From positions 1 to 64,000 of the forward strand of contig NZ_KB903218.1 in assembly GCF_000379625.1 (NCBI RefSeq): a stretch of 64,000 nt of DNA, given 5' to 3'. The position numbers and the translations under genes were made by a program. Positions 1-64,000 of the stretch are shown in pieces. The stretch comes from Actinomycetospora chiangmaiensis DSM 45062 (GTDB lineage Bacteria; Actinomycetota; Actinomycetes; Mycobacteriales; Pseudonocardiaceae). Every line of letters starts with the position of its first letter. The stretch's first letter is position 1. The notes beneath the pieces are model-generated. The model did not search any database. It saw only the letters and a list, made by a program, of their open reading frames with translations, and was not told where the DNA came from.

Positions 1-804
1 GACGTGGTGGTCAACTTCGCCGCCGAGTCGCACAACTCGCTGGCGATCCTGCGCCCCGGCGACTTCTTCGCCACCAACGTCACCGGCACCCAGGGACTGC
101 TCGAGGCCGTCCGCCGGGTCGGGGTCTCGCGGTTCCACCACATCTCGACCTGCGAGGTCTACGGCGACCTCTCCCTGGACGCCGACGAGGCGTTCACCGA
201 GGACTCCCCCTACCTGCCGCGCACGCCGTACAACGCCGCGAAGGCCGGCGGGGACCACGTGGTGCGTGCCTACGGGCTGACCTACGACGTGCCCGTCACG
301 ATCACCAACTGCTCGAACAACTACGGGCCCTTCCAGTTCCCGGAGAAGGTGATCCCGCTGTTCACGACGCGGGCGCTGGCCGGAGAGCCGCTGCCGCTCT
401 ACGCCTCGACGAAGAACCGCCGGGAGTGGCTGCACGTCTCCGACCATGCGACCGCGATCGACCGGGTCATCCACCACGGGCGGGTCGGGGAGACCTACAA
501 CGTCGGGTCGGGCACCGAGGTCGACATCGAGGGGATCGCCGACACCGTGCTCGGCGCGCTGGGCCTGGGCCCGGAGCTCAAGACGATCGTCCCGGACCGT
601 CCCAGCCACGACCGGCGCTACCTGCTCGACTCCACGAAGCTGCGCAGCGAGCTCGGGTGGGCGCCCGCGGTCGAGTGGAGCGACGGGATCGCCGACACCG
701 TCGCCTGGTACCGCGCCAACGAGGCCTGGTGGCGCCCGCTGCTCGGGCGCTCGCCCGTGATCGAGGGCGCCGGCGCCGACTGGAGCGGCGGTGGTGTCCG
801 ATGA
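1..804 (+). CDS. dTDP-glucose 4,6-dehydratase-like SDR enzyme, 5' truncated
   Basis: An extended short-chain dehydrogenase of the RmlB type, expected to convert dTDP-glucose to dTDP-4-keto-6-deoxyglucose in the cytoplasm for deoxysugar synthesis. The first base is already inside the frame, so the N-terminal nucleotide-binding half lies upstream of the window. Visible are the active-site YxxxK (TPYNAAK, nt 226-243), the family signature [18 protein letters not shown], and a C-terminal NVGSG substrate-binding segment. Where classical RmlB has Thr-Asp-Glu, this protein reads Thr-Cys-Glu (nt 148-156, STCEVYG), so the usual Asp acid is missing and the exact substrate is less certain. The stop overlaps the ATG of rmlA (ATGA), so the two are translationally coupled. 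Alternative: a related NDP-sugar dehydratase or epimerase. Confidence 0.85.
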
Positions 805-1688
805 AGGGAATTGTGCTCGCCGGGGGAAGCGGTACCCGACTGCACCCGGTCACCCGGGCGGTCTCGAAGCAGCTCCTGCCGGTCTACGACAAACCGATGA
901 TCTACTACCCGATCTCGGTGCTCATGATCGCCGGGGTCCGGGACATCCTGATCATCTCCACCCCCGTCGACCTCCCGGCCTTCCGGCGCCTGCTCGGCGA
1001 CGGCTCCGAGTGGGGGGTGACCTTCTCCTACGCCGAACAGGCCGAACCCAACGGCCTGGCCGAGGCCTTCCTCATCGGCGCCGACCACATCGGTCACGAC
1101 ACCGCCGCCCTCGTCCTGGGCGACAACATCTTCCACGGCCAGGGCTTCTCGACGATCCTGCAGCGGGCCGTCGCCCAGGTCGAGGCCGACAAGGGCGCCA
1201 CCCTGTTCGGCTACCCCGTCGGCGACCCCGAGCGCTACGGCGTCGGCGAGGCCGACACCGACGGCCGGCTCGTCTCCATCGAGGAGAAGCCAGTGAAGCC
1301 CCGGAGCAACCGGGCCATCACCGGGCTCTACCTCTACGACAACGACGTCGTCTCCCTCGCCCGGACCCTCACCCCCTCCGCGCGCGGCGAGCTCGAGATC
1401 ACCGACCTCAACCTCGCCTACATGCACCGCGGCGACGCCCGCCTGATCGACCTCGGCCGCGGCTTCGCCTGGCTCGACACCGGCACCCACGAATCGCTCA
1501 TCGAGGCCGGCCAGTACATCTCCGTGCTCGAGCACCGCCAGGGCGTGCGCATCGCCTGCCTCGAGGAACTCGCCCTGCGCGAGGGCTGGATCACCCCCGA
1601 GGCCTGCCTCGAACTCGGCCGCGCCCAGGGCAAGTCCCGCTACGGCGAGTACGTCATGGACGTCGCCCGCCGCACCGAGGGTATCTGA
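801..1688 (+). CDS. rmlA: Glucose-1-phosphate thymidylyltransferase
   Basis: Makes dTDP-glucose from dTTP and glucose-1-phosphate, the first step of dTDP-sugar synthesis. The 295-residue product has the normal family length. It begins [18 protein letters not shown], the nucleotidyltransferase signature, followed by [16 protein letters not shown] and the metal-binding LGDNIFHG. The start was placed at the ATG overlapping the upstream stop because the frame remains open upstream without homologous sequence. With the dehydratase it forms an rmlBA pair; rmlC and rmlD are not in the window, so the final sugar cannot be read from here. GC content is high, as in the main genome, and drops sharply just after the stop. 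Confidence 0.95.
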
Positions 1689-2402
1689 GTTCATCGGGGA
1701 CATGAGAGCCTATGCCGAGGCGTCAAACAGGCGGGGACGAAAGGCTGGTTCTCCGTTACGCACCCCGCAAATCTGTCGTCGGCGCGCTCGGGAGGCTCCT
1801 GTGCCGCCCCCGGATCATCGTCACTGACGGACGAATTCTACTGCATGCGCCGAGCTCGAGATTGAGGATGCTGACTCGTTCAGCAGTAGCTAAACAACCC
1901 GGCACCGACGAGTTGCACATTTCCACCAAGGCGCGCCAGGAACTGACCGTCGACAAAGATCCCGACTCTGGCGTTTTGGGCACTTACCGCTGGCAAGAGT
2001 CGAACGCTACGGAACCCTGCTTTTCGCACCCGCGGCAGTCTACGAATTTTGCAACCGACTAAACCGCAGGTCCGGAAAAGGGAACTGCCGTCGGTCGAGA
2101 CGACGAGATGGGCGAAGGCTAGTAGGCGCCCACTATCGCTGCAAAAGTGACTATGCAATCATAGCTCCTCGTGCCAAGGAGACCTCCTTGAGAAGGTCTT
2201 CCGAGCGCATTCCGTGCGGTGCGGCAGGGACAGGTAGTGCATGCGGACAGTTTAGGCAGGCGCTAAGGCATCAGCCATTTGGACTAGTGCGGGATCGCCA
2301 CTAGGCCGAACGTGTACAGATTGGTGACTCCTGTAGCACCACGCAGAGCTCCATCGATGATTCGTTTGACCGTCGCTTGCGGCAAGTTTCATTGGGGGGC
2401 AA
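1689..2402. other. Non-coding or decayed stretch at the left edge of the low-GC island
   Basis: No recognisable gene in 714 bases. Base composition falls from the very high GC of rmlA to near-average values, marking the start of the foreign island. A 116-codon open frame at 1712-2062 has no visible domain and poor codon bias. A small hairpin (AGACCT, 8-base loop, AGGTCT) lies at 2180-2199 and could be a weak terminator. The last bases carry the GGGGGG ribosome-binding site of the next gene. Confidence 0.5.
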
Positions 2403-3263
2403 ATGTCGGAGACAGTACTCGACACAGAGGACATGCAGCTCGCGCTCGAAGGCTCGCTGCGAGGCTCCGCACGCCTTGAGTCGTCGGCCACTGATGGTCT
2501 CGACAGGAGTTCTCATTCCCACATTGCCTCGGCTTCCGTAATCATAGTGGACTATAAGTCAGCCGCCGCGGTGAGTGAGTTCCTGTTCCACATGTCGAAT
2601 TCTGGACTCGAAGCCCTTGAGTTCGTTGTCTTCCGGAATTCTTGTCTTCCTGATGACCCGCCGCTCGAAGTCCCACCTGGGCTTCGTACGATCGAGCTCC
2701 GCTCGGAGAAAAATCTCGGCTTTGGCGCAGCGTTCAACCTCGCTGTCGAGCAAACAACTTCTGCTGTAATCTTAAGTTGCAACGCGGACACGAAGCCGAC
2801 CCGACAAGTAGTAGATGCGATGCTTGATCGGGTATGCAAGAATCCGCGTCGTATCGCCGCACCTGTTCTCTTCAACGAACACGGGGAGGAGAGCGGTCGG
2901 CCGTTCTACTCACTTGGGCGGATGGTCGGAGCGCGGATTCCCGCCATTCGAAAGAAGGCTCTGAATGGCACGCCGGATTGGATTGTAGGGGCTTGCTTCG
3001 CGATCTCTCGGGATTTCTTTACCGACCTGGGCGGATTTCATAGGGCCTATAAGCTATACCTCGAGGACGTCGATCTATGCTGGCGCGCCTGGGAGTTGGG
3101 CGAAGGCGTCGAAGTGTTGACGTCTGAGCGGGTGTACCACAGGCACGGGCGAGCTTCGAGCAAAGTCCTAAGTCGGCCCTTTGCCTACCATGTCCGCAGT
3201 GGCATCATGTATTTCGTGTTGCATCCGCGCGCCATCGTCGGCTCTAATCCAAGTCGAGCGTGA
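2403..3263 (+). CDS. GT2 glycosyltransferase, rhamnosyltransferase-like
   Basis: An inverting GT-A glycosyltransferase of family 2, likely adding a sugar (possibly rhamnose) to a growing surface glycan at the cytoplasmic membrane face. After about 44 poorly conserved residues comes the Rossmann start ASVIIVDYKS. The NLGFGAAFNLAV segment follows near residue 104, the nucleotide and metal site CNADTKP near 126-132, and the acceptor motif LYLEDVDLCWR near 219-228. That layout is typical of WbbL-type rhamnosyltransferases. ATG start with GGGGGG seven bases upstream. The stop overlaps the start of the next glycosyltransferase. GC content is well below the flanks. rmlBA just upstream would fit a dTDP-rhamnose donor, but this is inference. 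Confidence 0.82.
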   Translation: MSETVLDTEDMQLALEGSLRGSARLESSATDGLDRSSHSHIASASVIIVDYKSAAAVSEFLFHMSNSGLEALEFVVFRNSCLPDDPPLEVPPGLRTIELRSEKNLGFGAAFNLAVEQTTSAVILSCNADTKPTRQVVDAMLDRVCKNPRRIAAPVLFNEHGEESGRPFYSLGRMVGARIPAIRKKALNGTPDWIVGACFAISRDFFTDLGGFHRAYKLYLEDVDLCWRAWELGEGVEVLTSERVYHRHGRASSKVLSRPFAYHVRSGIMYFVLHPRAIVGSNPSRA

Positions 3264-4300
3264 TGAAGTCTGTTGAGCTAGTGGTTCGCGTAGACGCGCA
3301 AACGAAAGATGGCGGAGATGTGCAACAGGCTTACCGATATCGAGATCTTCTTGAGGACCGCGGCTATCGGGTCGAAGTGTCGATCGGCACTCCAAAGCTC
3401 GAAAGTGGCATCTGCCATCTATTCAATGTCGATCGTCCGTCTGAACTCATTCGCTCCGTCAGAGCGTGCGCTGGACGCCCTTATGTGATCAGTCCGATTC
3501 ACCATCTACGTAGGCATCTAGAGCAATTCCGTCTTAAGCGCGAGGGATTGCTCGGCCGCATCGAGAGACGCACCCCGACCTGGCTAAGCGACGCGGGCAA
3601 AGATTTGTTACGAGCGCGAAGGATGCCGGTCCAAGCGTTCGATTCTAACGTACGCAGCGTCTTAGAAGGCGCTAGTTCGGTGCAGGTACTGGCGCGAGGT
3701 GAAGCCAATTGGCTTAGCGAAGACTACGGCTACGACGGTCCGGTAAGCGTAATTCCCAATGGAATCGATTTGTATTCGGGACCGCGTGAGGGCAAAGATC
3801 TTTACGATATCGTAGTTGTCGGCAGAATTGAATTACGCAAGAATCAGTTGGCCGTGGCAAGAGCTCTACAGGACAGCGAGTATCGTGCTCTGTTTCTAGG
3901 CAGACCCAATACAGCTAACGCTGCGTACGTGACGCAGTTCGTAGATTTGGTAGGTAAAAGCAGCAACATGGAATGGATCCCTGGCGTTGCTTCGGAAGAA
4001 GTAGGCAAACTCCTACGAAAGTCTACAGTTTCGGTATCCGCCAGTTACTTTGAGGTGCTGTCGTTGGCAGATCTTGAAGCGGCTTCGGCAGGATGTCGAG
4101 TTGTCGCAAGTCAACACGGAAACACTGTTGAGTACCTCGGAGAAGGTGCGACGTACATTGATCCAACAGCCGTAGAGCAGACATTGGGCGAATCTATCCG
4201 GTTATCTTTGTCGAGACCGGCGCCGAACGTTAGCGGACTTCCGTCGTGGGAATCTGTCGGCAATATGTTGGCCGAAATTTATTCTGAGATGCTCAACTAG
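3263..4300 (+). CDS. GT4-family glycosyltransferase
   Basis: A GT-B fold retaining glycosyltransferase of about 345 residues. The C-terminal donor domain is clear: VIPNGIDLYSG, then VVGRIELRKNQL, and the E-x7-E region SYFEVLSLADLEAASAG followed by CRVVASQHGNTVEYL. The N-terminal acceptor domain is divergent. The start is taken as the ATG in the TGATG overlap with the upstream GT2; a GTG three bases earlier is also possible. It is coupled to the GT2 gene and converges with the acetyltransferase gene, their ends overlapping by four bases. Codon use and GC match the low-GC island. Donor and acceptor unknown. Confidence 0.8.
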   Translation: MKSVELVVRVDAQTKDGGDVQQAYRYRDLLEDRGYRVEVSIGTPKLESGICHLFNVDRPSELIRSVRACAGRPYVISPIHHLRRHLEQFRLKREGLLGRIERRTPTWLSDAGKDLLRARRMPVQAFDSNVRSVLEGASSVQVLARGEANWLSEDYGYDGPVSVIPNGIDLYSGPREGKDLYDIVVVGRIELRKNQLAVARALQDSEYRALFLGRPNTANAAYVTQFVDLVGKSSNMEWIPGVASEEVGKLLRKSTVSVSASYFEVLSLADLEAASAGCRVVASQHGNTVEYLGEGATYIDPTAVEQTLGESIRLSLSRPAPNVSGLPSWESVGNMLAEIYSEMLN

Positions 4301-4839
4301 TCCATTTTTCCGAGCGGGCGGACCAGCTTAGCCGGTACGCCCGCGACCAAGCTGTTCGCCGGCACGTCGCGATTGACGACCGACCCAGCGGCCACGATAG
4401 AACCGGCTCCGACGGTCACACCAGGCAGAATTGTCGAATTAGCTCCGATCCAGACGCCTTCCTTAATTACGACGGGCTGAGGCGACAGTGGGCCCGACCT
4501 GCGCTTCGAATCTCCGCGCAAGTGGTTCCCGGTGACGATCACTGTTCGGTAGCCGACGGCTGCGTTGTTCTCAATAATGATAGGGCCTGCAGCATCAAAA
4601 AGCGATTCGCGACCAATTGTGCACGATTTACCTATCGCAATTCTTTTGCTGCTCAGGAATACCCGGGGTGCCAAACTGCAACTTTCCACTTGCATCCCGT
4701 AGAAGCGGAGCAGGACTGGGCGTAAGGGCCGAGGTACGATTGTGCTTCCAATCAGCTTGTTCACAATCGCGTGATGAAATACCTCTCCAAGCCAGTCGCC
4801 CAGTCGATTGGCTACCTGATACTGGCGTAACTTCTTCAT
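4297..4839 (-). CDS. Left-handed beta-helix O-acetyltransferase (WcaF/MaA-like)
   Basis: An acetyl-CoA-dependent hexapeptide-repeat transferase of 180 residues, probably O-acetylating a glycan or precursor. Hexapeptide repeats begin around residue 68 (IAIGKSCTIG) and continue through GVWIGANSTILPGVTVGAGS. The family ending VPANSLVAGVPAKLVR is present. The catalytic His is likely in VTGNHLRG. The ATG is preceded by AGGAG at good spacing. It is transcribed against the two glycosyltransferases, with a 4-base end overlap, but shares their low GC content, so it belongs to the same island. Confidence 0.85.
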   Translation of the reverse strand: MKKLRQYQVANRLGDWLGEVFHHAIVNKLIGSTIVPRPLRPVLLRFYGMQVESCSLAPRVFLSSKRIAIGKSCTIGRESLFDAAGPIIIENNAAVGYRTVIVTGNHLRGDSKRRSGPLSPQPVVIKEGVWIGANSTILPGVTVGAGSIVAAGSVVNRDVPANSLVAGVPAKLVRPLGKMD

Positions 4840-5243
4840 GAGCTAGCACTCCTTGCGTGAGAAGGTCGACCTGCGCTCCGCTTAACTAGTAGTCTAGTCG
4901 TAGTTCAGCTAGCGCATAGAAGGAGGGTGCTCCAACCCGGTCAGGTTCACGAGTTGTCGTGCGACAGATACTTCTGCGGCAGTCCGGCCACTGTACAGAG
5001 GCTGAAGGTTCTCACCTGGAGCTGGCTGCGACCTTCTTCCAAACAAATCTTGCAAAAATTCTCGGCAGCTTGGCTGGGTTCGATATACTCCTGTTGTCTG
5101 AGGATTATGACTGCAAGGTGGATGCGTAGCATTGTGTCTATGCCGTCGTGCAATTCAGGCAGCATAGGGCAATAGATTCTTTTTGGCGTGCTGCTCTATT
5201 GGGTCAGAAAGACTTGTCGGGCATGTGAGAAAGCGCGGTTCTG
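4840..5243. other. Intergenic stretch between divergent acetyltransferase and cutinase genes
   Basis: About 400 low-GC bases with no supported gene. It must contain promoters for the two divergent genes. A 72-codon minus-strand open frame at 4947-5165 has a natural-looking composition but no recognisable domain and no good ribosome-binding site, so it is not called. It could be a gene remnant. Confidence 0.45.
5170..5201. promoter_or_regulatory. Inverted repeat upstream of the cutinase gene
   Basis: CAATAGA (5170-5176) and TCTATTG (5195-5201) form a perfect 7-base inverted repeat with an 18-base spacer containing a run of five T. It ends 42 bases before the cutinase start, so it could be an operator or an attenuator-like hairpin. 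No known regulator is implied. Confidence 0.3.
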
Positions 5244-6368
5244 ATGAAGTCGTTTCGTTTTATCGTGATCGGCTTAGTCGTCCTGATTGTAGCAGCTGGC
5301 GTTCAGGTCGGATACTTCCTGTACTGGTCGGCTCAGTACCGCTGTAACGACGTAGAATTCATTGGGCTGCGGGGGAGCGGGGAGGCAGCGGCATCCCCGG
5401 GTTCCGTGGGCTCTGATTCTCTTGGATCTACGCGAACCGTCTTCTCGACTTTGGCTGCGAGTCTGTCCGGGAACATACACTCGTTCGGTCTGGATTACCC
5501 TGCAGTTGCTATCGACTCCGCGCCTGAAAGTCTTGCGACCCAATGGCGCGTTGCCGGTCTTGCGGAATATCGCGCTTCAGTGGCAGTGGGTGAGGAAATG
5601 CTTCGACACCGTCTCGCAGTTCGTCGTGATTGGTGTGGTTCAAGGACTCGATTTGTTCTTGCCGGCTTCTCGCAGGGCGCACAAGTGATTGGTGATGTGC
5701 TAGCTTCTGACGGGCTGTTAGGTGGAGCGATAGTTGGAGTTGTGCTTCTCGGCGACCCAGAATACGGTGGCGGTGGCTACCTCTCCAACATTGACGCCGA
5801 CCCGGGACGATCAGGTATTTTCGGCAACCGCGCTTTCCCTCAAGAAGTCGCGGACCATGTCGCGTCATTTTGTCGCCCGCACGACCCTATTTGTTCGATC
5901 GGCGATGTGGAGAATTCCTACGAGTTCACTGATCGACAATGGGTGACTCGCGGGCTCGCCCCTCATCTCGAGTACGGGACATCGGGCCTAAGCGCTCTTG
6001 CGGGCTGGACACTGAAGGCGTGGATCTCACGAGAGGCTCCACCGAAATCCTTAATTAGGTATGTCAAGGTACAAGCCATGTGTCCTGTGCCGGGTCCGCC
6101 CTTATCTGCGCCTAAAGTGACTGACTTAGGTGTTGCGAGTGGCGCGGCTCGTGTTTATTGGGAAAGTGTCCCAGGAGCTGATTGGTATGGCGTCTACCGT
6201 GTGTCCGGAAAGCTGATCGAACGTTTTCGTCCGGCTGTGTCGGAGCGGGAGGTTTCTTGGGCAGTCGCAGGCTTGCTGCACGGCAGACCTTACTCTTTCT
6301 TAGTGACAGCAGGAAAATGCAGCGAGGAAAGCGTCGGCTCGAGGTCGAAGATTGCGACTGTTCCCTAA
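5244..6368 (+). CDS. Membrane-anchored cutinase-family hydrolase with C-terminal fibronectin III domain
   Basis: A 374-residue secreted or anchored serine esterase. Residues 6-27 form a hydrophobic signal anchor with no clear cleavage site. The cutinase alpha/beta-hydrolase domain spans about 33-265, with the nucleophile elbow GFSQG (Ser143), an Asp in the disulfide-like loop CRPHDPIC (Asp214) and a His in APHLEYG (His241), a complete catalytic triad. Residues about 288-374 look like one fibronectin type III module (SAPKVTDLG, then VYWESVPGADWYGVYRV), which is unusual on cutinases and suggests binding to a polymer or surface. The gene sits in the low-GC glycan island. Substrate could be a cutin or polyester, a lipid, or an acylated glycan; the sequence does not decide. 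Confidence 0.85.
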   Translation: MKSFRFIVIGLVVLIVAAGVQVGYFLYWSAQYRCNDVEFIGLRGSGEAAASPGSVGSDSLGSTRTVFSTLAASLSGNIHSFGLDYPAVAIDSAPESLATQWRVAGLAEYRASVAVGEEMLRHRLAVRRDWCGSRTRFVLAGFSQGAQVIGDVLASDGLLGGAIVGVVLLGDPEYGGGGYLSNIDADPGRSGIFGNRAFPQEVADHVASFCRPHDPICSIGDVENSYEFTDRQWVTRGLAPHLEYGTSGLSALAGWTLKAWISREAPPKSLIRYVKVQAMCPVPGPPLSAPKVTDLGVASGAARVYWESVPGADWYGVYRVSGKLIERFRPAVSEREVSWAVAGLLHGRPYSFLVTAGKCSEESVGSRSKIATVP

Positions 6369-6542
6369 ATGGCCTCGTCGACGAGTCGCAGTGAATGAGT
6401 CGGAAATGTGGCGCAGCCGTGCCAGTACCTGCGCCACTGGGCTTCCAGAGGATGACATTCCGCCTCTCCGCCTCCGGTCACCGTTCGCTGCCGTTCCTCG
6501 GCTCATCCGCGGCCAGATTCCGATCCCTGACCCTCTCGTTCG

Positions 6543-9500
6543 TCAGCGACGGTGCGGAGGTGGTGGACACGGTCCGCGTGACGTCTTGTCGTGCTCACCG
6601 ATGGTGTGGACGATCGCGTCGACGACCGTCCGCCGCCGTCCCTCGTCCCGCCGTTCGTACCCACTGAGATAGCCCCCGAGGCCGGCGTGGAGGCCGGCCT
6701 CCTGGATACGCGTGTACAGAGCGGCCGCTCGCTTCGCCTCGGCGGGCACGAGGCGGTCCCGGGGGGGGTGGGCCCAGCTCGGCCACCTGGATACGGAGCC
6801 AGCGGTCGAGCACCTCGATCTCTTCCGACCGGAGCCCGTGGCGTGGGAACTGGCCGAGAACGAAACGCATGTCGGTGTAGGAGACGGCGTGCCGATCCCG
6901 GTGACGATCATCGTCGAGCAGGGCGAACGCTGCCCGGTATATCAGGGTCAGCTGCGGGAGGCTGTACCAGTACATCTCGCGGGGCCGTTCCGTGACCAGA
7001 AGCGTCCGGAGGGACCACTTCTCCGCCATGTTCGCCAGCTGCTCACGATCTCGCCGACGGAGCCCCTTCTCCTCGCGACGAGCTGCTGACCACCATCGAG
7101 TCCGGCTCGAGGCGCTCCCGGTGGACACGAGGTCCGGGAAGTTCCCGGGGTACGCCGTCGTCAGGTCGACCAGGCCCTTGCTCGCCTTCGTATGGCGAAA
7201 GCCGGCGTCGATGCCTCGATGTTCCTGGATGATGCGCTCGTCGCCGGGAAGAGGGTCGATGCGGTCCCACAACGCGCAGAAGGCGCGCGTCAATACGGCC
7301 TCGTAGGCAGCCCACACGCTGGTGCGCTGGCGGTCGCGCTCGTCGAGCTGATGGGTCAGCGACGTCGAGTGCAGGAAGGCACGAACCCGGCGGTCGGCCG
7401 TAGGCTTGGTCAGTGCGTCCCGGAGGTGCTGACGGAGCTCGTCGGACGGCTCCTTGCACCGGTCGAGGTCCAGCCACACGCCACCGATGACGTCGCGTAG
7501 GGCGGCCGGGACGTTCTCTCGGATGGACTGCCGGGTCGTCTCGTCGGTGGCGTCGAGGATGAGTGCCAGCAACCCGTCCGTGGGGTGCTGCTCCGCCCCG
7601 GCCTCGATGAGTGTGCGGACCCGGTTGAGGCGGTCCGTCGTCGTGAGCCGGAGGTACTGCCACAGTTCCCGGTAGACGTCGCGAAACGCGCGGGAGCCGA
7701 GCCTTCCCACGTTGGCGAAGCGCACGATCGTCCGGACGCCCACCAGGCCGAGCGCGAGGGCAGCGGCAGCGATCGGCGTCCAGAACCACCACGGGGTGCT
7801 GTGCTCGGGGATCTTCGCGTCGAACAGCGCGTCCAGCACGGTCACTCCGCCGATGCCGGCCAGCGCGACCGCGAGCGCGACTCCGATCCGCTGTATGGAG
7901 TCGACCTCGCGCACGCGTCGTTCGTCGAAAGCGTGCCCGATGGCGCCGAGGAGATCGCGATAGTTGGGTGCCACCCGCGACGCGCGCCCGACCATGTCGT
8001 CCGCGCGGCGGAGGACCACCCCGAAATGCCCGGTGCCGGTGAAGGAGTCACCGACCGGTATACGCCCCGGGCAGGGCGATTCGAACAGCGCCTCGGCGTA
8101 TCGCTGGTCGATGGTCTCGCGCAGTCGGCCAAGCTCGGCTGCCCGTTCGGCAGCCAGGGTGGCGATGCGGTCGACGTCGGCGACACCCTGCAGCAGGGTC
8201 TGGTGGACCATCTCTATCGACCGGTGCACCGCCGCGAGATCACGCCCCCGCGACGCCACGAGGTGATTGGCGAGCCCGTCCCAGATGCGAGCCGCGCGGT
8301 CGGCGGCGTTCTCGTATCCGGCGAGATGGGTGTCCCAGACGTCGAGGTCGGTCTCGATGTTCCACAGGCTCGCCGCGGCGAACGCCTCCAGGTCGGTCAG
8401 CACCGTGATGATGCGCCGGGCGTCGTCCTCGTGCTCGGCCCACCGTTCGAGATCCGAATTTCGCGGGCTCGATGGGCTCGGCGTCCGGGGTGCCGGAACA
8501 CGATGCAGCCGCAGCCGACGCGTGCTCGTCGGGAGCAGGAGGTACGTGGGGGAGTCCTCGTGACGCGGCACGTTCGGCACGAAGCGACGAAGCGCGAGAG
8601 TGTCGCGGTCGATCACGGACATCGCGGCCAGGCGAGCCGGGCTCGTCGCTCCCCCCAGCAGGAGCTCGGCCAGTTCCGGCTCCTTCAGCTCGCCGTCCCG
8701 AGCAAGGAGCTCGGCCGGAGTGCACTCCTCGAGGGCGGGCACGACGGTCCAGAAGGTGGGAGCGCGATAAGGCCGACCGAAGACACGGAGATTCGCCGTC
8801 GTGAAGTATTCGTCGACCAGTGCGGCGGCACGGTCGCGCGCCGATACGAACTCCGTCCGCAGCGACCTCCAGTCGAGATCGGACACCACGTCCGCCTCGG
8901 TGATCTGCAACTCCGGTGGACGATGGTGTTCGCTCCACGGCTTCGCGCTCCACAGCGTGAAGCTCACATGGCTGATGGACTGCGGTCCGACCTCGCCGAG
9001 TCGGAAGTCCAAGGTGATCAGGAAGTCGGAGCGGGGGACATCGGTCGCGGTCCACGTCGTGACGGCGACGAAGCGTTCCCGGTCGAGCAACACCCGGTGG
9101 CGCAGGGGCCGCAGAGTGTCCTGGGAGAAACCCGTCGGGTGCACGATGGCCTCGATCGCCCGCTCCCGCAGATCGGCAATCACGCCGTCGACGGCGTCGA
9201 ACGCGTCGGTCGGCCACGACGACGGGTCGGTGTCTTCCGTCATCGGAGGTTGGTCCGGCGCACCGGGCATGCTCGCCAGCAGCACCTGGTTCGGGCGGGC
9301 CCGCTCCATCTTGGCGTGGCGTGCCTCCTCGGGGATGCAACCGAACCATGCTCGACCCGGCAGTTGGTCGTCGAGCAGGCGGCGCAACAGCTGCCGCTGA
9401 CTGTTGCAGGAGCGCTCGTTGGACGGCCACCGCCGGTGCGCGGTCGAGATCATGATCAGACGGCTGACCGGCACCCTGGCGGCGGTCTCGCCGTAGCTCC

Positions 9501-9567
9501 CCGAGCGTTCCGCGCGCTCCGACCGTCCAGACGCTGGTGCACTCGATCGTTCCGGTGCATCGGCCAC
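6543..9567 (-). CDS. Large two-helix membrane protein of unknown function, frame-broken at a C8 tract
   Basis: I do not recognise the family. Translation starts best at the GTG at 9567, preceded by GAGGGGG. The product has a roughly 550-residue soluble N-terminal part, two transmembrane helices near residues 558-580 and 593-615 (GVALAVALAGIGGVTVL; WWFWTPIAAAALALGL) and a long helical C-terminal part. The frame carrying this stops at 6595 after a non-natural Pro/Arg/Gly-rich tail. Natural sequence (DRLVPAEAKRAAALYTRI and onward) resumes in another frame from the homopolymer at 6761-6768 (eight G on the plus strand) to a stop at 6543. One base fewer would join both parts into about 1007 residues. 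This could be mutation, phase variation, programmed slippage or a sequencing error. Neighbours are a toxin-antitoxin pair and another unknown gene. Confidence 0.65.
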
Positions 9568-9776
9568 GCTGCCCCCCTCGGCGTCAGAAGGGCGAAGATT
9601 TGATTTTGCACAACGAAATGCTGCCCGCCGTGCGGGTGAACGTGATCGGCGTTCGTGATCGGAGGGGTGTGGGCGCGGCGCGGTGCGACCAGATCCGCCG
9701 AGGTCTTCAAGCGTCCACCTGATCCGCCGGTCCGCACTGGGCGGGGCCCCAGCTCTCAGCGCCGTCACCGCCGCCG

Positions 9777-10370
9777 CTACGGCGGATAGCGGGCGATCGC
9801 CGTGGCAGCGGCCCCGACGAGGTCGATCGTCGAGGTCATCATCCGCCAACCGGTGACGTCGTTGGCGAACTGGGAGCCCCGGAAGAGCCGCTCGCACATG
9901 ATCGCCGCTCCGCCGTCGGACTCGACTTCGGAGGGCGCACCGGCGCCGGCCGTGGTGCGCCACCGCGAGACGAACCGATAGAGCTCCAGGCTCGGACGGA
10001 GACGGGCCCGGGCCGCGGAGAAAATGCTGAGCGTCCAGTCGTCGTCCTCGCCCCGGGCGTTGATGCCGACGCGCGCCGCTCCGGTGGCGTAGAGGAAGGC
10101 GCCCTCGAGGTACTCGCTCTCGAGGAACTCATCGCCCTGGCCGGTGCGCGCCTCTCCGAAGTTCCGGAGGGTGGCGAGGGCGTCTCCACGGGTCATGGAG
10201 GCGATCAGGGGCGTGCTCGGCCGGGCTGGCTGGGATGTTCCCGGAGTCGGCGCGTCGGGACGGACACCGAGGTCCTTCGCGGTCTTCTCGAGCATCATTT
10301 GGCTGGCCGCCAGCACGGCCTGCGTCTGCTCCAGCCCCGCGGCGGCCTGCTGCCCCTCGTATAGAAGCAC
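9777..10370 (-). CDS. Hypothetical protein
   Basis: A 197-residue soluble protein of no family I recognise. It opens with a helical, Gln/Ala-rich region, has a Pro/Thr linker, then a more conserved-looking segment with YLEGAFLYATGAARVG, an acidic GEDDDW and SLELYRFVSRW. The GTG at 10370 was chosen because upstream sequence in the same frame is Arg/Pro-rich and overlaps the opposite-strand antitoxin. The ribosome-binding site is weak, so the start is uncertain. It lies 209 bases upstream of the large membrane-protein gene on the same strand and may be co-transcribed with it. Confidence 0.55.
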   Translation of the reverse strand: MLLYEGQQAAAGLEQTQAVLAASQMMLEKTAKDLGVRPDAPTPGTSQPARPSTPLIASMTRGDALATLRNFGEARTGQGDEFLESEYLEGAFLYATGAARVGINARGEDDDWTLSIFSAARARLRPSLELYRFVSRWRTTAGAGAPSEVESDGGAAIMCERLFRGSQFANDVTGWRMMTSTIDLVGAAATAIARYPP

Positions 10371-10598
10371 GCCCCGGAGAGGGCTCTCAAGGTGGGCGCC
10401 GCAGGGATGCCGCTCGGGGGCACCGACACTGCGCTGGTCGTGCTCGGCTTCCTGGCGGTCCTCGTGCGGGTCCGGGCGCGTTGGGTCCGGGCCGACGCCC
10501 GGTAACCGAACGACGGCTCGTCCGGTCGGCGGCGACCGGTGGTTCGGAGTCGGGGCGGGCGGGAGCCGATATGCAGCTCGCGCATGCATAATGCAAGC

Positions 10599-10835
10599 AT
10601 GGCGACGTCGATCACGGTACGAGACGTTCCGGACGAGGTCCGGGACGAGTTGGCGGCCCGCGCGGCTCGTGCGGGACGGTCCCTGCAGGAGCACCTCAGG
10701 CGGGAGCTCATCGAGATGGCGCGCCGGCCGAGCGGTGAGGCGTTGCTGGAGCGCGTCCGCGCGCGGGTCGAGACCACGGGGACCCGTCTGGACGTGGAGA
10801 CGATCCTGAACCACCGCGACGCGGACCGGCGGTGA
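10599..10835 (+). CDS. vapB: FitA/VapB-type ribbon-helix-helix antitoxin
   Basis: A 78-residue antitoxin. The N-terminal ITVRDVPDEVRDELAARAA is the typical FitA/VapB DNA-binding segment. The C-terminal arm, ending RLDVETILNHRDADRR, would wrap the toxin. The ATG at 10599 starts exactly at the conserved MATSITV. The gene ends in GTGA overlap with the toxin start, the classic vapBC arrangement, and the complex would be expected to repress its own promoter. The same tail sequence recurs in a broken copy at 42,980. Confidence 0.9.
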   Translation: MATSITVRDVPDEVRDELAARAARAGRSLQEHLRRELIEMARRPSGEALLERVRARVETTGTRLDVETILNHRDADRR

Positions 10836-11239
10836 CGCTCGTCGTCGACGCGTCGGTTGTCGTGGCCGCGCTGATCGACGACGGCGAGGTCGGCCGATGG
10901 GCCCGTCCCATCCTCGCCCGTCGGGACATCAGCGCTCCGCACGTCATGGCGTTCGAGGTCGCCAACATCCTGCGGCGCGCTGCCCTCCGTGGCGACGTCT
11001 CCGACGATGTGGTGCGACTGGCGCACGCGGACCTGCTCGACACGGCGATCGAGTACGTGAGCTATGAGGTCGTAGCGCCCCGCGCCTGGGAACTGCGCGG
11101 CTCGGTGACGCTGTACGACGCTGTCTACGTCGCCCTTGCCGAGGCGTCGGACACCTCGCTCCTCACGCTGGACCTTCGTGTGGTCCGAGCACCCGGTCCC
11201 CGGTGTTCATTCCTCACTCCCTGGGATCCGCTGTCTTGA
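10832..11239 (+). CDS. vapC: VapC-type PIN-domain ribonuclease toxin
   Basis: A 135-residue PIN-domain toxin, expected to cut specific RNAs using Mg2+ when freed from the antitoxin. The acidic metal-site residues are in place: Asp6 in LVVDAS, Glu42 in AFEVANIL, Asp96 in LYDAVYVALAE and Asp114 in LLTLDLR. The GTG start overlaps the antitoxin stop. The open frame and full residue set suggest a functional pair. The RNA target cannot be told from sequence. Confidence 0.9.
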   Translation: MTLVVDASVVVAALIDDGEVGRWARPILARRDISAPHVMAFEVANILRRAALRGDVSDDVVRLAHADLLDTAIEYVSYEVVAPRAWELRGSVTLYDAVYVALAEASDTSLLTLDLRVVRAPGPRCSFLTPWDPLS

Positions 11240-11323
11240 GTAGCCGGACGCAGCTGTAGGGCGTCGCTGGTGAGACTTCTGAGTTGTCGAGACAGAACCT
11301 TCGGACAGCGGTTCGTGAGGGCC

Positions 11324-11548
11324 TCACCGACCTCGGAGTGAGTCGGCCGCCCGACGAGGTCGGGCCGCGTCGCGCACGGTGTCGTCCGGCGCCCGTCGGG
11401 GGAGCGGGATGCGCCGCTCCGACCGCCACGCGGCGACGGTCTGCTCGTCGACGGTCCCGTGCCGGGCCATCGCCACCCACGGCGCGGCTACCCACCCGAC
11501 CGCGCCCGCGGCGGCCGCTCCGGCGGCGGCCCACAGGCCCGCCTTCAC
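11324..11548 (-). CDS. Small single-helix membrane protein
   Basis: A 74-residue product beginning with an Ala/Gly/Trp-rich hydrophobic helix (about residues 4-27), followed by a basic cytoplasmic-looking tail containing RSERRIPLPRR. The GTG start overlaps the stop of the next upstream small gene by four bases (GTGA), the main reason for calling it. No family recognised. Confidence 0.5.
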   Translation of the reverse strand: MKAGLWAAAGAAAAGAVGWVAAPWVAMARHGTVDEQTVAAWRSERRIPLPRRAPDDTVRDAARPRRAADSLRGR

Positions 11549-11868
11549 GACACCCACGGCCGGTCCGGGACGAGGGGCACCTGAGGGCACTGCGCCAGGT
11601 GGGCCTCCGGGCAGGGCGGGGTGAGGTCGGCGCCGCAGCCGGGGCAGATCACGACGACCGGACCCGTCGTCGGGAAGGCCTCCGCATCCTCGGGTGGGCG
11701 GCGCTGCTCCGGCAGCGGCGGCAGGTCGTTCGTGGCGCGGGCGGCCGCGTCGAGGCGATCCCGCGTGGAGGAGCGGTTGAGCCGCACGGTCCCGGCGAGC
11801 ACGAAGGCGAGGAGTGCCGCGACCGCCAGCCACCCCACTGCGATGAGCACCCACATCCACGGAGCCAT
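11545..11868 (-). CDS. Small membrane protein with zinc-ribbon-like Cys motif
   Basis: A 107-residue protein with one N-terminal transmembrane helix (about residues 4-27). A charged linker leads to a C-terminal segment with Cys pairs, CPGCGADLTPPCPEAHLAQC, which could bind one zinc ion. It is coupled by a GTGA overlap to the 74-residue membrane protein downstream, so the two probably work together at the membrane. Function unknown. Confidence 0.6.
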   Translation of the reverse strand: MAPWMWVLIAVGWLAVAALLAFVLAGTVRLNRSSTRDRLDAAARATNDLPPLPEQRRPPEDAEAFPTTGPVVVICPGCGADLTPPCPEAHLAQCPQVPLVPDRPWVS

Positions 11869-12044
11869 GTCGTTCCCCCCGAGCCCCCAAATCTGCGCGT
11901 ACGACGCTAGTCCGCCGACTCCCCCCGGTCTCTCCCGCAGACGGCGTATCGGGCCGACGCCCCGTGGAGGATGAGGTCACCGCGACGGCTGATGAGGATG
12001 GTCATCCGGAGACGGCGTCGGGCGGAGAGCGAGGGTGTCCGTCC

Positions 12045-13352
12045 ATGGTCGGTGAGCTGCGGGTGTCGGCGGTCGTGTGTGCCTACACCGAGGACCGGTG
12101 GACCGACGTCGTCGCGTCCGTCGCCTCGCTCGAGGCAGGGACGCGGCAGCCCGACGAGGTCGTCCTCGTCATCGACCACAACCCCGCTCTCGCTCATCGG
12201 GCCACCGAGCAGTGGGGCGGGTCGGGGCTGGTTCGCGTCCTTCCCAACGAGCATGCGCAGGGACTGTCCGGCGCTCGGAACACCGGCCTGCAGCACGTGA
12301 CCGGCGACGTCGTCGCCTTCCTCGACGACGACGCGGCCGCCCGGCCCGACTGGCTCGAGCGCCTCGTCGTGCCCTTCGCGGACCCGGCCGTCGTCGCCGT
12401 CGGCGGCGGCGCCTCCCCGCGGTGGCCGGCGGAGGCACCCGCGTGCCTGCCGCGGGAGCTGCTCTGGATCGTCGGCTGCAGCTTCACCCCAGACCTTCCC
12501 GACGACGGGTCGGGGCCGGTCACCGAGGTCCGCAACGTCATGGGGTGCTCCATGGCCCTGCGCCGGGAGCCGGTCCTGGCGGTCGGCGGGTTCGCCGAGT
12601 CCATGGGCCGGCGCGGCACGCTGCCCCTCGGGTGCGAGGAGACCGACCTCTGCATCCGGCTCCGGCAGGCCGACCCCGGGGCCCGGGTGCTCCTGGTCCC
12701 CGACGCGGTGGTCGACCACCGTGTCTCCGTCAACCGCACCCGGTGGTCCTACCTGGTGCGGCGGTGCCGGAGCGAGGGCCGGTCGAAGGCCGTGCTGTCG
12801 CGGCGGGTGGGGAGCGAGGACGGACTGTCGGCCGAGCGCTCGTACGTCGCGTCGGCGATCCCGCGGGCGGTCGTGCGCGAGCTCGCGTCCGCGGTCCGGG
12901 GCGGTGCGCGGCGCCGGGCCCTCGGCGCGGCCGTCGCCCTGGTGCTCGCCGTGCTCGTCACCGCGGCCGGCTACCTGGTCGGCCTCGCGCGGACCCTGGC
13001 CGCGGCCTCCTGGACGGCGGACGTCGGGGTCCGGCGCGCCACGGCTCTCGTCCTGCTGCTCGCCGGCGTCGCCGCGTGCCTGGCCGCGCTCGTCGGCGCC
13101 CAGGGAGGCGGGCGACTCGCCGTCACGGCCCTGTTCCTGGTGCTCGGACCGGGCTGGGCGGTGGCCGGCTTCCTCCGCCGACCGTCGGTGTCGCTGGCGT
13201 GGACCGTCGCGCTCGGCGTCGGGATGGCCGTCGGCGTCCTGGGCGGCGAGTCGATGCTGCTGTTCGGCGACGTCCACCCCGTCGGCGCGCTGTACCTGGT
13301 CGCGCTCGTCTGCGCCCCCCTGCTCCTGCGGCACACGATCGCCGTCCGATGA
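12045..13352 (+). CDS. GT2 glycosyltransferase with C-terminal membrane domain
   Basis: A 435-residue GT-A glycosyltransferase. The catalytic domain starts RVSAVVCAYTEDRW and has the NTGLQHVTGD helix and the metal-binding FLDDDAAARPDW near residues 92-103. The acceptor-side motif LGCEETDLCIRL follows. From about residue 290, four to five hydrophobic helices anchor it in the membrane. ATG 12045 sits at the start of the domain; an in-frame GTG at 11964 is possible. The stop overlaps the start of the next GT2 gene (ATGA). Probably acts in surface polysaccharide assembly. Confidence 0.85.
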   Translation: MVGELRVSAVVCAYTEDRWTDVVASVASLEAGTRQPDEVVLVIDHNPALAHRATEQWGGSGLVRVLPNEHAQGLSGARNTGLQHVTGDVVAFLDDDAAARPDWLERLVVPFADPAVVAVGGGASPRWPAEAPACLPRELLWIVGCSFTPDLPDDGSGPVTEVRNVMGCSMALRREPVLAVGGFAESMGRRGTLPLGCEETDLCIRLRQADPGARVLLVPDAVVDHRVSVNRTRWSYLVRRCRSEGRSKAVLSRRVGSEDGLSAERSYVASAIPRAVVRELASAVRGGARRRALGAAVALVLAVLVTAAGYLVGLARTLAAASWTADVGVRRATALVLLLAGVAACLAALVGAQGGGRLAVTALFLVLGPGWAVAGFLRRPSVSLAWTVALGVGMAVGVLGGESMLLFGDVHPVGALYLVALVCAPLLLRHTIAVR

Positions 13353-14197
13353 GCACCCCGCGCGTCTCGGTCTGCATCCCCGTCTACCAGGGCGAGGACA
13401 CCCTCGCCGTCACCATGGGCAGCGTTCTCGCGCAGACCTTCACCGACTTCGAGCTCGTCGTCCTCGACAACGGCTGCACCGACCGCTCCGGCGAGATCGC
13501 CCGCTCCTTCGACGACCCACGCGTCCGCGTCGAGCGCAACGAGGAGACGCTGCCGGTCAACGCCAACTGGAACCGGGTCGTCGCGCTGAGCCGGGCACCC
13601 TTGATCAAGTTCCTGTGCGCCGACGACCTCATCCACCCGCAGTGCCTCGAGATCCAGGTCCCGCTGCTCGACGCCGACGCCTCGCTCTCCCTGGTCGCCC
13701 ACCGCCAGCACCTCGTCGACGCCCACGGTCGGATGATCGCGCCCGGGCGCGCCCTGCGCGGGCTCCTCGGGAAGCGTTCCCGACGACAGGTGCTGCGCCG
13801 GGTGGTGCGCAGCGGCGCCAACCCCATCGGCTCGAGCTCCGGGCTGCTCTTCCGGCGGGCCGCCTTCGAGGCCACCGAGGGGTTCCGACGCGACCCCACC
13901 TTCGTCACCGACCTCGACCTGTTCCTCCAGCTCCTCGAGTACGGCCCGATGCTCGGCATGCCGGAGAGCCTCGCCGCGTTCCGCGTCAGCCCCGGCACCA
14001 TCACCGCCGACGCCGGCCGCCGCATCTACGTCGCGCAGCGCGCCTACACCCAGGAGGTGGCGGCCCGGTCCGGCGTCCGGCGCGTGGACCGGGTGGTCGC
14101 CTCGCTCGCGGCGCCGGGCGCACGCCGCCGCCGGGAGGCGGCCTACTTCGTGGGGCGTCTCGGCCATCGGAGGACACCCACGGGAGCGGCGACGTGA
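13349..14197 (+). CDS. GT2 glycosyltransferase
   Basis: A 282-residue soluble GT-A glycosyltransferase with the textbook start RVSVCIPVYQGEDTLAVTM, ELVVLDNGCTD, and the metal site FLCADDLIHP near residues 89-97. The downstream VTDLDLFLQLLEYGP corresponds to the acceptor/base region. Coupled by 4-base overlaps to both the upstream GT2 and the downstream giant membrane protein, so these form one translational unit. Confidence 0.87.
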   Translation: MSTPRVSVCIPVYQGEDTLAVTMGSVLAQTFTDFELVVLDNGCTDRSGEIARSFDDPRVRVERNEETLPVNANWNRVVALSRAPLIKFLCADDLIHPQCLEIQVPLLDADASLSLVAHRQHLVDAHGRMIAPGRALRGLLGKRSRRQVLRRVVRSGANPIGSSSGLLFRRAAFEATEGFRRDPTFVTDLDLFLQLLEYGPMLGMPESLAAFRVSPGTITADAGRRIYVAQRAYTQEVAARSGVRRVDRVVASLAAPGARRRREAAYFVGRLGHRRTPTGAAT

Positions 14198-17172
14198 CGG
14201 CCCGGTACCGACCGCTCGAGGTCCGCACCCCGTCTCCCCGGCGCCCACCGGCGGTCGAGTCGCTGGACGCGCCGACGATCCGGGTGGCCCACGTGGCGTC
14301 GCTGAACGCCCCGACGCTCGCGATGCGGCCGGTCGCGGCGCCGGCCCTGGACGCGCCGACCACGGCCGTCCCGCCGGTCCCGGCCCTCGATGCACCGACC
14401 ACGGCCATCCCGCTCGTGCCGACTGCCGCGTTGGACGCCCCGACCGTCGCGGTCCGTCCCGTCCTCCCGGCCCGGGTGACATTGACCCGCCGAGCTCCGA
14501 CGGCCCCGCAGGTCACCGTCGTTCCTGAGGCGGAGCAGGGCGAGGAGGTCGTCGCGATCGCGGTGCCGGCCGCGGCCACGGAGGTGGCCGAGGCCCCGGA
14601 GGTCGTGGACGACCCGGGCGCCGCGGAGGTCCTGGAGGCAACCGAGGCGCCGGCAAAGCCGGACGTCGCGGAGGAGCCGGACGTTGCGGAGCCGGACGTC
14701 GCGGTGGAGCCGGACGTGGCGGTGGAGCCGGAGGTCGTGGAAGCCCCGGCTGCCTCGGCGGCTGTTGAGGGCGAGGAGGTCGAGGACACCCCGGAGGCCA
14801 AGGACGCGTCGGACGTGGCGGACGTCCCGGAGGCGTCGGAGGTTGCGCCGGCTCCTGACGAGTCGGAGGTCGTGGAGGTTGCGGCTACCTCGGAAGTCGC
14901 AGAGGCCCCGGAGGTTGTCGAGGCCGAGGACGCGTCGGTCGTGGCGGAGGCTTCGGAGGTTGCGGAGGCTCTCGACGAGACGGAGGTCGCGGCGGCTCCC
15001 CGCGAGTCGGAGGTCGTCGAGGCTCAGAAGACGCCGGAGGTCGAGAAGGGCGAGGAGATCGACGCGGTTGCGGCGACTACTGCGGGCGCGGAGGTGACCG
15101 AGGCTCCGGACGTCGCGGACGCTCCAGAGGCCGAGGACATTTCGGAGGCCAAGAAGGCCCCGGAAGCGGCGGACGTCCTGGACGCCCCTGAGGCGCCGGA
15201 AGTCGACGAGGCGCCGGAGGTCGGGGAGGACGAGGAGGTCGTCGCGGTCGCGGTCGCGGCAAGGGCGCCGGGGGCGGAGGTGGCCGAGGCTCCGGCGGTC
15301 GTGGACGCCCCCGAGGTCGAGGACATCCCGGAGGCCGCCGAGCCGGAGCCTGCCGTCGAACCGCGCCCCTCGCGGTCCGACGGCGGTCGCATCCGGACGC
15401 GTCTCGCCGGGTGGGGGAGGGCGGGCGCCTCGCCCGCGCTCGCCGTCGCCGCTCTGGCCTGTCTCCCGCTCGCCGCCGCGACCACCGACACCTCGCGGAT
15501 GACGGGGCTCGGTCTGGCCGGGGTGCTCTCCGATTGGGCCTGGGCGGCGATCGTCCTCGCGGGCCTCGCCTGCGCCGTCGAGCTCCTCACCGCGGCACGG
15601 ACGGTCGTCCTGTCCGCCACCACCGGCGTGCTGATCCTGGTCACGACCGGCATGCCGTCGGTCGTCGAGTCCGGCGCGCGGGTCCCGACCGCCTGGCTGC
15701 ACGCGGGCTTCGTCGACGAACTCCTCACGCACGGCCGCATCCCCGTCGGCGTCGACTCCCGCTTCGGGTGGGCCGGGTTCTTCTCCCAGTGGTCCTGGAT
15801 CCTCGGCGCGAGCGGCGGCGGCACGCTCGACACCGTCCTGCGGTGGGCGCCCCCCGTGATCGTCGCGATGTGGACGGTCGGGGTCGTCGCGATCGCCCGG
15901 CCGCTCCTCGGGTCCGGCCGGCTGCCGTGGGTCGCGGCCTGGCTGTTCTGCGGGACGAACTGGATCGAGCAGGACTACTTCTCCCCGCAGGCCACCGCCA
16001 TCGTGCTCGTGCTGGCCGTCCTCGCCGTCGTGCTCGGCCCGCTCGCCACCCGGCGGGACGCAGGCTGGCCCGTTCCCGACGCCGGGTCGCCCCGCAGCGG
16101 CCTCCTGCGGCGGGGTCTCGTCGCCGCGATGAGCCCGGTGCGACGCCCGGCCCTCCCGCCGTCGCAGGTGCTCCTGACCTGGTTCGTCCTGGTCCTCTGC
16201 GTGCTCGCGGTCTGCGTCGACCACCAGCTCACCCCGTTCGCCCTGGGCGCCCAGCTGTTCGTGCTCGCCGTCGCCGGCCGCTTCTGGGGCCGCCGCGTGC
16301 TGTGGCTGCTGGTGGCGGCCGAGCTCACGTGGGTCCTGGTGGGCGCGCACGATGTTTTCGTCTCGCAGCTGCAGCTCATCACCGGCGACGTCGGCAACGT
16401 CAGCAGCTCGGTCGGGTCGGCACTGATCGGGCGCCTCGTCGGCGATCCCGGGCAGCTCCTCGTCAAGCTCGGCCGGGTCCTCGTCGCCCTCGCCACGTAC
16501 CTCCTCGCGCTCGTCGGGGCGTGGATCCGCTTCCGCCGCCACCGCGAGGTCGTCGTCCTCGCCATGGCGTTCGTCCCGGCCCTGCTGGTGCTCGCCCAGA
16601 GCTACGGCGGCGAGGTCGGGCTGCGCATCGTGCTCTACGCGCTGCCGCTGCTCGCCGTGCTCGGCGCGACGGCGCTCGGCGCCTTCACGCGCCGGTGGCG
16701 GTCCGCCGCCGTCGTCGTCGGGACCCTCGGCCTGGTCGCCCTGCTGGCGCTGCTCGTCACCCTGCGCGGGGGCAACGACTCCTACCTGACCGTGTCCCCG
16801 GACGAGGTCGCCACGACCCGGGCGGTCCTGGCGGCCGCCCCGCCGGGGACGAAGGTCCTGCCGCTCGCGAACCAGGGCCCGATCGACGTCTCGCACGTCC
16901 TGGACGTGGAGCAGACGAACTCGGCCGCCGGGTGCGACGAGCTCGACCTCGACCTCCTGCGTTGCGCCGACGAGGAGCAGCCCTACGAGATCCTCGTGCT
17001 CCCGACGATGGACGCGGAGGGTGTCGCGCTCCAGAACCGGACCCCGGGATGGACCCACACCGCGATCCTCAGCCTGACCGGCAGCGGAACCTACCGGGTG
17101 GTGTGGGAGATCGACGGGTCCCACGGCCCCGGCGACACGACGGCCCTGCTGCGGAGGGTGGAACACCGGTGA
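14194..17172 (+). CDS. Polytopic membrane protein with long acidic Ala/Glu/Val/Pro repeat domain
   Basis: A 992-residue protein of unknown function in a glycan cluster. Residues 24-84 carry five copies of an LDAPT-centred repeat (LDAPT at 24, LNAPT at 37, LDAPT at 52, 65 and 80). Residues about 111-390 are a low-complexity strongly acidic stretch rich in APEV, EVAE and DVA units. From about residue 412 there are roughly ten transmembrane helices, then a periplasmic-looking C-terminal domain (about 830-992) with a Cys pair near GCDELDLDLLRC. The polytopic part resembles GT-C-type glycosyltransferases or glycan polymerases in general shape only. The GTG start overlaps the upstream GT2 stop. The acidic tail would face the cytoplasm if the first helix runs in to out. 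Confidence 0.75.
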   Translation: MTARYRPLEVRTPSPRRPPAVESLDAPTIRVAHVASLNAPTLAMRPVAAPALDAPTTAVPPVPALDAPTTAIPLVPTAALDAPTVAVRPVLPARVTLTRRAPTAPQVTVVPEAEQGEEVVAIAVPAAATEVAEAPEVVDDPGAAEVLEATEAPAKPDVAEEPDVAEPDVAVEPDVAVEPEVVEAPAASAAVEGEEVEDTPEAKDASDVADVPEASEVAPAPDESEVVEVAATSEVAEAPEVVEAEDASVVAEASEVAEALDETEVAAAPRESEVVEAQKTPEVEKGEEIDAVAATTAGAEVTEAPDVADAPEAEDISEAKKAPEAADVLDAPEAPEVDEAPEVGEDEEVVAVAVAARAPGAEVAEAPAVVDAPEVEDIPEAAEPEPAVEPRPSRSDGGRIRTRLAGWGRAGASPALAVAALACLPLAAATTDTSRMTGLGLAGVLSDWAWAAIVLAGLACAVELLTAARTVVLSATTGVLILVTTGMPSVVESGARVPTAWLHAGFVDELLTHGRIPVGVDSRFGWAGFFSQWSWILGASGGGTLDTVLRWAPPVIVAMWTVGVVAIARPLLGSGRLPWVAAWLFCGTNWIEQDYFSPQATAIVLVLAVLAVVLGPLATRRDAGWPVPDAGSPRSGLLRRGLVAAMSPVRRPALPPSQVLLTWFVLVLCVLAVCVDHQLTPFALGAQLFVLAVAGRFWGRRVLWLLVAAELTWVLVGAHDVFVSQLQLITGDVGNVSSSVGSALIGRLVGDPGQLLVKLGRVLVALATYLLALVGAWIRFRRHREVVVLAMAFVPALLVLAQSYGGEVGLRIVLYALPLLAVLGATALGAFTRRWRSAAVVVGTLGLVALLALLVTLRGGNDSYLTVSPDEVATTRAVLAAAPPGTKVLPLANQGPIDVSHVLDVEQTNSAAGCDELDLDLLRCADEEQPYEILVLPTMDAEGVALQNRTPGWTHTAILSLTGSGTYRVVWEIDGSHGPGDTTALLRRVEHR
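14263..14445 (+). repeat. Five LDAPT peptide repeats inside the giant membrane protein
   Basis: Tandem in-frame repeats of 13-15 codons, each centred on LDAPT or LNAPT followed by a hydrophobic-Ala-Val-Pro-Val pattern. They precede the acidic low-complexity stretch encoded at about 14524-15363. Confidence 0.8.
14524..15363 (+). repeat. Acidic low-complexity repeat region (APEV/EVAE/DVA units)
   Basis: About 280 codons coding almost only Ala, Glu, Val, Asp and Pro, in irregular 3-6 residue units. The DNA is built from repeated gcggaggtc/gtcgcggag-like blocks, making it prone to slippage and length variation. Confidence 0.8.
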
Positions 17173-17396
17173 TCATGACCGAGCCGATGCGCCTGGCGGC
17201 CGGCGCCTTCGGGGTGTTCCTCGTGCTGCTCGTCGTGCGCGCGGTGGTCGGGGAGACCGGCGGCGTGCCCTACCGGGCGCTGGGCCGGGTCCGGGTGGTG
17301 CGGGTGCTCGACCTCGCCGCCGTCCTCGCCGCGGCGGGCCTGCTCGCGGCGCTGCTCGCGGTCGTCGTCACGTCCCTCGGCGCGCCGTCCGCGTAA
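17169..17396 (+). CDS. Small two-helix membrane protein
   Basis: A 75-residue protein with two hydrophobic segments (FGVFLVLLVVRAVV and VLDLAAVLAAAGLLAALLAVVV). The GTG start overlaps the stop of the giant membrane protein by four bases; an ATG two codons later is the alternative. The coupling suggests an accessory subunit of the upstream membrane protein. Family not recognised. Confidence 0.65.
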   Translation: MIMTEPMRLAAGAFGVFLVLLVVRAVVGETGGVPYRALGRVRVVRVLDLAAVLAAAGLLAALLAVVVTSLGAPSA

Positions 17397-17425
17397 TCCG
17401 GCCGCACCCGCACACCTACGACGAC

Positions 17426-17462
17426 GGGCGCCGTCGGTCGAGGGAGTCGACCGACGGTGCCC
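17426..17462. terminator. Strong bidirectional hairpin between convergent genes
   Basis: GGGCGCCGTCGGTCGA (17426-17441) and TCGACCGACGGTGCCC (17447-17462) form a 16-base stem with one mismatch and a 5-base loop. It sits between the stop codons of convergent operons, so it can terminate both. No T-run, as is common in high-GC actinobacteria. Confidence 0.8.
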
Positions 17463-17474
17463 GCGGACCCGTCG

Positions 17475-18365
17475 TCAGGAATTCGGGTTGTAGTCGCCCT
17501 GGTGAGGCTTCGGGGCCGGCACCACCGGGACGTCGGTGGCGGGCAGCGGGTAGTAGCGGGCCCAGTCCAACTGGACCTCACCCGGGATGTAGCCGTTGGG
17601 CTGGTTCGCGTCGAGCTGCACGTTGAACGCCATCGGGGACTCCGGGACGGCGTCCTTCGTGGTGTCCGTGGCCCGCGGGACGCCGTCGACGTACCAGGTC
17701 AGGTGGCTCGGCGTCACCTCGATCGCGAAGGTGTGCCACTGCGTCAGATCCAGCGGGATCGCGACGTAGTCCTGCTTCTCCTTCGGATAGTGCACGAAGA
17801 GGTTGACCGAGCCGTTCGCGATGTCGGTCTCGGCGAAGTCGATGTCGTGCTGCCCCTGGTCGTAGGAGATGCCGACCGGGATCAGGGCCACCACGACGTG
17901 GTAGGGACGGCCCTGGACGCCGGGCTGCTGGATCGCGCGCACCCGGGCCTCCCACCGGCCGTACTGCGCGTCGTGGTGGGACAGCGACATCCCGGCGGTC
18001 GTGGCGTCGGCCGTGCCGGACTGGGTCAACACGCCGTCGCCGACCGACACCTGCTTCGGCGACCGGACGCCGTTGCCGCCGTTCCCGGGGCTGTCGTAGA
18101 CCTCCCAGTCGGGGTTCAGGGCGGTCCCGTCGAACTCGTCGTCCCACTGCGGGGTGCCCCAGCGGTACGTCGCCGCGGCGCTCGGCCCGTCGGCCACCCC
18201 CGCCGGGAGGAACGGCACGGCGGCGGGCCCCGCCTCGCGCGCGGACCGGCCCGCCCAGATGACCGCGACCAGGGCGACGGCGAGCACGAGAGCGATCGCG
18301 AGCACCGTCAGGCGGACCGGGCGGCCGAGGCCACGCGGTCCGGCGGACCTCCGGTGCCGGATCAC
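17475..18365 (-). CDS. Membrane-anchored GH16-like glycoside hydrolase
   Basis: A 296-residue protein with a basic N-terminus, one transmembrane signal anchor (about 18-38) and an extracytoplasmic GH16-type beta-jelly roll. Domain landmarks are WDDEFDGTALNPDWEVY, YGRWEARVRA, the active-site strand HDIDFAETD (residues 173-181) and WHTFAIEVTPSHLTWYVDG. In most GH16 enzymes the strand reads E-I-D-x-x-E; here the first Glu is Asp174 while Asp176 and Glu179 are kept, so activity may be altered. GTG at 18365 gives a 4-base overlap with the upstream glycosyltransferase gene. Probably trims, cross-links or releases the exported polysaccharide. Confidence 0.85.
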   Translation of the reverse strand: MIRHRRSAGPRGLGRPVRLTVLAIALVLAVALVAVIWAGRSAREAGPAAVPFLPAGVADGPSAAATYRWGTPQWDDEFDGTALNPDWEVYDSPGNGGNGVRSPKQVSVGDGVLTQSGTADATTAGMSLSHHDAQYGRWEARVRAIQQPGVQGRPYHVVVALIPVGISYDQGQHDIDFAETDIANGSVNLFVHYPKEKQDYVAIPLDLTQWHTFAIEVTPSHLTWYVDGVPRATDTTKDAVPESPMAFNVQLDANQPNGYIPGEVQLDWARYYPLPATDVPVVPAPKPHQGDYNPNS

Positions 18366-19210
18366 ACGCTCAGACGGGTCGTGGTGGTGTCGTCGCCCCA
18401 CGGGCGACCGGGGCGGCGCGGCCAGCGACGGGCCAGGCGCATCGCCTGCTCGTTCATCGTGGTCTCGTAGTCGCGCAGGATGGAGCCGAGGACCCGGCTC
18501 CCGTCACGCCAGGTCCGCAGGTTCGACACCCCGGCGCGGCGGGGGAGCTCCAGGCTCGGCACCTCGGCGATCCGCAGTCCCGCCCGCAGCGCCGACACGG
18601 TCAGGCGCGTCTCCACCTCGAAGCCCGTGCTGGTGAGGTCGAGGTGCTCGAGGGCGTGCCGGTGGAAGGCGACGAAGCCGTAGCAGAGATCGGTCAACGG
18701 GACCCCGTAGAGGTTGTTCACCAGCGACATCAGGGCGCGGTTGCCGGCCCGGCGCGTCCGCGTGATGTCCAGCGAACCACCGCCCAGCATGAAGCGCGAC
18801 CCCTTGACGAGGTCGAATCCCTGGGACAGGAAGTACAGGTAGTGGGGGATCTCGGCGGGGGACATGCTCCCGTCCGCGTCCATCATGACGATCACGTCGC
18901 CGCGTGCCGCGCGGAACCCGACCGCGAGAGCGTCGCCCTTGCCCTCGCCGTCCTGCTCCACGATCCGGACGTCGGGCCGGGCCAGGCGCGCGGTGCGGAT
19001 CGTCTCGTCGCGGGATCTCCCGTCCACGAGAACGATCTCGTCGACGGAATCGGGAACGCGTTCGAGTACCCACCCGATGTTGGCCGCCTCGTTGCGCGCG
19101 GGCACGACGAGAGAAACGCCGATCCGTGTGTCCGCGGCCGGCGGGTGACCCTCTCGCAGACGCGGCTCGCTCGGCGGGGACGGTTCGGGAATCAAGTGGG
19201 GCGTGCTCAC
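18362..19210 (-). CDS. GT2 glycosyltransferase, polyprenyl-phosphate mannosyltransferase-like
   Basis: A 282-residue cytoplasmic GT-A enzyme resembling DPM1/Ppm1-type synthases, which transfer a sugar from an NDP donor to polyprenyl phosphate. Motifs: VSLVVPARNEAANIG, EIVLVDGRSRDET, the metal site MMDADGSMSPAEIP, and CYGFVAFHR near the acceptor site. The usual C-terminal membrane helices are absent. It is the first gene of a two-gene operon with the GH16-like enzyme. Confidence 0.85.
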   Translation of the reverse strand: MSTPHLIPEPSPPSEPRLREGHPPAADTRIGVSLVVPARNEAANIGWVLERVPDSVDEIVLVDGRSRDETIRTARLARPDVRIVEQDGEGKGDALAVGFRAARGDVIVMMDADGSMSPAEIPHYLYFLSQGFDLVKGSRFMLGGGSLDITRTRRAGNRALMSLVNNLYGVPLTDLCYGFVAFHRHALEHLDLTSTGFEVETRLTVSALRAGLRIAEVPSLELPRRAGVSNLRTWRDGSRVLGSILRDYETTMNEQAMRLARRWPRRPGRPWGDDTTTTRLSV

Positions 19211-19309
19211 CTGGGTGATCTCCTCGGGTCACGGTCGGAGAGCCCCGTGATCGAGGCGCCCGATGATCGCGCGAACGAGTCTAGGAACGAGATCTCCGGC
19301 TTCACATCG

Positions 19310-20035
19310 TCATCGCTCATCAGTCCGACTACTCAAGTTGATGGACGACGGCCCTCGCCCGGACGGGTGGGAGTCCGAACGCGGAATGAGCCCGGCGTGA
19401 CGAGCGATGCGCACCGCCTCGAGTCGGCTGTGGGCACCCAGCTTGCGGAAGATGCGATTCGTGTGGGTGCGCACCGTATTGGGCGCCATGTCCAATTCCC
19501 GGGCGATCTCGCCGCTCTGCGCGCCGTCGATCAGACACCCCAGGACCTCCCGCTCCCGCTCCGTCAGATCGGCCAGTGGTCCGTCGTCCACGCGGGCGGA
19601 CGAGGCCAGTCGCACGTCCTCGCGCAGCCCGTCGAGGACCGGTCCGAGCAGGTCGGAGGGGTAGAGGGTGTGGCCGGCGGCCACGGCCCGAATGGCGTCG
19701 GCGATCTCGTGCGCCCGGGTGCGGGACGGGAGCCAGGCCCCCACCCCCTGCCGCGCGGCGACGAGTGCCTCGCCCGCGTCGTCGACGTCGGAGAGCAGGA
19801 CGACGCGGGTGTCGTTCGCCCCGGCGAGCAGTTCCACGAGCCGGGGCCAGATTTCCGACGTCGATGACGCGTCGATGATCGCGGTGTCGGCGCGCGGACC
19901 CGGAGGGCCGTTAAGCAGTTCCTCCGGGCTGCGGTGCGGGAGGACCAGGAGATCGTTCTCGTGTGCGAGTCGGTGGGCGAGCGAGTCCGCCATGAGTCGG
20001 TGTCCGGCGATGATCTGCACTCGCACTACGTTCAC
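19310..20035 (-). CDS. LuxR/NarL-type regulator with degenerate receiver domain
   Basis: A 241-residue DNA-binding regulator. The C-terminal HTH is canonical (LTEREREVLGCLIDGAQSGEIARELDMAPNTVRTHTNRIFRKL). The N-terminal domain has receiver-like length, but the start IIAGHRLMADSL lacks the usual acidic pair and only one candidate acceptor Asp (TAIIDAS) remains. It may act without classical phosphorylation. Divergent from a similar regulator gene at 20228; the shared upstream region contains a dyad. Likely controls neighbouring polysaccharide genes, by inference. Confidence 0.83.
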   Translation of the reverse strand: MNVVRVQIIAGHRLMADSLAHRLAHENDLLVLPHRSPEELLNGPPGPRADTAIIDASSTSEIWPRLVELLAGANDTRVVLLSDVDDAGEALVAARQGVGAWLPSRTRAHEIADAIRAVAAGHTLYPSDLLGPVLDGLREDVRLASSARVDDGPLADLTEREREVLGCLIDGAQSGEIARELDMAPNTVRTHTNRIFRKLGAHSRLEAVRIARHAGLIPRSDSHPSGRGPSSINLSSRTDER

Positions 20036-20106
20036 GTCCGGTGACGTTACGGAGTGGGCCGAGATCTATTCATCGCTCAGTTGAGGTATCTGTAGTGTTG
20101 ATATTG

Positions 20107-20122
20107 TCCGTGCTGCCACGGA
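20107..20122. promoter_or_regulatory. Dyad between divergent LuxR regulators
   Basis: TCCGTG and CACGGA flank a 4-base spacer, a perfect 6-4-6 dyad, in the 190-base region between two divergent luxR-type genes. The geometry suits a dimeric LuxR/NarL operator. Confidence 0.4.
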
Positions 20123-20227
20123 TTCTGTTATCCGATGGTGACCGAAGAATCGATCGGGTGATGCAACGCGTCGGGGTGATGCGCGTCCGGGAGAACAGGA
20201 AAGAGAAGGTCCAGGGGGCTGGTGGAT

Positions 20228-20878
20228 ATGACCGATATCGCCGTGGTGGACGGACACGTCCTGTTTGCCGAGCTGTTGTGTGGCGCTTTGTCCGAATACT
20301 CGCTCCATGCGGTCGGCTTCGCCTCGACGGCGGAGGCCGCGGTCGACCTGGTCCGGGCCCGTCGTCCGGCGCTCTGCCTCGTCGACCCCCGCTCGCTGCC
20401 CGACGAGGACGACGAGGTGGTCATCCGCCTGGCGGCGGCGGGCGGCGGTGCCACCCGCGTCGTGGTCATCACCGACGACGTGGACGAGGCCGCTGCGCGT
20501 GCGGCGCGCTCGGTCGGGGCCTCGTTGCTGCCCAAGGGTGGCGGCATGGTGATGCTGCTCGACGCGCTGAGCCGGGTGCAGCGCGGCGAGACCGTCGTGC
20601 GGCTGCCCCGCCGCACCGTCGCGCGACGCTCCGAGGCCGCGACCGCCGTGCACCGCCTCGCGGCCACCCTCACCGTCCGGGAACGCGAGTGCCTGGCGAT
20701 GCTGGTCGACGGGTCGACCACCGCGCAGATGGTCGAGGAGCTCGGTATCTCGGTGATGACGGTGCGCAGCCACGTGCGGTCGGTGCTGTGCAAGCTCGGC
20801 GTGCACTCGCGCCTGGAGGCGGCCTCGCTCGCGGTACGGCACGGCCTCGTCGAGACGGTGCAGTCGGACGCGGGCTGA
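20228..20878 (+). CDS. LuxR/NarL-type response regulator
   Basis: A 216-residue regulator with a receiver-like domain (start MTDIAVVDGHVLFAELL, putative acceptor in ALCLVDPRSLP) and a C-terminal LuxR HTH (LTVRERECLAMLVDGSTTAQMVEELGISVMTVRSHVRSVLCKL). The ATG at 20228 follows GGTGG; a GTG two codons upstream is possible. Only six bases separate its stop from the convergent flippase gene. It is a paralogue-like partner of the divergent regulator. No histidine kinase is adjacent. Confidence 0.83.
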   Translation: MTDIAVVDGHVLFAELLCGALSEYSLHAVGFASTAEAAVDLVRARRPALCLVDPRSLPDEDDEVVIRLAAAGGGATRVVVITDDVDEAAARAARSVGASLLPKGGGMVMLLDALSRVQRGETVVRLPRRTVARRSEAATAVHRLAATLTVRERECLAMLVDGSTTAQMVEELGISVMTVRSHVRSVLCKLGVHSRLEAASLAVRHGLVETVQSDAG

Positions 20879-20884
20879 CCGGGC

Positions 20885-22168
20885 CTAGGTGGAGGGGAGC
20901 TCCGACGGGCGCCGCGTCGCGATCACGCACCCCAGGTGCACCGCGACGTAGCACCCGGCGACGAGCACGAGGGGATCGAGACCCGCCGTCGTCGCGATCC
21001 CGGGGGCGAGCGCCGCGCCGAGCGCGACGAGGCCCGCCGAGGTCAGCGACAGCGCCGCGTAGCGCCCGCCCCTCCCGAAGGCCTGGTACTCGGCGAGCCG
21101 GTGGATGACCCAGAGGCGCAGCGCGACGCCGAGCAGCAGCACCCGGAACACGGCGGCGTGGCTCGCGTACTCCGGACCGAAGAGCGCCAGCACCGGGTGC
21201 GCGACGAGCGCGGCGACGGCGAGGGCGGGCAGCATCAGCCACAGCAGCCGGCGCCGGCTCGCGCGGCTGTGCTCCCGCCCGTGCTCCGGGTCGCGGGAGA
21301 CCGCCCCCGCGACGGAGGCCACGAAGTACTGCGCGACGACGTCCACCACGGTGACGCCCTGCCACATGAGGAAGAAGGCCGCGCCCGGCGCCGGCCCGAC
21401 CGTGACGGTCACCAGCAGCGGCACGAGGCCCGCGAGCAGCGTGACGCCGATCTGTCCCGCGTACGTCGGGCCCAGGAACGCGACGACGTCGCGCCGCCGG
21501 GGGAGATGCTCGGTCCCGACGGCGGGTGGGGGCCGGCGGGTCCACAGCACGGTGGCGACGGCCGCCGCGACCACGCACACCGCGACCGGGACGAGCCACG
21601 ACCCCACCACGACCGCCGCGCTCGTCGCGCCGCCCGCCACGACGAGGACGACGACGCGGCTCACGGCGTAGAGGACGGCCCGCCCCGGGCACCACCAGGG
21701 CCGCCGGAGCCCGACCAGGACGTAGTCCTGCTGCTGGTAGAGCGCCCACGCGACGCAGGCGAGGACGAGGACGGCCCCGGCGACGACCGGGCCGCCGACC
21801 TCCGCGACCGCCGAGACGACACCTCCGGCGCCCGGCAGCAGGAGGACCAGCCCGCCGACGCCGGCCGCGAGCAGGACGACGGTGAGCGCGCAGCGGACGA
21901 GCAGGTTCCGCGTGTGCCGGCCCGCGTGGGGCAGCCAACGGAGCAGGGCGATCCCGAGGTTCACCTCGGTGCAGCCGGCGACGACCTGGAACGCCGACAC
22001 GAAGGCGGACGCCCGCCCGACCTCCGCCGGGTCCAGTGTCCGCGCGACGTACAGCCAGCTCGCCATGCCGACGGCCGCGCCGATACCCGCCGTCAGCGAG
22101 AGGGCCAGGCCGTCGCCGAAGGCGCCGTCCGGGACCCGCCGTGCCCGGGTCCGGATCGCCAGGGGCAC
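20885..22168 (-). CDS. Wzx-like polysaccharide flippase
   Basis: A 427-residue polytopic membrane protein of the MOP/Wzx type with about 12 hydrophobic helices, likely flipping lipid-linked oligosaccharides outward. Start region LALSLTAGIGAAVGMASWLYVARTL and the central YQQQDYVLVGLRRPWW are typical of actinobacterial members. It stands alone on the minus strand, separated by 144 bases from the divergent GMC oxidoreductase gene, beyond which lies a second flippase. Confidence 0.8.
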   Translation of the reverse strand: MPLAIRTRARRVPDGAFGDGLALSLTAGIGAAVGMASWLYVARTLDPAEVGRASAFVSAFQVVAGCTEVNLGIALLRWLPHAGRHTRNLLVRCALTVVLLAAGVGGLVLLLPGAGGVVSAVAEVGGPVVAGAVLVLACVAWALYQQQDYVLVGLRRPWWCPGRAVLYAVSRVVVLVVAGGATSAAVVVGSWLVPVAVCVVAAAVATVLWTRRPPPAVGTEHLPRRRDVVAFLGPTYAGQIGVTLLAGLVPLLVTVTVGPAPGAAFFLMWQGVTVVDVVAQYFVASVAGAVSRDPEHGREHSRASRRRLLWLMLPALAVAALVAHPVLALFGPEYASHAAVFRVLLLGVALRLWVIHRLAEYQAFGRGGRYAALSLTSAGLVALGAALAPGIATTAGLDPLVLVAGCYVAVHLGCVIATRRPSELPST

Positions 22169-22312
22169 GTCCCCACTGTCGATCGTCCGTCACGCTCCCG
22201 GATCCCCCAGACGACGGCGCGTGCCTACGTCGTGTGCGGGTTCCGGACACGGACGACACGGCGAATCGTGATCGCACGCTCCGCCACCCGGGTCGGACGT
22301 CGAGGAGGAACC

Positions 22313-23983
22313 GTGCGAGGAGCGGACAGGGTCGACTTCGTGGTGATCGGCGCCGGGTCGGCGGGGTCGGTCCTCGCGAACCGGCTCAGCGCCGACCCCA
22401 CGCGGCGGGTGCTGGTCCTCGAGGCCGGTCGCCTCGACCACCTGTGGGACCTCGCCGTGCACATCCCGGGAGCCCTCTCGTTCCCGGTGGGCAGCCGGTG
22501 GCACGACTGGCGCTACGAGTCCGAGCCGGAGCCCGAGATGCTCGGCCGTCGGATGCACCATCCCCGGGGCAAGCTGGTCGGCGGATCGAGCAGCATCAAC
22601 GCGATGGTGTTCCAGCGGGGACACCCCGCCGTCTACGACCGCTGGGGCGCCGAGCCCGGGCTGGCGGCCTGGGACTACGAGCACTGCCTGCCCTACTTCC
22701 GGCGGCTCGAGACCGTCCGCGAGGACGCGGACGGGGCGGCGCCCGCGCTCCGGGGCCGGTCGGGACCGCAGACCCTCGAGCGCGGACCGGTCACGCACCC
22801 GCTGTTCGACGCCCTGTTCGCGGCGGCCCGCCAGGCGGGACACCCGGTGATCCCGGGGTTCAACGGGGAGGACCCCGAGGGCTTCGGACCGTGGGACCGC
22901 ACCATCTCCCGCGGCCGACGCGTGTCCGCGGCCCGCTCTTTCCTGCACCCCGTCCTGGATCGGCGCAATCTCGAGGTCCGCACCCGCACCCTCGTCACGG
23001 GTCTCGTCCTCGACGGCGACCGCGTGACCGGTGTGCGCTACCTCGACGCGCGCGGACGGGAGCACGCCGTCGTCGCGGGGGAGGTGGTGCTCTCCGGCGG
23101 CGCGTTCAACTCGCCGCAGGTGCTGCAGCTGTCCGGGATCGGGGACCCCGTGGACCTCGTGGCCGCCGGCGTCCGGGTCCGCCACGAGCTGCCCGCCGTC
23201 GGGCGCTATCTCGAGGACCACCTCGTCGGGAAGATCCAGCACGCCTGCGCGGTCCCCGTGACGATGGGGGCGATGCGGCACAAGCGCAACTGGCCGCTGA
23301 TCGGGCTGGGCTGGCTCGTCGGACGCGGCCCGGCGACGACCAACCTGTTCGAGGGCGGCGGGTTCCTCCGGACCCGGCCCGAGCTCGACGCGCCCGACCT
23401 CATGGTCGGCTTCGCCCCGGTCTCGATGGCGTTCCACGAGAACGCGCCCGAGCACGGCTACCAGCTGCTGATGGCCCACATGAGCATGGAGTCGCGCGGC
23501 AGCGTCCGCATCCGTTCCTCCGATCCGCGGGTCGCACCCCGGCTGCTGTTCAACTACCTGTCGACGCCGAACGACCGCCGGTTCTGGGTGGACGCCCTCC
23601 GGCTCACGCGCGAGGTCTTCGACCAGGAGGCGTTCCGGCCCTTCGAGGGCGGCGAGGTGTTCCCGGGACCGTCTGTGTCGACCGACGACGAGGTGGTCGA
23701 CTGGGTCCGGCGCACCGGCGAGACCGACATGCACCCGACGTCGTCCTGCCGCATGGGCACGGGCGCCGACTCGGTCGTCGACCCGGCGACGATGCGGGTA
23801 CACGGGCTGACGGGCGTGCGCGTCGTCGACGCGTCCGTGATGCCCCACTGCCCGAACAGCGCCACCCACGCCCCCACGATGATGGTCGCGGAGAAGGCGG
23901 CCGACCTGCTGCTCGGCAACACCCCGCTCGCGCCTCAACCTGTGGAGCGCCCCCGGCGGCACCCGTCCGAGGCGTCGTCCTGA
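22313..23983 (+). CDS. GMC-family FAD-dependent oxidoreductase
   Basis: A 556-residue flavoprotein of the glucose-methanol-choline family, oxidising an alcohol group. The FAD-binding VIGAGSAGSVLANRLS is at residues about 11-26, GMC signature 1 at HPRGKLVGGSSSINAMVFQRG, and signature 2 at SGGAFNSPQVLQLSGIGDP. The C-terminal catalytic region has HPTSSCRMG and NSATHAPTMMVAEKAADLL. GTG start with GAGGAGG at ideal spacing. No signal peptide, so cytoplasmic. The stop overlaps the start of the second flippase, tying it to a glycan or lipid-linked intermediate pathway; substrate unknown. Confidence 0.88.
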   Translation: MRGADRVDFVVIGAGSAGSVLANRLSADPTRRVLVLEAGRLDHLWDLAVHIPGALSFPVGSRWHDWRYESEPEPEMLGRRMHHPRGKLVGGSSSINAMVFQRGHPAVYDRWGAEPGLAAWDYEHCLPYFRRLETVREDADGAAPALRGRSGPQTLERGPVTHPLFDALFAAARQAGHPVIPGFNGEDPEGFGPWDRTISRGRRVSAARSFLHPVLDRRNLEVRTRTLVTGLVLDGDRVTGVRYLDARGREHAVVAGEVVLSGGAFNSPQVLQLSGIGDPVDLVAAGVRVRHELPAVGRYLEDHLVGKIQHACAVPVTMGAMRHKRNWPLIGLGWLVGRGPATTNLFEGGGFLRTRPELDAPDLMVGFAPVSMAFHENAPEHGYQLLMAHMSMESRGSVRIRSSDPRVAPRLLFNYLSTPNDRRFWVDALRLTREVFDQEAFRPFEGGEVFPGPSVSTDDEVVDWVRRTGETDMHPTSSCRMGTGADSVVDPATMRVHGLTGVRVVDASVMPHCPNSATHAPTMMVAEKAADLLLGNTPLAPQPVERPRRHPSEASS

Positions 23984-25248
23984 CCACCGTCCGACCCGCC
24001 GTCCTCCGGGGCTGGCGGGCCCCGCAGCACCGGGACGGGGCAGCGCTCGTCCTCAGCTCCGGCCTGTCCTCGGCGGTCGGATTCGGCTACTGGATCGTCG
24101 CCGCCCGCCTGTTCCCACCCGCCGTCGTCGGGATCAACACGACGATCGTCTCGACCCTCACCATGCTCGCCGGGGTCGCGCAGCTGAACCTCGGGAGCGG
24201 GCTGCTGCGCTTCCTCGGGGACGCCGGCGGGGAGGCGCGCCGGCTCGTCGGGCGGTGCTACGTCGTGGCCGCGGGCGTCGGCCTCCTCGCGGGCGTGGGC
24301 TTCGCAGCGGGGGCCCGGTGGTGGGCGCCAGGCCTCGTCGGCGCCGTCGGCTACGGCCCGCTGTTCGCCCTCTTCGCCCTGGCGGCGCCGGTGTGGACGC
24401 TCTTCGTGATGCAGGACTACGTGCTCACCGCGGCGCACCGGGCCGTGGTGGTGCCGATCGAGAACCTGGCGTTCGCCCTGCTCAAGGTCGGTCTGCTCGT
24501 GGTGGCCGCCGTGGTCGGCGTCGAGGCGGGCATCGCCGTGTCCTGGAGCGTGGCGAGCGTCGTCGCCGTGGTGGGCGTTGGCTGGTACCTGTCGCGGGTC
24601 CTCCCGCGGGGCGGGGAGATCGGTCCCGGCGCCCAGCCCCGTGCGATGGCCCGGTACGTGGCCTTCGACTGGGTGGGGACGGCGTGCCTCGGCGCGGTCT
24701 ACTCCGTGCCGCCGCTCCTCGTGCTGCTCCGCCTCGGGGCGGACGCAGCCGCGACCTTCGGGATCTGCTGGACCATCGCCTTCAGCCTGTACCTGGTGGG
24801 ACAGGGCATGGGGCAGTCGTTCGTCGCGCACGCCGCCGCGTCCCCGGACCAGGCCGCCCCCGCCGCACGGGAGATGGCGACGAAGGTCCTCACGCTGGTC
24901 GTCCCCGCCGCGATCGTGCTGGCCGTCGCGGCCCGGTGGGTGCTCGCCGTCTTCGGCGACCACTACGCCCGCACCGGCGGGACGCTCCTGGCGCTCCTGG
25001 CCGCCTCCGCGGTGCCGAGCACGATCTCCGCGGCCGGGATCGCCCTCGCGCGGGTCCGGCACCGCCGCTGGGGTCAGGCCGGCATCCCGGCGCTCGCCGT
25101 CCTCGTCGTCATCCCGCTCGCGTGGGCCCTCGTCGGCCCGCTCGGTCTCACCGGCGTCGGCGTGGCGGTCCTCGTCGGGCAGACCGTGGTGGCGGTGGTC
25201 ATCCTCGCCGTGGGACGGCGCGAGCGCCCCGCGCCGTCCCCGGCATGA
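23980..25248 (+). CDS. Wzx-like polysaccharide flippase
   Basis: A roughly 422-residue polytopic MOP/Wzx-type protein with about 12 helices (ALVLSSGLSSAVGFGYWIVAAR near the start; VMQDYVLTAAHRAVVVPIEN in the middle). No ATG, GTG or TTG lies in frame near the junction. The best start is the CTG at 23980, which overlaps the GMC oxidoreductase stop as CTGA. It resembles the opposite-strand flippase at 20885-22168 in length and landmarks, suggesting old duplication. Confidence 0.78.
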   Translation: MTTVRPAVLRGWRAPQHRDGAALVLSSGLSSAVGFGYWIVAARLFPPAVVGINTTIVSTLTMLAGVAQLNLGSGLLRFLGDAGGEARRLVGRCYVVAAGVGLLAGVGFAAGARWWAPGLVGAVGYGPLFALFALAAPVWTLFVMQDYVLTAAHRAVVVPIENLAFALLKVGLLVVAAVVGVEAGIAVSWSVASVVAVVGVGWYLSRVLPRGGEIGPGAQPRAMARYVAFDWVGTACLGAVYSVPPLLVLLRLGADAAATFGICWTIAFSLYLVGQGMGQSFVAHAAASPDQAAPAAREMATKVLTLVVPAAIVLAVAARWVLAVFGDHYARTGGTLLALLAASAVPSTISAAGIALARVRHRRWGQAGIPALAVLVVIPLAWALVGPLGLTGVGVAVLVGQTVVAVVILAVGRRERPAPSPA

Positions 25249-25326
25249 GGCGACCGTCGGCGCGTGCATGCACGGATCCAGTGGGAAGGCAAACACCGGT
25301 CGGCCGCGCCGCCGAGTCTGCGCTTC

Positions 25327-26196
25327 TCAGTCGCCTCGTGAAGGGTTCTCGAGGTTGCCCGGTACCTCGGCCTTCGACGGGTCGGGCTTGCCGTTCTCGT
25401 CGAGCACGTCGGTGTCGGGGCTGCAGAAACCACCGAGGTTGTGCTCGTAGGGGCCGCAGCCGTCTCCGTGTCGCCCGGTGGGACCGCTGCTGGACGGGGA
25501 CATGTTGGTGCTCGACGTCGCGATCGTGGGCTGGGAGGTGGCCGTGGCGGTGGTCCACGGGCCGCTGATCGTGCCGAGGCCGGCGCCGAGCGGCCCGACC
25601 GCCTGCTCGAACTGCAGGGCGTAACCACTCGAGCGGTACCGATAGCCGTTCCCGTCGTGTATAGGACGGGTGCGGAGAGCGTCCAGGAGGTGGTTGCGGA
25701 CGGCTGAGCTCGTGAGGTCGGGGAAGCTCGTGAGGCCGTCGTCGGAGCCGGCCCCGCCTTCCGAGCGTCGGAGGGCATCGATGTCGTTCTGCTGCAGTGC
25801 GGTGTAGACGACTCGGACCTGCGCGGCGGTTGCGTCCTCCACGGTGCGGCCGGCGGTGTCGACGAGTTGCGGTCCGGGTGCGACGGAGGCGGTGGAGGCC
25901 CGCACGGCGACCGTGGTCGGGGTGGACCCCGGGCCCGCGGTGACCGCCACGGAAGTCGGATTCGGAGTCGCGTCGTGATGACCGAGCGCGTATGCACCGG
26001 CTCCGGTCCCGAGCAGCAGTGTGCCCACGAGGACGCCCGGGCCGACCCAGCGGAGGATCGAGGGGCGGGACGCTGGCGGCTGCTCGACGTGGCGCGGTGC
26101 CTGGACCGGAATCGGTGCGGTGACGGAGTCCCAGACCCACGGCGACGATTCGACCTCACGGCGGGCGTGGCGCGGAGCGGTGATGGTGCTGGTCAT
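25327..26196 (-). CDS. Single-pass membrane protein with extracytoplasmic domain
   Basis: A 289-residue protein of unknown family. About 55 cytoplasmic residues precede a transmembrane helix (VGPGVLVGTLLLGTGAGAYALG). The exported part has a Thr/Val/Pro-rich linker, then a helical domain containing RVVYTALQQNDIDALRR, and a Cys-bearing tail (GCGPYEHNLGGFC). ATG 26196 follows GGGGGAA. The helical domain plus linker gives an NTF2-like or sensor-like impression, but this is not established. Confidence 0.65.
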   Translation of the reverse strand: MTSTITAPRHARREVESSPWVWDSVTAPIPVQAPRHVEQPPASRPSILRWVGPGVLVGTLLLGTGAGAYALGHHDATPNPTSVAVTAGPGSTPTTVAVRASTASVAPGPQLVDTAGRTVEDATAAQVRVVYTALQQNDIDALRRSEGGAGSDDGLTSFPDLTSSAVRNHLLDALRTRPIHDGNGYRYRSSGYALQFEQAVGPLGAGLGTISGPWTTATATSQPTIATSSTNMSPSSSGPTGRHGDGCGPYEHNLGGFCSPDTDVLDENGKPDPSKAEVPGNLENPSRGD

Positions 26197-26575
26197 GGCG
26201 TTCCCCCGAAGCGCGGCAGTGACGGCGGGGAGTTCGCCCGGTCGCGGCGATCCGTTATCGATCGTGGAATTCGCGGGCCAGTGTTCACTCGAACGAGTGG
26301 CGCCCCGATCAGTGTCGCTTCCGCCGCCTCCAAGAGCACCCGTCGCTCTGGCGTCTTCGTCCACCCGGGGCGACAAGGGCGGAGCGGCGTGACGAGCGAG
26401 TGACGCCCATATCGGCATGCCCAGCATTCGGGACCGGGGAGACGACGACCGGCCTGTCCTCCGACGGCCGATGACGCTCAGCCTGTCGTTCCCGAAGGAC
26501 ATGCGAGGTCGTTGCGAGATGGGCGCTCCGTCCGATGAGTCGTGTCCACCCACACGATCCTCGGGTATCGCTCGG
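26197..26575. other. Intergenic stretch, nothing recognised
   Basis: 379 bases between two minus-strand genes. It must hold the promoter of the 25327-26196 gene. A modest dip in GC near 26250-26300 is the only visible feature. Confidence 0.4.
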
Positions 26576-27139
26576 TCAGTGCGGCGACCCGTACGGGCCC
26601 GGTGGTGGAGGGGGCGGCCACGGGCTCCCGTAAGCCTGTCCGTAGTGGGGCGGCTGGGGGTACTGCGGCGGTGGTGGCGGCCCGTAGGGAGCCTGCGGGC
26701 CGTACGGCCGTCGCTGCCCGTAGGGCGGCCGGAGAGGTGGCCCGGCCGGCGATTGCGGTGACGCGCCCGTCCTGTCGCTGGAGAATGTCCGCTGCAGCAT
26801 CCGGAGCCAGCCCCGCACCCCTCTCCGGCGGGCCGACCAGAGCAGCAAGCCCGAGGCGGTGACCCCGACGAACAGGCTCACGAGCCGACCGGTCGAGGGG
26901 GACGATGTCGCGGCGGGGTCGTTCGCGGTGGCGAACATGACCACGGCCTCGAGGGCGAGGAACACGTAGCCGCGCGTGAGGATGTTCCGGAGCTGCCACC
27001 GCAGGAAGATGGCCACGAGTCCCATCCAGTTCCCGAACAGCAGGGCAATCCAGAGCACCACGCCCAGCACGACGCCGTTGATGAACGCCCAGAACGGCCC
27101 GACGAGGAAGCCGGAGACGAAGTACATGATGGACTGCAA
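26576..27139 (-). CDS. Polytopic membrane protein with Pro/Tyr/Gly-rich tail
   Basis: A 187-residue protein with about four hydrophobic segments (MYFVSGFLVGPFWAFINGVVLGVVLW and onward) and a C-terminal tail of PYG and PP repeats after residue 125. TTG at 27139 is preferred because GGGAGG lies eight bases upstream; a GTG at 27184 lacks a ribosome-binding site. Pro-rich tails of this kind occur on many actinobacterial membrane proteins. No specific function. Confidence 0.65.
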   Translation of the reverse strand: MQSIMYFVSGFLVGPFWAFINGVVLGVVLWIALLFGNWMGLVAIFLRWQLRNILTRGYVFLALEAVVMFATANDPAATSSPSTGRLVSLFVGVTASGLLLWSARRRGVRGWLRMLQRTFSSDRTGASPQSPAGPPLRPPYGQRRPYGPQAPYGPPPPPQYPQPPHYGQAYGSPWPPPPPPGPYGSPH

Positions 27140-27256
27140 GAGGGTGACCTCCCGACACGGTGAGTCCAATTCGTAGACGTTCACACGGTGTCAAATCGTG
27201 CTTCCCCAAGCTTCCGTGCCAGCACGGACCGGCCTTGCGCCGATCGGGGGAGCAGA

Positions 27257-27925
27257 TCAGTGCCGTGTGGCATTCCCGCTGGCCTGCAGCCACGTGAGGG
27301 CTGCGAGGACCCGGCGGTTGTCCTGATCGCTGTTCGTCAGCTGCAGCTTGCCGAAGGTGCTGGCGATGTGGGCCTCGACGGTGCGCGCGCTCAGCGAGAG
27401 GGCCTCCCCGATCCCGACGTTCGACCGTCCTTCGGCAATCAGCCGCAAGACCTCCTGCTCCCGCGGGCTGAGCGAGTCGAGCGCGCCGCTGGTCCGCTGG
27501 TGGCGGACGAGCCGCGCCACGATGTCGGCATCGACGGCCGTCTGCCCCACCGCGACGCGGTGCAGGGCGTCGACGAGGGCGCTCGGCGCCTCCACCCGGT
27601 CCTTGAGCAGGTAGCCGATGCCACTGCTCCGGATCTGTAGGAGGCGGGTCGTGTAGGAGATGTCGTCGTAGGTCGACAGCACCAGGAGCCCGACGTCGGG
27701 ACGGGACGCGGCCAGCTCGCCGGCGACGCGTAACCCGTCGTCGTCCCGGCGCGCGGAGGTAAGGCAGATGTCGAGGACGGCGACGTCGGGCCGGTCGCGT
27801 TCCACCAGCCGGAGGAGGTCGTCCCCCCGGGCGACATCGCCGACGACGGTCTGCCCGACCGTCTCGAGCAGCAGGCGCAGGGCGGCCCGGAACAGGCCGG
27901 AGTCGTCGAGCAGCGCTATCCGCAC
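27257..27925 (-). CDS. NarL/LuxR-family response regulator
   Basis: A 222-residue response regulator with an intact receiver: acidic pocket LLDDS, phospho-acceptor Asp52 in VAVLDICL, and the Lys in YLLKDR. A LuxR HTH follows (LSPREQEVLRLIAEGRSNVGIGEALSLS and onward). The ATG overlaps the 3' end of the upstream histidine kinase gene by 10 bases, so they form a two-component pair. Target genes unknown. Confidence 0.92.
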   Translation of the reverse strand: MRIALLDDSGLFRAALRLLLETVGQTVVGDVARGDDLLRLVERDRPDVAVLDICLTSARRDDDGLRVAGELAASRPDVGLLVLSTYDDISYTTRLLQIRSSGIGYLLKDRVEAPSALVDALHRVAVGQTAVDADIVARLVRHQRTSGALDSLSPREQEVLRLIAEGRSNVGIGEALSLSARTVEAHIASTFGKLQLTNSDQDNRRVLAALTWLQASGNATRH

Positions 27926-29685
27926 GGCAACATCGCCCGCACGCTCGTGCCGCCGCCGGCGCGGTCGCTCACGTCGAGATCCCCGCCGAGCGCTCGCAGC
28001 CGGTCCTCGAGCCCGCGCAGGCCGGAACCGGCTCCCGGCTGCGCGCCGCCACGCCCGTCGTCCTCGACGCGGAGTCGTATCGCGTCATCGGCAACCGTGA
28101 CGCTCACCCACGCCCGGTTCGCGTGTGCATGGCGAGCGATGTTGGTCAGAGCCTCGGCGCCGACGAAGTAGATCGCGGACTCCACCTCGGGGTCGAACCG
28201 GGCTTCCGGGACGTCGAGCTCGGTCGGGATGCCCAGGCCCTCGGCGACTCTCTCGAGAGCCGGTCCGAGACCCTGATCGGTGAGCACCGCGGGGTGGAGT
28301 CCACGGGCGAGGTCACGGAGGTCGCCGAGGGCGCGGGCCAGGTCCTCCTGGGCGCGGGCGATCACTGCGGTCGCTGCCGGCTGGTCGTCGACGTGGACCC
28401 GAGCAGCGCTCAGCGTCGCGCTCACGGCCAGCAGGCTCTGCTGGGCACCGTCGTGCAGATCGCGCTCGATCCGCCGTCGTTCCCGCAGGGTCGCCGCGAC
28501 GATGCGCTGCCGCGAGGCACGCACCTCCTCGAGCTGGCAGCGGACCTGCTGGTGGAGCCGGCCGTTCGACAGCGCCAGACCGCCGGCGCCGATGGCCGCC
28601 GAGACGAGGCCGCGGTGGCGTCGCAGCACGGGGTCGGTGAGCAGCATCGCCAGCGGATCACCGTGTGCGTCGGCGATCTCGATCGCCCAGCGTCCCTCGT
28701 GGGTCTCGGGCGCAGGGTCGGGTTGGTTGTCCTCGGTGACGTACCGCCTCTCGGCGGCGAGCCAGAAGTAGAGCTCGAGACTGGGGTCGCGCAGCGCGGT
28801 GCGCAGCGCCCCGCGGACGGACGACGCTGTGGGTGCCTCGGTCAGGCTCAGCACGAGGTCCGCCACGGCGGCGCGAGCCATGTGGGTGCGGACCGCCGTG
28901 ACGACGAAGGAGACCGGGATCGTCAGGACGGCCACCGCGATCAGCACCAGGGCCAGCTCGTGCGTGCGCTCGGGCAGCGGGACGAGGTGCACGACCGCGA
29001 ACACGATCCCGGTCAGCGTGACCGACGCCGTCGTCACGACGGCGGGCAGCGCCTCGACCCGGCCTAGGCCGTGTGCGCGCCGGAGCTTCACCGCCAGCAT
29101 CACCAACAACACCATGAGCAACAGGCCCAGCCCGCTGAACCAGACCGCGGACACCAGGCCGTGTGCCTTCTCGCCGAGATCCCAGCCGATCCAGAAGACG
29201 TCGCTCGGCAGGCCTTCCCACTCGGGCCGGCCGGTGACGGCGCAGACGGTGGAGCCGCCGCAGCCCCAAACCCCGAGGGCGACGACGTACGTCGTAGCCG
29301 TACGACGGGACATCGTCCGCTGCGGGTACCGCAGGAGCGCTGCCGCTCCGGCCACGTACCACCCCGGCCCGATCACCTCGCTCAGGAACGGAAGCGGCCC
29401 CGACCGCCACTCGTTGACCCAGGACAGCGCCCAGAGCGCGCCGACCAGCACGAGCAGGCGTCCCGTCGTGCGTTGGTCCGGGTCCCCGGCGAGGACGACG
29501 CCCGCCACCGCCACCGAGACGGCCACCCCGACGTTCACGCCGAACGTCAGTGGGTCGTAGCCCGCGAGCGGTGCCATCATCGCGCCGGACAGGAGCCCCA
29601 CGGCGACGGCGCCAGCGATGGCTCGTCGGACGACGGGGGAGAGGGCTGAGTGGCGCGGAGCATCTGCCGCCAAGGTCACCGCCAT
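27916..29685 (-). CDS. HisKA_3-type sensor histidine kinase
   Basis: A 589-residue membrane sensor kinase partnered with the NarL-type regulator. The N-terminal half has about seven to eight transmembrane helices (residues about 20-265), a GAF-like or signalling linker (about 275-380), then the dimerisation/phospho-acceptor helix RERRRIERDLHDGAQQS with His411. The HATPase ends in EDDGRGG and SGLRGLEDRLRALGG. ATG 29685 follows GGGGGTGG. The sensed signal may lie in or near the membrane. The divergent neighbour starting near 29876 may be regulated with it. Confidence 0.92.
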   Translation of the reverse strand: MAVTLAADAPRHSALSPVVRRAIAGAVAVGLLSGAMMAPLAGYDPLTFGVNVGVAVSVAVAGVVLAGDPDQRTTGRLLVLVGALWALSWVNEWRSGPLPFLSEVIGPGWYVAGAAALLRYPQRTMSRRTATTYVVALGVWGCGGSTVCAVTGRPEWEGLPSDVFWIGWDLGEKAHGLVSAVWFSGLGLLLMVLLVMLAVKLRRAHGLGRVEALPAVVTTASVTLTGIVFAVVHLVPLPERTHELALVLIAVAVLTIPVSFVVTAVRTHMARAAVADLVLSLTEAPTASSVRGALRTALRDPSLELYFWLAAERRYVTEDNQPDPAPETHEGRWAIEIADAHGDPLAMLLTDPVLRRHRGLVSAAIGAGGLALSNGRLHQQVRCQLEEVRASRQRIVAATLRERRRIERDLHDGAQQSLLAVSATLSAARVHVDDQPAATAVIARAQEDLARALGDLRDLARGLHPAVLTDQGLGPALERVAEGLGIPTELDVPEARFDPEVESAIYFVGAEALTNIARHAHANRAWVSVTVADDAIRLRVEDDGRGGAQPGAGSGLRGLEDRLRALGGDLDVSDRAGGGTSVRAMLPCG

Positions 29686-29875
29686 CGCCACCCCCCTATG
29701 TTGCTTGCCGCCCCCGGGGGGCGAGCGTCCGTGCTGAGCCGTGGTGCACCCGGGCCCCCGGCGAGGACATCGACCACGACCGTGCGCCGTTAGTCCGGAC
29801 GCCCGAGCATGACCCGGATGGCCCATCCGGTCGCGGACGCGTTGGTCGACGATGTCGACCAACGGCAGGGGGCTC

Positions 29876-31192
29876 ATGGGTGGGGCGATGTCCGACGCGC
29901 AGGTGGCGGTCGGGGTGCGGGCGGTCGCGTTGGCGTCCGCCTTCCTCGTCCGCACGCTGCGCGACTCGCAGTTCCTGGCCACGGCGGCGGGCGAGACCGC
30001 GCCCGGCATCGTCGAGGCATCCACGGAGACGGCGGTCGTGGAGGGCGATCGCCGCGGCCGACTGAAGAGCCTGGCCCGGCGTGGGGGCGAGCTCGCCCGC
30101 CAGGGAGGCGAGTACGCCCGGCAGGGGCTCGACCGATGGGTCTCGACGCGTCCGGGCACTCCTGCCTGGAAATCGGCGAGCCGCGAGCAGCGATGCGATT
30201 GGTGGTTCGCCAACCTCGGGCGGGCGACCGCCGTGCTCGCGGCGCTCCCCGGGCTGACGGGGGCGGCCTCGGACCGGGTGCCGGTGCGGGAACTGCTGTC
30301 TGCGGCAGGGCAGGGGCTCCTCCTCGTGGCGATCGCCGTCGAGTACGGGATCGAGGACACGGAGGATCACGTGTCACTCATCGGCGAGGTTCTCTTCGGT
30401 CGCCGACTGGACCTCGCCGCCCCGCGCGATGCGGCCGTGGCCGCACAGGAGGCTGAGGCCCTCGCCGGAGGCGCGAAGCGTGCGGATTCGACCCGCCGGA
30501 CACAGGCCGCGGCGCTCGTCCGAATCGGCCGGACGCTGACGCAGCTCGAGGCGGAGCTCGACAAACGGCCGCAGGGACACCGGGGCCTGAAGTTGATGGG
30601 GTCGCTGCCGGGCGTCGGCGTGATCGGGCATTACAAGGGCGAGCGCCACGGGCTCGGCATCGTGTCCGACCGTGGGCGCGCATGGTGCGTCCAGCGCCTC
30701 GGCCGGCGGGCCTTCGGCGCTGCAGCGCCGTCGCCGACGAACCAGACCGAGCAGCCCGCGATGCCGTCAGCGCTCGTGCCACCGGCAGGGCCACGCGGCC
30801 CTCGGGTGATCGCGGGGGCGGCTTTCGCGGACCGCGTGGTGGCCCGTCGGGCTCTCAGCGAGCTCGCTGGCTCCGACTCGGCCCTGATCCAGGGGGCCGC
30901 CGTCGCCGCGTGGCTCACGCCGGGAGACGGCGTGCTCGAGGAGGTCGTGCTGGCGGTGACGCCGATCGACGTGCGGGTCGTCGGCCGAGCCGGGATCCGG
31001 CCGCGCCCTGCCGTGTGGACGTTCGCCCACCACCACCTCGCCCGCGACGTGGTGCAGTGGGCGGGCGGCCCGGTCGACTTCGCGGTGCAATTGCCCGACG
31101 GTCGCTGGCTCGGGATCCGGTTGATGAATCAGGACGACGCGGAAGCGGTACGAGCGGCCCGCGCGACGGCGAGGGCGGGCACGAATTCATGA
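29876..31192 (+). CDS. Hypothetical protein of about 438 residues
   Basis: Family not recognised. The N-terminal part has amphipathic helices and repeated ARRGGELARQGGEYARQG. A hydrophobic stretch (AAGQGLLLVAIAVEYGI) follows near residue 150. The middle has LMGSLPGVGVIGHYKGERHG, and the C-terminal third looks like a separate alpha/beta domain (VIAGAAFADRVVARRALSELAG and onward). Start ambiguous: ATG 29876 follows AGGGGG closely, and ATG 29888 follows GGGTGGGG. It is divergent from the sensor kinase and convergent with the CATRA-like genes. Confidence 0.6.
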   Translation: MGGAMSDAQVAVGVRAVALASAFLVRTLRDSQFLATAAGETAPGIVEASTETAVVEGDRRGRLKSLARRGGELARQGGEYARQGLDRWVSTRPGTPAWKSASREQRCDWWFANLGRATAVLAALPGLTGAASDRVPVRELLSAAGQGLLLVAIAVEYGIEDTEDHVSLIGEVLFGRRLDLAAPRDAAVAAQEAEALAGGAKRADSTRRTQAAALVRIGRTLTQLEAELDKRPQGHRGLKLMGSLPGVGVIGHYKGERHGLGIVSDRGRAWCVQRLGRRAFGAAAPSPTNQTEQPAMPSALVPPAGPRGPRVIAGAAFADRVVARRALSELAGSDSALIQGAAVAAWLTPGDGVLEEVVLAVTPIDVRVVGRAGIRPRPAVWTFAHHHLARDVVQWAGGPVDFAVQLPDGRWLGIRLMNQDDAEAVRAARATARAGTNS

Positions 31193-31265
31193 CCAGCTGG
31201 CCGTGCTCGGCTTCCTCGCAGTCCTGACCGGGTCCACGACCGGTAGAGCTCGAGACTGACCCCCA

Positions 31266-32873
31266 TCAGTCAGCCATGTCCGTCGGACACGGCTCCGTCG
31301 TGTTGCTGCGGACCAGGGCGCCCTTCGTGTCCGGAGGAGAGAGGTCCGAACGGTTCTCGCGCCCGCCCGCGCGGGACGCCGTCACGGCGGACACCAGCGC
31401 GATCAGTGCACCAACCCCGGCGCCGAGCCAGGACTCGTTCGACGGTGCGATTCGGCCGCTCAGCTCAGCCACGACGGACGCGACCGTCCAACCCACTCCG
31501 GCGCCGAGCAGTGTCGCGGCGAGCACCACGAGAGCCGTCGCCTGCCGTCGGCCGGTCCGGTTCCAGCTCCTCAGCACGAGGAGCGAGCTGAGCAATGCAA
31601 GGCATGTCAGGACGAAGACCACTGGCCCCTTGACCTGGTCCGGGACGGGAACTTTGTACTGGAAGGCCTGGATCGCGGCCAGCGCCATGAGCAGCGCGCT
31701 CACGACACCGGTGGCCGCGAGATTGATGCGCTCTCGTCGCAGCTGGAATTCCTCGCCGCGATCCTGGAGCGCCGACTGCAGGAGGCTGTCGGCCTCATCA
31801 GTGATGCTCCGTCCACGCTGAAGGCGCTCCCGCAGAGAGGCCTCCTCGACGCGGAGTTGTGCGCAGTGCCAGTCGGCGAGCGCTGAGTCGTCGGCGAAGG
31901 GGCCCCCCGGCTTTCTGATGTCCAGATAGGCGGCCATGTTCGCGGTGGTCACGCCGACGGCGGCGAGGAGTCGCTCCCGTTCGCCCAGCGCGGCGATCAG
32001 GCCGAACTCGTCCGCCTGGAGCGCCCGGACCCGGGCCGAGGCTCTGATCAGGCCGTCAGGGTCTGCGGCGTCGTCCTTGGCAAGCGGGCTGATGTGCTCC
32101 ACCAACGCACCGAGCGCCTGGTCGTTCTCGCGCAGCATCTGATGGAGGCCGGCCACGTCGGGACGACGCGATGCCAGGCCTCGCAAGGTCGCGGCGTGCA
32201 GGAGGTAGGACGCGAGAGGCGTCATCTCCGGAGTGCCACGACTCCAGGTCCAGGCACTGAGCTCTGCGTCGCGCGACTCCTTGGCGAGGACGACGAGGCG
32301 GCGGTGATTCTCGATGTCGCCACCCCCTCGTTCCGGCGCCGTCCAGACCGCGAACTTGCCCAGCCCTGCCGATCGCACGACGGTCCCGGTGGCTGTCCAG
32401 GCCGGATTCGCGGCCGACCCGTCCACCGCGGCACCGACACGCTCGCAGAGCTCCTCGTCGACGCTCAAGGGTCCCTTCGAGGAGACCCGGCCTTGCAGGA
32501 TGCGCGCGGCGCCGAGAAGGCCTACCCGGCGCGGGCCAACCAGCGTCTCCCAGTCTGACTCTGCCTGCTGCCAGCCTTTCGTCCCGTCGTTTCCGAACGA
32601 ACGCAGCACCCCGAGGACGAGGACGTCGTGGACCCGCCGCAGGACCACCTGGTGGAGCCCGACATCAGAGCGCTCGCGGAGGGCGATGATCCCCTGCTTC
32701 GGCTCGGCGGTGGTGTCGAAGTGCTCCGGCAGATCGTTCGGGTAAGCCCCTACCTGGTCCTCCAGACAGAGCTGTTCGACCGCATGGGTCCACAAGCACG
32801 CCGCCGCTGCCTTGTGGTCGACCAGCAGATAGGCGTAGCCGACGAATTCCTGACCGAAGAGTTCAGTTGGCAT
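31266..32873 (-). CDS. CATRA-type conflict-system membrane protein (tentative)
   Basis: A 535-residue protein. From memory it fits the family named CATRA (caspase and TPR repeat-associated) conflict-system protein: an N-terminal domain opening with FVGYAYLLVDHKAAAA, the SDWETLVGPRRVGLLGAARILQG block, a helical middle, and a C-terminal anchor of about four helices (NLAATGVVSALLMALAAI onward). ATG 32873 overlaps the upstream small gene by 11 bases. Role inferred: a membrane-tethered effector or sensor working with the small CATRA partner and the divergent CHAT protease. Family assignment needs a profile search. Confidence 0.65.
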   Translation of the reverse strand: MPTELFGQEFVGYAYLLVDHKAAAACLWTHAVEQLCLEDQVGAYPNDLPEHFDTTAEPKQGIIALRERSDVGLHQVVLRRVHDVLVLGVLRSFGNDGTKGWQQAESDWETLVGPRRVGLLGAARILQGRVSSKGPLSVDEELCERVGAAVDGSAANPAWTATGTVVRSAGLGKFAVWTAPERGGGDIENHRRLVVLAKESRDAELSAWTWSRGTPEMTPLASYLLHAATLRGLASRRPDVAGLHQMLRENDQALGALVEHISPLAKDDAADPDGLIRASARVRALQADEFGLIAALGERERLLAAVGVTTANMAAYLDIRKPGGPFADDSALADWHCAQLRVEEASLRERLQRGRSITDEADSLLQSALQDRGEEFQLRRERINLAATGVVSALLMALAAIQAFQYKVPVPDQVKGPVVFVLTCLALLSSLLVLRSWNRTGRRQATALVVLAATLLGAGVGWTVASVVAELSGRIAPSNESWLGAGVGALIALVSAVTASRAGGRENRSDLSPPDTKGALVRSNTTEPCPTDMAD

Positions 32874-33252
32874 GCCGGGCCGGTTGCTTCGTGGTGTCCG
32901 GCGGCACGGTAGGGCCAGCGGCCAGGAGCGATGCCAGGTCGGTGACGAGGGCCCGCACGGTCGGCGGTGCTTCGACGACGGGCTCTCGCCCGATGCCGGT
33001 CGCACGATGCGGGGTGGCCTCGGCGAGATCAGCGACGCCCTCGCGGAACTCCTCACGGTCGCCGCGTCGCGCGGCCGCCAGGGTGCGCGCGAGCGCGGCC
33101 TCCACCGACGCCCATCGCCTCGGACCGGCGGCCACGCCATCCAGTTCGCCGACCAGGGCCTGCAGTTCCACCTGCGCCGCAGGGTCGAGCCACATCGTCT
33201 CGCTGCGGGCGGAGTCGTCGCTCACGGAGCGCACCGTACTCGGTCGATTCAC
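32863..33252 (-). CDS. CATRA-associated small protein (tentative)
   Basis: A helical soluble protein of up to 129 residues. The segment WLDPAAQVELQALVGELDG, then RRWASVEAALARTLAAAR, then ATPHRATGIGREPVVEAPP matches my memory of the small partner of CATRA systems. The start is uncertain: GTG 33252, GTG 33225 and ATG 33195 are in frame, none with a strong ribosome-binding site. It is coupled to the large CATRA protein and divergent from the CHAT gene, with only about 65 bases between, so both directions probably share control. Confidence 0.65.
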   Translation of the reverse strand: MNRPSTVRSVSDDSARSETMWLDPAAQVELQALVGELDGVAAGPRRWASVEAALARTLAAARRGDREEFREGVADLAEATPHRATGIGREPVVEAPPTVRALVTDLASLLAAGPTVPPDTTKQPARHAN

Positions 33253-33317
33253 CCGAGGTGATGTCCCGCGGACGAGTGCAGTGGGCCATGATGTGCGACG
33301 GCAAGGGGGGAGGCGCC

Positions 33318-35189
33318 GTGCGCGGCGACGGGGGGAACCGGGGCGGCGACGGCCTCGATCAGGCGGTGAGGCAAGCGGAGAAGGCCGTGGGGGCGGCGTC
33401 CGCCGGGACGGAGGAGCATGTCCTGCTCCTCGTCGGTCTCGCGATCGCGCTCATGCAACGCGCAGAGGCCACGGCACGGTTCGACGACTACCGCGCGGCC
33501 CACGACCGGCTAGAGGAGGCGCGCTCCCGGACCTCGGGACCTCGGGATCCGGTCCGCCCGGTGATCGACGGTGCGCTTGCCGATGTCCGGCGGTTCCTCG
33601 GAGACGGAGACGGCGCCTGCGCGGCGGCCGTGGAGGGTCTGCGCGCGCAGGTCTGGCAGGTCCTGGCCCACCATGCACAGGCTGGTCTCCGGCACGCGGT
33701 ACGGGATATCGGCGCTGACGCCGTCCACGCCGCGCGGATCTGCCTCGGACACAGCGACTCCCGTCGCGCCGTGACGGCGCTCGACCTGGGCCGTGGTGCG
33801 GCGCTGTTCGCCGCAACGGCGACCGGCTCGCTCGAGCAGCTCCTGGGGTCCTCCGGCGACCTGGACCTCCTCGCGCGCTGGCGCACCGCGGTCGCCGCCG
33901 GGCCGGGGAACCTGCCCGCGGGGCTGCGACGGGAGGTGTTGGCCGCTGCGTCGGCCGTGGACGATGGGGCTTCCGTGCTCGACCCACCCGGGGTGGGGGA
34001 AATCGGCGACGCCCTGCAGGCAGTCGGGGCGGATGCGCTGGTCTATCTCCTTCCGGGGGACGGATCGATCATCGGATACGCGGTCGTGGTGTCGGCCGCG
34101 GGTCGTGCCGGCTACATCGGACTCCCGAACCTGTCGGTGGCCGCCTTCCCGGTGATCGAGAGGTACTTCGCTGCGGCCGCACGGCGGGTGCCGAGCGGCG
34201 ACGACACCGCGGCGGACGAATTCGCCGGTTCCCTCGAGCCGCTCTGCCGCTGGGCATGGGATGCCGCGCTCCGTCCGCTCGTCCAGCAATACCTCCCCGG
34301 ACTGCCGCCCCCGGATCGAGAGCGGCCTCGACGGGTCGTCCTGGTTCCGATGGGCGATCTCTCTCGCGTGCCCTGGGCGGCTGCTCGCGACGAGAAGGGC
34401 ACCTACGCCGTCGAGAGCCTCGCGATCACGCAGGTGGCATCGGCCCGGATGCTCTGCCGGACGGCGTCGCTCGCGCCGGTGCCGCTCTCCCGGACCGGTC
34501 TCGTGGTGGCGGACCCCGATCTCGGGGCGCTGAGTGCTGAGCCCCAGCTGCGACACGCGCGCGCCGAGGGGTACGCCATTCAGCGGGTCTTCTATCGAGG
34601 AGCGCGCTTTCTCGGCCGACGCCCGTCCGGCCCGAGTCCCTCCGGGGCGGGTACCGCTACAGAGGTCCTGGAGTGGCTCGATTCCGACGATCCGGCGGAG
34701 GGCACCGTCGCTCATCTGGCCTGCCACGCCGTGGTCGACGCCGTGGGGCCTAAGCCGACCGCCCACGTCGTCCTCGCGGCCGGGAGCAGCCTGCACGCCG
34801 AGGACCTGGTCGGTCGAACGACCGCTGGGCCCGGGCGGGACATCGGGCTCGTAGTTCTCTCGGCATGCCGGAGCGGCGGTTCAGTCCTCGGGCACGACGA
34901 GGCCTACAGCTTGGCCTCCGCCCTGCTGGCTCGGGGTGTGCGTGCGGTGCTGTGCACCCAGTGGCCGGTCTCCGACGTGGTGGCCCCTCCTCTGATGTTC
35001 ATGGTCCATCACTACCTGCATCACGATCAGCTGCCCGTGTGGGAGGCGCTACGGCTGGCCCAACTGTGGGCTCTGGACCGGGCGAGGTCCCTACCCGACG
35101 CCATGCCGGCGCCTCTGCAGGTACAGGCCGCCAGCGCGGTCCTGGCGCGGCCGACGGCCTGGGCGTCGGTCGTGCACTGGGGTCGGTGA
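33318..35189 (+). CDS. CHAT-domain (caspase-like) protease with helical repeat N-terminus
   Basis: A 623-residue protein with a helical, TPR-like N-terminal region (residues about 10-160) and a C-terminal CHAT peptidase domain (about 330-623). The catalytic dyad is complete: His470 in AHLACHAVV and Cys517 in VVLSACRSGGS. RVVLVPMGDLSRVPWAA near 340 is the usual CHAT strand-turn, and GVRAVLCTQWPVSD follows the active site. GTG 33318 follows GGGGGGAGG. In CHAT/caspase-like conflict systems such proteases cleave a partner or effector on a signal. The next gene encodes a CHAT-like protein without the dyad, and the divergent pair is CATRA-like. Confidence 0.88.
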   Translation: MRGDGGNRGGDGLDQAVRQAEKAVGAASAGTEEHVLLLVGLAIALMQRAEATARFDDYRAAHDRLEEARSRTSGPRDPVRPVIDGALADVRRFLGDGDGACAAAVEGLRAQVWQVLAHHAQAGLRHAVRDIGADAVHAARICLGHSDSRRAVTALDLGRGAALFAATATGSLEQLLGSSGDLDLLARWRTAVAAGPGNLPAGLRREVLAAASAVDDGASVLDPPGVGEIGDALQAVGADALVYLLPGDGSIIGYAVVVSAAGRAGYIGLPNLSVAAFPVIERYFAAAARRVPSGDDTAADEFAGSLEPLCRWAWDAALRPLVQQYLPGLPPPDRERPRRVVLVPMGDLSRVPWAAARDEKGTYAVESLAITQVASARMLCRTASLAPVPLSRTGLVVADPDLGALSAEPQLRHARAEGYAIQRVFYRGARFLGRRPSGPSPSGAGTATEVLEWLDSDDPAEGTVAHLACHAVVDAVGPKPTAHVVLAAGSSLHAEDLVGRTTAGPGRDIGLVVLSACRSGGSVLGHDEAYSLASALLARGVRAVLCTQWPVSDVVAPPLMFMVHHYLHHDQLPVWEALRLAQLWALDRARSLPDAMPAPLQVQAASAVLARPTAWASVVHWGR

Positions 35190-35236
35190 GTGGCCGTGAG
35201 GACGACACGGACGACGACACCACGCGGAGGAGATCG

Positions 35237-37330
35237 ATGACCCAGGACCGGCTCGCCCAGCTTCGCGCCGACGTCGCGCGCCAATCCGGCGCCGCGCGCG
35301 TCCGTCCGTTGACCGAGCTCGGTCGGGAACTGTCAATGGAGTACTGGCGCGTGGGACCAGGCCAGGCCGCAGCGCAGCCCGTGCTCGACGAGGCCGTCGA
35401 GGTCCTGGGCGAGGCCTACGACCGACTCGAGCCGGGCGAGGTCATGACGGCTCGAACGGCAGCCATGCTCGGCTGGCTGCTCGGCACGCGGACCTTGGCC
35501 CACGGTGGCAGCCCCGCCGACCGCGACCGGGCGATCCCGTTGCTGGAGGAGGCGACGGACGCCGAGTTCCTCGAGTTCCAGCTGAGCCTCATGGCCCGCT
35601 TCGTCCTCGGCCAGCTTCTGCTGTTCCGGTCCCTCCACCGTCTCCAGTCCGGCGGCACGAACCCGATGAGTCTCCTGGGCGGGGGATCGCCCGGTGGCGA
35701 CGCCGACTCCGCCCGTGCGATGACCTGCTTCCGCGAGGTCGCGGCCGATCCGGGCGCTCCGCGCGAGGCCACGGAGGCTGCCCACACCATGATCGGGCTC
35801 GCCGAGATGGTGCAGACCCTGACCGGCGGCGGGGGCATGGACCTCGGACGCATCATGACCGCGTTCGGGAAGCTCCAGGATCTGCAGCAGCAGATGTCGA
35901 ACGGAACACTCGGGACGCGGCTCGGAGCCGACGCCGACCCGTTCCGGATGGGCGATGTCCTGGCGCAGATGGACCCGACGGAGCGTCCGCTCCACACCGT
36001 GATCGAGGACTCCGCCACCGAGCCGGAGGAGACCCCTTCGCCACCGTCCCCCGCGCCGCCTCCGTCCGCACCGACGTCCGCACCGACGTCGACCACGACG
36101 GTCGCCGATCTCCGCAGGGCGTTCCGCGAAGCCGTCCCTACCGAAGCTCTCCTGATCGCGCTGGTAGAGGGCGTGGGGATGCCATCCGACATGGCGATGA
36201 TCGATCGTCTCGTCGCTCGCGGCCAAGCCGTCCTCGATAGCGGTGAAGCCAACGTCTCTGACCGCCTCCTGCACGCTGCGGCGCTCTACCGCCGTTCGTT
36301 GATCGACCCGGACGACGGGTGGGGCCACGGCGCGCCGTCGCCCGATCTGGACGCCGCGGTGGACGAAATCGCGTCCGTCGACCTCGTCGGCGCCCCGTCC
36401 GACCTCGTCGCCCGAGTGCTCCGTCTCGCTCACCGGATCAGTCCGCGCGAGGGGCATCGCGAGGTCATGGCCCGTCTTGCCGCGCAGTACCGGTCGATCG
36501 GAGGCGACCTCCGAGCAAGAGGTGTCGACGGGCTGGTGTACGACCTATCCGACGGCCTCCTCGTCTATGACCTCCAGTCCGCCCGCCTCGAGTGGCGGGA
36601 CAGCGCCGGGCTCCCCACCCGGAGCCTCGTGATCGGGTCGCGGCGACCAGCGGGCGCCTCGGGCGTCATCTCGGTCGTACCGAGCGCCCGTGAGGCGATG
36701 CGGCTGGCCGAGCTGCATCGGCGAGGGCCTGCCGGAGCGCCGGTGTTCGTCGCCAATCCGAGGGACGACCGTCCGCAGGCGGGAATCGACACGATGGTGC
36801 TCCGCCGCACCTTCTATCCCGGCTCGCTCGGACTCGGGCGCACCGTGGAGAACATCGACGGGGCCGGCACGCGCGACGACGTGCTGGCCCGATTCGAGGC
36901 GCCTCTGCTGCACCTCGACTGTGGTGTCACGCCTTCGGGGGAACTCGAGCTCGCAGGGCCGACACTGCTCGCGCCCGCCGACATCGCGTCTGCCTCCGGG
37001 GCGGATGCCGGCATCGTCGTCCTCCCTCACGGCGCGGCGTCCACCGCGGCACTTTCGCAGGCGTTCCTCGCGGCGGGCTTCGCCCACGTCCTCGCGTTCA
37101 CGACCCGACTGCCCGACGACGTCGCGTCGCTAGTCACCTTCATGTTGCACTCAGAACTCGTCGACCGGAGAGTGCCACCCGCGCAGGCGGTGCACCACGT
37201 TCGACAGTGGTTGCTCGACCCCGCCCGAGCGGTTCCCGAACACCTGCCCGCGTGGTACCAGGGAACAGCCGCCGACGCCGACCTCGCCGATCTGTCGATC
37301 GCCGACGCCCTGGTCCACCACGGCGTGTGA
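35237..37330 (+). CDS. CHAT-like protein lacking catalytic residues, with helical repeats
   Basis: A 697-residue protein. The N-terminal region (about 1-260) is helical and TPR-like, with a Met/Gly-rich insert. A Pro/Thr/Ser linker (265-288) leads to a second helical part and a C-terminal CHAT-fold domain (about 430-697). The positions expected for the dyad read LLHLDCGV (residues 557-564, Cys for His) and IVVLPHGAAS (593-602, no Cys), so protease activity is unlikely. ATG 35237 follows GGAGGA, 47 bases after the active CHAT gene. It may be a regulatory pseudo-protease partner or a cleavage substrate. Confidence 0.72.
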   Translation: MTQDRLAQLRADVARQSGAARVRPLTELGRELSMEYWRVGPGQAAAQPVLDEAVEVLGEAYDRLEPGEVMTARTAAMLGWLLGTRTLAHGGSPADRDRAIPLLEEATDAEFLEFQLSLMARFVLGQLLLFRSLHRLQSGGTNPMSLLGGGSPGGDADSARAMTCFREVAADPGAPREATEAAHTMIGLAEMVQTLTGGGGMDLGRIMTAFGKLQDLQQQMSNGTLGTRLGADADPFRMGDVLAQMDPTERPLHTVIEDSATEPEETPSPPSPAPPPSAPTSAPTSTTTVADLRRAFREAVPTEALLIALVEGVGMPSDMAMIDRLVARGQAVLDSGEANVSDRLLHAAALYRRSLIDPDDGWGHGAPSPDLDAAVDEIASVDLVGAPSDLVARVLRLAHRISPREGHREVMARLAAQYRSIGGDLRARGVDGLVYDLSDGLLVYDLQSARLEWRDSAGLPTRSLVIGSRRPAGASGVISVVPSAREAMRLAELHRRGPAGAPVFVANPRDDRPQAGIDTMVLRRTFYPGSLGLGRTVENIDGAGTRDDVLARFEAPLLHLDCGVTPSGELELAGPTLLAPADIASASGADAGIVVLPHGAASTAALSQAFLAAGFAHVLAFTTRLPDDVASLVTFMLHSELVDRRVPPAQAVHHVRQWLLDPARAVPEHLPAWYQGTAADADLADLSIADALVHHGV

Positions 37331-37370
37331 CGATCGCGCGAGTCTGATCAACAGACATCCGCCACGACAG

Positions 37371-37394
37371 CCGGCCGCTGCTTCGCCCGGCCGG
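37371..37394. terminator. Hairpin between convergent CHAT and AAA operons
   Basis: CCGGCCG (37371-37377) and CGGCCGG (37388-37394) form a 7-base all-GC stem with a 10-base loop, placed between two stop codons of opposite operons. Confidence 0.6.
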
Positions 37395-37401
37395 CCGGCG
37401 G

Positions 37402-38949
37402 TCAGCCGAGAACCACCCGACGCCCCTGTCCGCGGAACGTCATGCCGGTTTCGACAGGTTTGCCAGAGGCCGGGATCGCTCGGTCGGCGAACTGCCGGAC
37501 CTCCTCGATCCGCTCCGGCGCGGAGCGCGCTAGCGGCACGACGTTTCCGAAGACACTGCCCATATACCCGAGATCGACCGGACCGTTCCGGCGAATCTCC
37601 TCGCAGGCGATCTCGGCCACGGCCGCTTGGATGTCCGAGCCGGCGAAGCCCTCGCTCAACACGACGAGATCGTCGATAGCGTCCGGGTGTCGCGTCGTCC
37701 ACAGGTGCTTGTCCCAATAAATCTGGATGATCTCGCGGCGTTCATCCGCCTGTGGCAGGTCGACGAAGAACATGTCGTCGAACCGTCCCCGCCGGAGGAG
37801 TTCTTGCGGCAGGCTCCGTACGTCGTTCGCGGTGGCGACCACGAAGACACGCGCGGTTGCCTCCTGGAGCCAGTACAGGAACTGTCCGACCAGTCGCGCC
37901 GTGACGCCGGTCGACTCCGAGCCGGACCCAGCGAGTCCCTTCTCGATCTCGTCGATCCAGAGCACGCAGGGGGCCACGGAGTCCGCAGTGGCCAGCGCAT
38001 CACGCAGCTGGCGCTCCGACTGACCGACGTACTGACCGAACACCGCGGAGAGGTCGAGCCGGTAGAGCGGGAGCTCCCAACTCGTCGCGATCGCCTTGGC
38101 CGACAGGGACTTGCCGCAGCCGGGGACGCCGACGAGCAGGACGCCCCGCGGGGGCCGAAGGCCCCGGTCGCGGAGATCCATCGTGAGCAGCGGGCGCTTG
38201 TCGTCGAGCCAGCGGCGTAGGCCCGCCAGCCCACCGAGCCGGTAGTCGGAGTCGCGGAGCGCCACGCGTTCGATCCCGGCGAGGTCGCCGAAGATGGAGT
38301 CCTTGGCGCTGCGCAGCTCGGTGAGGTCCTGCCGGGTCACCGACCGTTTCGCCACCAGGGTGGACAGGATGTTCAACGCCTCGGTCTTCGTGACGCCCGT
38401 CAGGATCGTCGCGGCCTGCTCGAACTCACGTTCACCCCACTCCATCACCGGCAGCACCTGCCGGTATTGCTCCATGAAGGAGCGGCACTCGGCCAGCATC
38501 TCCTCGTAGTCGGGAACGTCGAGGACGATCGACATCCCGAGCCGTTGCAGTGGCACCCAGACCGGGTCAGCGGTGATCACGATGACGCTGCCGCCGTGTT
38601 CCTCGGCAAGCGTCGCGAGGTCGACGAATCGCCGTGAGGTCTCGTTGTCGTCGCTGAGGTGCTGGACGTCGGTGAAGACGATCGTGAGGTTCTGCCGGGC
38701 CTGGAACTGCTGGCTCGCGAGCTCCAGCGCGCCGAGGAGCGACTTGTCGTCCGAGACCGATGCGCCGGTCGCGAGGAGACGAAGACCCTGGCTGAGCGTG
38801 TGGAGCAGGATGTCGAGGTTGCGGCCGCGCGCGAGCTCCCCGAGGATCTCCTGCACCCGGGACCGCTCGCTGCTGCGGACGGACACGAAGGGGATCCGGG
38901 CGAGCAGGTAGCGCTCGAGCTTTGCTCGCGTCTCGAGTCCGTTGGGCAC
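37402..38949 (-). CDS. Ycf46-like AAA+ ATPase
   Basis: A 515-residue AAA+ ATPase. The N-terminal domain (about 1-230, starting ERYLLARIPFVSVRSSERSR) resembles Ycf46-type ATPases. The single AAA module has Walker A GVPGCGKS (274-281), Walker B VLWIDE (329-334), sensor-1 ATAN (372-375), arginine-finger region RRGRF (386-390) and the lid motif SEGFAGSDIQAAVAEIA. It ends in GRRVVLG, nearly the same tail as the upstream protein. GTG 38949 follows AGGAG, eight bases after the upstream stop. It probably remodels or gates partner proteins of the operon; those partners are inferred. Confidence 0.9.
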   Translation of the reverse strand: MPNGLETRAKLERYLLARIPFVSVRSSERSRVQEILGELARGRNLDILLHTLSQGLRLLATGASVSDDKSLLGALELASQQFQARQNLTIVFTDVQHLSDDNETSRRFVDLATLAEEHGGSVIVITADPVWVPLQRLGMSIVLDVPDYEEMLAECRSFMEQYRQVLPVMEWGEREFEQAATILTGVTKTEALNILSTLVAKRSVTRQDLTELRSAKDSIFGDLAGIERVALRDSDYRLGGLAGLRRWLDDKRPLLTMDLRDRGLRPPRGVLLVGVPGCGKSLSAKAIATSWELPLYRLDLSAVFGQYVGQSERQLRDALATADSVAPCVLWIDEIEKGLAGSGSESTGVTARLVGQFLYWLQEATARVFVVATANDVRSLPQELLRRGRFDDMFFVDLPQADERREIIQIYWDKHLWTTRHPDAIDDLVVLSEGFAGSDIQAAVAEIACEEIRRNGPVDLGYMGSVFGNVVPLARSAPERIEEVRQFADRAIPASGKPVETGMTFRGQGRRVVLG

Positions 38950-38957
38950 TGCGTCTC

Positions 38958-39470
38958 CTAGAGGATCACCCGGCGTCCGCGAGGGGTGCTCGAGGGGCCG
39001 GCCGGAGGGGGAAGGACTGGCGCAGCGGCCAGAGCACGGCGGAGGTCGTTGTCGAGGACCGCGGCGAGCTGCCCCGGTGGGACGAAGCTCTGTCGAGCTG
39101 AATGGTCCAGGTTTTCCTGCGCCGACCGCACCATCGAGATGAGCGCGCGCCGGAGCTCATCGCGCACCGCCTCGGGCAGACGAGCGTCGTCGGCAAAGGC
39201 GATCAAGGGCGCCAGACGCGCCCGCGCGGAGATCATCGCGGCGGCGAGAGCCGTGGGGTCGGTCACCGCCCCGACGTCGCGCTCGAGGACCCGGGCCCAC
39301 CGGACCGCACGGGTCTCGAAGGCTCGCGCGACCCGCTCGATGACTCTCGACTGCATGAACGGGCCCATGGCCTCGTCCACGGCCGGCAGGTGTAACGACG
39401 GGAGATCGGAGCCGTCGCCGAAGGCCTCGAGCCACGCGGCCCACGCGGAGTACTCGCCGTCCGAGATCAC
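38958..39470 (-). CDS. Helical protein ending in an RRVIL tail
   Basis: A 170-residue all-helical soluble protein of no recognised family, with a Pro/Ser linker and the C-terminus RGRRVIL. The AAA+ ATPase encoded next ends GRRVVLG, so a shared tail may be a recognition or tethering signal. GTG 39470 was chosen because it overlaps the stop of a 58-codon gene (GTGA). A longer form from GTG 39521 would overlap that gene substantially. Confidence 0.65.
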   Translation of the reverse strand: MISDGEYSAWAAWLEAFGDGSDLPSLHLPAVDEAMGPFMQSRVIERVARAFETRAVRWARVLERDVGAVTDPTALAAAMISARARLAPLIAFADDARLPEAVRDELRRALISMVRSAQENLDHSARQSFVPPGQLAAVLDNDLRRALAAAPVLPPPAGPSSTPRGRRVIL

Positions 39471-39643
39471 GGGCCGTTCCGGTGCCGACGTACGAACTCG
39501 GCAGGTGGAAGCAGGTCCCACCCCGGCAGTTCGACAGCGATCTGTCCACGCGGCCGGGGTACCTCCGTGGCCAGGGAATCCGGTCCGCGGCCGGAGTGGC
39601 GTCCGCGGTCGCCGCCGTCGGGAGCCACCATCGGGTTCGGCAT
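39467..39643 (-). CDS. 58-residue peptide coupled to both neighbours
   Basis: A short gene supported by context. Its ATG overlaps the upstream stop (TGATG) and its TGA overlaps the downstream GTG. The first half is Gly/Arg/Pro-rich and probably disordered; the second half (IAVELPGWDLLPPAEFVRR) looks like a conserved helical motif. It could be a docking peptide for the AAA+ ATPase or membrane partner. Function unknown. Confidence 0.55.
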   Translation of the reverse strand: MPNPMVAPDGGDRGRHSGRGPDSLATEVPRPRGQIAVELPGWDLLPPAEFVRRHRNGP

Positions 39644-41367
39644 CAGAGCATCACCTCACGTCGCTGATCCGGGGGAGCCGCCGAGTACGCATCGCGGTCG
39701 AGGCGGCCGATGAACTGCTGGAAGTGCCGGGCGAACGCCATCTCCCGTTGCCATACCTGCTGCCAGTCGTGCACCTCGGCGATGGCACCCTTCAAGGTCG
39801 CGAGAGCTCTGGAACGCCGGAGCTCGCCCTGCTGGCGGATGAGCTCGCGCTGCCTCGGGAGCTGCCCGGCCGCGTAGAAGGTGTAACCACCGCACCCGAG
39901 GGCCACTAGGAGGCAGAAGATCAGACCACCCGGCGACCCGTTCACGGCCGCCAGAATCCCGAAGAACAGGAACAGGGCGCCGATCACCCCGCAGATCAGA
40001 GCGGCACCGGGTAGCGAGACCCCGCGCAGGGACTGCTCGGTCTCGCGATCGATGTGACCGGCCAGGGACGTGGCCAGTGACTGCTCGGTCGCCTGCCCGT
40101 CGACCCGTCCGGTCCATCCCTCGAGGGCGAGGTCGACGCCGGAGGGCATGGCCCGGAGGGCGTCGGCCTCCAGCCTGCCGTCCGCCTGCACCACCCAGTC
40201 CTTTGCCATCGCGACCGTCAACAGCTGCGTGCTGTGAGACGCCCCGACCTGTTCGGGGAAGAACGCGGCGTTCGTGACCAGGGTCAGGAAGTCGACGGTG
40301 TCCTCCTGCGCGGGCGCCTCGTCGTTCTCTGCCTGCGCTGCCGCCCGGTCGTCCCCATTGTGGTCGATCACGAGTTGGAGATGCCTCGCCTCGCGGCGGA
40401 GGGGTCGTTCTTCGTCGTCGAAGTTGGTTACCAGGTTGTCGAGGATCCGGTCGACCCGGCCCCGCAGATCGGGGTCTTGATGAGCAGGTCCGGCGAACAG
40501 GCGTGTGAAGCGGTCGTACGCATTGCGGTGGACCGTGGCGCGCTGGAACAGATCCTGGAGTTGCGGCCACGTCGGACTGACCTGCGGGAGGATGGACATC
40601 GACGGTTCGGGGCCGCCCCGACCGCCGTCGAGCAGCCGCGCCCACCGCTGGACCTGGTTCTCCACGATCTCCCGGTCGTCGCTCATCTGCTCGAACCAGG
40701 TGTCCATCGACCTGCGCACGAGCGGTTTCGTCTCGACCCCGAGTGCGCCGGTCGCCATGGCGTCGAGCACCGTCGTGAGTTCACCGGACATGGACCAGGG
40801 GTCCTGCCGCGCCAGGTACTGATCGAGCCAACGATTCGCTGCGGCGCCCCTCCCGTACCGACGAAGCGTCAGGGCATAGAACAACGTCGTCTTGTCGCCG
40901 TCCCGACGGAGCGCTTCTGCCAGGGCGGTTTCGGCGAGTCGGCGATCGTTCCCGATCCACGCGGCCAGCGCGACGAGTCCGGGGGCCAACCAGTACCTGG
41001 GGGTGGAGAGCATGAGCTCCTCGGAGGCCCCGTACATCGTCTCCTGGGTGACGACGCCGACGTCGAGGGCCTGCAGAATCCCGGTCGCGTGTCTCCGCAC
41101 CGTCGCGTGATGCCCGAATTGCGTCTCCAGCTCCTGATTAACTCTAATGATCTTGGTCTGCGCGAACTGGAGGTTCTTGGCGAGTTCGTTGAGGCGCCGG
41201 AACTCCTCGAACTCGGCCGCCAGTCGCAGGAGGTCCCCGCGGGTGGCGTCGGTGACGTTGACGACCTGGTTCACCGTGTTCCCGAGCTGCACCTGGAGGA
41301 GCTCGAGATTTCCCAGGGCATTGTTGATCCTGCTCAGGTCCGCCCGTGGCAGTTGAACGTTCGACAT
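39643..41367 (-). CDS. Coiled-coil membrane protein of the AAA operon
   Basis: A 574-residue protein of unknown family. The N-terminal 90 residues are a long heptad-like helix (DLLRLAAEFEEFRRLNELAKNL). Then comes a helical solenoid-like domain, an acidic linker near 345-355, and two transmembrane helices close together (about 457-505). The C-terminus is a charged helix. ATG 41367 overlaps the stop of the upstream gene. It may assemble as a membrane scaffold for the AAA+ ATPase. Confidence 0.7.
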   Translation of the reverse strand: MSNVQLPRADLSRINNALGNLELLQVQLGNTVNQVVNVTDATRGDLLRLAAEFEEFRRLNELAKNLQFAQTKIIRVNQELETQFGHHATVRRHATGILQALDVGVVTQETMYGASEELMLSTPRYWLAPGLVALAAWIGNDRRLAETALAEALRRDGDKTTLFYALTLRRYGRGAAANRWLDQYLARQDPWSMSGELTTVLDAMATGALGVETKPLVRRSMDTWFEQMSDDREIVENQVQRWARLLDGGRGGPEPSMSILPQVSPTWPQLQDLFQRATVHRNAYDRFTRLFAGPAHQDPDLRGRVDRILDNLVTNFDDEERPLRREARHLQLVIDHNGDDRAAAQAENDEAPAQEDTVDFLTLVTNAAFFPEQVGASHSTQLLTVAMAKDWVVQADGRLEADALRAMPSGVDLALEGWTGRVDGQATEQSLATSLAGHIDRETEQSLRGVSLPGAALICGVIGALFLFFGILAAVNGSPGGLIFCLLVALGCGGYTFYAAGQLPRQRELIRQQGELRRSRALATLKGAIAEVHDWQQVWQREMAFARHFQQFIGRLDRDAYSAAPPDQRREVML

Positions 41368-41831
41368 CAGCTTGCCCCCATGACGGTGATCGTGCCATCG
41401 GCTCGGACGCAGACCAGTCGGTCCGGATAGACCTCGATGCAGAGGTACGTGTCGGTGCGCGTCAGCGGGCGCGCCTCCTGAAGCTGGCCGGGCAATGACT
41501 CGCCGACGCGGAAGTGTTCGATGATCGACCCCTCCAGCCCGAGCGTGTGCGCTTCGAACGGAGGGCCGAGGAAACAGTGGCTGACGATCCCGACCGGGAT
41601 AGCGGACCAGCCTCTGGTGAACTCGTCGTTGATGGCGCCGGTGATCGCCGCCGTCTCCACGGGTGTCAGAGTTGCCGACGCGTCGAGCTGTGCGACCGCG
41701 TCGAGGTAACGCCGGCTCCGCGCGTCGGTCAGGAGGCGCCCGCTGGGTCGACCGCTCGATGTGACTCTCGGTGGGGCCGCCGACAGCCGTCCACGACTGC
41801 CGCCGTCGAGCTCGATCCGTGGTCGGGGCAT
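41367..41831 (-). CDS. Small soluble protein of the AAA operon
   Basis: A 154-residue protein. About 40 disordered Arg/Ser/Pro-rich residues are followed by a compact domain ending in YLCIEVYPDRLVCVRADGTITVMG, which suggests beta strands. The ATG at 41831 starts one base after the upstream stop, and its end overlaps the next start, so it is fully operonic. No family recognised. Confidence 0.6.
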   Translation of the reverse strand: MPRPRIELDGGSRGRLSAAPPRVTSSGRPSGRLLTDARSRRYLDAVAQLDASATLTPVETAAITGAINDEFTRGWSAIPVGIVSHCFLGPPFEAHTLGLEGSIIEHFRVGESLPGQLQEARPLTRTDTYLCIEVYPDRLVCVRADGTITVMGAS

Positions 41832-41832
41832 G

Positions 41833-42735
41833 TCAGCACGCCCGTTTCGTCGTCGCGCCCTTGGCCGGGGTGTCGATCACGGTCTGGCCGTTGACGACCG
41901 CCAGCGGCCACGAACTGGTCCAGCAGATTCGGCTCACCGGCAGGTCCGGGGGCGCGTCGGTGACGGCCTGGTTGCTGACGAACGACAGGTCGACCAGTCG
42001 GTTGCCGTCGCTGCCGGTCCGGGTGCGCACCGCGATGACGTTGCTGTCCACCGTCGTCGCGTAGTTGCGCAGCCAATCGTTGCGCGTGATCGACGTGGCC
42101 CGTCGCGGGGTCACTGTCGCGCTCCACGCGTCGAATTCGTTGGCGTTGATGGCCGTGAAGTGTCGGCTGAGCAGGTCGACGACCTCGGGCGCTGCCGGAT
42201 CGGCGGCCATGCCGGCGCCAGTCGTGACCAGAACCGTCGATGCCGCGGGAGGGGGGATCGGTGCGACGGGCGACGAAATGGCGGTGATCGACGACGGTGA
42301 GTACGACCCGGCCGTGGTCGGCTGCGTCGCGCCCTGCGTGCCGCTGCCGTTCGACCTCGTCGTGGAGAGCACGAACAGCCCGGCAACGAGCAGCGCGAGC
42401 GTGACGGCACCGCCGATGATCAGGTAGCTCCGCGGTGGGGCCGTCCTGGACCCCGCAGGTAGAGCGGCCGACGGGCTCGGGGTGATGACGCTGGGCGAGT
42501 ACGGCGCGACGCGCTGACGGGGAACCGCGCCGACAACTGTGTCGACCGGCGCGACCCGGCGCGTACCGGTCGTCGGTGTTGCGGTCCTGACGGCGGTATC
42601 GCCCAAGATGTCGACGTCTGGCGCCGGGGCCGCTGAAGGCTCGGCCACCTGCCCCGAAGAGGGGCCGCCGAGGACCCAGATCGGTCGCGACCGCGCCGCC
42701 GGCGAATCGTCCGGTGGGCTTCCCCCGCTGCTCAT
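41833..42735 (-). CDS. Single-pass membrane protein with NTF2-like exported domain
   Basis: First gene of the AAA operon, 300 residues. A disordered cytoplasmic part (about 1-100) precedes one transmembrane helix (YLIIGGAVTLALLVAGLFVL), a Ser/Thr/Pro linker, and an extracytoplasmic domain. Its SRHFTAINANEFDAWSATV and later SRICWTSSWPLAVVNGQTVID suggest an NTF2/SnoaL-like fold, with a lone C-terminal Cys. ATG follows AGGGGGA. It probably senses an outside cue for the operon. A TAATAAC stretch near 42797-42803 is a possible -10 element. Confidence 0.65.
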   Translation of the reverse strand: MSSGGSPPDDSPAARSRPIWVLGGPSSGQVAEPSAAPAPDVDILGDTAVRTATPTTGTRRVAPVDTVVGAVPRQRVAPYSPSVITPSPSAALPAGSRTAPPRSYLIIGGAVTLALLVAGLFVLSTTRSNGSGTQGATQPTTAGSYSPSSITAISSPVAPIPPPAASTVLVTTGAGMAADPAAPEVVDLLSRHFTAINANEFDAWSATVTPRRATSITRNDWLRNYATTVDSNVIAVRTRTGSDGNRLVDLSFVSNQAVTDAPPDLPVSRICWTSSWPLAVVNGQTVIDTPAKGATTKRAC

Positions 42736-42979
42736 TCATCCCCCTGTGATCACGGCCAGCCGTGCATCCTCAGCATCGTTGACCGGCGTGATCGTTATTA
42801 CTGCTCGTTGGACCTCACCTCGATCTTTCGCCCGTTTGCAGTAGCGCCGCGGTGTGATGCTGTCGTCCGCCAATCCCCGACGTGATCATTCGGCGACCGC
42901 GGGGAGGCCGATGCGGACCCCTGAGAACCTTTCTTTCTCACCGGGTACTGGGTCTGGCGGAGACCTCGGAGAGATCCCT

Positions 42980-43390
42980 CTGGACGTGAGGACGATCTTC
43001 AACCACCGCGACGCGGGCCGTCCTCGACACGAGTCTGCTGATCGGGGCCGATGTCGCGGAGCTCGAGGGAGAGCTGGCATCAGCACGATCTCCCTCGCCG
43101 AGCTCCACTACGGCGTGCTCGTGGGCCGTGACCGGGCGATTCGCGGTGAGCGCCTCCGGCGGCTGACGGCGATCCGCCGGCTCTTCGACGCGATCCCGGT
43201 CGACGACCGGGTCGCCACGAGCTACGGGCTGCTCGCCTCGGCCGTGGCCGAGGTCGGTCGCAGTCCTCGGCCACGGAGCATGGATCTGCTCATCGCGGCG
43301 ACGGCCCACGCCCACGAGGACCGCCTCTCCACCCGCAACGCCGCCGACCTCGTCGGTCTGGAGGACGAGCTCGAGATTGTGCCCTGCTGA
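42980..43390 (+). pseudogene. Decayed vapBC locus (antitoxin tail fused to frameshifted VapC)
   Basis: The antitoxin remnant is only LDVRTIFNHRDAGR, nearly identical to the tail of the intact antitoxin at 10785-10835. It runs straight into a PIN-toxin start (VLDTSLLIGADV) in another frame, with the normal stop and start missing. Near 43077 a single missing base shifts the toxin frame. From there a natural VapC-like sequence continues (ISTISLAELHYGVLVG, then RSMDLLIAATAHAH, then LSTRNAADLVGLE) to the stop at 43390. Acidic PIN residues are still readable, so decay is recent. Confidence 0.8.
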
Positions 43391-43393
43391 CCG

Positions 43394-43666
43394 TCAGCTG
43401 TGGCTCTCGCGGCGCGCCAGCTGGCGGCCCTCGGGCGTGATCGCGGTCGGGAGCGGGAAGCGGTCCTGGTGGGTGATCTCGATGTAGCCGGCGTCGGCCG
43501 CCTCGGTCACCACACGGACCCGCTGCTCGGGGTCGATCTCCGTGCCGTCGACGGTCCAGTCCGGCGGCGGGACGGTCGCCCCGCCCTCGGCGTGGGAGTC
43601 GCCGAGGTGCTCGTCGAGGTGGCGCAACAGGCTGAGCAGGACGTCGGCGTCGGGAGCAGCGGTCAC
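43394..43666 (-). CDS. Small winged-helix-like protein
   Basis: A 90-residue soluble acidic protein. Its second half (RVRVVTEAADAGYIEITHQDRFPLP, then AITPEGRQLAR) has the shape of a winged-helix wing and recognition helix, as in small actinobacterial DNA-binding or adaptor proteins. GTG 43666 follows a strong GGAGG; upstream sequence in frame is not conserved-looking. It converges on the decayed vapC, with three bases between. Confidence 0.6.
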   Translation of the reverse strand: MTAAPDADVLLSLLRHLDEHLGDSHAEGGATVPPPDWTVDGTEIDPEQRVRVVTEAADAGYIEITHQDRFPLPTAITPEGRQLARRESHS

Positions 43667-43883
43667 GGGGACCTCCAGGTGAAGGAGCCCGACGGCAACG
43701 ATGAGGGCACGTCGGGCGGACCTCGCCGGGGTGTGCGGCGAGGGGGACCGGCAAACCGCCGTGCTCCGGCTCCGACCCGCGTCCTCACGCCGCGTCCGTC
43801 GGACGCGATGGAGCGCGGAGGCCGGTCGATGTGCCGAGCAGGGCACGGGATGACCCAGCCGCACGGCCGCGAACTCCGGTAGC

Positions 43884-43915
43884 CCCGTCGTCAGGAGGTC
43901 CTTCCCGACGACGGG
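43884..43915. terminator. Hairpin downstream of the 43926-44534 secreted-protein gene
   Basis: CCCGTCGTC (43884-43892) and GACGACGGG (43907-43915) form a perfect 9-base stem with a 14-base loop, just past the stop of the minus-strand gene. The arms are copies of the dispersed TTCCCGACGACGGG motif. Confidence 0.65.
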
Positions 43916-43925
43916 TCGCGCACGG

Positions 43926-44534
43926 TTATCGCATCGCGTCCTCGACGATCGTCCCCATCTGCGGCAGGGCCGCGGTGATGCTGTCCGCGGCGCTCAGGCG
44001 GGCCAGGTTGTAGGTGACGCGGGCCCCGACGCTCGCAGAGGCCGCGGCGAACCGGTCGCTCACGCTCAGCAGGGCCGTGCCCACCGCCGGGGCGCGGTCG
44101 GCGAGGTAGCGGCCGAAGTCCCCGGACGCGCCGGTGGCCTTGTAGGCGTCCCACTGGGGCTGCAGGGCGTTGGCGTAGCCGACGAGCTGGCGGTCCATCA
44201 GGGCGCGCGCGGCGGCCGGATCGCCGCCGGACGCCGCGGCGAGGGACCGCGCGACGATGCCGCCCTCCTCGTTGGCGGTCGCGCCGACGGCGTCGGTCAA
44301 CCGGTCGACCACGGCGGTGCGCCGGGCGGGGTCGGTCAGCGTGGTGGCGAGCGAGCCCTCGGGTACGAGGAGGTCGCGGTCCTGGACCGGGTCGAGCGTG
44401 GTGGCGGTCGTGGTCGGCAGGACCGAGGTGGTCACCACCGGAGCGACGGCGCTGACCGCCGCGACGGCGAGGCCGGCGACGAGGAGTGATCGGACGCGGA
44501 GGGAGGTCGGGCTGGATGCGGAGTGTGATGTCAT
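43926..44534 (-). CDS. Secreted helical protein
   Basis: A 202-residue protein with a signal peptide (RSLLVAGLAVAAVSAVAPVV, about residues 15-34) and a mostly helical Ala-rich mature region. ATG 44534 has GGAG upstream. No family recognised; no Cys, and no cell-wall anchor. Confidence 0.65.
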   Translation of the reverse strand: MTSHSASSPTSLRVRSLLVAGLAVAAVSAVAPVVTTSVLPTTTATTLDPVQDRDLLVPEGSLATTLTDPARRTAVVDRLTDAVGATANEEGGIVARSLAAASGGDPAAARALMDRQLVGYANALQPQWDAYKATGASGDFGRYLADRAPAVGTALLSVSDRFAAASASVGARVTYNLARLSAADSITAALPQMGTIVEDAMR

Positions 44535-44700
44535 GAGCACGCTCCGAAGCGTGCAAAATCCCGGCCGGGCTACTCCGTTCGGACGAGTACGATCGCGATC
44601 GGCGGTCGTTCCCATGCGGTCGGCGGTGATCAGGTCACGGCATGATCTCCGAAGATGAGGAGGCGTCGTCACCGATCCGAGACCCGTCGTCGGGACGGTG

Positions 44701-45111
44701 TCAGAGCCTTTTGGTGAGGAAGTACTTGGCGTGGCCCGGCGGGTAGTCGATGAGCTCGCCGAACAGCCGGTAGCCGTGCGCCTCGTAGAAGGGGCGGGCC
44801 TGGAAGCTGTAGGTGTCGAGCCAGACGCCGCGGCATTCCCGACGACGGGCCTCGGCCTCCGCCGCGCGCAGCAGGGCCGAGCCCAGCCCGGTGCCGCGGT
44901 GGGACGCGTTGACCCAGAGCTGCTCGACGTAGAACCACGAGAAGTGCGTGTAGCCGGCGAGGCCGCCGACGAGCCCGTCGTCGTGCGCGAGGACCGCGAG
45001 GGTGCGGTAGCCGGCGTCGGGCCGCTCGGGGATCTCGGCGTGCAGCGCCGCCTTGAGGTCGGCGATGTCGTCGTACGACGGGTCGTCGGTGACGGTGAGC
45101 GGGAGGGCCAC
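44701..45111 (-). CDS. GNAT-family N-acetyltransferase
   Basis: A 136-residue acetyl-CoA-dependent transferase. Landmarks: LAVLAHDDGLVGGLAGYTHF (strands 3-4), VEQLWVNASHRGTGLGSALLRAAE (acetyl-CoA-binding loop, RGTGLG) and YEAHGYRLFGELIDYPPG (strands 6-7, family-typical). GTG 45111 marks where homologous-looking sequence begins; a longer form from 45159 is possible. Substrate unknown. Confidence 0.85.
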   Translation of the reverse strand: MALPLTVTDDPSYDDIADLKAALHAEIPERPDAGYRTLAVLAHDDGLVGGLAGYTHFSWFYVEQLWVNASHRGTGLGSALLRAAEAEARRRECRGVWLDTYSFQARPFYEAHGYRLFGELIDYPPGHAKYFLTKRL

Positions 45112-45163
45112 GCGGCGATGGTGGCAGGCGCCGACGGCCGGGTGCCGTCGGCGCCTCACCGGA

Positions 45164-45697
45164 TCAGGCGGCCTTCGCCGCGGGGGCCTTCGCGGACGAG
45201 GTCGTCGCGCCCATGAGCTTGCCGACCAGGATGCTGCCGACCCAGCCGTAGAGCCCGCCGATCACGAACGACACGAGCATCACGGTGAACGGGCCGGTCT
45301 TGAACGCGAAGTCGGTGCCCGAGGCGCTCGTGAGCAGGCCCCACCCGACGGTCATGGCGAAGGCGACGACGGCACCCGGGACGAATTCGAGCAGGGGCAC
45401 GAGTGCGCCGAGAATGAGGATCGCGGTGCCGACGCCTACCACGACGCCGGTCAGCGCCGCGCCCGACGCGAGGCCCGCGACGATGAGCGTGATCGTGCCC
45501 ATCACCACGCCCCACACGTTCGCGGGCAGCGACTTCTTCAGCGCGGGCAGATCCCCGCCGGCCGCGAAATAGCATGCGGCCCCCATGAACGTGGCCGGCA
45601 CGAACAGGCCGAGCGCGGCCAGCGGGCCGACGTAGAGCCAGGTCAGGATGCCGCCGACGACGCCGACGACGATCGCGAGAGCAACGGGCAGTTTCAC
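45164..45697 (-). CDS. DUF1097-family integral membrane protein
   Basis: A 177-residue polytopic protein with about six short helices rich in Gly, Val and Ala (LPVALAIVVGVVGGILTWLY, then NVWGVVMGTITLIVAGLASG). The length and glycine-rich helices match small DUF1097 membrane proteins. GTG 45697 follows AAGGAG; upstream codons in frame lack support. Function of the family is unknown. Confidence 0.75.
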   Translation of the reverse strand: MKLPVALAIVVGVVGGILTWLYVGPLAALGLFVPATFMGAACYFAAGGDLPALKKSLPANVWGVVMGTITLIVAGLASGAALTGVVVGVGTAILILGALVPLLEFVPGAVVAFAMTVGWGLLTSASGTDFAFKTGPFTVMLVSFVIGGLYGWVGSILVGKLMGATTSSAKAPAAKAA

Positions 45698-46148
45698 GGG
45701 AAGGGCTCCTTCTGACGCAGCCACGCATACGCCGAGTGGCCGAGAAGTGTGCGGTCATGTCGCAGCGTGCAGGGGAGCAACCGGGCGAACAATGCACACT
45801 GGACGTTGTCACGACGTGTTTTCCGGACGACATGCTCTCGACATCGATCCCGCCATTCCTGCGACACAGGTAACGGCTTCGGTGTCTCTGCGAGGTGTGG
45901 ATGTCAACGCGGTATCGCACGGACTACCGCCGTGGGTCCAATGTTTCGCGGCACGGCGTCGTCGGGGGGTCGGACGTTCCCGACGAGTCGCTGGGCCACG
46001 GCGAAGCGGGTCGGCGCAACCGAGTCGTGGTGACTCGGTCCGAGGGGAGCGCTTTCGACCGGGGGCCGCCGTTACGCGCCGTGAGGCGACCGACCACGGA
46101 CGCCGGGACCGTGTCCGACGGAGACGGTGCCGGCGTGGTGGTCGACGC
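45698..46148. other. Intergenic stretch, no gene seen
   Basis: 451 bases between two minus-strand genes. Open frames here are Arg/Ser/Thr-rich shadows with no domain. It should contain the promoter for the DUF1097 gene near its left end. One partial copy of the dispersed CCCGACGA motif lies near 45978. Confidence 0.45.
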
Positions 46149-46829
46149 TCAGCGGCGCGTCATCACGTCGGTGCGCGGCTCGCGGTAGTCCTGCCGGGCC
46201 TGCGCGGCCTGCATCTCCCGGTCGGCGCGGCGGCCGCGACCCACGGCGTAGGCGCCGCCGCCGACGAGCGTGATCGCTCCGGCCGCGCCGAGGGCCCAGG
46301 GAAGGACGTCGGAACCGGCCGGGTCGACCGCGGCGCCCGCGTCGGTGCTGCCGGCCCCGGAGGTACCCGACTGCCCCGAAGTACCGGAGCTGTGGCCGCC
46401 GTGGTGCGCCGGGACCGGCGGCGGCACCGTGCCGCTCACGGTGAGCCTGGCGCTGACGGTCCCCGCCGAGGACGACGCGGTGACCGTGTACGTCCCGGCC
46501 TTCGTCCCGTTCGCGACCGTCGCCGACCCGGAGAACGCCTCGGGGTTCGTCCGCGACAGCGTCGCCGGCCCCGCGAAGGCGGACGAGGTGACGCTGATCG
46601 GGCCGGTCGCGGTCGAGGCGGCGGCCTCCGCGAATGAGCCGGAGAAGGTGATCCGCGCGCCGGGCTTCACCGACGTCGCGGAGAGCATGAGGTCGCCCGG
46701 CTCGCTCGCGGCCGTGACGGCGGAGGTGTCGGCCGCCGGGGTGACGGTGTCGGCGAGGGCGACGCCCGTGCCGGCGAACGTGAGGGCGCCGGCGACGAGG
46801 GTGGCGACGGCGATCCGGGTGAGACGCAT
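46149..46829 (-). CDS. Secreted surface protein with Ig-like domain and C-terminal membrane anchor
   Basis: A 226-residue protein with signal peptide MRLTRIAVATLVAGALTFAGTG. A beta-rich Ig-like domain follows (PGDLMLSATSVKPGARITFSG to ARLTVSG), then a His/Gly/Ser/Thr linker and a C-terminal helix LPWALGAAGAITLVGGGAYAVG with a basic stop-transfer tail. It lacks an LPxTG motif, so it is anchored by the helix. ATG 46829 follows GGGAG. Likely a structural surface protein. Confidence 0.8.
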   Translation of the reverse strand: MRLTRIAVATLVAGALTFAGTGVALADTVTPAADTSAVTAASEPGDLMLSATSVKPGARITFSGSFAEAAASTATGPISVTSSAFAGPATLSRTNPEAFSGSATVANGTKAGTYTVTASSSAGTVSARLTVSGTVPPPVPAHHGGHSSGTSGQSGTSGAGSTDAGAAVDPAGSDVLPWALGAAGAITLVGGGAYAVGRGRRADREMQAAQARQDYREPRTDVMTRR

Positions 46830-47176
46830 GACGTGCTCCCGAGGGTGGGGGGAGGCGGAGCGGGAGGTCCTGGTGGGCGCGTCCCGTGCTGACAGGACAG
46901 AACTCTGCCGCCGCGACCGACCTCGTTCCGTCCCCCGAGGAGCCGGTCCCGGGGACGACATCGCCGTCCCCCGACGGGGGGACAGGCCGGCCACGCGGCC
47001 CTCCGACCTGTGACCTCGCCGGGACACGGATGACGTTCGCGACCAGACCGGGACGCACCGTGACAGTGATCCTGAAGAAAGACCGTTGCCGGTAACGGCG
47101 TCACTCGTTCGTGCGAATGAGGTCTCGTCCGTGTCCGACATAAACGTGCTGATTCACTGGACCGGGGGTCCCCTGG
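46830..47176. other. Promoter-bearing region between the surface-protein gene and the exopolysaccharide operon
   Basis: 347 bases between divergent units. It holds inverted repeats at 46929-46983 and should carry both promoters. No gene is supported. Confidence 0.5.
46929..46983. promoter_or_regulatory. Clustered GC hairpins upstream of the surface-protein gene
   Basis: GTCCCCC and GGGGGAC around 46966-46983 form a perfect 7-base stem with a 4-base loop. Just beside it GTCCCCCG and CCGGGGAC (46929-46955) form a second, imperfect one. The cluster is about 100-150 bases upstream of the ATG of the minus-strand surface-protein gene. It could be a regulatory leader or a terminator. Confidence 0.35.
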
Positions 47177-47299
47177 ATGCATGAACCCGCCGTTGTGCTC
47201 TCCGAGCTCAACGAGGTGCCCCGGCGGCTGGTGGACGCCTACGTCGCGGACCAGGGCGACACCGGGTCGCTGTTCCACCGCACGCTGGGAGTGATGTGA
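47177..47299 (+). pseudogene. 40-codon remnant of an alkaline-phosphatase-superfamily-like gene
   Basis: An open frame of 40 codons (VVLSELNEVPRRLVDAYV near its start) that looks like the N-terminal strand and helix of phosphodiesterase/alkaline-phosphatase-superfamily proteins often found in polysaccharide loci. It stops after GVM, in a GTGA overlap with the first glycosyltransferase. It is either a truncated gene remnant or a short coupling peptide for the operon. The family resemblance rests on one motif only. Confidence 0.45.
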
Positions 47300-48591
47300 C
47301 GCGTCGTCTCGAGGTCCGCATCCTGGGACTCAACTACGCGCCCGAACCCACGGGGATCGCGCCGTACACGACGGGTATGGCCCGGTTCCTCGCCGACGCG
47401 GGGCACCGCGTCGAGGTGGTCACCGGCCTCCCGCACTACCCGCAGTGGTCCCTGGCCGACGGGTACCTGCGGCAGCGCCTCCACGAGCGGGACGGCAACG
47501 TCCGCATCACCCGCGTGACCCACCCCATCCCGGCCCGCCCCACCGGCCGCGCCCGGATCGCGATGGAGGCGGCGTTCGCCGCGCAGGCGGCGCTCGTCCC
47601 GGGACCGCGACCCGACGTCGTGATCGCGGTGAGCCCGGCCCTGCTGACGGTCGGTGCCGCGCTCCGGTACCGCTCGCAGGGATCCGCGGTCGGCGTCGTC
47701 GTGCAGGATCTCTACGGCCGTGCCGCGGTCGAGGCCGGCGTCCTCACCGGCCGCGAGGCCGCCGCGACCGCCGCCCTCGAGCGCCGGCTGCTCGGCGCCG
47801 CCGACGGCGTGGTCGCGATCCACGAGCGGTTCCGCCGGTCGCTGGTGGACCTCGGCGTCGAGGACCGGCGCATCACGACGATCCGCAACTGGACCCACGT
47901 CGGCGCCGCCACCGGCGACCCGGTCGCCCTGCGCCGGGCGCTGGGCTGGCGCGACGACGAGGTCATCGCCCTGCACGCGGGGAACATGGGCGTGAAGCAG
48001 GGCCTCGAGAACGTGGTGCGGGCCGCGCACCTCGCGGACCGCCGCGGGCTCCCGGTGCGCTTCGTGCTCCTCGGCGACGGCCACCAGCGCGGTCACCTGG
48101 AGGCCCTCGGGTGCGGCGTCGAGCGCCTGCAGTTCCTCGACCCGCTGCCCGACGGCGAGTTCGAGACCGCCCTGCGCGCCGCCGACGTCCTCGTCCTCAA
48201 CGAGCGCGCCGAGATCGCCGAGATGTGCGTGCCCTCGAAGCTGACGTCGTACTTCGCCTCGGGACGACCCGTCGTCGGCGCGACCGGCCCGCACAGCGCC
48301 GCGACCGCCGAGATCACCGCCTCCGAGGGCGGCATCACCGTCACCGCGGACGACCCGGCCGCCCTGCTCGGCGCCGTCCTCGGCATCGTCGACGACGAGG
48401 AGGAGGCCCTCGCGACGGGCCTGCGCGGCGAGCTGTTCGCCCGCGACTTCCTGCACGCCGACGCCGCCGCCGACGCCTACCTCGACTGGGTCGAGGGCCT
48501 CGCCGGGGTGCCCGTGGCCCCCGTGATCCCCGCCCGGCGCCGCCGCACGCTCCGTCGGCCGGCGCCGGTCCGGGAGCGGGAGGGCGCGTGA
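47296..48591 (+). CDS. WcaI-like GT4 glycosyltransferase
   Basis: A 431-residue GT-B glycosyltransferase at the head of the exopolysaccharide operon. The N-terminal signature LNYAPEPTGIAPYTTGMARFLADAGH and VVTGLPHYPQW match the WcaI/colanic acid type. The donor domain shows HAGNMGVKQGLENVVRAA and EIAEMCVPSKLTSYFASGRPV, the E-x7-type donor site. GTG 47296 follows GGGAG and overlaps a 40-codon upstream frame. The stop overlaps the next gene (GTGA). Confidence 0.88.
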   Translation: MTRRLEVRILGLNYAPEPTGIAPYTTGMARFLADAGHRVEVVTGLPHYPQWSLADGYLRQRLHERDGNVRITRVTHPIPARPTGRARIAMEAAFAAQAALVPGPRPDVVIAVSPALLTVGAALRYRSQGSAVGVVVQDLYGRAAVEAGVLTGREAAATAALERRLLGAADGVVAIHERFRRSLVDLGVEDRRITTIRNWTHVGAATGDPVALRRALGWRDDEVIALHAGNMGVKQGLENVVRAAHLADRRGLPVRFVLLGDGHQRGHLEALGCGVERLQFLDPLPDGEFETALRAADVLVLNERAEIAEMCVPSKLTSYFASGRPVVGATGPHSAATAEITASEGGITVTADDPAALLGAVLGIVDDEEEALATGLRGELFARDFLHADAAADAYLDWVEGLAGVPVAPVIPARRRRTLRRPAPVREREGA

Positions 48592-49748
48592 GGGTCGCCC
48601 TCGTGCACAGCTTCCACCACAGCGACGTCCCCAGCGGCGAGAACGTCGTCGTGAACGCCCAGGAGGAGGCGCTGCTCGCGGCCGGCCACGAGGTGGTCGT
48701 CGTCGCGCAGGACAACGACGAGCGCAGCCGGCGCCGCACCTACCCGCTCGAAGCGGCGGCCACGGTCGTCACCGGGTTCGGCCCGGACCCGAGCGAGATG
48801 CTGCGCCGGATCGCCCCGGACGTCGTCCACGTGCACAACCTGTTCCCGAACTTCAGCACCCGGTGGCTGGCGCGTTGGCAGGGGCCGTTGGTGGCGACGC
48901 TGCACAACTTCCGTCCGATCTGCCCCGCCGGGACGCTGCTGCGCGAGGGCCGGCGCTGCACCGACTGCACGCACACGCCCCGGGCTGCCGTCCGACACCG
49001 GTGTTTCCAGGACTCCCGGGTGGCGACGCTCCCGCTGGCGCTCGCCGGCCGTCGCGGCGCGGTCCACCACCCCGTGATCGCGCGGGCCGACCGGCTGATC
49101 ACGATCTCGGAGCGGGCCGCCGACGAGTACCGCGCGGTCGGCGTCGACTCCGCCCGGCTCGTCGTCGTGCCGAACGCCGTTCCCGACGACGAGCCGGGGC
49201 CGGTCCGCAGCGCGGTCGAGCACGAGATCGACCCGCGCTGGCTCTTCCTCGGCCGTCTCTCCGCCGAGAAGGGGCTCGCGGAGCTCCTCACGCGCTGGCC
49301 GATCGGCCTGCCACTGGACGTCATCGGCTCCGGCGGGCTCGAGGCCGACCTGCGTGCGAGCTGCGCCGACCGTCCGGAGGTCCGGTTCCTCGGCGCGATG
49401 TCCAACGTCGAGGTGCGCGCCCGCCTCGCCGGTTACACCGGCCTCGTCGTCCCGAGCCTGTGGGCCGAGGCCGGGCCGCCGTTGACCTACGTCGAGGCGC
49501 TCGCTGCGGGCGTGCCGGTCGTGGCGGTCGAGGGCAACGGCGCGGCGGACGACATCGCGCGGCACGGGACCGGGCTCGTCGTCGGGAAGGACGGAGACCC
49601 GACCGACCTCGCCGTCGCGCTGAAGGACGTCGCCAGGGACCGAACGCGGCTCTCGCCGCGGGCGCGCGCCGTCTACGAGCAGCACTTCTCCACCGGCGCC
49701 TGGGTGCGGGCGCTGACCGACGTCTACCGGGAGGCCGCGCGTGGCTGA
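48588..49748 (+). CDS. GT4 glycosyltransferase
   Basis: A 386-residue GT-B enzyme. The N-terminal domain has ALVHSFHHSDVPSGENVVV and DVVHVHNLFPNFSTRWLA. The donor domain has FLGRLSAEKGLAELL, and SLWAEAGPPLTYVEALAAGVPVV as the nucleotide-sugar site. Four Cys around CTDCTHTPRAAVRHRC form a small Cys-rich insert typical of this subgroup. Coupled by overlaps on both sides. Donor unknown. Confidence 0.87.
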   Translation: MRVALVHSFHHSDVPSGENVVVNAQEEALLAAGHEVVVVAQDNDERSRRRTYPLEAAATVVTGFGPDPSEMLRRIAPDVVHVHNLFPNFSTRWLARWQGPLVATLHNFRPICPAGTLLREGRRCTDCTHTPRAAVRHRCFQDSRVATLPLALAGRRGAVHHPVIARADRLITISERAADEYRAVGVDSARLVVVPNAVPDDEPGPVRSAVEHEIDPRWLFLGRLSAEKGLAELLTRWPIGLPLDVIGSGGLEADLRASCADRPEVRFLGAMSNVEVRARLAGYTGLVVPSLWAEAGPPLTYVEALAAGVPVVAVEGNGAADDIARHGTGLVVGKDGDPTDLAVALKDVARDRTRLSPRARAVYEQHFSTGAWVRALTDVYREAARG

Positions 49749-50490
49749 GGCGGGCGGCGGCACCTACGCCGCGATCCTGACCGACCTGCTCGACCGGGGC
49801 GTCATCACGCCGACCGACCCGATCCTCGTCCAGTTCGCGGGCGAGTTCGACGAGAAGACCACCGCCGAGCTCGGGCTCGTGAACTGCACGTTCTCCAACC
49901 TCGCGCCGGACTCGCCCTCCTCCCGGCTCGCGGAGGGACATCACGCCGACGCGCACCGGATGCCCTACGCCGACGGGTCGTTCGAGCACGTCATCGGACA
50001 CGCCGGGCTGCACCACTGCTCCCGACCGCACGAGGCGCTGCACGAGATGTACCGCATCGCGCGGTCGACGGTGGTCGCGGTGGAGAACCAGGACTCGCCG
50101 CTCATGCGCACGGCCTGCGCCCTCGGGCTGGCCGGGGTCTACGAGCACGCGGCCGTCGCCGACGGCGGTGGCACCACCGGGGGCGTGGACGGCACCGGAG
50201 TGCCCAACTTCGTCTATCGCTGGACGCGGCACGAGGTGCGCAAGACGGTCGCGACCTTCGACCCCGGGCAGGTCGTGCCGATCGAGTTCCACGCCCGCTG
50301 GCTCATCGGCTCCGACCGGGCGCTCACCGCGTCGGTCCGCGCCGCGATCGGTGGCCGGGAACGCGTCATCGGCCTCGTCAACCGCGGTCTCAACGCGGTC
50401 GCCCGTCGGCAGGGCAACATCTTCGGCTTCACGATCCGCAAGGACCTGGCCACCCCGCACCCCTGGATCGTCCCGGAGGCCACGTCATGA
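49741..50490 (+). CDS. SAM-dependent methyltransferase (Methyltransf_11-like)
   Basis: A 249-residue class I methyltransferase. ADAHRMPYADGSFEHVIGHAGLHHC (motifs II-III) is clear. The glycine-rich motif I is divergent (LVQFAGEFDEKTTAELG), so cofactor binding is likely but not certain. Placed between glycosyltransferases and an acyltransferase, it may methylate a sugar residue of the polymer. GTG start overlapping the upstream gene by eight bases. Confidence 0.75.
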   Translation: MAEAGGGTYAAILTDLLDRGVITPTDPILVQFAGEFDEKTTAELGLVNCTFSNLAPDSPSSRLAEGHHADAHRMPYADGSFEHVIGHAGLHHCSRPHEALHEMYRIARSTVVAVENQDSPLMRTACALGLAGVYEHAAVADGGGTTGGVDGTGVPNFVYRWTRHEVRKTVATFDPGQVVPIEFHARWLIGSDRALTASVRAAIGGRERVIGLVNRGLNAVARRQGNIFGFTIRKDLATPHPWIVPEATS

Positions 50491-51170
50491 TCCGCTCGCG
50501 CCGGCTCCGCACCCTGGTCGCACTCCTCGCCATGGTCCTGCCGCGCCCGCTGCGGCGTCTCGCCCACACCCGGCTCCTGGGCTACCGCCTGCACCCGACG
50601 GCGCGGATCGGCCACTCCCTGATCGACGTCGACACCCTCGAGATGGGCGAGAACGCCGTGATCGGCCACCTCGTGATCATCCGCGGCTGCGAGGAGGTGC
50701 GGCTCGGCGACTGGTCGATCATCCAGATGCTGGTGTGGGTCAACTCGGTGCGCGCCGAGAAGGGCTACTTCCGCGACGTCGAGCGGCGACCCGCGCTGAT
50801 CCTGGGCCACAAGGCGCTCATCACCGCGATGCACTTCATCGACGCCTGCGACCTCGTCGAGCTCGAGGACTTCGCCTCGCTCGCGGGGTTCGGATCGCTC
50901 GTCCAGACGCACGCGGTCGACCTGGCGGACCTCAAGCAGAACTGCGCGCCGGTACGGATCAGCGAGTCGTCGCTGGTCGCGAGCCGGTCGACGCTGCTGC
51001 CAGGGGCCATCGTGCCGAGCTGCTCGATCGTGGCCGCCGGCTCGGTCGTCAACGGCAAGCTGGTCGGTCACCACCTCTTCGGAGGCGTCCCCGCCAAGCC
51101 GCTACGCGAGACCGACCTGACCTGGGCCTGCTTCAACCGGCCCCGCGACGGCGCGCCCGGCGCCTGGTGA
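50487..51170 (+). CDS. Left-handed beta-helix acyltransferase
   Basis: A 227-residue hexapeptide-repeat transferase. An N-terminal basic helix (about 1-30) is followed by a coil with repeats around ARIGHSLIDVDTLEMGENAVIG and SSLVASRSTLLPGAIVPSCSIVAAGS. The end GGVPAKPLRET is the usual family cap. Likely acetylates or otherwise acylates the repeating unit. Overlaps the methyltransferase stop by four bases. Confidence 0.82.
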   Translation: MIRSRRLRTLVALLAMVLPRPLRRLAHTRLLGYRLHPTARIGHSLIDVDTLEMGENAVIGHLVIIRGCEEVRLGDWSIIQMLVWVNSVRAEKGYFRDVERRPALILGHKALITAMHFIDACDLVELEDFASLAGFGSLVQTHAVDLADLKQNCAPVRISESSLVASRSTLLPGAIVPSCSIVAAGSVVNGKLVGHHLFGGVPAKPLRETDLTWACFNRPRDGAPGAW

Positions 51171-51175
51171 GGGGG

Positions 51176-52384
51176 ATGAAGCGCTCCGCGCTCGGCGTCG
51201 CCGACCAGGTCGTCAGCTCCGGCAGCAACTACCTCACGGCGTTCCTCGCCTCGCTGGTGCTCGCGCCCGTCGACTTCGGCGCGTTCGTCCTGGCCTACGC
51301 GGTGGTGACGGTGCTGCTCGCGGCCACCCGGGCGGTCGTCGGTGAGCCGCTGCTCGCCCACCTGCCGACGGTCGAGGGTTCCCGACGACGGGGCCTGGGC
51401 GCCTCCGCGCTCGCACTCGCCCTCCTGCTCGGCCTGGCCTCGGCGCTGGTGTGTGCGGCCGGCGGCGCGTGGTTCGAGGCGCTCCTCGTGTTCGCGGCCT
51501 GGATGCCGGCCGCGCTCGTCGCCGACGCCGCGCGCTTCGTGCTGCTCGCGGGCCGCGACACGGGGCGGGCGTTCGTGGTCGACACGGTGTGGGTCGTCGT
51601 GCAGCTCGCGGTGCTCGGCGGGGTGCTGGCGTGGGGCACGTGGTCGATCGGGTGGCTCGCCGCGGCGTGGGGCCTCGGGGCGGTCGCGGCCGTCGGCGCG
51701 TTCCTCGTGGTCGCGCCCGAGCGGGTCGCCGACCCCCGCGCGTGGTGGGCGGAGTCGCGCTACCTCTCGGGCTGGTTCACGGCGACCTCGGTCCTCGGTC
51801 AGGTCCAGATCTACCTCGTCCTGCTGCTCGCCGGGGCCGTGCTCCTCGCCGTCGACACCGCCGGGCTGCGCGCCGTGCAGCTGATGGTGTTCCAGCCGGT
51901 CGTCACCCTCATGGCGGCGCTGCTGGTGCTGCTGACCCCGCCGATGGCCGCGTGCTCGGCGGCCGGTGACCTCGCCGGGCTCCGCCGGGCCCGCGGTACC
52001 GCGCTCCGGGCGATGGCGCTGCTCGGGGTGCTGGCGCTGCTCGCGATCCCGTTGCGGCACGTGCTGCTCGGGACGTTCTTCCCGCGCTACACCGCGTACG
52101 CCGCGCTCGTCGCGCCGATCGCCCTGCAGACGGCGGTCGGCGCGCTGACCGTGCCGTTCCAGGCTCAGATCCGGGGGTTCCGCCGCGGCCGGGCGCTGTT
52201 CGTCCAGCAGCTCGTCCAGGCGGGCGCGCTCCTCGGGTGCGCCGGGGTCGGGCTCACGCTCGGCGGGGTGGTGGGCCTCGCGTGGGGCCTGGCGGTCGCG
52301 ACCGTGATCGCCCTCGTCGCCATCGTCGCGCGGGCGCTCCGGCTGGAGCGACCCGCCGTCGGGAAGGCCGTGGTGGTGGCGTGA
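51176..52384 (+). CDS. Wzx-like flippase of the exopolysaccharide operon
   Basis: A 402-residue polytopic protein with about 12 helices (ADQVVSSGSNYLTAFLASLVLAP at the start), of the MOP/Wzx type. It likely exports the lipid-linked repeat unit made by this operon. ATG 51176 follows TGAGGGGG. Its stop overlaps the next gene. It is the third flippase in the window, divergent from the other two. Confidence 0.8.
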   Translation: MKRSALGVADQVVSSGSNYLTAFLASLVLAPVDFGAFVLAYAVVTVLLAATRAVVGEPLLAHLPTVEGSRRRGLGASALALALLLGLASALVCAAGGAWFEALLVFAAWMPAALVADAARFVLLAGRDTGRAFVVDTVWVVVQLAVLGGVLAWGTWSIGWLAAAWGLGAVAAVGAFLVVAPERVADPRAWWAESRYLSGWFTATSVLGQVQIYLVLLLAGAVLLAVDTAGLRAVQLMVFQPVVTLMAALLVLLTPPMAACSAAGDLAGLRRARGTALRAMALLGVLALLAIPLRHVLLGTFFPRYTAYAALVAPIALQTAVGALTVPFQAQIRGFRRGRALFVQQLVQAGALLGCAGVGLTLGGVVGLAWGLAVATVIALVAIVARALRLERPAVGKAVVVA

Positions 52385-53907
52385 CGCTCGCCCCGCCGGT
52401 GTCAGCGGTGGCCCACGGCCGCCACCCGACGTCAGGAGCGCGACACGCCCGGACCGATCGGCTGGTGCTCGCCGCGGTCGTCGTGGTCGCCGCCGTGCTG
52501 GTGGTCGGCCTGCTCCTGGCCGACACGCGGGGGCTGGTGCCGCTGACGCGGTCGGTCCCGGTCGTGGCCGCGCTGGCCGTGGTGCTCGGCGTCGTCGCGG
52601 TGCGGGGCGTCGAGGACCTCGGGGTCGGCCTGCTCCTGCTCGCCGCGCTGACCGCGACGTGGAACGGGCTGTCGAGCATCGGCCTCGCGGTGGTCCAGCC
52701 CGCGCTCGCCGGGGCGCTCGTCGTGCTCGCGGCGCTGGCGGTCGCGCTGCGCCGGCCGATCCACGTGCCGGGCTGGGTGTGGGTGCTGCCCGCCGTGCTC
52801 GTGCTGGTCGCGGTGCTGGCCTGGTACTTCCCGCCGTCACCGGGCTACCTCGCGGGCCGCGTGCTCGTCCCGGTGGCCGACTCCGTGGCCGCCGCGACCC
52901 CGCCCTTCGCGCTCGCCAACGTCGTGAACCTGGCGCGCTGGCTGGTGTCCGCGGCCGCGCTGCCCGTCGCCGCCTGCCTCGCGATCGCCGCCCGGCCCCG
53001 GCTCGCGCCGGCGCTCGCGATCACCGCCGCGCTGGGGGCGGCCGTCAACGCCGCGGTCGCGATCACGGACGGGTTCGGGCTCACCGCGATCAGCGCGCGG
53101 CTGGTGCCCATCGTCGATGTGGGCGGCCGCCAGGCGGGGCTCAGCATCCAGCCGAACCACGTGGCGCTGGCCGTGGCCGTCGCGGTCCCGGTCGTCACCT
53201 GGCGCGTCCTCGTGGCTCCGACGCTCCTGCGGCGACTGGCGTGGCTCGTCGTCGGGACGGTCTCCGCGGGCGGCCTGGTGGCCTCCGCGTCCCGGGCGGG
53301 GCTGATCGCCGCCGTCCTCGGCGCCGGGCTGACCGTGCTCACGCTCCGGGCCGGGAGGAAGCTGGTGCTGCCGCTGCTCGGGGGCGTGGTGGCGGTCGCG
53401 GTCATCGCGGTCGCCGCGGTCCCCGCGCTGCTCGGCCAGGTCGCCGAACAGCTCCGGCTCTCCGGCGCCGACTCCGCCGCCGAGAGCAACGCGATCCGCG
53501 AGGGCATCGCCCGCCAGGCCCTCACCGACTTCGCGCACTCGCCGCTGCACGGCCTCGGCCTTCCGGTGGCCGCCGACGCCCACGACGTGTACCTGCAGCT
53601 CCTCGCCTCCGGCGGGGTGCTGCTGCTCGTCGGGTTCGGGGTGTTCGTGCTGGGCTTCGTGCTGCAGGTGCGCCGCCTGGAGCTGGACGACACCGGCGAC
53701 ACGGGCGACGCCGACGGCCTGCCCCGTGTCCTGCTCGTCTCCGTCGTGTCGTGGCTGCTCGTCGGCGCCGTGGTCAACCAGCTGACCGACGCCTTCCTGT
53801 ACCTGCCCGTCGCCATCGTCGCCGGCCTCGCGGCCGCGCGCGCGGTCTCTCCGCCCGTCCCGTCCGCAGTCCCGTCCGCCGTCCCGTCCGCCGGAGGATC
53901 CGTATGA
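52381..53907 (+). CDS. O-antigen ligase/polymerase-family membrane protein
   Basis: A 508-residue protein with about 11-12 helices. The WaaL/Wzy_C signature region is visible: SRAGLIAAVLGAGLTVL, and a large exported loop ending HSPLHGLGLPVAADAHDVYLQLLASGG. It would polymerise or ligate lipid-linked glycan outside the membrane. The C-terminus carries three VPSA repeats. GTG start in 4-base overlap with the flippase; ends in overlap with the Wzz/kinase gene. Confidence 0.83.
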   Translation: MTLAPPVSAVAHGRHPTSGARHARTDRLVLAAVVVVAAVLVVGLLLADTRGLVPLTRSVPVVAALAVVLGVVAVRGVEDLGVGLLLLAALTATWNGLSSIGLAVVQPALAGALVVLAALAVALRRPIHVPGWVWVLPAVLVLVAVLAWYFPPSPGYLAGRVLVPVADSVAAATPPFALANVVNLARWLVSAAALPVAACLAIAARPRLAPALAITAALGAAVNAAVAITDGFGLTAISARLVPIVDVGGRQAGLSIQPNHVALAVAVAVPVVTWRVLVAPTLLRRLAWLVVGTVSAGGLVASASRAGLIAAVLGAGLTVLTLRAGRKLVLPLLGGVVAVAVIAVAAVPALLGQVAEQLRLSGADSAAESNAIREGIARQALTDFAHSPLHGLGLPVAADAHDVYLQLLASGGVLLLVGFGVFVLGFVLQVRRLELDDTGDTGDADGLPRVLLVSVVSWLLVGAVVNQLTDAFLYLPVAIVAGLAAARAVSPPVPSAVPSAVPSAGGSV

Positions 53908-55418
53908 CCCTCACCGTTCTCTGGCGGGCCCTGGTCCGCCGCTGGCTGTTCGTCGTCGCGGGGCTCGCCGTCGGGCTCCTCGCGGCCGGCGCCGTGGTCC
54001 TGTTCAGCCCGCGGACGTACGCGTCGACGGCCAGCGTCTACGTCTCCGCCACCGACTCGTCCGCCAACGCCTCGAACGCCTACCAGGGCACGCTGTTCTC
54101 CCAGCAGAAGATCAAGACGTACACCGAGATCCTGACCTCCGAGCGGGTCCTCACCCCGGTCGTGCAGCAGTTCGGGCTCGACGAGTCCCCGGCCGACCTG
54201 GCGGCCGACGTCGCCGTCGCCTCCGACGCGGAGAGCACCCTGCTGCGCATCACCGTCCAGAACGGCGACCCGCAGCGCGCCGCCGACCTCGCCAACGCGG
54301 TGACCACCCGCTTCATCCAGGTGGTCGGGCAGCTCGAGCGGCCCCGCGTCCCCGGGGCGCCCGCGCCCGTGAGCGTGGACGTCGTCGACCAGGCCCAGGC
54401 CGCCTCCGCCCCGGTCAGCCCGAAGGTCACGCTCGACCTCGTCGTCGGGGCCGTGCTCGGCCTGCTCGTCGGCGTGGCCGCCGCGGTCGTGCGCAGCGCC
54501 GCCGACACCTCGCTGCGCTCCTCGGAGGAGCTGGCCGCCGCCACCGGCGCCGGCGTGCTCGGCCTCGTGCCCACCGACCGCGCCCTGCGCGACGGCGCCG
54601 CCCCCGCCGCCGTCCCGACCGGGCCCTTCGGCGAGGCCGTCCGCCGCATCCGCACCAACCTGCTCTTCGCCGACGTCGACCAGCCGCCTGCGGTCCTCAC
54701 CGTGACCTCCAGCGAGGCCGGCGAGGGCAAGACGACGCTGGTGGTCGCGCTCGCGGCCGCGTTCGCCCCGACGTCGCGGGTCATCGTCGTGGAGGGCGAC
54801 CTGCGCCGTCCGACGATCGCGGGACGCCTCGGGCTCGTCGCGGAGTCCGGCCTCACCGACGTCCTCGGCCGACGCGTCGACCTCGCCCACGCCGTGCAGA
54901 GCTGGGGCCCGGGCGTCGACGTCCTCACCGCCGGGACGCTGCCGCACAACCCCAGCGAGCTGCTCTCCTCCGCCGCGACGGCCGACCTGCTGACGACGCT
55001 GCGCGCGCGCTACGACGTCGTGCTCGTCGACGCGCCGCCGCTCGGCCCCGTCGCCGACGCCGCGATCCTGGCCTCCCTGTGCGACGGCGCGGTGCTGCTG
55101 TGCCGCGCCGGCGCGACGCCGCGGGTGAAGGTCGGCGCCGCCGCCGAGGCGCTGCAGGTCGTCGGGGCCCGGCTCTACGGCGCGGTGCTGAGCATGACCG
55201 CCACGCCCCGCGGCGCCTACGACGACTACGGCCCCGCCCCGTCGTCGGGACGGCCCTCGCCGGCGCGGCCGTCCCGCGCACCCGAGTCGCCCGCGGTGGG
55301 GACGCCGCAGGCCCGTCCGGTGGAGGACCCCGTGACCATCGGCACCTACCTACCGCGCGCGGGGACCGTGCCGCGGACGGTGAACGTCGTCCCCGGCCAC
55401 CACCGCAGCGGACGATGA
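53904..55418 (+). CDS. Chain-length determinant / BY-type kinase fusion (Wzz-Wzc like)
   Basis: A 504-residue protein with a Wzz domain between two transmembrane helices (about 14-34 and 175-197) and a cytoplasmic BY-kinase-like ATPase. ATPase motifs: Walker A SEAGEGKTT (270-278), Walker A' VVEGDLRRP (295-303, Glu in place of the usual first Asp) and Walker B VLVDAPP (373-379). The C-terminal tail has few Tyr, so autophosphorylation may be weak. It controls polymer length with the O-antigen ligase-type protein upstream. ATG follows GGAGG. Confidence 0.88.
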   Translation: MTLTVLWRALVRRWLFVVAGLAVGLLAAGAVVLFSPRTYASTASVYVSATDSSANASNAYQGTLFSQQKIKTYTEILTSERVLTPVVQQFGLDESPADLAADVAVASDAESTLLRITVQNGDPQRAADLANAVTTRFIQVVGQLERPRVPGAPAPVSVDVVDQAQAASAPVSPKVTLDLVVGAVLGLLVGVAAAVVRSAADTSLRSSEELAAATGAGVLGLVPTDRALRDGAAPAAVPTGPFGEAVRRIRTNLLFADVDQPPAVLTVTSSEAGEGKTTLVVALAAAFAPTSRVIVVEGDLRRPTIAGRLGLVAESGLTDVLGRRVDLAHAVQSWGPGVDVLTAGTLPHNPSELLSSAATADLLTTLRARYDVVLVDAPPLGPVADAAILASLCDGAVLLCRAGATPRVKVGAAAEALQVVGARLYGAVLSMTATPRGAYDDYGPAPSSGRPSPARPSRAPESPAVGTPQARPVEDPVTIGTYLPRAGTVPRTVNVVPGHHRSGR

Positions 55419-56143
55419 GCCCGGGGGCGTCCCGGCGTTCCGCACTCGCCCTCGGTCTGGCCGGGGGAGCGGCGCTGCTCGCCGGGTGCGGGTCGGTGCG
55501 GTCGATCTCCGACGCCACCGCGAGCCCGGTCGCGGACCCGGCCCGACTGCCCACCGTCGCGAACCGGGTCTCGACGGTGTGGAGCAACCACCCGGACGGA
55601 CCGATGCCTCTGGTGGGCGACGAGGGGACGCCGTTCGACGTCGTGCTCGCCGGGGCGCCGCAGCGGCCCTCGGTGCAGGGCGGGGCCCTCGTCGGGAACC
55701 TGCCGCGCCGGCCGGGTGCGATCTACGTCGGGCAGCAGCTCGGGTCGCCGCTGCACCGGCTCGGGGCGCGGTTCGGGTTCGGGGCGGGCGACTCGGGCGG
55801 CTCCGTGGCGCTCGTCGCCTTCACCCGGGAGAAGCCGCTGCGCGCGAACCTGCACCTGTCGTTCACCTCCGACCGCTGGATCCTCGGCGTGATCAGCGAC
55901 GGGTCCGTCGACGAGGTGGCGCGGGACTTCTACACGAACTCGGTCCCACAGGACGGCACCCCCGTGCAGGGCGAGGCCCGGCTCGACGGGACCACCGCCT
56001 ACGTCGCGGTCCCCGACGGCACGGTCCGTCTGGTCGACGACCAACGCTTCACCGCCGTCGCCGGGTCCCTCGCGACCTGGGAGTTCTTCAAGCTCACGTC
56101 CGACTCCTCCGACGTGCGGATGTACGCGACATGGGCGGGGTGA
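55415..56143 (+). CDS. Exported lipoprotein of the exopolysaccharide operon
   Basis: A 242-residue lipoprotein with lipobox LLAGCG (Cys about 25) after an Arg-containing signal peptide (RRSALALGLAGGAALLAGC). The mature domain is beta-rich (VALVAFTREKPLRANLHLSF, then GTTAYVAVPDGTVRLVDDQ). It could help polymer export or anchoring. Family not recognised. Overlaps neighbours on both sides. Confidence 0.75.
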   Translation: MSPGASRRSALALGLAGGAALLAGCGSVRSISDATASPVADPARLPTVANRVSTVWSNHPDGPMPLVGDEGTPFDVVLAGAPQRPSVQGGALVGNLPRRPGAIYVGQQLGSPLHRLGARFGFGAGDSGGSVALVAFTREKPLRANLHLSFTSDRWILGVISDGSVDEVARDFYTNSVPQDGTPVQGEARLDGTTAYVAVPDGTVRLVDDQRFTAVAGSLATWEFFKLTSDSSDVRMYATWAG

Positions 56144-57657
56144 TCGCGCCGCAGCGGCCGCGCCTGTCGGTCGCCGCGGTCGTGTTCTGGGCCGCCGGGA
56201 TCCTGCTCGGCACGGTCAAGCTCGTGACGGTGGTGGCGACGCCCGACCCGTGGAAGCTCCTCGCGTTCGGGTCCGACGACGTGCACTACTACCTGCTCAC
56301 GGCCCTGCACGCAGCGGTGGGCGACGGGTCGACCTTCGACGGGCTGCAGCCGACCAACGGCTACCAACCGCTGTGGTTCCTGCTGCTCACGGGTCTGTTC
56401 CGGGTGCTCGGGGTCGACCGCTCGGGCGGGCTGGTCGTCACGATGGCGCTGCTGGTCGTGCTGTGGGCCGTCGCGTTGTGGCTGGTCTGGCGGATCGCCG
56501 CGGTGACGAGCGGACCGGCCGGCGCGCTCGCCGCGCTCGTGGTGCTGCTGCCGCACGCGCGGTGGTGGGGCGGCTGCGAGAACGCGCTCGTGGCGGTGCT
56601 GCTGCTGGCGCTCGTCGACGTCGTACTCCGCCGTCGGCTCCTCGACCCCGTTCCCGACGCCGGGTCGGTGCGGGTGGCGGGGGTCCTCCTCGCGCTGCTG
56701 GCGCTGGGTCGGTTGGACTGCGCGGTGCTGGTCGGACTGTTCGCGCTCGTGGGCTGGTGGCGGTGGCGGTCGCTACGGCTCCTGGTGCCCCTGGTCGCGC
56801 CGGCCGTCGTGTCGCTGGCGGTCTACGCGGGCCTCGACGAGGTGCTGCTCGGGTCGGCGCTACCGGTGAGCGGACTCGCGAAGCAGCTCGGGTCGGGGGG
56901 GAACTGGGGTGCGATTGGGCAGTTCCTGCTCTACGGCTCGCTCGGTCCGCTGCCCATGTTCTTCGGGCTCGCCGTGCTGGTGCTCGCGGCCGTGGCCTGG
57001 ACGCCGGCCGCCGCGGAGCTCCGGGTGCTGATCGTCCTGCTCGTGCTGGCGCAGCTGATCCAGGTCGCCTGGTACGTCGTGACGACCCCGGACTGGGAGC
57101 TGCAGAGCTGGTACTTCTCCACGGGAACCGTGGCGCTGGTGCTCTCGGCGACGGTGATCGGCGGACGCCTGGCGTCGGTGCGCTTCGCGGCGCCCGTCGT
57201 GGCGGGCCTGGCAGTGCTGGTGCTGCTCGTGTTCGCCGGCAAGGAGGCCGTGCAGGTCCTGCCGCGCGACCCGTCGTCGTCGCCGTACACCCGGGACGTC
57301 GACGCCGGGCAGTGGGCGGACCGGACGCTCCCGCCCGGCGCGGTGCTCGCGATGGGCGACTGGGCCGGCTCGTTCGCGGCGTCGACGCAGCACCCGGTGG
57401 TGCAGCTGGAGGGGCTCGTCGGGTCGCCGGCGTACCTGGCGGCCCTGTCCGACGGACACGGTGCGGCGTACCTGCGCTCGCTCGGGGTGCGGTACTACGC
57501 GCGGCTGCTGCACCCGGGCGAGGCGTTGTCCTGCCGCCCCGCCGAGCCGTGGTTCGGGAACGGGCCGAAGCTCGACCTCGACCTGTGCGGGCGCCCGATC
57601 GTCTACCGCGGCGACGTCCGAGGTGCGATCGACCTCGTGGTGTGGGATCTCCGGTGA
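56131..57657 (+). CDS. Polytopic GT-C-like membrane protein
   Basis: A 508-residue protein with about 10-11 helices and a C-terminal exported domain (about 390-508). After the first helix comes FGSDDVHYYLLTALHAAVG, whose exported-loop Asp-Asp suggests a GT-C polyprenyl-phosphate-sugar glycosyltransferase. NGYQPLWFLLLTGLFRV follows. ATG 56131 or GTG 56140 (4-base overlap with the lipoprotein stop) may start it. Last gene of the operon. Confidence 0.72.
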   Translation: MGGVIAPQRPRLSVAAVVFWAAGILLGTVKLVTVVATPDPWKLLAFGSDDVHYYLLTALHAAVGDGSTFDGLQPTNGYQPLWFLLLTGLFRVLGVDRSGGLVVTMALLVVLWAVALWLVWRIAAVTSGPAGALAALVVLLPHARWWGGCENALVAVLLLALVDVVLRRRLLDPVPDAGSVRVAGVLLALLALGRLDCAVLVGLFALVGWWRWRSLRLLVPLVAPAVVSLAVYAGLDEVLLGSALPVSGLAKQLGSGGNWGAIGQFLLYGSLGPLPMFFGLAVLVLAAVAWTPAAAELRVLIVLLVLAQLIQVAWYVVTTPDWELQSWYFSTGTVALVLSATVIGGRLASVRFAAPVVAGLAVLVLLVFAGKEAVQVLPRDPSSSPYTRDVDAGQWADRTLPPGAVLAMGDWAGSFAASTQHPVVQLEGLVGSPAYLAALSDGHGAAYLRSLGVRYYARLLHPGEALSCRPAEPWFGNGPKLDLDLCGRPIVYRGDVRGAIDLVVWDLR

Positions 57658-57732
57658 TGCCTCGGCCCAGACAGCTGGGTGCGGCCATACCTATCCGATG
57701 AAGTCGGTTGCGTCGGGGCTAGCGCGCATGGC

Positions 57733-58306
57733 TCAGCCGCCGGGTGATGCGGCCCCCTTCGGCGCTTCGGACGGCGGATCCGGCACAGCACGAGGGTTCC
57801 TCTTGGCGGTCCTGCCCGACGTTGTTCCTTGGCGGCTGAACCAGTACCCGATGACGGTCCCGGCAATCCCGGTCACGGGCGCCATGTACTGGGAGAAGTC
57901 CTGAGGCGTGGTGCGGCCGGCCAGCATCACCACCAGCGGGGTCACCAGCACCGTCACGACGACAAGCAGAAGGACCACGCTGCGGATGATGTCGCTGTAG
58001 GACTCCTGCCGTTGCTCACCGGTCTGCAGTTCCTTCTCGATGAGGAGGCGTTGCTGCTCGTTGGACGCCGCGAGCTGGAGGTCCAGTCGGCGGAGCTCGG
58101 TTTCCTGCCGAGGTCGCATTCTCCACAGTTCGCTGGTTCCAGTCGTTCACGCCCTCGACGACCCGGCCGACCCAATCGGGATCCGCACCGCCCAGGGTGC
58201 GTGCCTGGGAAAGACCGGATCGCAGGAGTGCCCCGAGGCCGGACTCCGACGTCGGCTCGATCGACGTCGGAGGTGGAGTCACGCCGTCGCCGCGGTTCGC
58301 ACTCAC
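57733..58306 (-). CDS. Small two-helix membrane protein, probably frameshifted
   Basis: Two overlapping frames. GTG 58306, overlapping the oxidase stop (GTGA), starts a natural-looking stretch (ESGLGALLRSGLSQARTLGG, then WVGRVVEGVNDWNQRTVE), which turns Pro/Arg-rich after about 58119. A second frame from ATG 58119 has ETELRRLDLQLAASNEQQRLLIEKEL as a coiled coil and two transmembrane helices. A one-base change near 58119-58122 would join them into about 190 residues. Either a frameshift or two overlapping genes. Last in the oxidase operon. Confidence 0.55.
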
Positions 58307-60234
58307 ATCGACATCCCGGTCATGTCCGGCATCACCGCGGCGGCGGTCGGGGAGACCACCTGGAACGGCCGCATCATGTCGTGGTCCTCGTGCTCGAGGA
58401 TGTGGCAGTGGTACATGTACCGCCCGAGGTGGCCGACGAACTGGGCCGCGATAGTCACCACCGAGCTCGGCATCACCCGGACCGTGTCCTTGAACCCCTG
58501 CTCGTTCGCGGCGGGTGGTGCGGCGACGTCCGTCGGGCTGACCGAGTCGCCAAGCCTCGACGGGTCCGGTGGGGTGAAGAACCGCCCGGCGTCGTAGGGC
58601 TGTCTCGTGAGGATCTGGAACTGGACGAGGTGCACGTGCACTGGGTGCGCGTCGCCGGTCAGGTTGAGGATGTTCCACACCTCCCAGCCGTCCTGGTCGA
58701 TCATGAACCGGACCGGGTCCCGGAACGACTTCGCGATCGTGCGATACCACGTGACGACTCCGTTCATCGCCCGGATCGGGATGAGCGGCTCCGACGTCCG
58801 CGCTGCCACGTCGGGATCGGTGGTGAACTCCGCCAGTTCGCGGAACAGCAGGTTGCCCGTCGGGTTCTCGGTCAGCGCGATCCAGCGGTGCTGGTGCGGG
58901 CGCCCCACCTGCAGCTGCTTGCGGGACGAGGCCGAATCGAGGTCGTGGACGTACCGGACGAACCGGGGGTCGAGCGTCGTGGCCGTCGAGATCGGGTGGC
59001 TGCCCTCGATCCCGTCCTCGGGCGCGACCACGTCGAACCGCAGGACGTGAGCGTTCGGCGTCCGGTTCGCCGGGGAGACGCCGCCCGGGGTCAGCCGCTC
59101 GGCCGCGTCGGTCGTCACGGTGTTGACGAAGGCCAGCGCGTGCCCGGCGAGACCGCTGAAGTCGACGACGACGTCGGCCCGCTCCGCGGGACTCAGGGTC
59201 AAGGAGGACCCGCCGTCGGGAAGGGGCTCGGACAGGTCGACCGGATGGTCGAGCAGTCCGCCGTCGGTGCCGACCTGGAAGATCGGGAGGGGATCGTCGG
59301 CCGTGAGCGGCGTGTAGGCGACCGCGCCGTCCGCGGCGGTGGTCACTGCCGCCGCCCGCAGCCCGTAGGTCCGGGCGTTCGAGCCGTTGAGGATGCGGAG
59401 CCGCACCCGCCGCGCGGGCACCTGCAGCGTCGGCCAGAGGACACCGTTGACCATCGTGTACGGGCCGTACATCTCGGCGGTCGAGGTCTCGGTCTTATGC
59501 AACAGGTCCCCGGTGAACTCACCGTCCGCATCGAGGGCGAGGTTGCGGTCCTGGATCACCAGGACCCGTTCGTCCTCCCGCGGCGGAAGGACACCGCCGT
59601 GCATCAGCCCGTGTTCGGTGTCGTCCCGGACGATCCACGCCCCGAACAGCCCGGCGTAGACGTCGAGGTGGGTCACCCCGATCGCGTGGTCGTGGTACCA
59701 GAGGAGGGTCGACCGTTGCTTCGGCGCGGTGGGGTCGGTCGGGTCGGGCGGGCCGTAGGTGGTCACCTGGGTGCGTCCGCTGCGCGTGACGTTCTCCGTC
59801 CAGCCGTCGCTGTCCGCGGCGGTGAGCCCGCCGTGCAGATGGGTCACGGTCGCGGCGGTGAGCGCGGCGGCGTGATCGTCGACTTCCCCGCCGTCGGCTC
59901 CGGGGAAGTTCTGCGGACGCGGGGAGAAGGTTCCCGTGGGCGGATCCGGGTCGGGCGCCGGGTCGGGGAACACGACCACGGGGAACGGGAGCGTGTCGCC
60001 GGATCCGATCGTGTTGTGCCACCGCACCTGCACGGTGGAGTTCTGGTGGACCTCGAAGGTCCGGCCCGGGACCTGGCCGTCGTAGCACCAGGCGTGGCCG
60101 TCCGGCAGCTGCGCCGAGTAACTCACCTTCGCGGACGCTCCGATGGTCACCGTCTCGACCTGGCCGTCGACGAGGGCGGTGGGTGGAACGAAGGTCAGGA
60201 CGTCCTGGTAAGGCCGCAGGTTCTCGGGTCTCAC
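58303..60234 (-). CDS. Multicopper oxidase (laccase/CotA-like)
   Basis: A 643-residue multicopper oxidase. Copper-binding motifs: HLHGG (132-136), WYHDHAIG (179-186), and near the C-terminus HPVHVHL and HCHILEHEDHDMM (the type-1 Cys is in HCH). The protein starts with no visible signal peptide and no Tat motif, so it may stay inside the cell like CotA or need a partner for export. GTG 60234 gives a GTGA overlap with the upstream membrane-protein gene. Oxidises phenols, bilirubin or metal ions; not decided. Confidence 0.9.
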   Translation of the reverse strand: MRPENLRPYQDVLTFVPPTALVDGQVETVTIGASAKVSYSAQLPDGHAWCYDGQVPGRTFEVHQNSTVQVRWHNTIGSGDTLPFPVVVFPDPAPDPDPPTGTFSPRPQNFPGADGGEVDDHAAALTAATVTHLHGGLTAADSDGWTENVTRSGRTQVTTYGPPDPTDPTAPKQRSTLLWYHDHAIGVTHLDVYAGLFGAWIVRDDTEHGLMHGGVLPPREDERVLVIQDRNLALDADGEFTGDLLHKTETSTAEMYGPYTMVNGVLWPTLQVPARRVRLRILNGSNARTYGLRAAAVTTAADGAVAYTPLTADDPLPIFQVGTDGGLLDHPVDLSEPLPDGGSSLTLSPAERADVVVDFSGLAGHALAFVNTVTTDAAERLTPGGVSPANRTPNAHVLRFDVVAPEDGIEGSHPISTATTLDPRFVRYVHDLDSASSRKQLQVGRPHQHRWIALTENPTGNLLFRELAEFTTDPDVAARTSEPLIPIRAMNGVVTWYRTIAKSFRDPVRFMIDQDGWEVWNILNLTGDAHPVHVHLVQFQILTRQPYDAGRFFTPPDPSRLGDSVSPTDVAAPPAANEQGFKDTVRVMPSSVVTIAAQFVGHLGRYMYHCHILEHEDHDMMRPFQVVSPTAAAVMPDMTGMSM

Positions 60235-60944
60235 GGCGACTCCTCGGTGGCGGGTCGTGAAGGGTCCGCGGGACGGTCGCGCAGCAAGGTCTCGCCCTTG
60301 ACCAGCCAGGAGAACCCGAAGGCCTCGACCGCGACGGTCTCGCAGAAGAACAGGACGTGGGCGTCGTGATAGGCGATGGCACCCAGGAGCAGGGGCAGGA
60401 ACCCCGCGGCGACGAGCGCCGCGAGAATGGCGATCCCGCACCCGAGGTACACCCGGTTGCGGAGCTCCTTGCGCGCCGTGGGTCGCGGCCCCGTGCGGCG
60501 GAACAACACGAGGGAGAACCACGCGAGCACGAGGAAGAACGCGGTCGCGCACACGGCGTGCGCCGTGGCGAGGCTGACGACCGCGTGCGGGACGTCCTCA
60601 GGGCTCGTCGGGAAGATCCCGACGCCGATCGCGAACGTTCCGGCGATCCACCCCGCGACGTCGTCGACCCGCGATCCGGCGTCGTAGTTGTAGAGCCAGA
60701 GGAAGACGCCGAAGGCGCACATGGCCCCGACGAACACGTTGCCCACGACCGGCACGTAGTAGGACGCGCTGATCGAGGACAGGAACTCGTGCGGCGGCAG
60801 CACGGCGGCGCCGACACCGACGACGACGGGGAGCAGCACGGCGACCCAGCCGATGAACCGGCGCAGCCGCAGGTAGGAACTGCGGCCGGCGTCGTCGGGA
60901 TCGGTGCCGTGGACGCCGCGCACCGACGTGGCCGCGTCGCTCAC
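60231..60944 (-). CDS. Polytopic membrane protein (DUF998-like, tentative)
   Basis: A 237-residue protein with about seven transmembrane helices. FLSSISASYYVPVVGNVFVGAMCAFG and IGVGIFPTSPEDVPHAVVSLATAHA resemble DUF998-type proteins. GTG start overlaps the stop of an 81-residue-range small membrane protein and its own stop overlaps the oxidase start. It may be a membrane partner of the oxidase. Confidence 0.65.
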   Translation of the reverse strand: MSDAATSVRGVHGTDPDDAGRSSYLRLRRFIGWVAVLLPVVVGVGAAVLPPHEFLSSISASYYVPVVGNVFVGAMCAFGVFLWLYNYDAGSRVDDVAGWIAGTFAIGVGIFPTSPEDVPHAVVSLATAHAVCATAFFLVLAWFSLVLFRRTGPRPTARKELRNRVYLGCGIAILAALVAAGFLPLLLGAIAYHDAHVLFFCETVAVEAFGFSWLVKGETLLRDRPADPSRPATEESP

Positions 60945-61183
60945 GGCTGGTGACGCAGCGGGTCCCGGACGAAGTACCCGCCCAGGAACGCCAGGATCGT
61001 CGCCGTCGCACCGGTGAGCACGGCCACCTCGGACGCCGGGAACAGCGCGGGATCGACGGCGCCGACGATGGTCCAGACGATCGTCGCCAGCGCGGACGAG
61101 GCCGCGGCCCAGGTCACCTTGGGCGACATCGCGGCGGCCGCGACCTCCCGGTCGACCGGGCTCTCCCCGGACGGCTGCGTCAT
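60941..61183 (-). CDS. Small two-helix membrane protein
   Basis: An 80-residue protein with two hydrophobic segments (VTWAAASSALATIVWTIVGAV and VAVLTGATATILAFLGGYFV). ATG 61183, or the GTG just before it, starts a few bases after the upstream gene's stop. Coupled with its downstream neighbour. No function known. Confidence 0.65.
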   Translation of the reverse strand: MTQPSGESPVDREVAAAAMSPKVTWAAASSALATIVWTIVGAVDPALFPASEVAVLTGATATILAFLGGYFVRDPLRHQP

Positions 61184-61188
61184 CACTG

Positions 61189-62109
61189 CTACTGCTTCAC
61201 GAGCGTCGCGACGGAGATGTGCGGCCAGTCGATCCCGAGGAAGTTCAGAATGACCGTTTGCGTGTACTGCAGCTGCACGAACGTGCTGCCGTCGGCCTGC
61301 CGGACGGTCTCGATCCAGAAGATCGCGTCCATCGAGGTCGCGTTGGCGTTCGAGATGTCGAAGGGGATGTTCAGCGTCCCCCCGGCCCGAGCGGCGGGTC
61401 CCTGCGCCGGGGCCCGGGTGGAGATGATCAGAACCACCGTGTCGACGATCGTCTGCCCGGCGATCGCGTCGAGGAGGGCCTGGTTCATGTTCGCGATGTA
61501 GCCGGGGTCGAAGCCGGGCGGCAGCGGCAGCGTCGGATGGGTCAGGGGCTCGAGGTACTTGCCCGAGAGGTCCTGACCGGGCGGGTTGCTGAGCGGGGTC
61601 GAACTGACCGGATCGATCCGCGGTCCACTGGGAATCTCAAATCCCTGGCCGATCGCGAGCACCGACGTGCCGTGGGGGATCGACGCCTGCCGCACGATGG
61701 TCGGACCGTCGGACGGGACCGTCGTCGCGGGGACGGAGAGCCAGAAGCCCGGCTCGATGTGCAGCGCCTGGTTGGTCACCCGGTCGGCGACGCGCTGGAG
61801 GTAGCGCAGGCCGACGATGTCGATGTCGTCCTGGTTCGTGCTGCCGCGGTTCGGCACCTTCCCGCCGATCGGGGTGAACTCCAGGATCTCCACCGTCGAC
61901 GACAGGAGCACTCGGAACGGTGCGGGGCCGGTACTCGGCGGCCGCGAGTCGAAGTCGGGCAGCGAGACCAGGTTGAAGCCGGTCCCGATCCAGCTGCCGG
62001 CGAGGCCGGACAGCAGACCGAGGGCGTCCGGGAGCTCGGCCAGCGGGATTCCCGGCCGGGTGTTCACAGGCTGGGTGGTGTCGGGCTGCGGAACGACGGG
62101 TGCGGCCAT
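61189..62109 (-). CDS. Lipocalin/FABP-like heme-binding-family protein (tentative)
   Basis: A 306-residue soluble protein, first gene of the oxidase operon. The GLLSGLAGSWIGTGFNLVSLP motif opens a beta-barrel like nitrobindin/THAP4-type heme-binding proteins. HIEPGFWLSVPATT and RQASIPHGTSVLAIG continue the barrel. ATG 62109 follows GGAGGAGAG. With the multicopper oxidase it suggests redox or phenolic chemistry. The heme assignment is from memory and uncertain. Confidence 0.6.
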   Translation of the reverse strand: MAAPVVPQPDTTQPVNTRPGIPLAELPDALGLLSGLAGSWIGTGFNLVSLPDFDSRPPSTGPAPFRVLLSSTVEILEFTPIGGKVPNRGSTNQDDIDIVGLRYLQRVADRVTNQALHIEPGFWLSVPATTVPSDGPTIVRQASIPHGTSVLAIGQGFEIPSGPRIDPVSSTPLSNPPGQDLSGKYLEPLTHPTLPLPPGFDPGYIANMNQALLDAIAGQTIVDTVVLIISTRAPAQGPAARAGGTLNIPFDISNANATSMDAIFWIETVRQADGSTFVQLQYTQTVILNFLGIDWPHISVATLVKQ

Positions 62110-62227
62110 CGAAGTCTCTCCTCCGTGCGACTGATACCGAACGTAGTAATTCGACGGGCGCTCTCCATCCGGGAAACCCCTAGTCGGCAGAGTGAAGGTC
62201 GCTTTGTGGTCACCTAGGGTGGTCGGT

Positions 62228-64000
62228 GTGGGGGACGGCGACGATCGGACACCGCTCGACGACGGAGCGGTCGGCCTGCGCGGTCGCGGCCCCACCTGCC
62301 GCTTCCTGGCCGACCGGCTGCGGGAGGCGACGGAGCGGGCGGTCGTCGTTCTCGCCGAGGGCGAGCCCGGCTCGGGCAAGTCGACCCTGTGTCGCGAGAC
62401 CGCCGATCGCGCGCGTCGGGACGGGTTCCGCGTGATCACGATGGTGGGGATCCAGGGGGAGAGCGACATCGCTCTCGCGGCGCTGTCCGCCCTCCTCCGG
62501 CCGCTCCTCCCAGACGCTGCGTCCCTCCCCGAGAAGCGGCGCCGCGCCGTCCACGCGGTCACCGGAGCGAGCGACGACGAGGCACCTGACCGCTTCGCCC
62601 TGGGCGTCGCCGTGCTCGGGCTGTTCGCGGCGGTGACCGAGCGCGTCCCACTGCTGATCGTCATCGACGACGCCCACTGGCTCGACCAGCTGTCCGCGGA
62701 CGTCCTGTCGTTCGTGGCTCGCCGACTCGGGGATGACCCCGTGATGCTGCTTGCGGCCACGCGCCCCGGCCCGTGTCCGCTCGTCCTGGAGGGCGCGGCC
62801 GTCCCGCTGGCGGTGGGGCCGCTCGACCTCCCCGCACTCGCGTGCGTGCTCGACGACGCCGGATACGCGACGAGCCCCGAGGTCCTCCGCGCGATCGAGG
62901 CGGTCAGCGGCGGGCTCCCACTGGCAGCGCTCGAGACGGCGGCCGCCCTCTCCGCGGCCCACCGCGCCGGGAACGCTCCGCTACCCGATCCGTTGCCGGT
63001 CGGTCGCCGCGTCGGGGAAGCCTACCGACGGCGGCTCGACAGCTTGCCGGACCGGACCCTGGAGGCACTCGCCGTCGTCGTCGCCGCCGGGACGGCGCCC
63101 CCCACGCTGCTCGAGGCGGGCCTGGCTACGGACGGCCTCTCGATCGTCGATCTCGAGCCGGCCGAGGACGCGGGCATCCTCCGGCTCGCCGCCGACGGCA
63201 CCGTCGTCTTCGGGCATCCGCTCCTGCGCGCAGCGGCCTTCGCCGTGCTGACCCCCAGCGTCCGTCGCCGCGCCCAGCGGGCGCTGGCCGCCGTGACGGC
63301 ACCGGACGCGGTCGATGCCGACGCCGAACGACATGCGCGCCACCTCCTCGGGGCCGCCTTCGGGCCGGAGGACGAGCTCGCCGACGCGCTCGACGCCGCC
63401 GGACGCGCCCTCGCGCACCGAGCGGGTCCGGCCGGTGCCGCCGACGTGCTCGGGCAGGCGGCCGAGATGACCCCGCCGGGTCCGCGTCGCGTCGCGCGCC
63501 ACCTCGTCGCCGCCCAGGCGTGCCTCGCCGCGGGCCTGCCCGCACGGGCCCGTCGTCATGCCGGGGAGGTCCTCGTAAAAGGTGTCGACGCGACGGCCAG
63601 GTGCGACGCCCACCTCGTCATGCTCGCGACCGCGGTCTGGGGACCCGAGGGCACGGCGCGAGCCCACGTCGCCGCCGAGGAGGCCGAACGGATCCGGGAG
63701 GCCGACCCGGCCCGTGCGGTCCGACTCCTCGTCCCCGTCTGCAGCGTGGCGATGAGCCACGGCGCCCTCCCGGAGGCGCTCGACCTCGCGCGGCGCGGCC
63801 GTGCCTGGGCCGGGGACGACCGGGTCGACGCGCCGACGGGGCGGAGTGCCTCCCAGCTGTGCGCGATGTCCCTCGTCCTGTCCGGGCGGCACGCCGAGGC
63901 GCGTTCGGTGCTGGACGGCCTCCCCGACGAGCCTCCGTCCGGGAGCACCGACCTCCCCGGCCACGCCCAGACCCTCGTGCGACTCGAACGGCTGGGGGAG
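62228..64000 (+). CDS. LAL-type AAA/STAND transcriptional regulator, 3' truncated by window end
   Basis: The first 591 residues of a large regulator. The ATPase has Walker A GEPGSGKST (45-53) and Walker B LLIVIDDAHWLD (about 138-149), typical of LuxR-family ATPases such as MalT/LAL proteins. Helical tetratricopeptide-like repeats follow (RAVRLLVPVCSVAMSHGALPEALDLARRG). The C-terminal LuxR HTH would lie beyond the window. GTG 62228 follows GGGTGG at five bases. Divergent from the oxidase operon, which it may regulate. Confidence 0.82.
   Translation, partial: MGDGDDRTPLDDGAVGLRGRGPTCRFLADRLREATERAVVVLAEGEPGSGKSTLCRETADRARRDGFRVITMVGIQGESDIALAALSALLRPLLPDAASLPEKRRRAVHAVTGASDDEAPDRFALGVAVLGLFAAVTERVPLLIVIDDAHWLDQLSADVLSFVARRLGDDPVMLLAATRPGPCPLVLEGAAVPLAVGPLDLPALACVLDDAGYATSPEVLRAIEAVSGGLPLAALETAAALSAAHRAGNAPLPDPLPVGRRVGEAYRRRLDSLPDRTLEALAVVVAAGTAPPTLLEAGLATDGLSIVDLEPAEDAGILRLAADGTVVFGHPLLRAAAFAVLTPSVRRRAQRALAAVTAPDAVDADAERHARHLLGAAFGPEDELADALDAAGRALAHRAGPAGAADVLGQAAEMTPPGPRRVARHLVAAQACLAAGLPARARRHAGEVLVKGVDATARCDAHLVMLATAVWGPEGTARAHVAAEEAERIREADPARAVRLLVPVCSVAMSHGALPEALDLARRGRAWAGDDRVDAPTGRSASQLCAMSLVLSGRHAEARSVLDGLPDEPPSGSTDLPGHAQTLVRLERLGE

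What the first reader, a model, noticed from the sequence alone, without database searches (positions are those of the whole stretch)
31266..37330. Divergent CATRA-like pair and CHAT/pseudo-CHAT pair sharing one short control region
Two minus-strand genes (small helical protein; larger protein with C-terminal helices) resemble CATRA conflict-system components. Only about 65 bases away two plus-strand genes encode an active CHAT protease and a catalytically dead CHAT-like partner. Seen: the arrangement, the His470/Cys517 dyad, the membrane anchor. Known: CHAT proteases act in conflict and cell-death systems. Inferred: the four form one regulated system.
Basis: partly seen in the sequence, partly recalled or inferred. 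Interest (0 to 1): 0.85.

Follow-up and report, generated by a model that had tools for sequence, protein, structure and literature searches.

The report
Bacterial caspase-like conflict-system gene block
An actinobacterium carries, in a stretch its tested close relatives lack, a predicted self-defence gene set of a known but little-studied kind (CATRA), here with a membrane-embedded tail, an active-looking caspase-like protease and a catalytically dead relative of that protease beside it.

Summary
31266-32873(-) is CATRA (PF20269 5e-34, PF20270 1e-18; NF038357 1.5e-77) with a four-helix membrane tail; 32863-33252(-) is CATASP (5e-15); 33318-35189(+) is CHAT (8e-44) with His470/Cys517; 35237-37330(+) is its relative with Gly at both catalytic positions.

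CATRA-CHAT linkage is real: 21 of 42 CATRA matches have a CHAT within 12 kb (about 0.7 expected), and this genome's only detected CATRA, CATASP and CHATs lie together. Other CATRAs carry conflict-type domains after CATRA-C, so the tail is probably a membrane effector.

Three results weaken "these four are one system". The CHAT plus dead-CHAT pair was found beside no other CATRA (72 loci). The window CHAT groups away from CHATs of three sister tetraspan-CATRA loci (AU p 3e-17); its two nearest relatives have no CATRA in the stretches fetched, and one is followed by a partner like the dead protein's first half. The accessory block (about 31.2-43.0 kb) also holds an AAA operon that in one other genome lies near a same-clade CHAT.

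Verdict: a new variant of the known CATRA kind, probably with a swapped-in protease module. Mechanism inferred.

The parts
31266..32873 (-). CATRA protein, 535 aa: CATRA-N + CATRA-C + four-helix membrane tail (helices starting near residues 383, 416, 447, 481); start ATG 32873 or 32876
   Evidence: Pfam PF20269 5.3e-34, PF20270 1.4e-18; NF038357 1.5e-77; hydropathy; model pLDDT 83.5
32863..33252 (-). CATASP (CATRA-associated small protein), 129 aa; start uncertain; overlaps the CATRA start
   Evidence: Pfam PF20271 4.8e-15; starts
33253..33317 (.). 65-base divergent spacer between CATASP and CHAT, containing the CHAT ribosome-binding site; regulatory role not shown
   Evidence: promoter scan negative
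33318..35189 (+). CHAT protease, 623 aa, catalytic His470 (codon 34725-34727) and Cys517 (codon 34866-34868)
   Evidence: Pfam PF12770 7.9e-44 (run from 33273); alignment
35237..37330 (+). Catalytically dead CHAT-like protein, 697 aa: N-terminal half (residues 1-363 matched alone in G492) + pseudo-CHAT; Gly563 and Gly599 at the His/Cys positions
   Evidence: PF12770 1.2e-5, 25.4 bits against cut-off 24; BLASTP to CHAT 5e-14
37402..38949 (-). AAA ATPase, 515 aa, CDC48-like AAA core after an N-terminal region of about 260 aa; convergent with the dead CHAT gene
   Evidence: PF00004 2.3e-30; close homolog in G486, 3.7e-228
38958..39521 (-). Small protein of the AAA operon ('SM'), no Pfam match; start uncertain (39521 or 39470)
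   Evidence: close homolog in G486, 2.7e-32
39643..41367 (-). Protein with two predicted C-terminal membrane helices ('CC'), 574 aa, no Pfam match over its cut-off
   Evidence: close homolog in G486, 4.3e-166
41367..41831 (-). Small protein at the head of the same operon, 154 aa, no Pfam match
   Evidence: homolog in G486, 1.4e-32 (run on a shorter start)
31200..43000 (.). Accessory block (approximate ends): no long DNA match among the listed matches in the 14 congeners searched (longest listed inside: 259 bases); flanking DNA conserved in some of them

Best explanation
This is a CATRA-type predicted conflict (immune or suicide) system with a membrane effector and an unusual protease module. 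Shown by sequence: CATRA, CATASP, an intact CHAT protease and a degenerate CHAT-like partner lie together in an accessory block. Inferred: CATRA-N/C with CATASP holds the four-helix membrane tail in an inactive state. A trigger sensed by the N-terminal regions of the CHAT and its dead partner activates the CHAT, the dead partner acting as scaffold or brake by pairing with it. The CHAT then cleaves CATRA or CATASP, freeing the membrane tail to damage or depolarise the membrane and stop the infected cell. Also inferred: the CHAT plus partner module replaced an older CATRA-linked CHAT.
For: Curated profile matches. The only detected CATRA, CATASP and CHATs of a 97.6% complete genome lie within about 6 kb, and no C14 caspase was found. 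21 of 42 CATRA matches have a CHAT within 12 kb and 27 of 42 a CHAT or C14; about 0.7 with a CHAT is expected by chance. Of 35 CATRA proteins scanned (window included), 18 also match EAD1, 5 GT4-conflict, 5 CAP12/PCTIR TIR, 3 PNP_UDP_1, 1 trypsin; in 10 of 10 that I chose for domain maps the extra domains follow CATRA-C, so the tail is an exchangeable effector slot. Of 62 CATRA frames, the 8 with at least three predicted membrane helices have a CHAT within 8 kb in 7 cases (window included), the other 54 in 31. P. oroxyli (G021) joins a tetraspan CATRA to a CHAT of the window's own clade. The block has no long listed match in 14 congeners searched.
Against: 15 of 42 CATRA matches have neither CHAT nor C14 within 12 kb (4 of these lie within 2 kb of a contig end), so CATRA beside no such protease is not rare. 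No relative of the dead CHAT was found beside another CATRA. The window CHAT and the CHATs of three sister tetraspan-CATRA loci are not one clade (AU p 2.9e-17); its two nearest relatives (G492, Embleya) have no CATRA in the 19.5 and 21.9 kb read. The tail follows CATRA-C as one continuous predicted helix (325-406), with no obvious cleavable linker. I have no cleavage, interaction, phage or expression data. The promoter scan was negative. PADLOC gave nothing for CATRA, CATASP or the dead CHAT and only BovA at E 0.047 for the CHAT.
Confidence: 0.48

Rival explanations
1. Two neighbouring but separate modules in a variable region: a CATRA/CATASP pair of its own, and a CHAT plus dead-CHAT module that works with the convergent AAA operon.
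For: CHAT tree. G492 has a CHAT (7e-116) followed at once by a partner like residues 1-363 of the dead CHAT, with no CATRA in the 19.5 kb read. G486 has close homologs of the AAA operon in order, about 2.9 kb from a same-clade CHAT on the same strand, two other genes between. 15 of 42 CATRA matches have no CHAT or C14 within 12 kb. In G001 the corresponding flanks enclose about 38 kb of other genes, so the site is variable.
Against: This genome has no other detected CHAT or C14; tetraspan CATRAs have a CHAT nearby in 7 of 8 cases; P. oroxyli pairs this CHAT clade with CATRA.
Confidence: 0.34
2. One large system of eight or nine genes: CATRA/CATASP effector, CHAT/dead-CHAT protease and AAA operon as an ATP-dependent threshold switch, analogous to the AAA chaperone cores of published ternary systems.
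For: All lie in one accessory block; the AAA operon sits near this CHAT clade in two genomes; MoxR and FtsH AAA switches are a theme of such systems (passages of PMC7159879).
Against: Only one other genome links the AAA operon to a CHAT. AAA matches in other CATRA loci are much weaker (best 9e-19). No CATRA is seen in the 19.5 kb of G486 scanned for it (L146).
Confidence: 0.12
3. The dead CHAT is merely a decaying duplicate with no function.
For: Very long branch (2.87 against a median of 0.55) and a sister placement with CHAT not rejected (p 0.405); not found beside other CATRAs.
Against: Its 697-codon frame is intact, with codon-position GC like neighbouring genes, and its N-terminal half has a relative in the same place in G492.
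Confidence: 0.06

Closest known systems
CATRA conflict systems (Pfam PF20269/PF20270/PF20271; [quoted passage not shown] the latter is not held)
   Same: CATRA-N, CATRA-C, CATASP and a caspase-like (CHAT) protease together
   Different: Tetraspan membrane tail, CHAT from a mostly CATRA-free clade (as sampled), dead CHAT partner, adjacent AAA operon. Whether the describing authors had seen such variants could not be checked.
Bacterial gasdermin plus caspase-like protease (passages of PMC9079055)
   Same: Protease next to a membrane-acting protein; proposed protease-released membrane damage
   Different: CATRA tail is four predicted alpha-helices on a stalk, with no gasdermin profile match; cleavage not shown
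Craspase TPR-CHAT and Csx30 (abstract of PMC9729208)
   Same: A CHAT protease kept off until a partner senses a trigger
   Different: A dead CHAT partner in place of the CRISPR effector gRAMP (no search for CRISPR parts was made)
Pseudo-orthocaspases (abstract of PMC6426788)
   Same: Bacterial caspase homologs that lost the His-Cys dyad
   Different: Those are p20 caspases with Tyr/Ser; here a CHAT with Gly/Gly encoded beside an active-looking CHAT
SAM-AMP-activated CorA-type effector of type III CRISPR (seen only in the search listing)
   Same: Membrane effector of CorA type in immunity; the CATRA model's best structural neighbours are CorA/MRS2
   Different: No CorA profile match; profile-profile comparison negative

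Membership tests
CATRA protein | CATRA-N and CATRA-C domains above curated cut-offs | tested here: met
   118.3 bits (cut-off 27) and 68.4 (24.6); NF038357 261 bits (cut-off 90)
CATRA conflict system | CATASP encoded next to CATRA | tested here: met
   55.7 bits (cut-off 29), overlapping gene
CATRA conflict system | Caspase-like or CHAT protease in the neighbourhood | tested here: met
   PF12770 150.7 bits (cut-off 24), His and Cys present
CATRA conflict system | TPR protein or TPR repeats (from the family name) | tested here: inconclusive
   N-terminal half of the dead CHAT predicted helical (low overall confidence); no TPR Pfam match at E<=1 in the four proteins
CATRA conflict system | Effector domain in the C-terminal slot | tested here: inconclusive
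   Tetraspan tail shared with several genomes; effector role inferred
CATRA conflict system | Proteolytic activation and defence activity | not testable with these tools
   needs experiments
CHAT protease | CHAT domain with His-Cys dyad, first protein | tested here: met
   His470, Cys517
CHAT protease | His-Cys dyad in the second protein | tested here: not met
   Gly at both positions
CorA/MRS2 channel family | Sequence homology and GMN motif after TM1 | tested here: not met
   No CorA Pfam match at E<=1; hhalign probability 0.6% and 0.2%; no GMN in the window CATRA (motif recalled, seen as invariant in alignment A5)
CorA/MRS2 channel family | Fold: cytosolic alpha/beta domain, long stalk helix into TM1 | tested here: inconclusive
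   Foldseek ranks 1-10 are CorA/MRS2, but best E 2e-3 (none at E<=0.001) and TM about 0.2
Gasdermin | Gasdermin profile | tested here: not met
   no gasdermin family among Pfam matches at E<=1 for the eight proteins scanned

The most novel reading that the evidence does not exclude
A protease-gated membrane channel: CATRA with the tetraspan tail is a CorA/MRS2-like stalked channel, kept shut by CATASP and opened by a CHAT whose activity is set by a dead CHAT partner, a bacterial counterpart of the caspase-8/cFLIP pairing (comparison recalled).
Probability: 0.13. Interest if true: 0.78.

Novelty: new variant of a known kind. Interest (0 to 1): 0.52.

Why it matters
CATRA systems are named in profile libraries, but my searches of the held library turned up only two papers that mention them, each once. 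This locus gives a compact test case: one candidate protease, one candidate membrane effector and a naturally dead protease partner, in one genome with no other CHAT or C14 match. If the dead CHAT controls the live one, it would show pseudo-protease control of a bacterial death protease. The tetraspan tail, found in CATRAs of several genera, reaches no Pfam cut-off in the window protein.

Tried and rejected
Shared regulatory region: the promoter scan found nothing, so the 65-base spacer is reported only as a spacer. The upstream gene 29852-31192(+) as part of the system: rejected, since it has a close homolog in congener G001 (1.9e-164). CorA homology: the structural hint was tested by profile-profile comparison against six CorA proteins (of seven CorA loci fetched; the unannotated Streptomyces one was left out) and failed. 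Pseudo-CHAT structure: model too poor (pLDDT 51, two sequences); its Foldseek list, which includes TPR-CHAT chains, is not used as evidence. Recurrent dead CHATs: of 88 CHAT domains gathered, both residues are changed in 2 (window; L190/L204, with no CATRA, CATASP or second CHAT in its 19.5 kb) and His is Tyr in 2 (L042, L043), so a general active-dead pairing rule is not supported. Exact four-gene order elsewhere: not found in the loci examined. Known defence system: PADLOC matched the AAA core to IetA models (best 5.5e-22, with weaker mad8 and TRIP13) and the CHAT to BovA at 0.047.

Limits of counts. The 42 CATRA matches are those with two second pieces of the same gene dropped; two are below the family cut-off (G323, G021:C37:65260) and some are fragments. 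Of the 24 C14 rows I put 14 into the script; I checked the other 10 against the CATRA places: none is within 12 kb. The 72 loci hold some of the same genomes twice. In one search my up/down label is wrong for genes that overlap CATRA (printed 'down'), so its printed 'divergent' list is incomplete: L066 also has CHAT upstream on the opposite strand with an overlapping CATASP. The CHAT tree background was partly chosen by similarity to the window CHAT or dead CHAT (L140-L149), which favours non-CATRA neighbours; the single-clade test (a quick tree) used 49 of the 88 rows, took only the first 30 further CATRA-linked rows, and its groups were named after the first tree was seen. One search scored at most 14 candidates per genome; the match lists were cut. 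On this check the odds were moved slightly (main reading 0.50 to 0.48, separate modules 0.32 to 0.34), because I had called CATRA without a nearby protease unusual and 15 of 42 show that it is not.
Full report
What is there. The window lies on contig 2 of a 5.86-Mb genome, 97.6% complete. A genome counted as the same family (G021) has a contig of the same length, with CATRA at the corresponding place, as Pseudonocardia oroxyli, so the organism is very probably a member of Pseudonocardiaceae (inference). Four genes are confirmed: CATRA 31266-32873(-), CATASP 32863-33252(-), CHAT 33318-35189(+) and a CHAT-like gene 35237-37330(+). CATRA passes both Pfam cut-offs and the NCBIfam cut-off. The second aligns to its C-terminus at 30% identity (E 5e-14) and has Gly in place of His and Cys; in a set of 88 CHAT domains 84 have His and 86 Cys at these columns.

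CATRA tail. Hydropathy gives four helices in the last 150 residues or so, and the AlphaFold model (27 sequences, pLDDT 83.5, pTM 0.70) gives an alpha/beta N-domain, a helical part, an 82-residue helix running from CATRA-C into TM1, and three more long helices at the membrane positions. In 35 CATRA proteins scanned, other domains found are EAD1 (18), GT4-conflict (5), CAP12/PCTIR TIR (5), PNP_UDP_1 (3) and trypsin (1); in the 10 for which I asked for positions, all lie after CATRA-C. The C-terminus is therefore an exchangeable effector slot, and a membrane domain fills it here.

Distribution. CATRA-N was found in 3 of 61 relatives including the window genome, and in none of the 17 congeners in that set; in 26 of 393 genomes of the class, the window's included, 25 of them over the cut-off. 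Of 42 CATRA matches gathered from these two calls, 33 have CATASP, 21 a CHAT, 8 a Peptidase_C14 and 27 either protease within 12 kb; 15 have neither, 4 of them within 2 kb of a contig end. About 0.7 with a CHAT would be expected by chance if genes were scattered (clustering of conflict genes would raise this). Of 62 CATRA frames, those with at least three predicted membrane helices have a CHAT within 8 kb in 7 of 8 cases, the rest in 31 of 54. The co-occurrence refuter is half met: CHAT recurs beside CATRA, but no relative of the dead CHAT was found in 40 and 32 CATRA loci.

Where the protease came from. In a tree of 88 CHAT domains the window CHAT and the dead CHAT fall in a 13-member clade (support 0.997) in which 1 of the 11 other members is CATRA-linked, that of P. 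oroxyli; the nearest are G492 and an Embleya plasmid (support 1.0), with no CATRA in the 19.5 and 21.9 kb read. Forcing the window CHAT together with the CHATs of three sister tetraspan-CATRA loci (L040, L098, L099) is rejected (p 2.9e-17), while a sister relation of CHAT and dead CHAT is not (p 0.405); the dead CHAT has a branch five times the median (quick tree, 49 rows, groups named after the first tree). In G492 the CHAT is followed at once by a 485-aa protein matching residues 1-363 of the dead CHAT, with no match reported to its CHAT-like half; in a search of 80 family genomes this was the only other match listed to that half (candidates capped at 14 per genome). The CHAT plus partner pair is thus seen as a module of its own, and the dead CHAT domain joined to it was seen only here.

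The block is larger than four genes. DNA matches to the 14 congeners searched (of 17; the three least complete left out) stop near 31.1 kb and resume near 43.0 kb; in between the longest match in the listed output, which was cut, is 259 bases. In G001 the two flanks enclose about 38 kb of other genes, so the site is variable. The gene upstream (29852-31192) has a close homolog in G001 and belongs to the flank, not the block. Inside the block, convergent with the dead CHAT, lies an operon of a small protein, a two-helix membrane protein, another small protein and a CDC48-like AAA ATPase. In the listed output of 61 relatives, near-full-length AAA matches outside this genome were only two, at 34% identity, and the membrane protein was found in none of 120 other genomes of the order beyond one 54-residue match. 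All four have close homologs in the same order in G486 (a family member that gave no match in that sample and so was not in it), about 2.9 kb from a CHAT of the window's clade on the same strand, with two other genes between. So the CHAT may be tied to the AAA operon as well as, or instead of, CATRA.

Structural hint. Foldseek with the CATRA model gives CorA and MRS2 magnesium channels at ranks 1-10, but the best E is 2e-3 (none at 0.001 or below), with TM-scores near 0.2 and large rmsd. Profile-profile comparison with a six-member CorA alignment gives no support, so membership is not claimed; a stalked-channel way of working remains open.

Mechanism. Shown: gene content, intact and lost catalytic residues, an exchangeable effector slot, accessory status, linkage statistics. 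Inferred: CHAT cleaves CATRA or CATASP, the dead CHAT scaffolds or restrains it, and the membrane tail is the executioner. The continuous stalk helix gives no obvious cleavage linker, which counts against a gasdermin-style release and favours gating or loss of CATASP inhibition. I hold the CATRA-plus-CHAT reading at 0.48, separate neighbouring modules at 0.34, and the full eight-or-nine-gene system at 0.12.

Literature. [quoted passage not shown] PMC12657218 uses CATRA once, in the legend of a distribution figure (passage); PMC7159879 does not use the name. The describing paper (10.1128/JB.00365-20, identifier recalled, as Burroughs and Aravind 2020) is not held. The searches (20 of 467 papers listed, off-topic; 15 of 16 listed) showed no experimental study of CATRA among the listed papers; subscription papers are mostly missing from the library. 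PMC9729208 and PMC6426788 were seen as abstracts with outlines, PMC9079055 as passages, and the SAM-AMP/CorA papers only as a search listing.

Noticed in passing
window 37402-41831: Rare operon (small protein, two-helix membrane protein, small protein, CDC48-like AAA ATPase), conserved in order in G486, three of its four proteins without a Pfam match over a cut-off.
   Followed up: partly
L042:4284-7874 and L043:1-1512: CHAT proteins convergent with CATRA genes in two genomes have Tyr in place of the catalytic His while keeping the Cys.
   Followed up: no
L204:9173-10759: Another CHAT with both catalytic residues changed (Ala, Ser), with no CATRA in the 19.5 kb read around it.
   Followed up: partly
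window 41833-42735: 300-aa predicted protein, apparently with one membrane segment and a proline-rich region (judged by eye), in the accessory block upstream of the AAA operon; no Pfam match.
   Followed up: partly
window 10584-11239: FitA-like antitoxin and PIN-domain toxin pair, with homologs in congener G001.
   Followed up: partly
window 2001-6000: Low-GC stretch (about 55% against about 70% or more in most of the window) carrying glycosyltransferase-like and acyltransferase-like ORFs, probably horizontally acquired (functions judged by eye).
   Followed up: no
L099:890-2376: Saccharothrix deserti CATRA appears split into two overlapping frames; frameshift, assembly error or gene-caller effect not resolved.
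   Followed up: no
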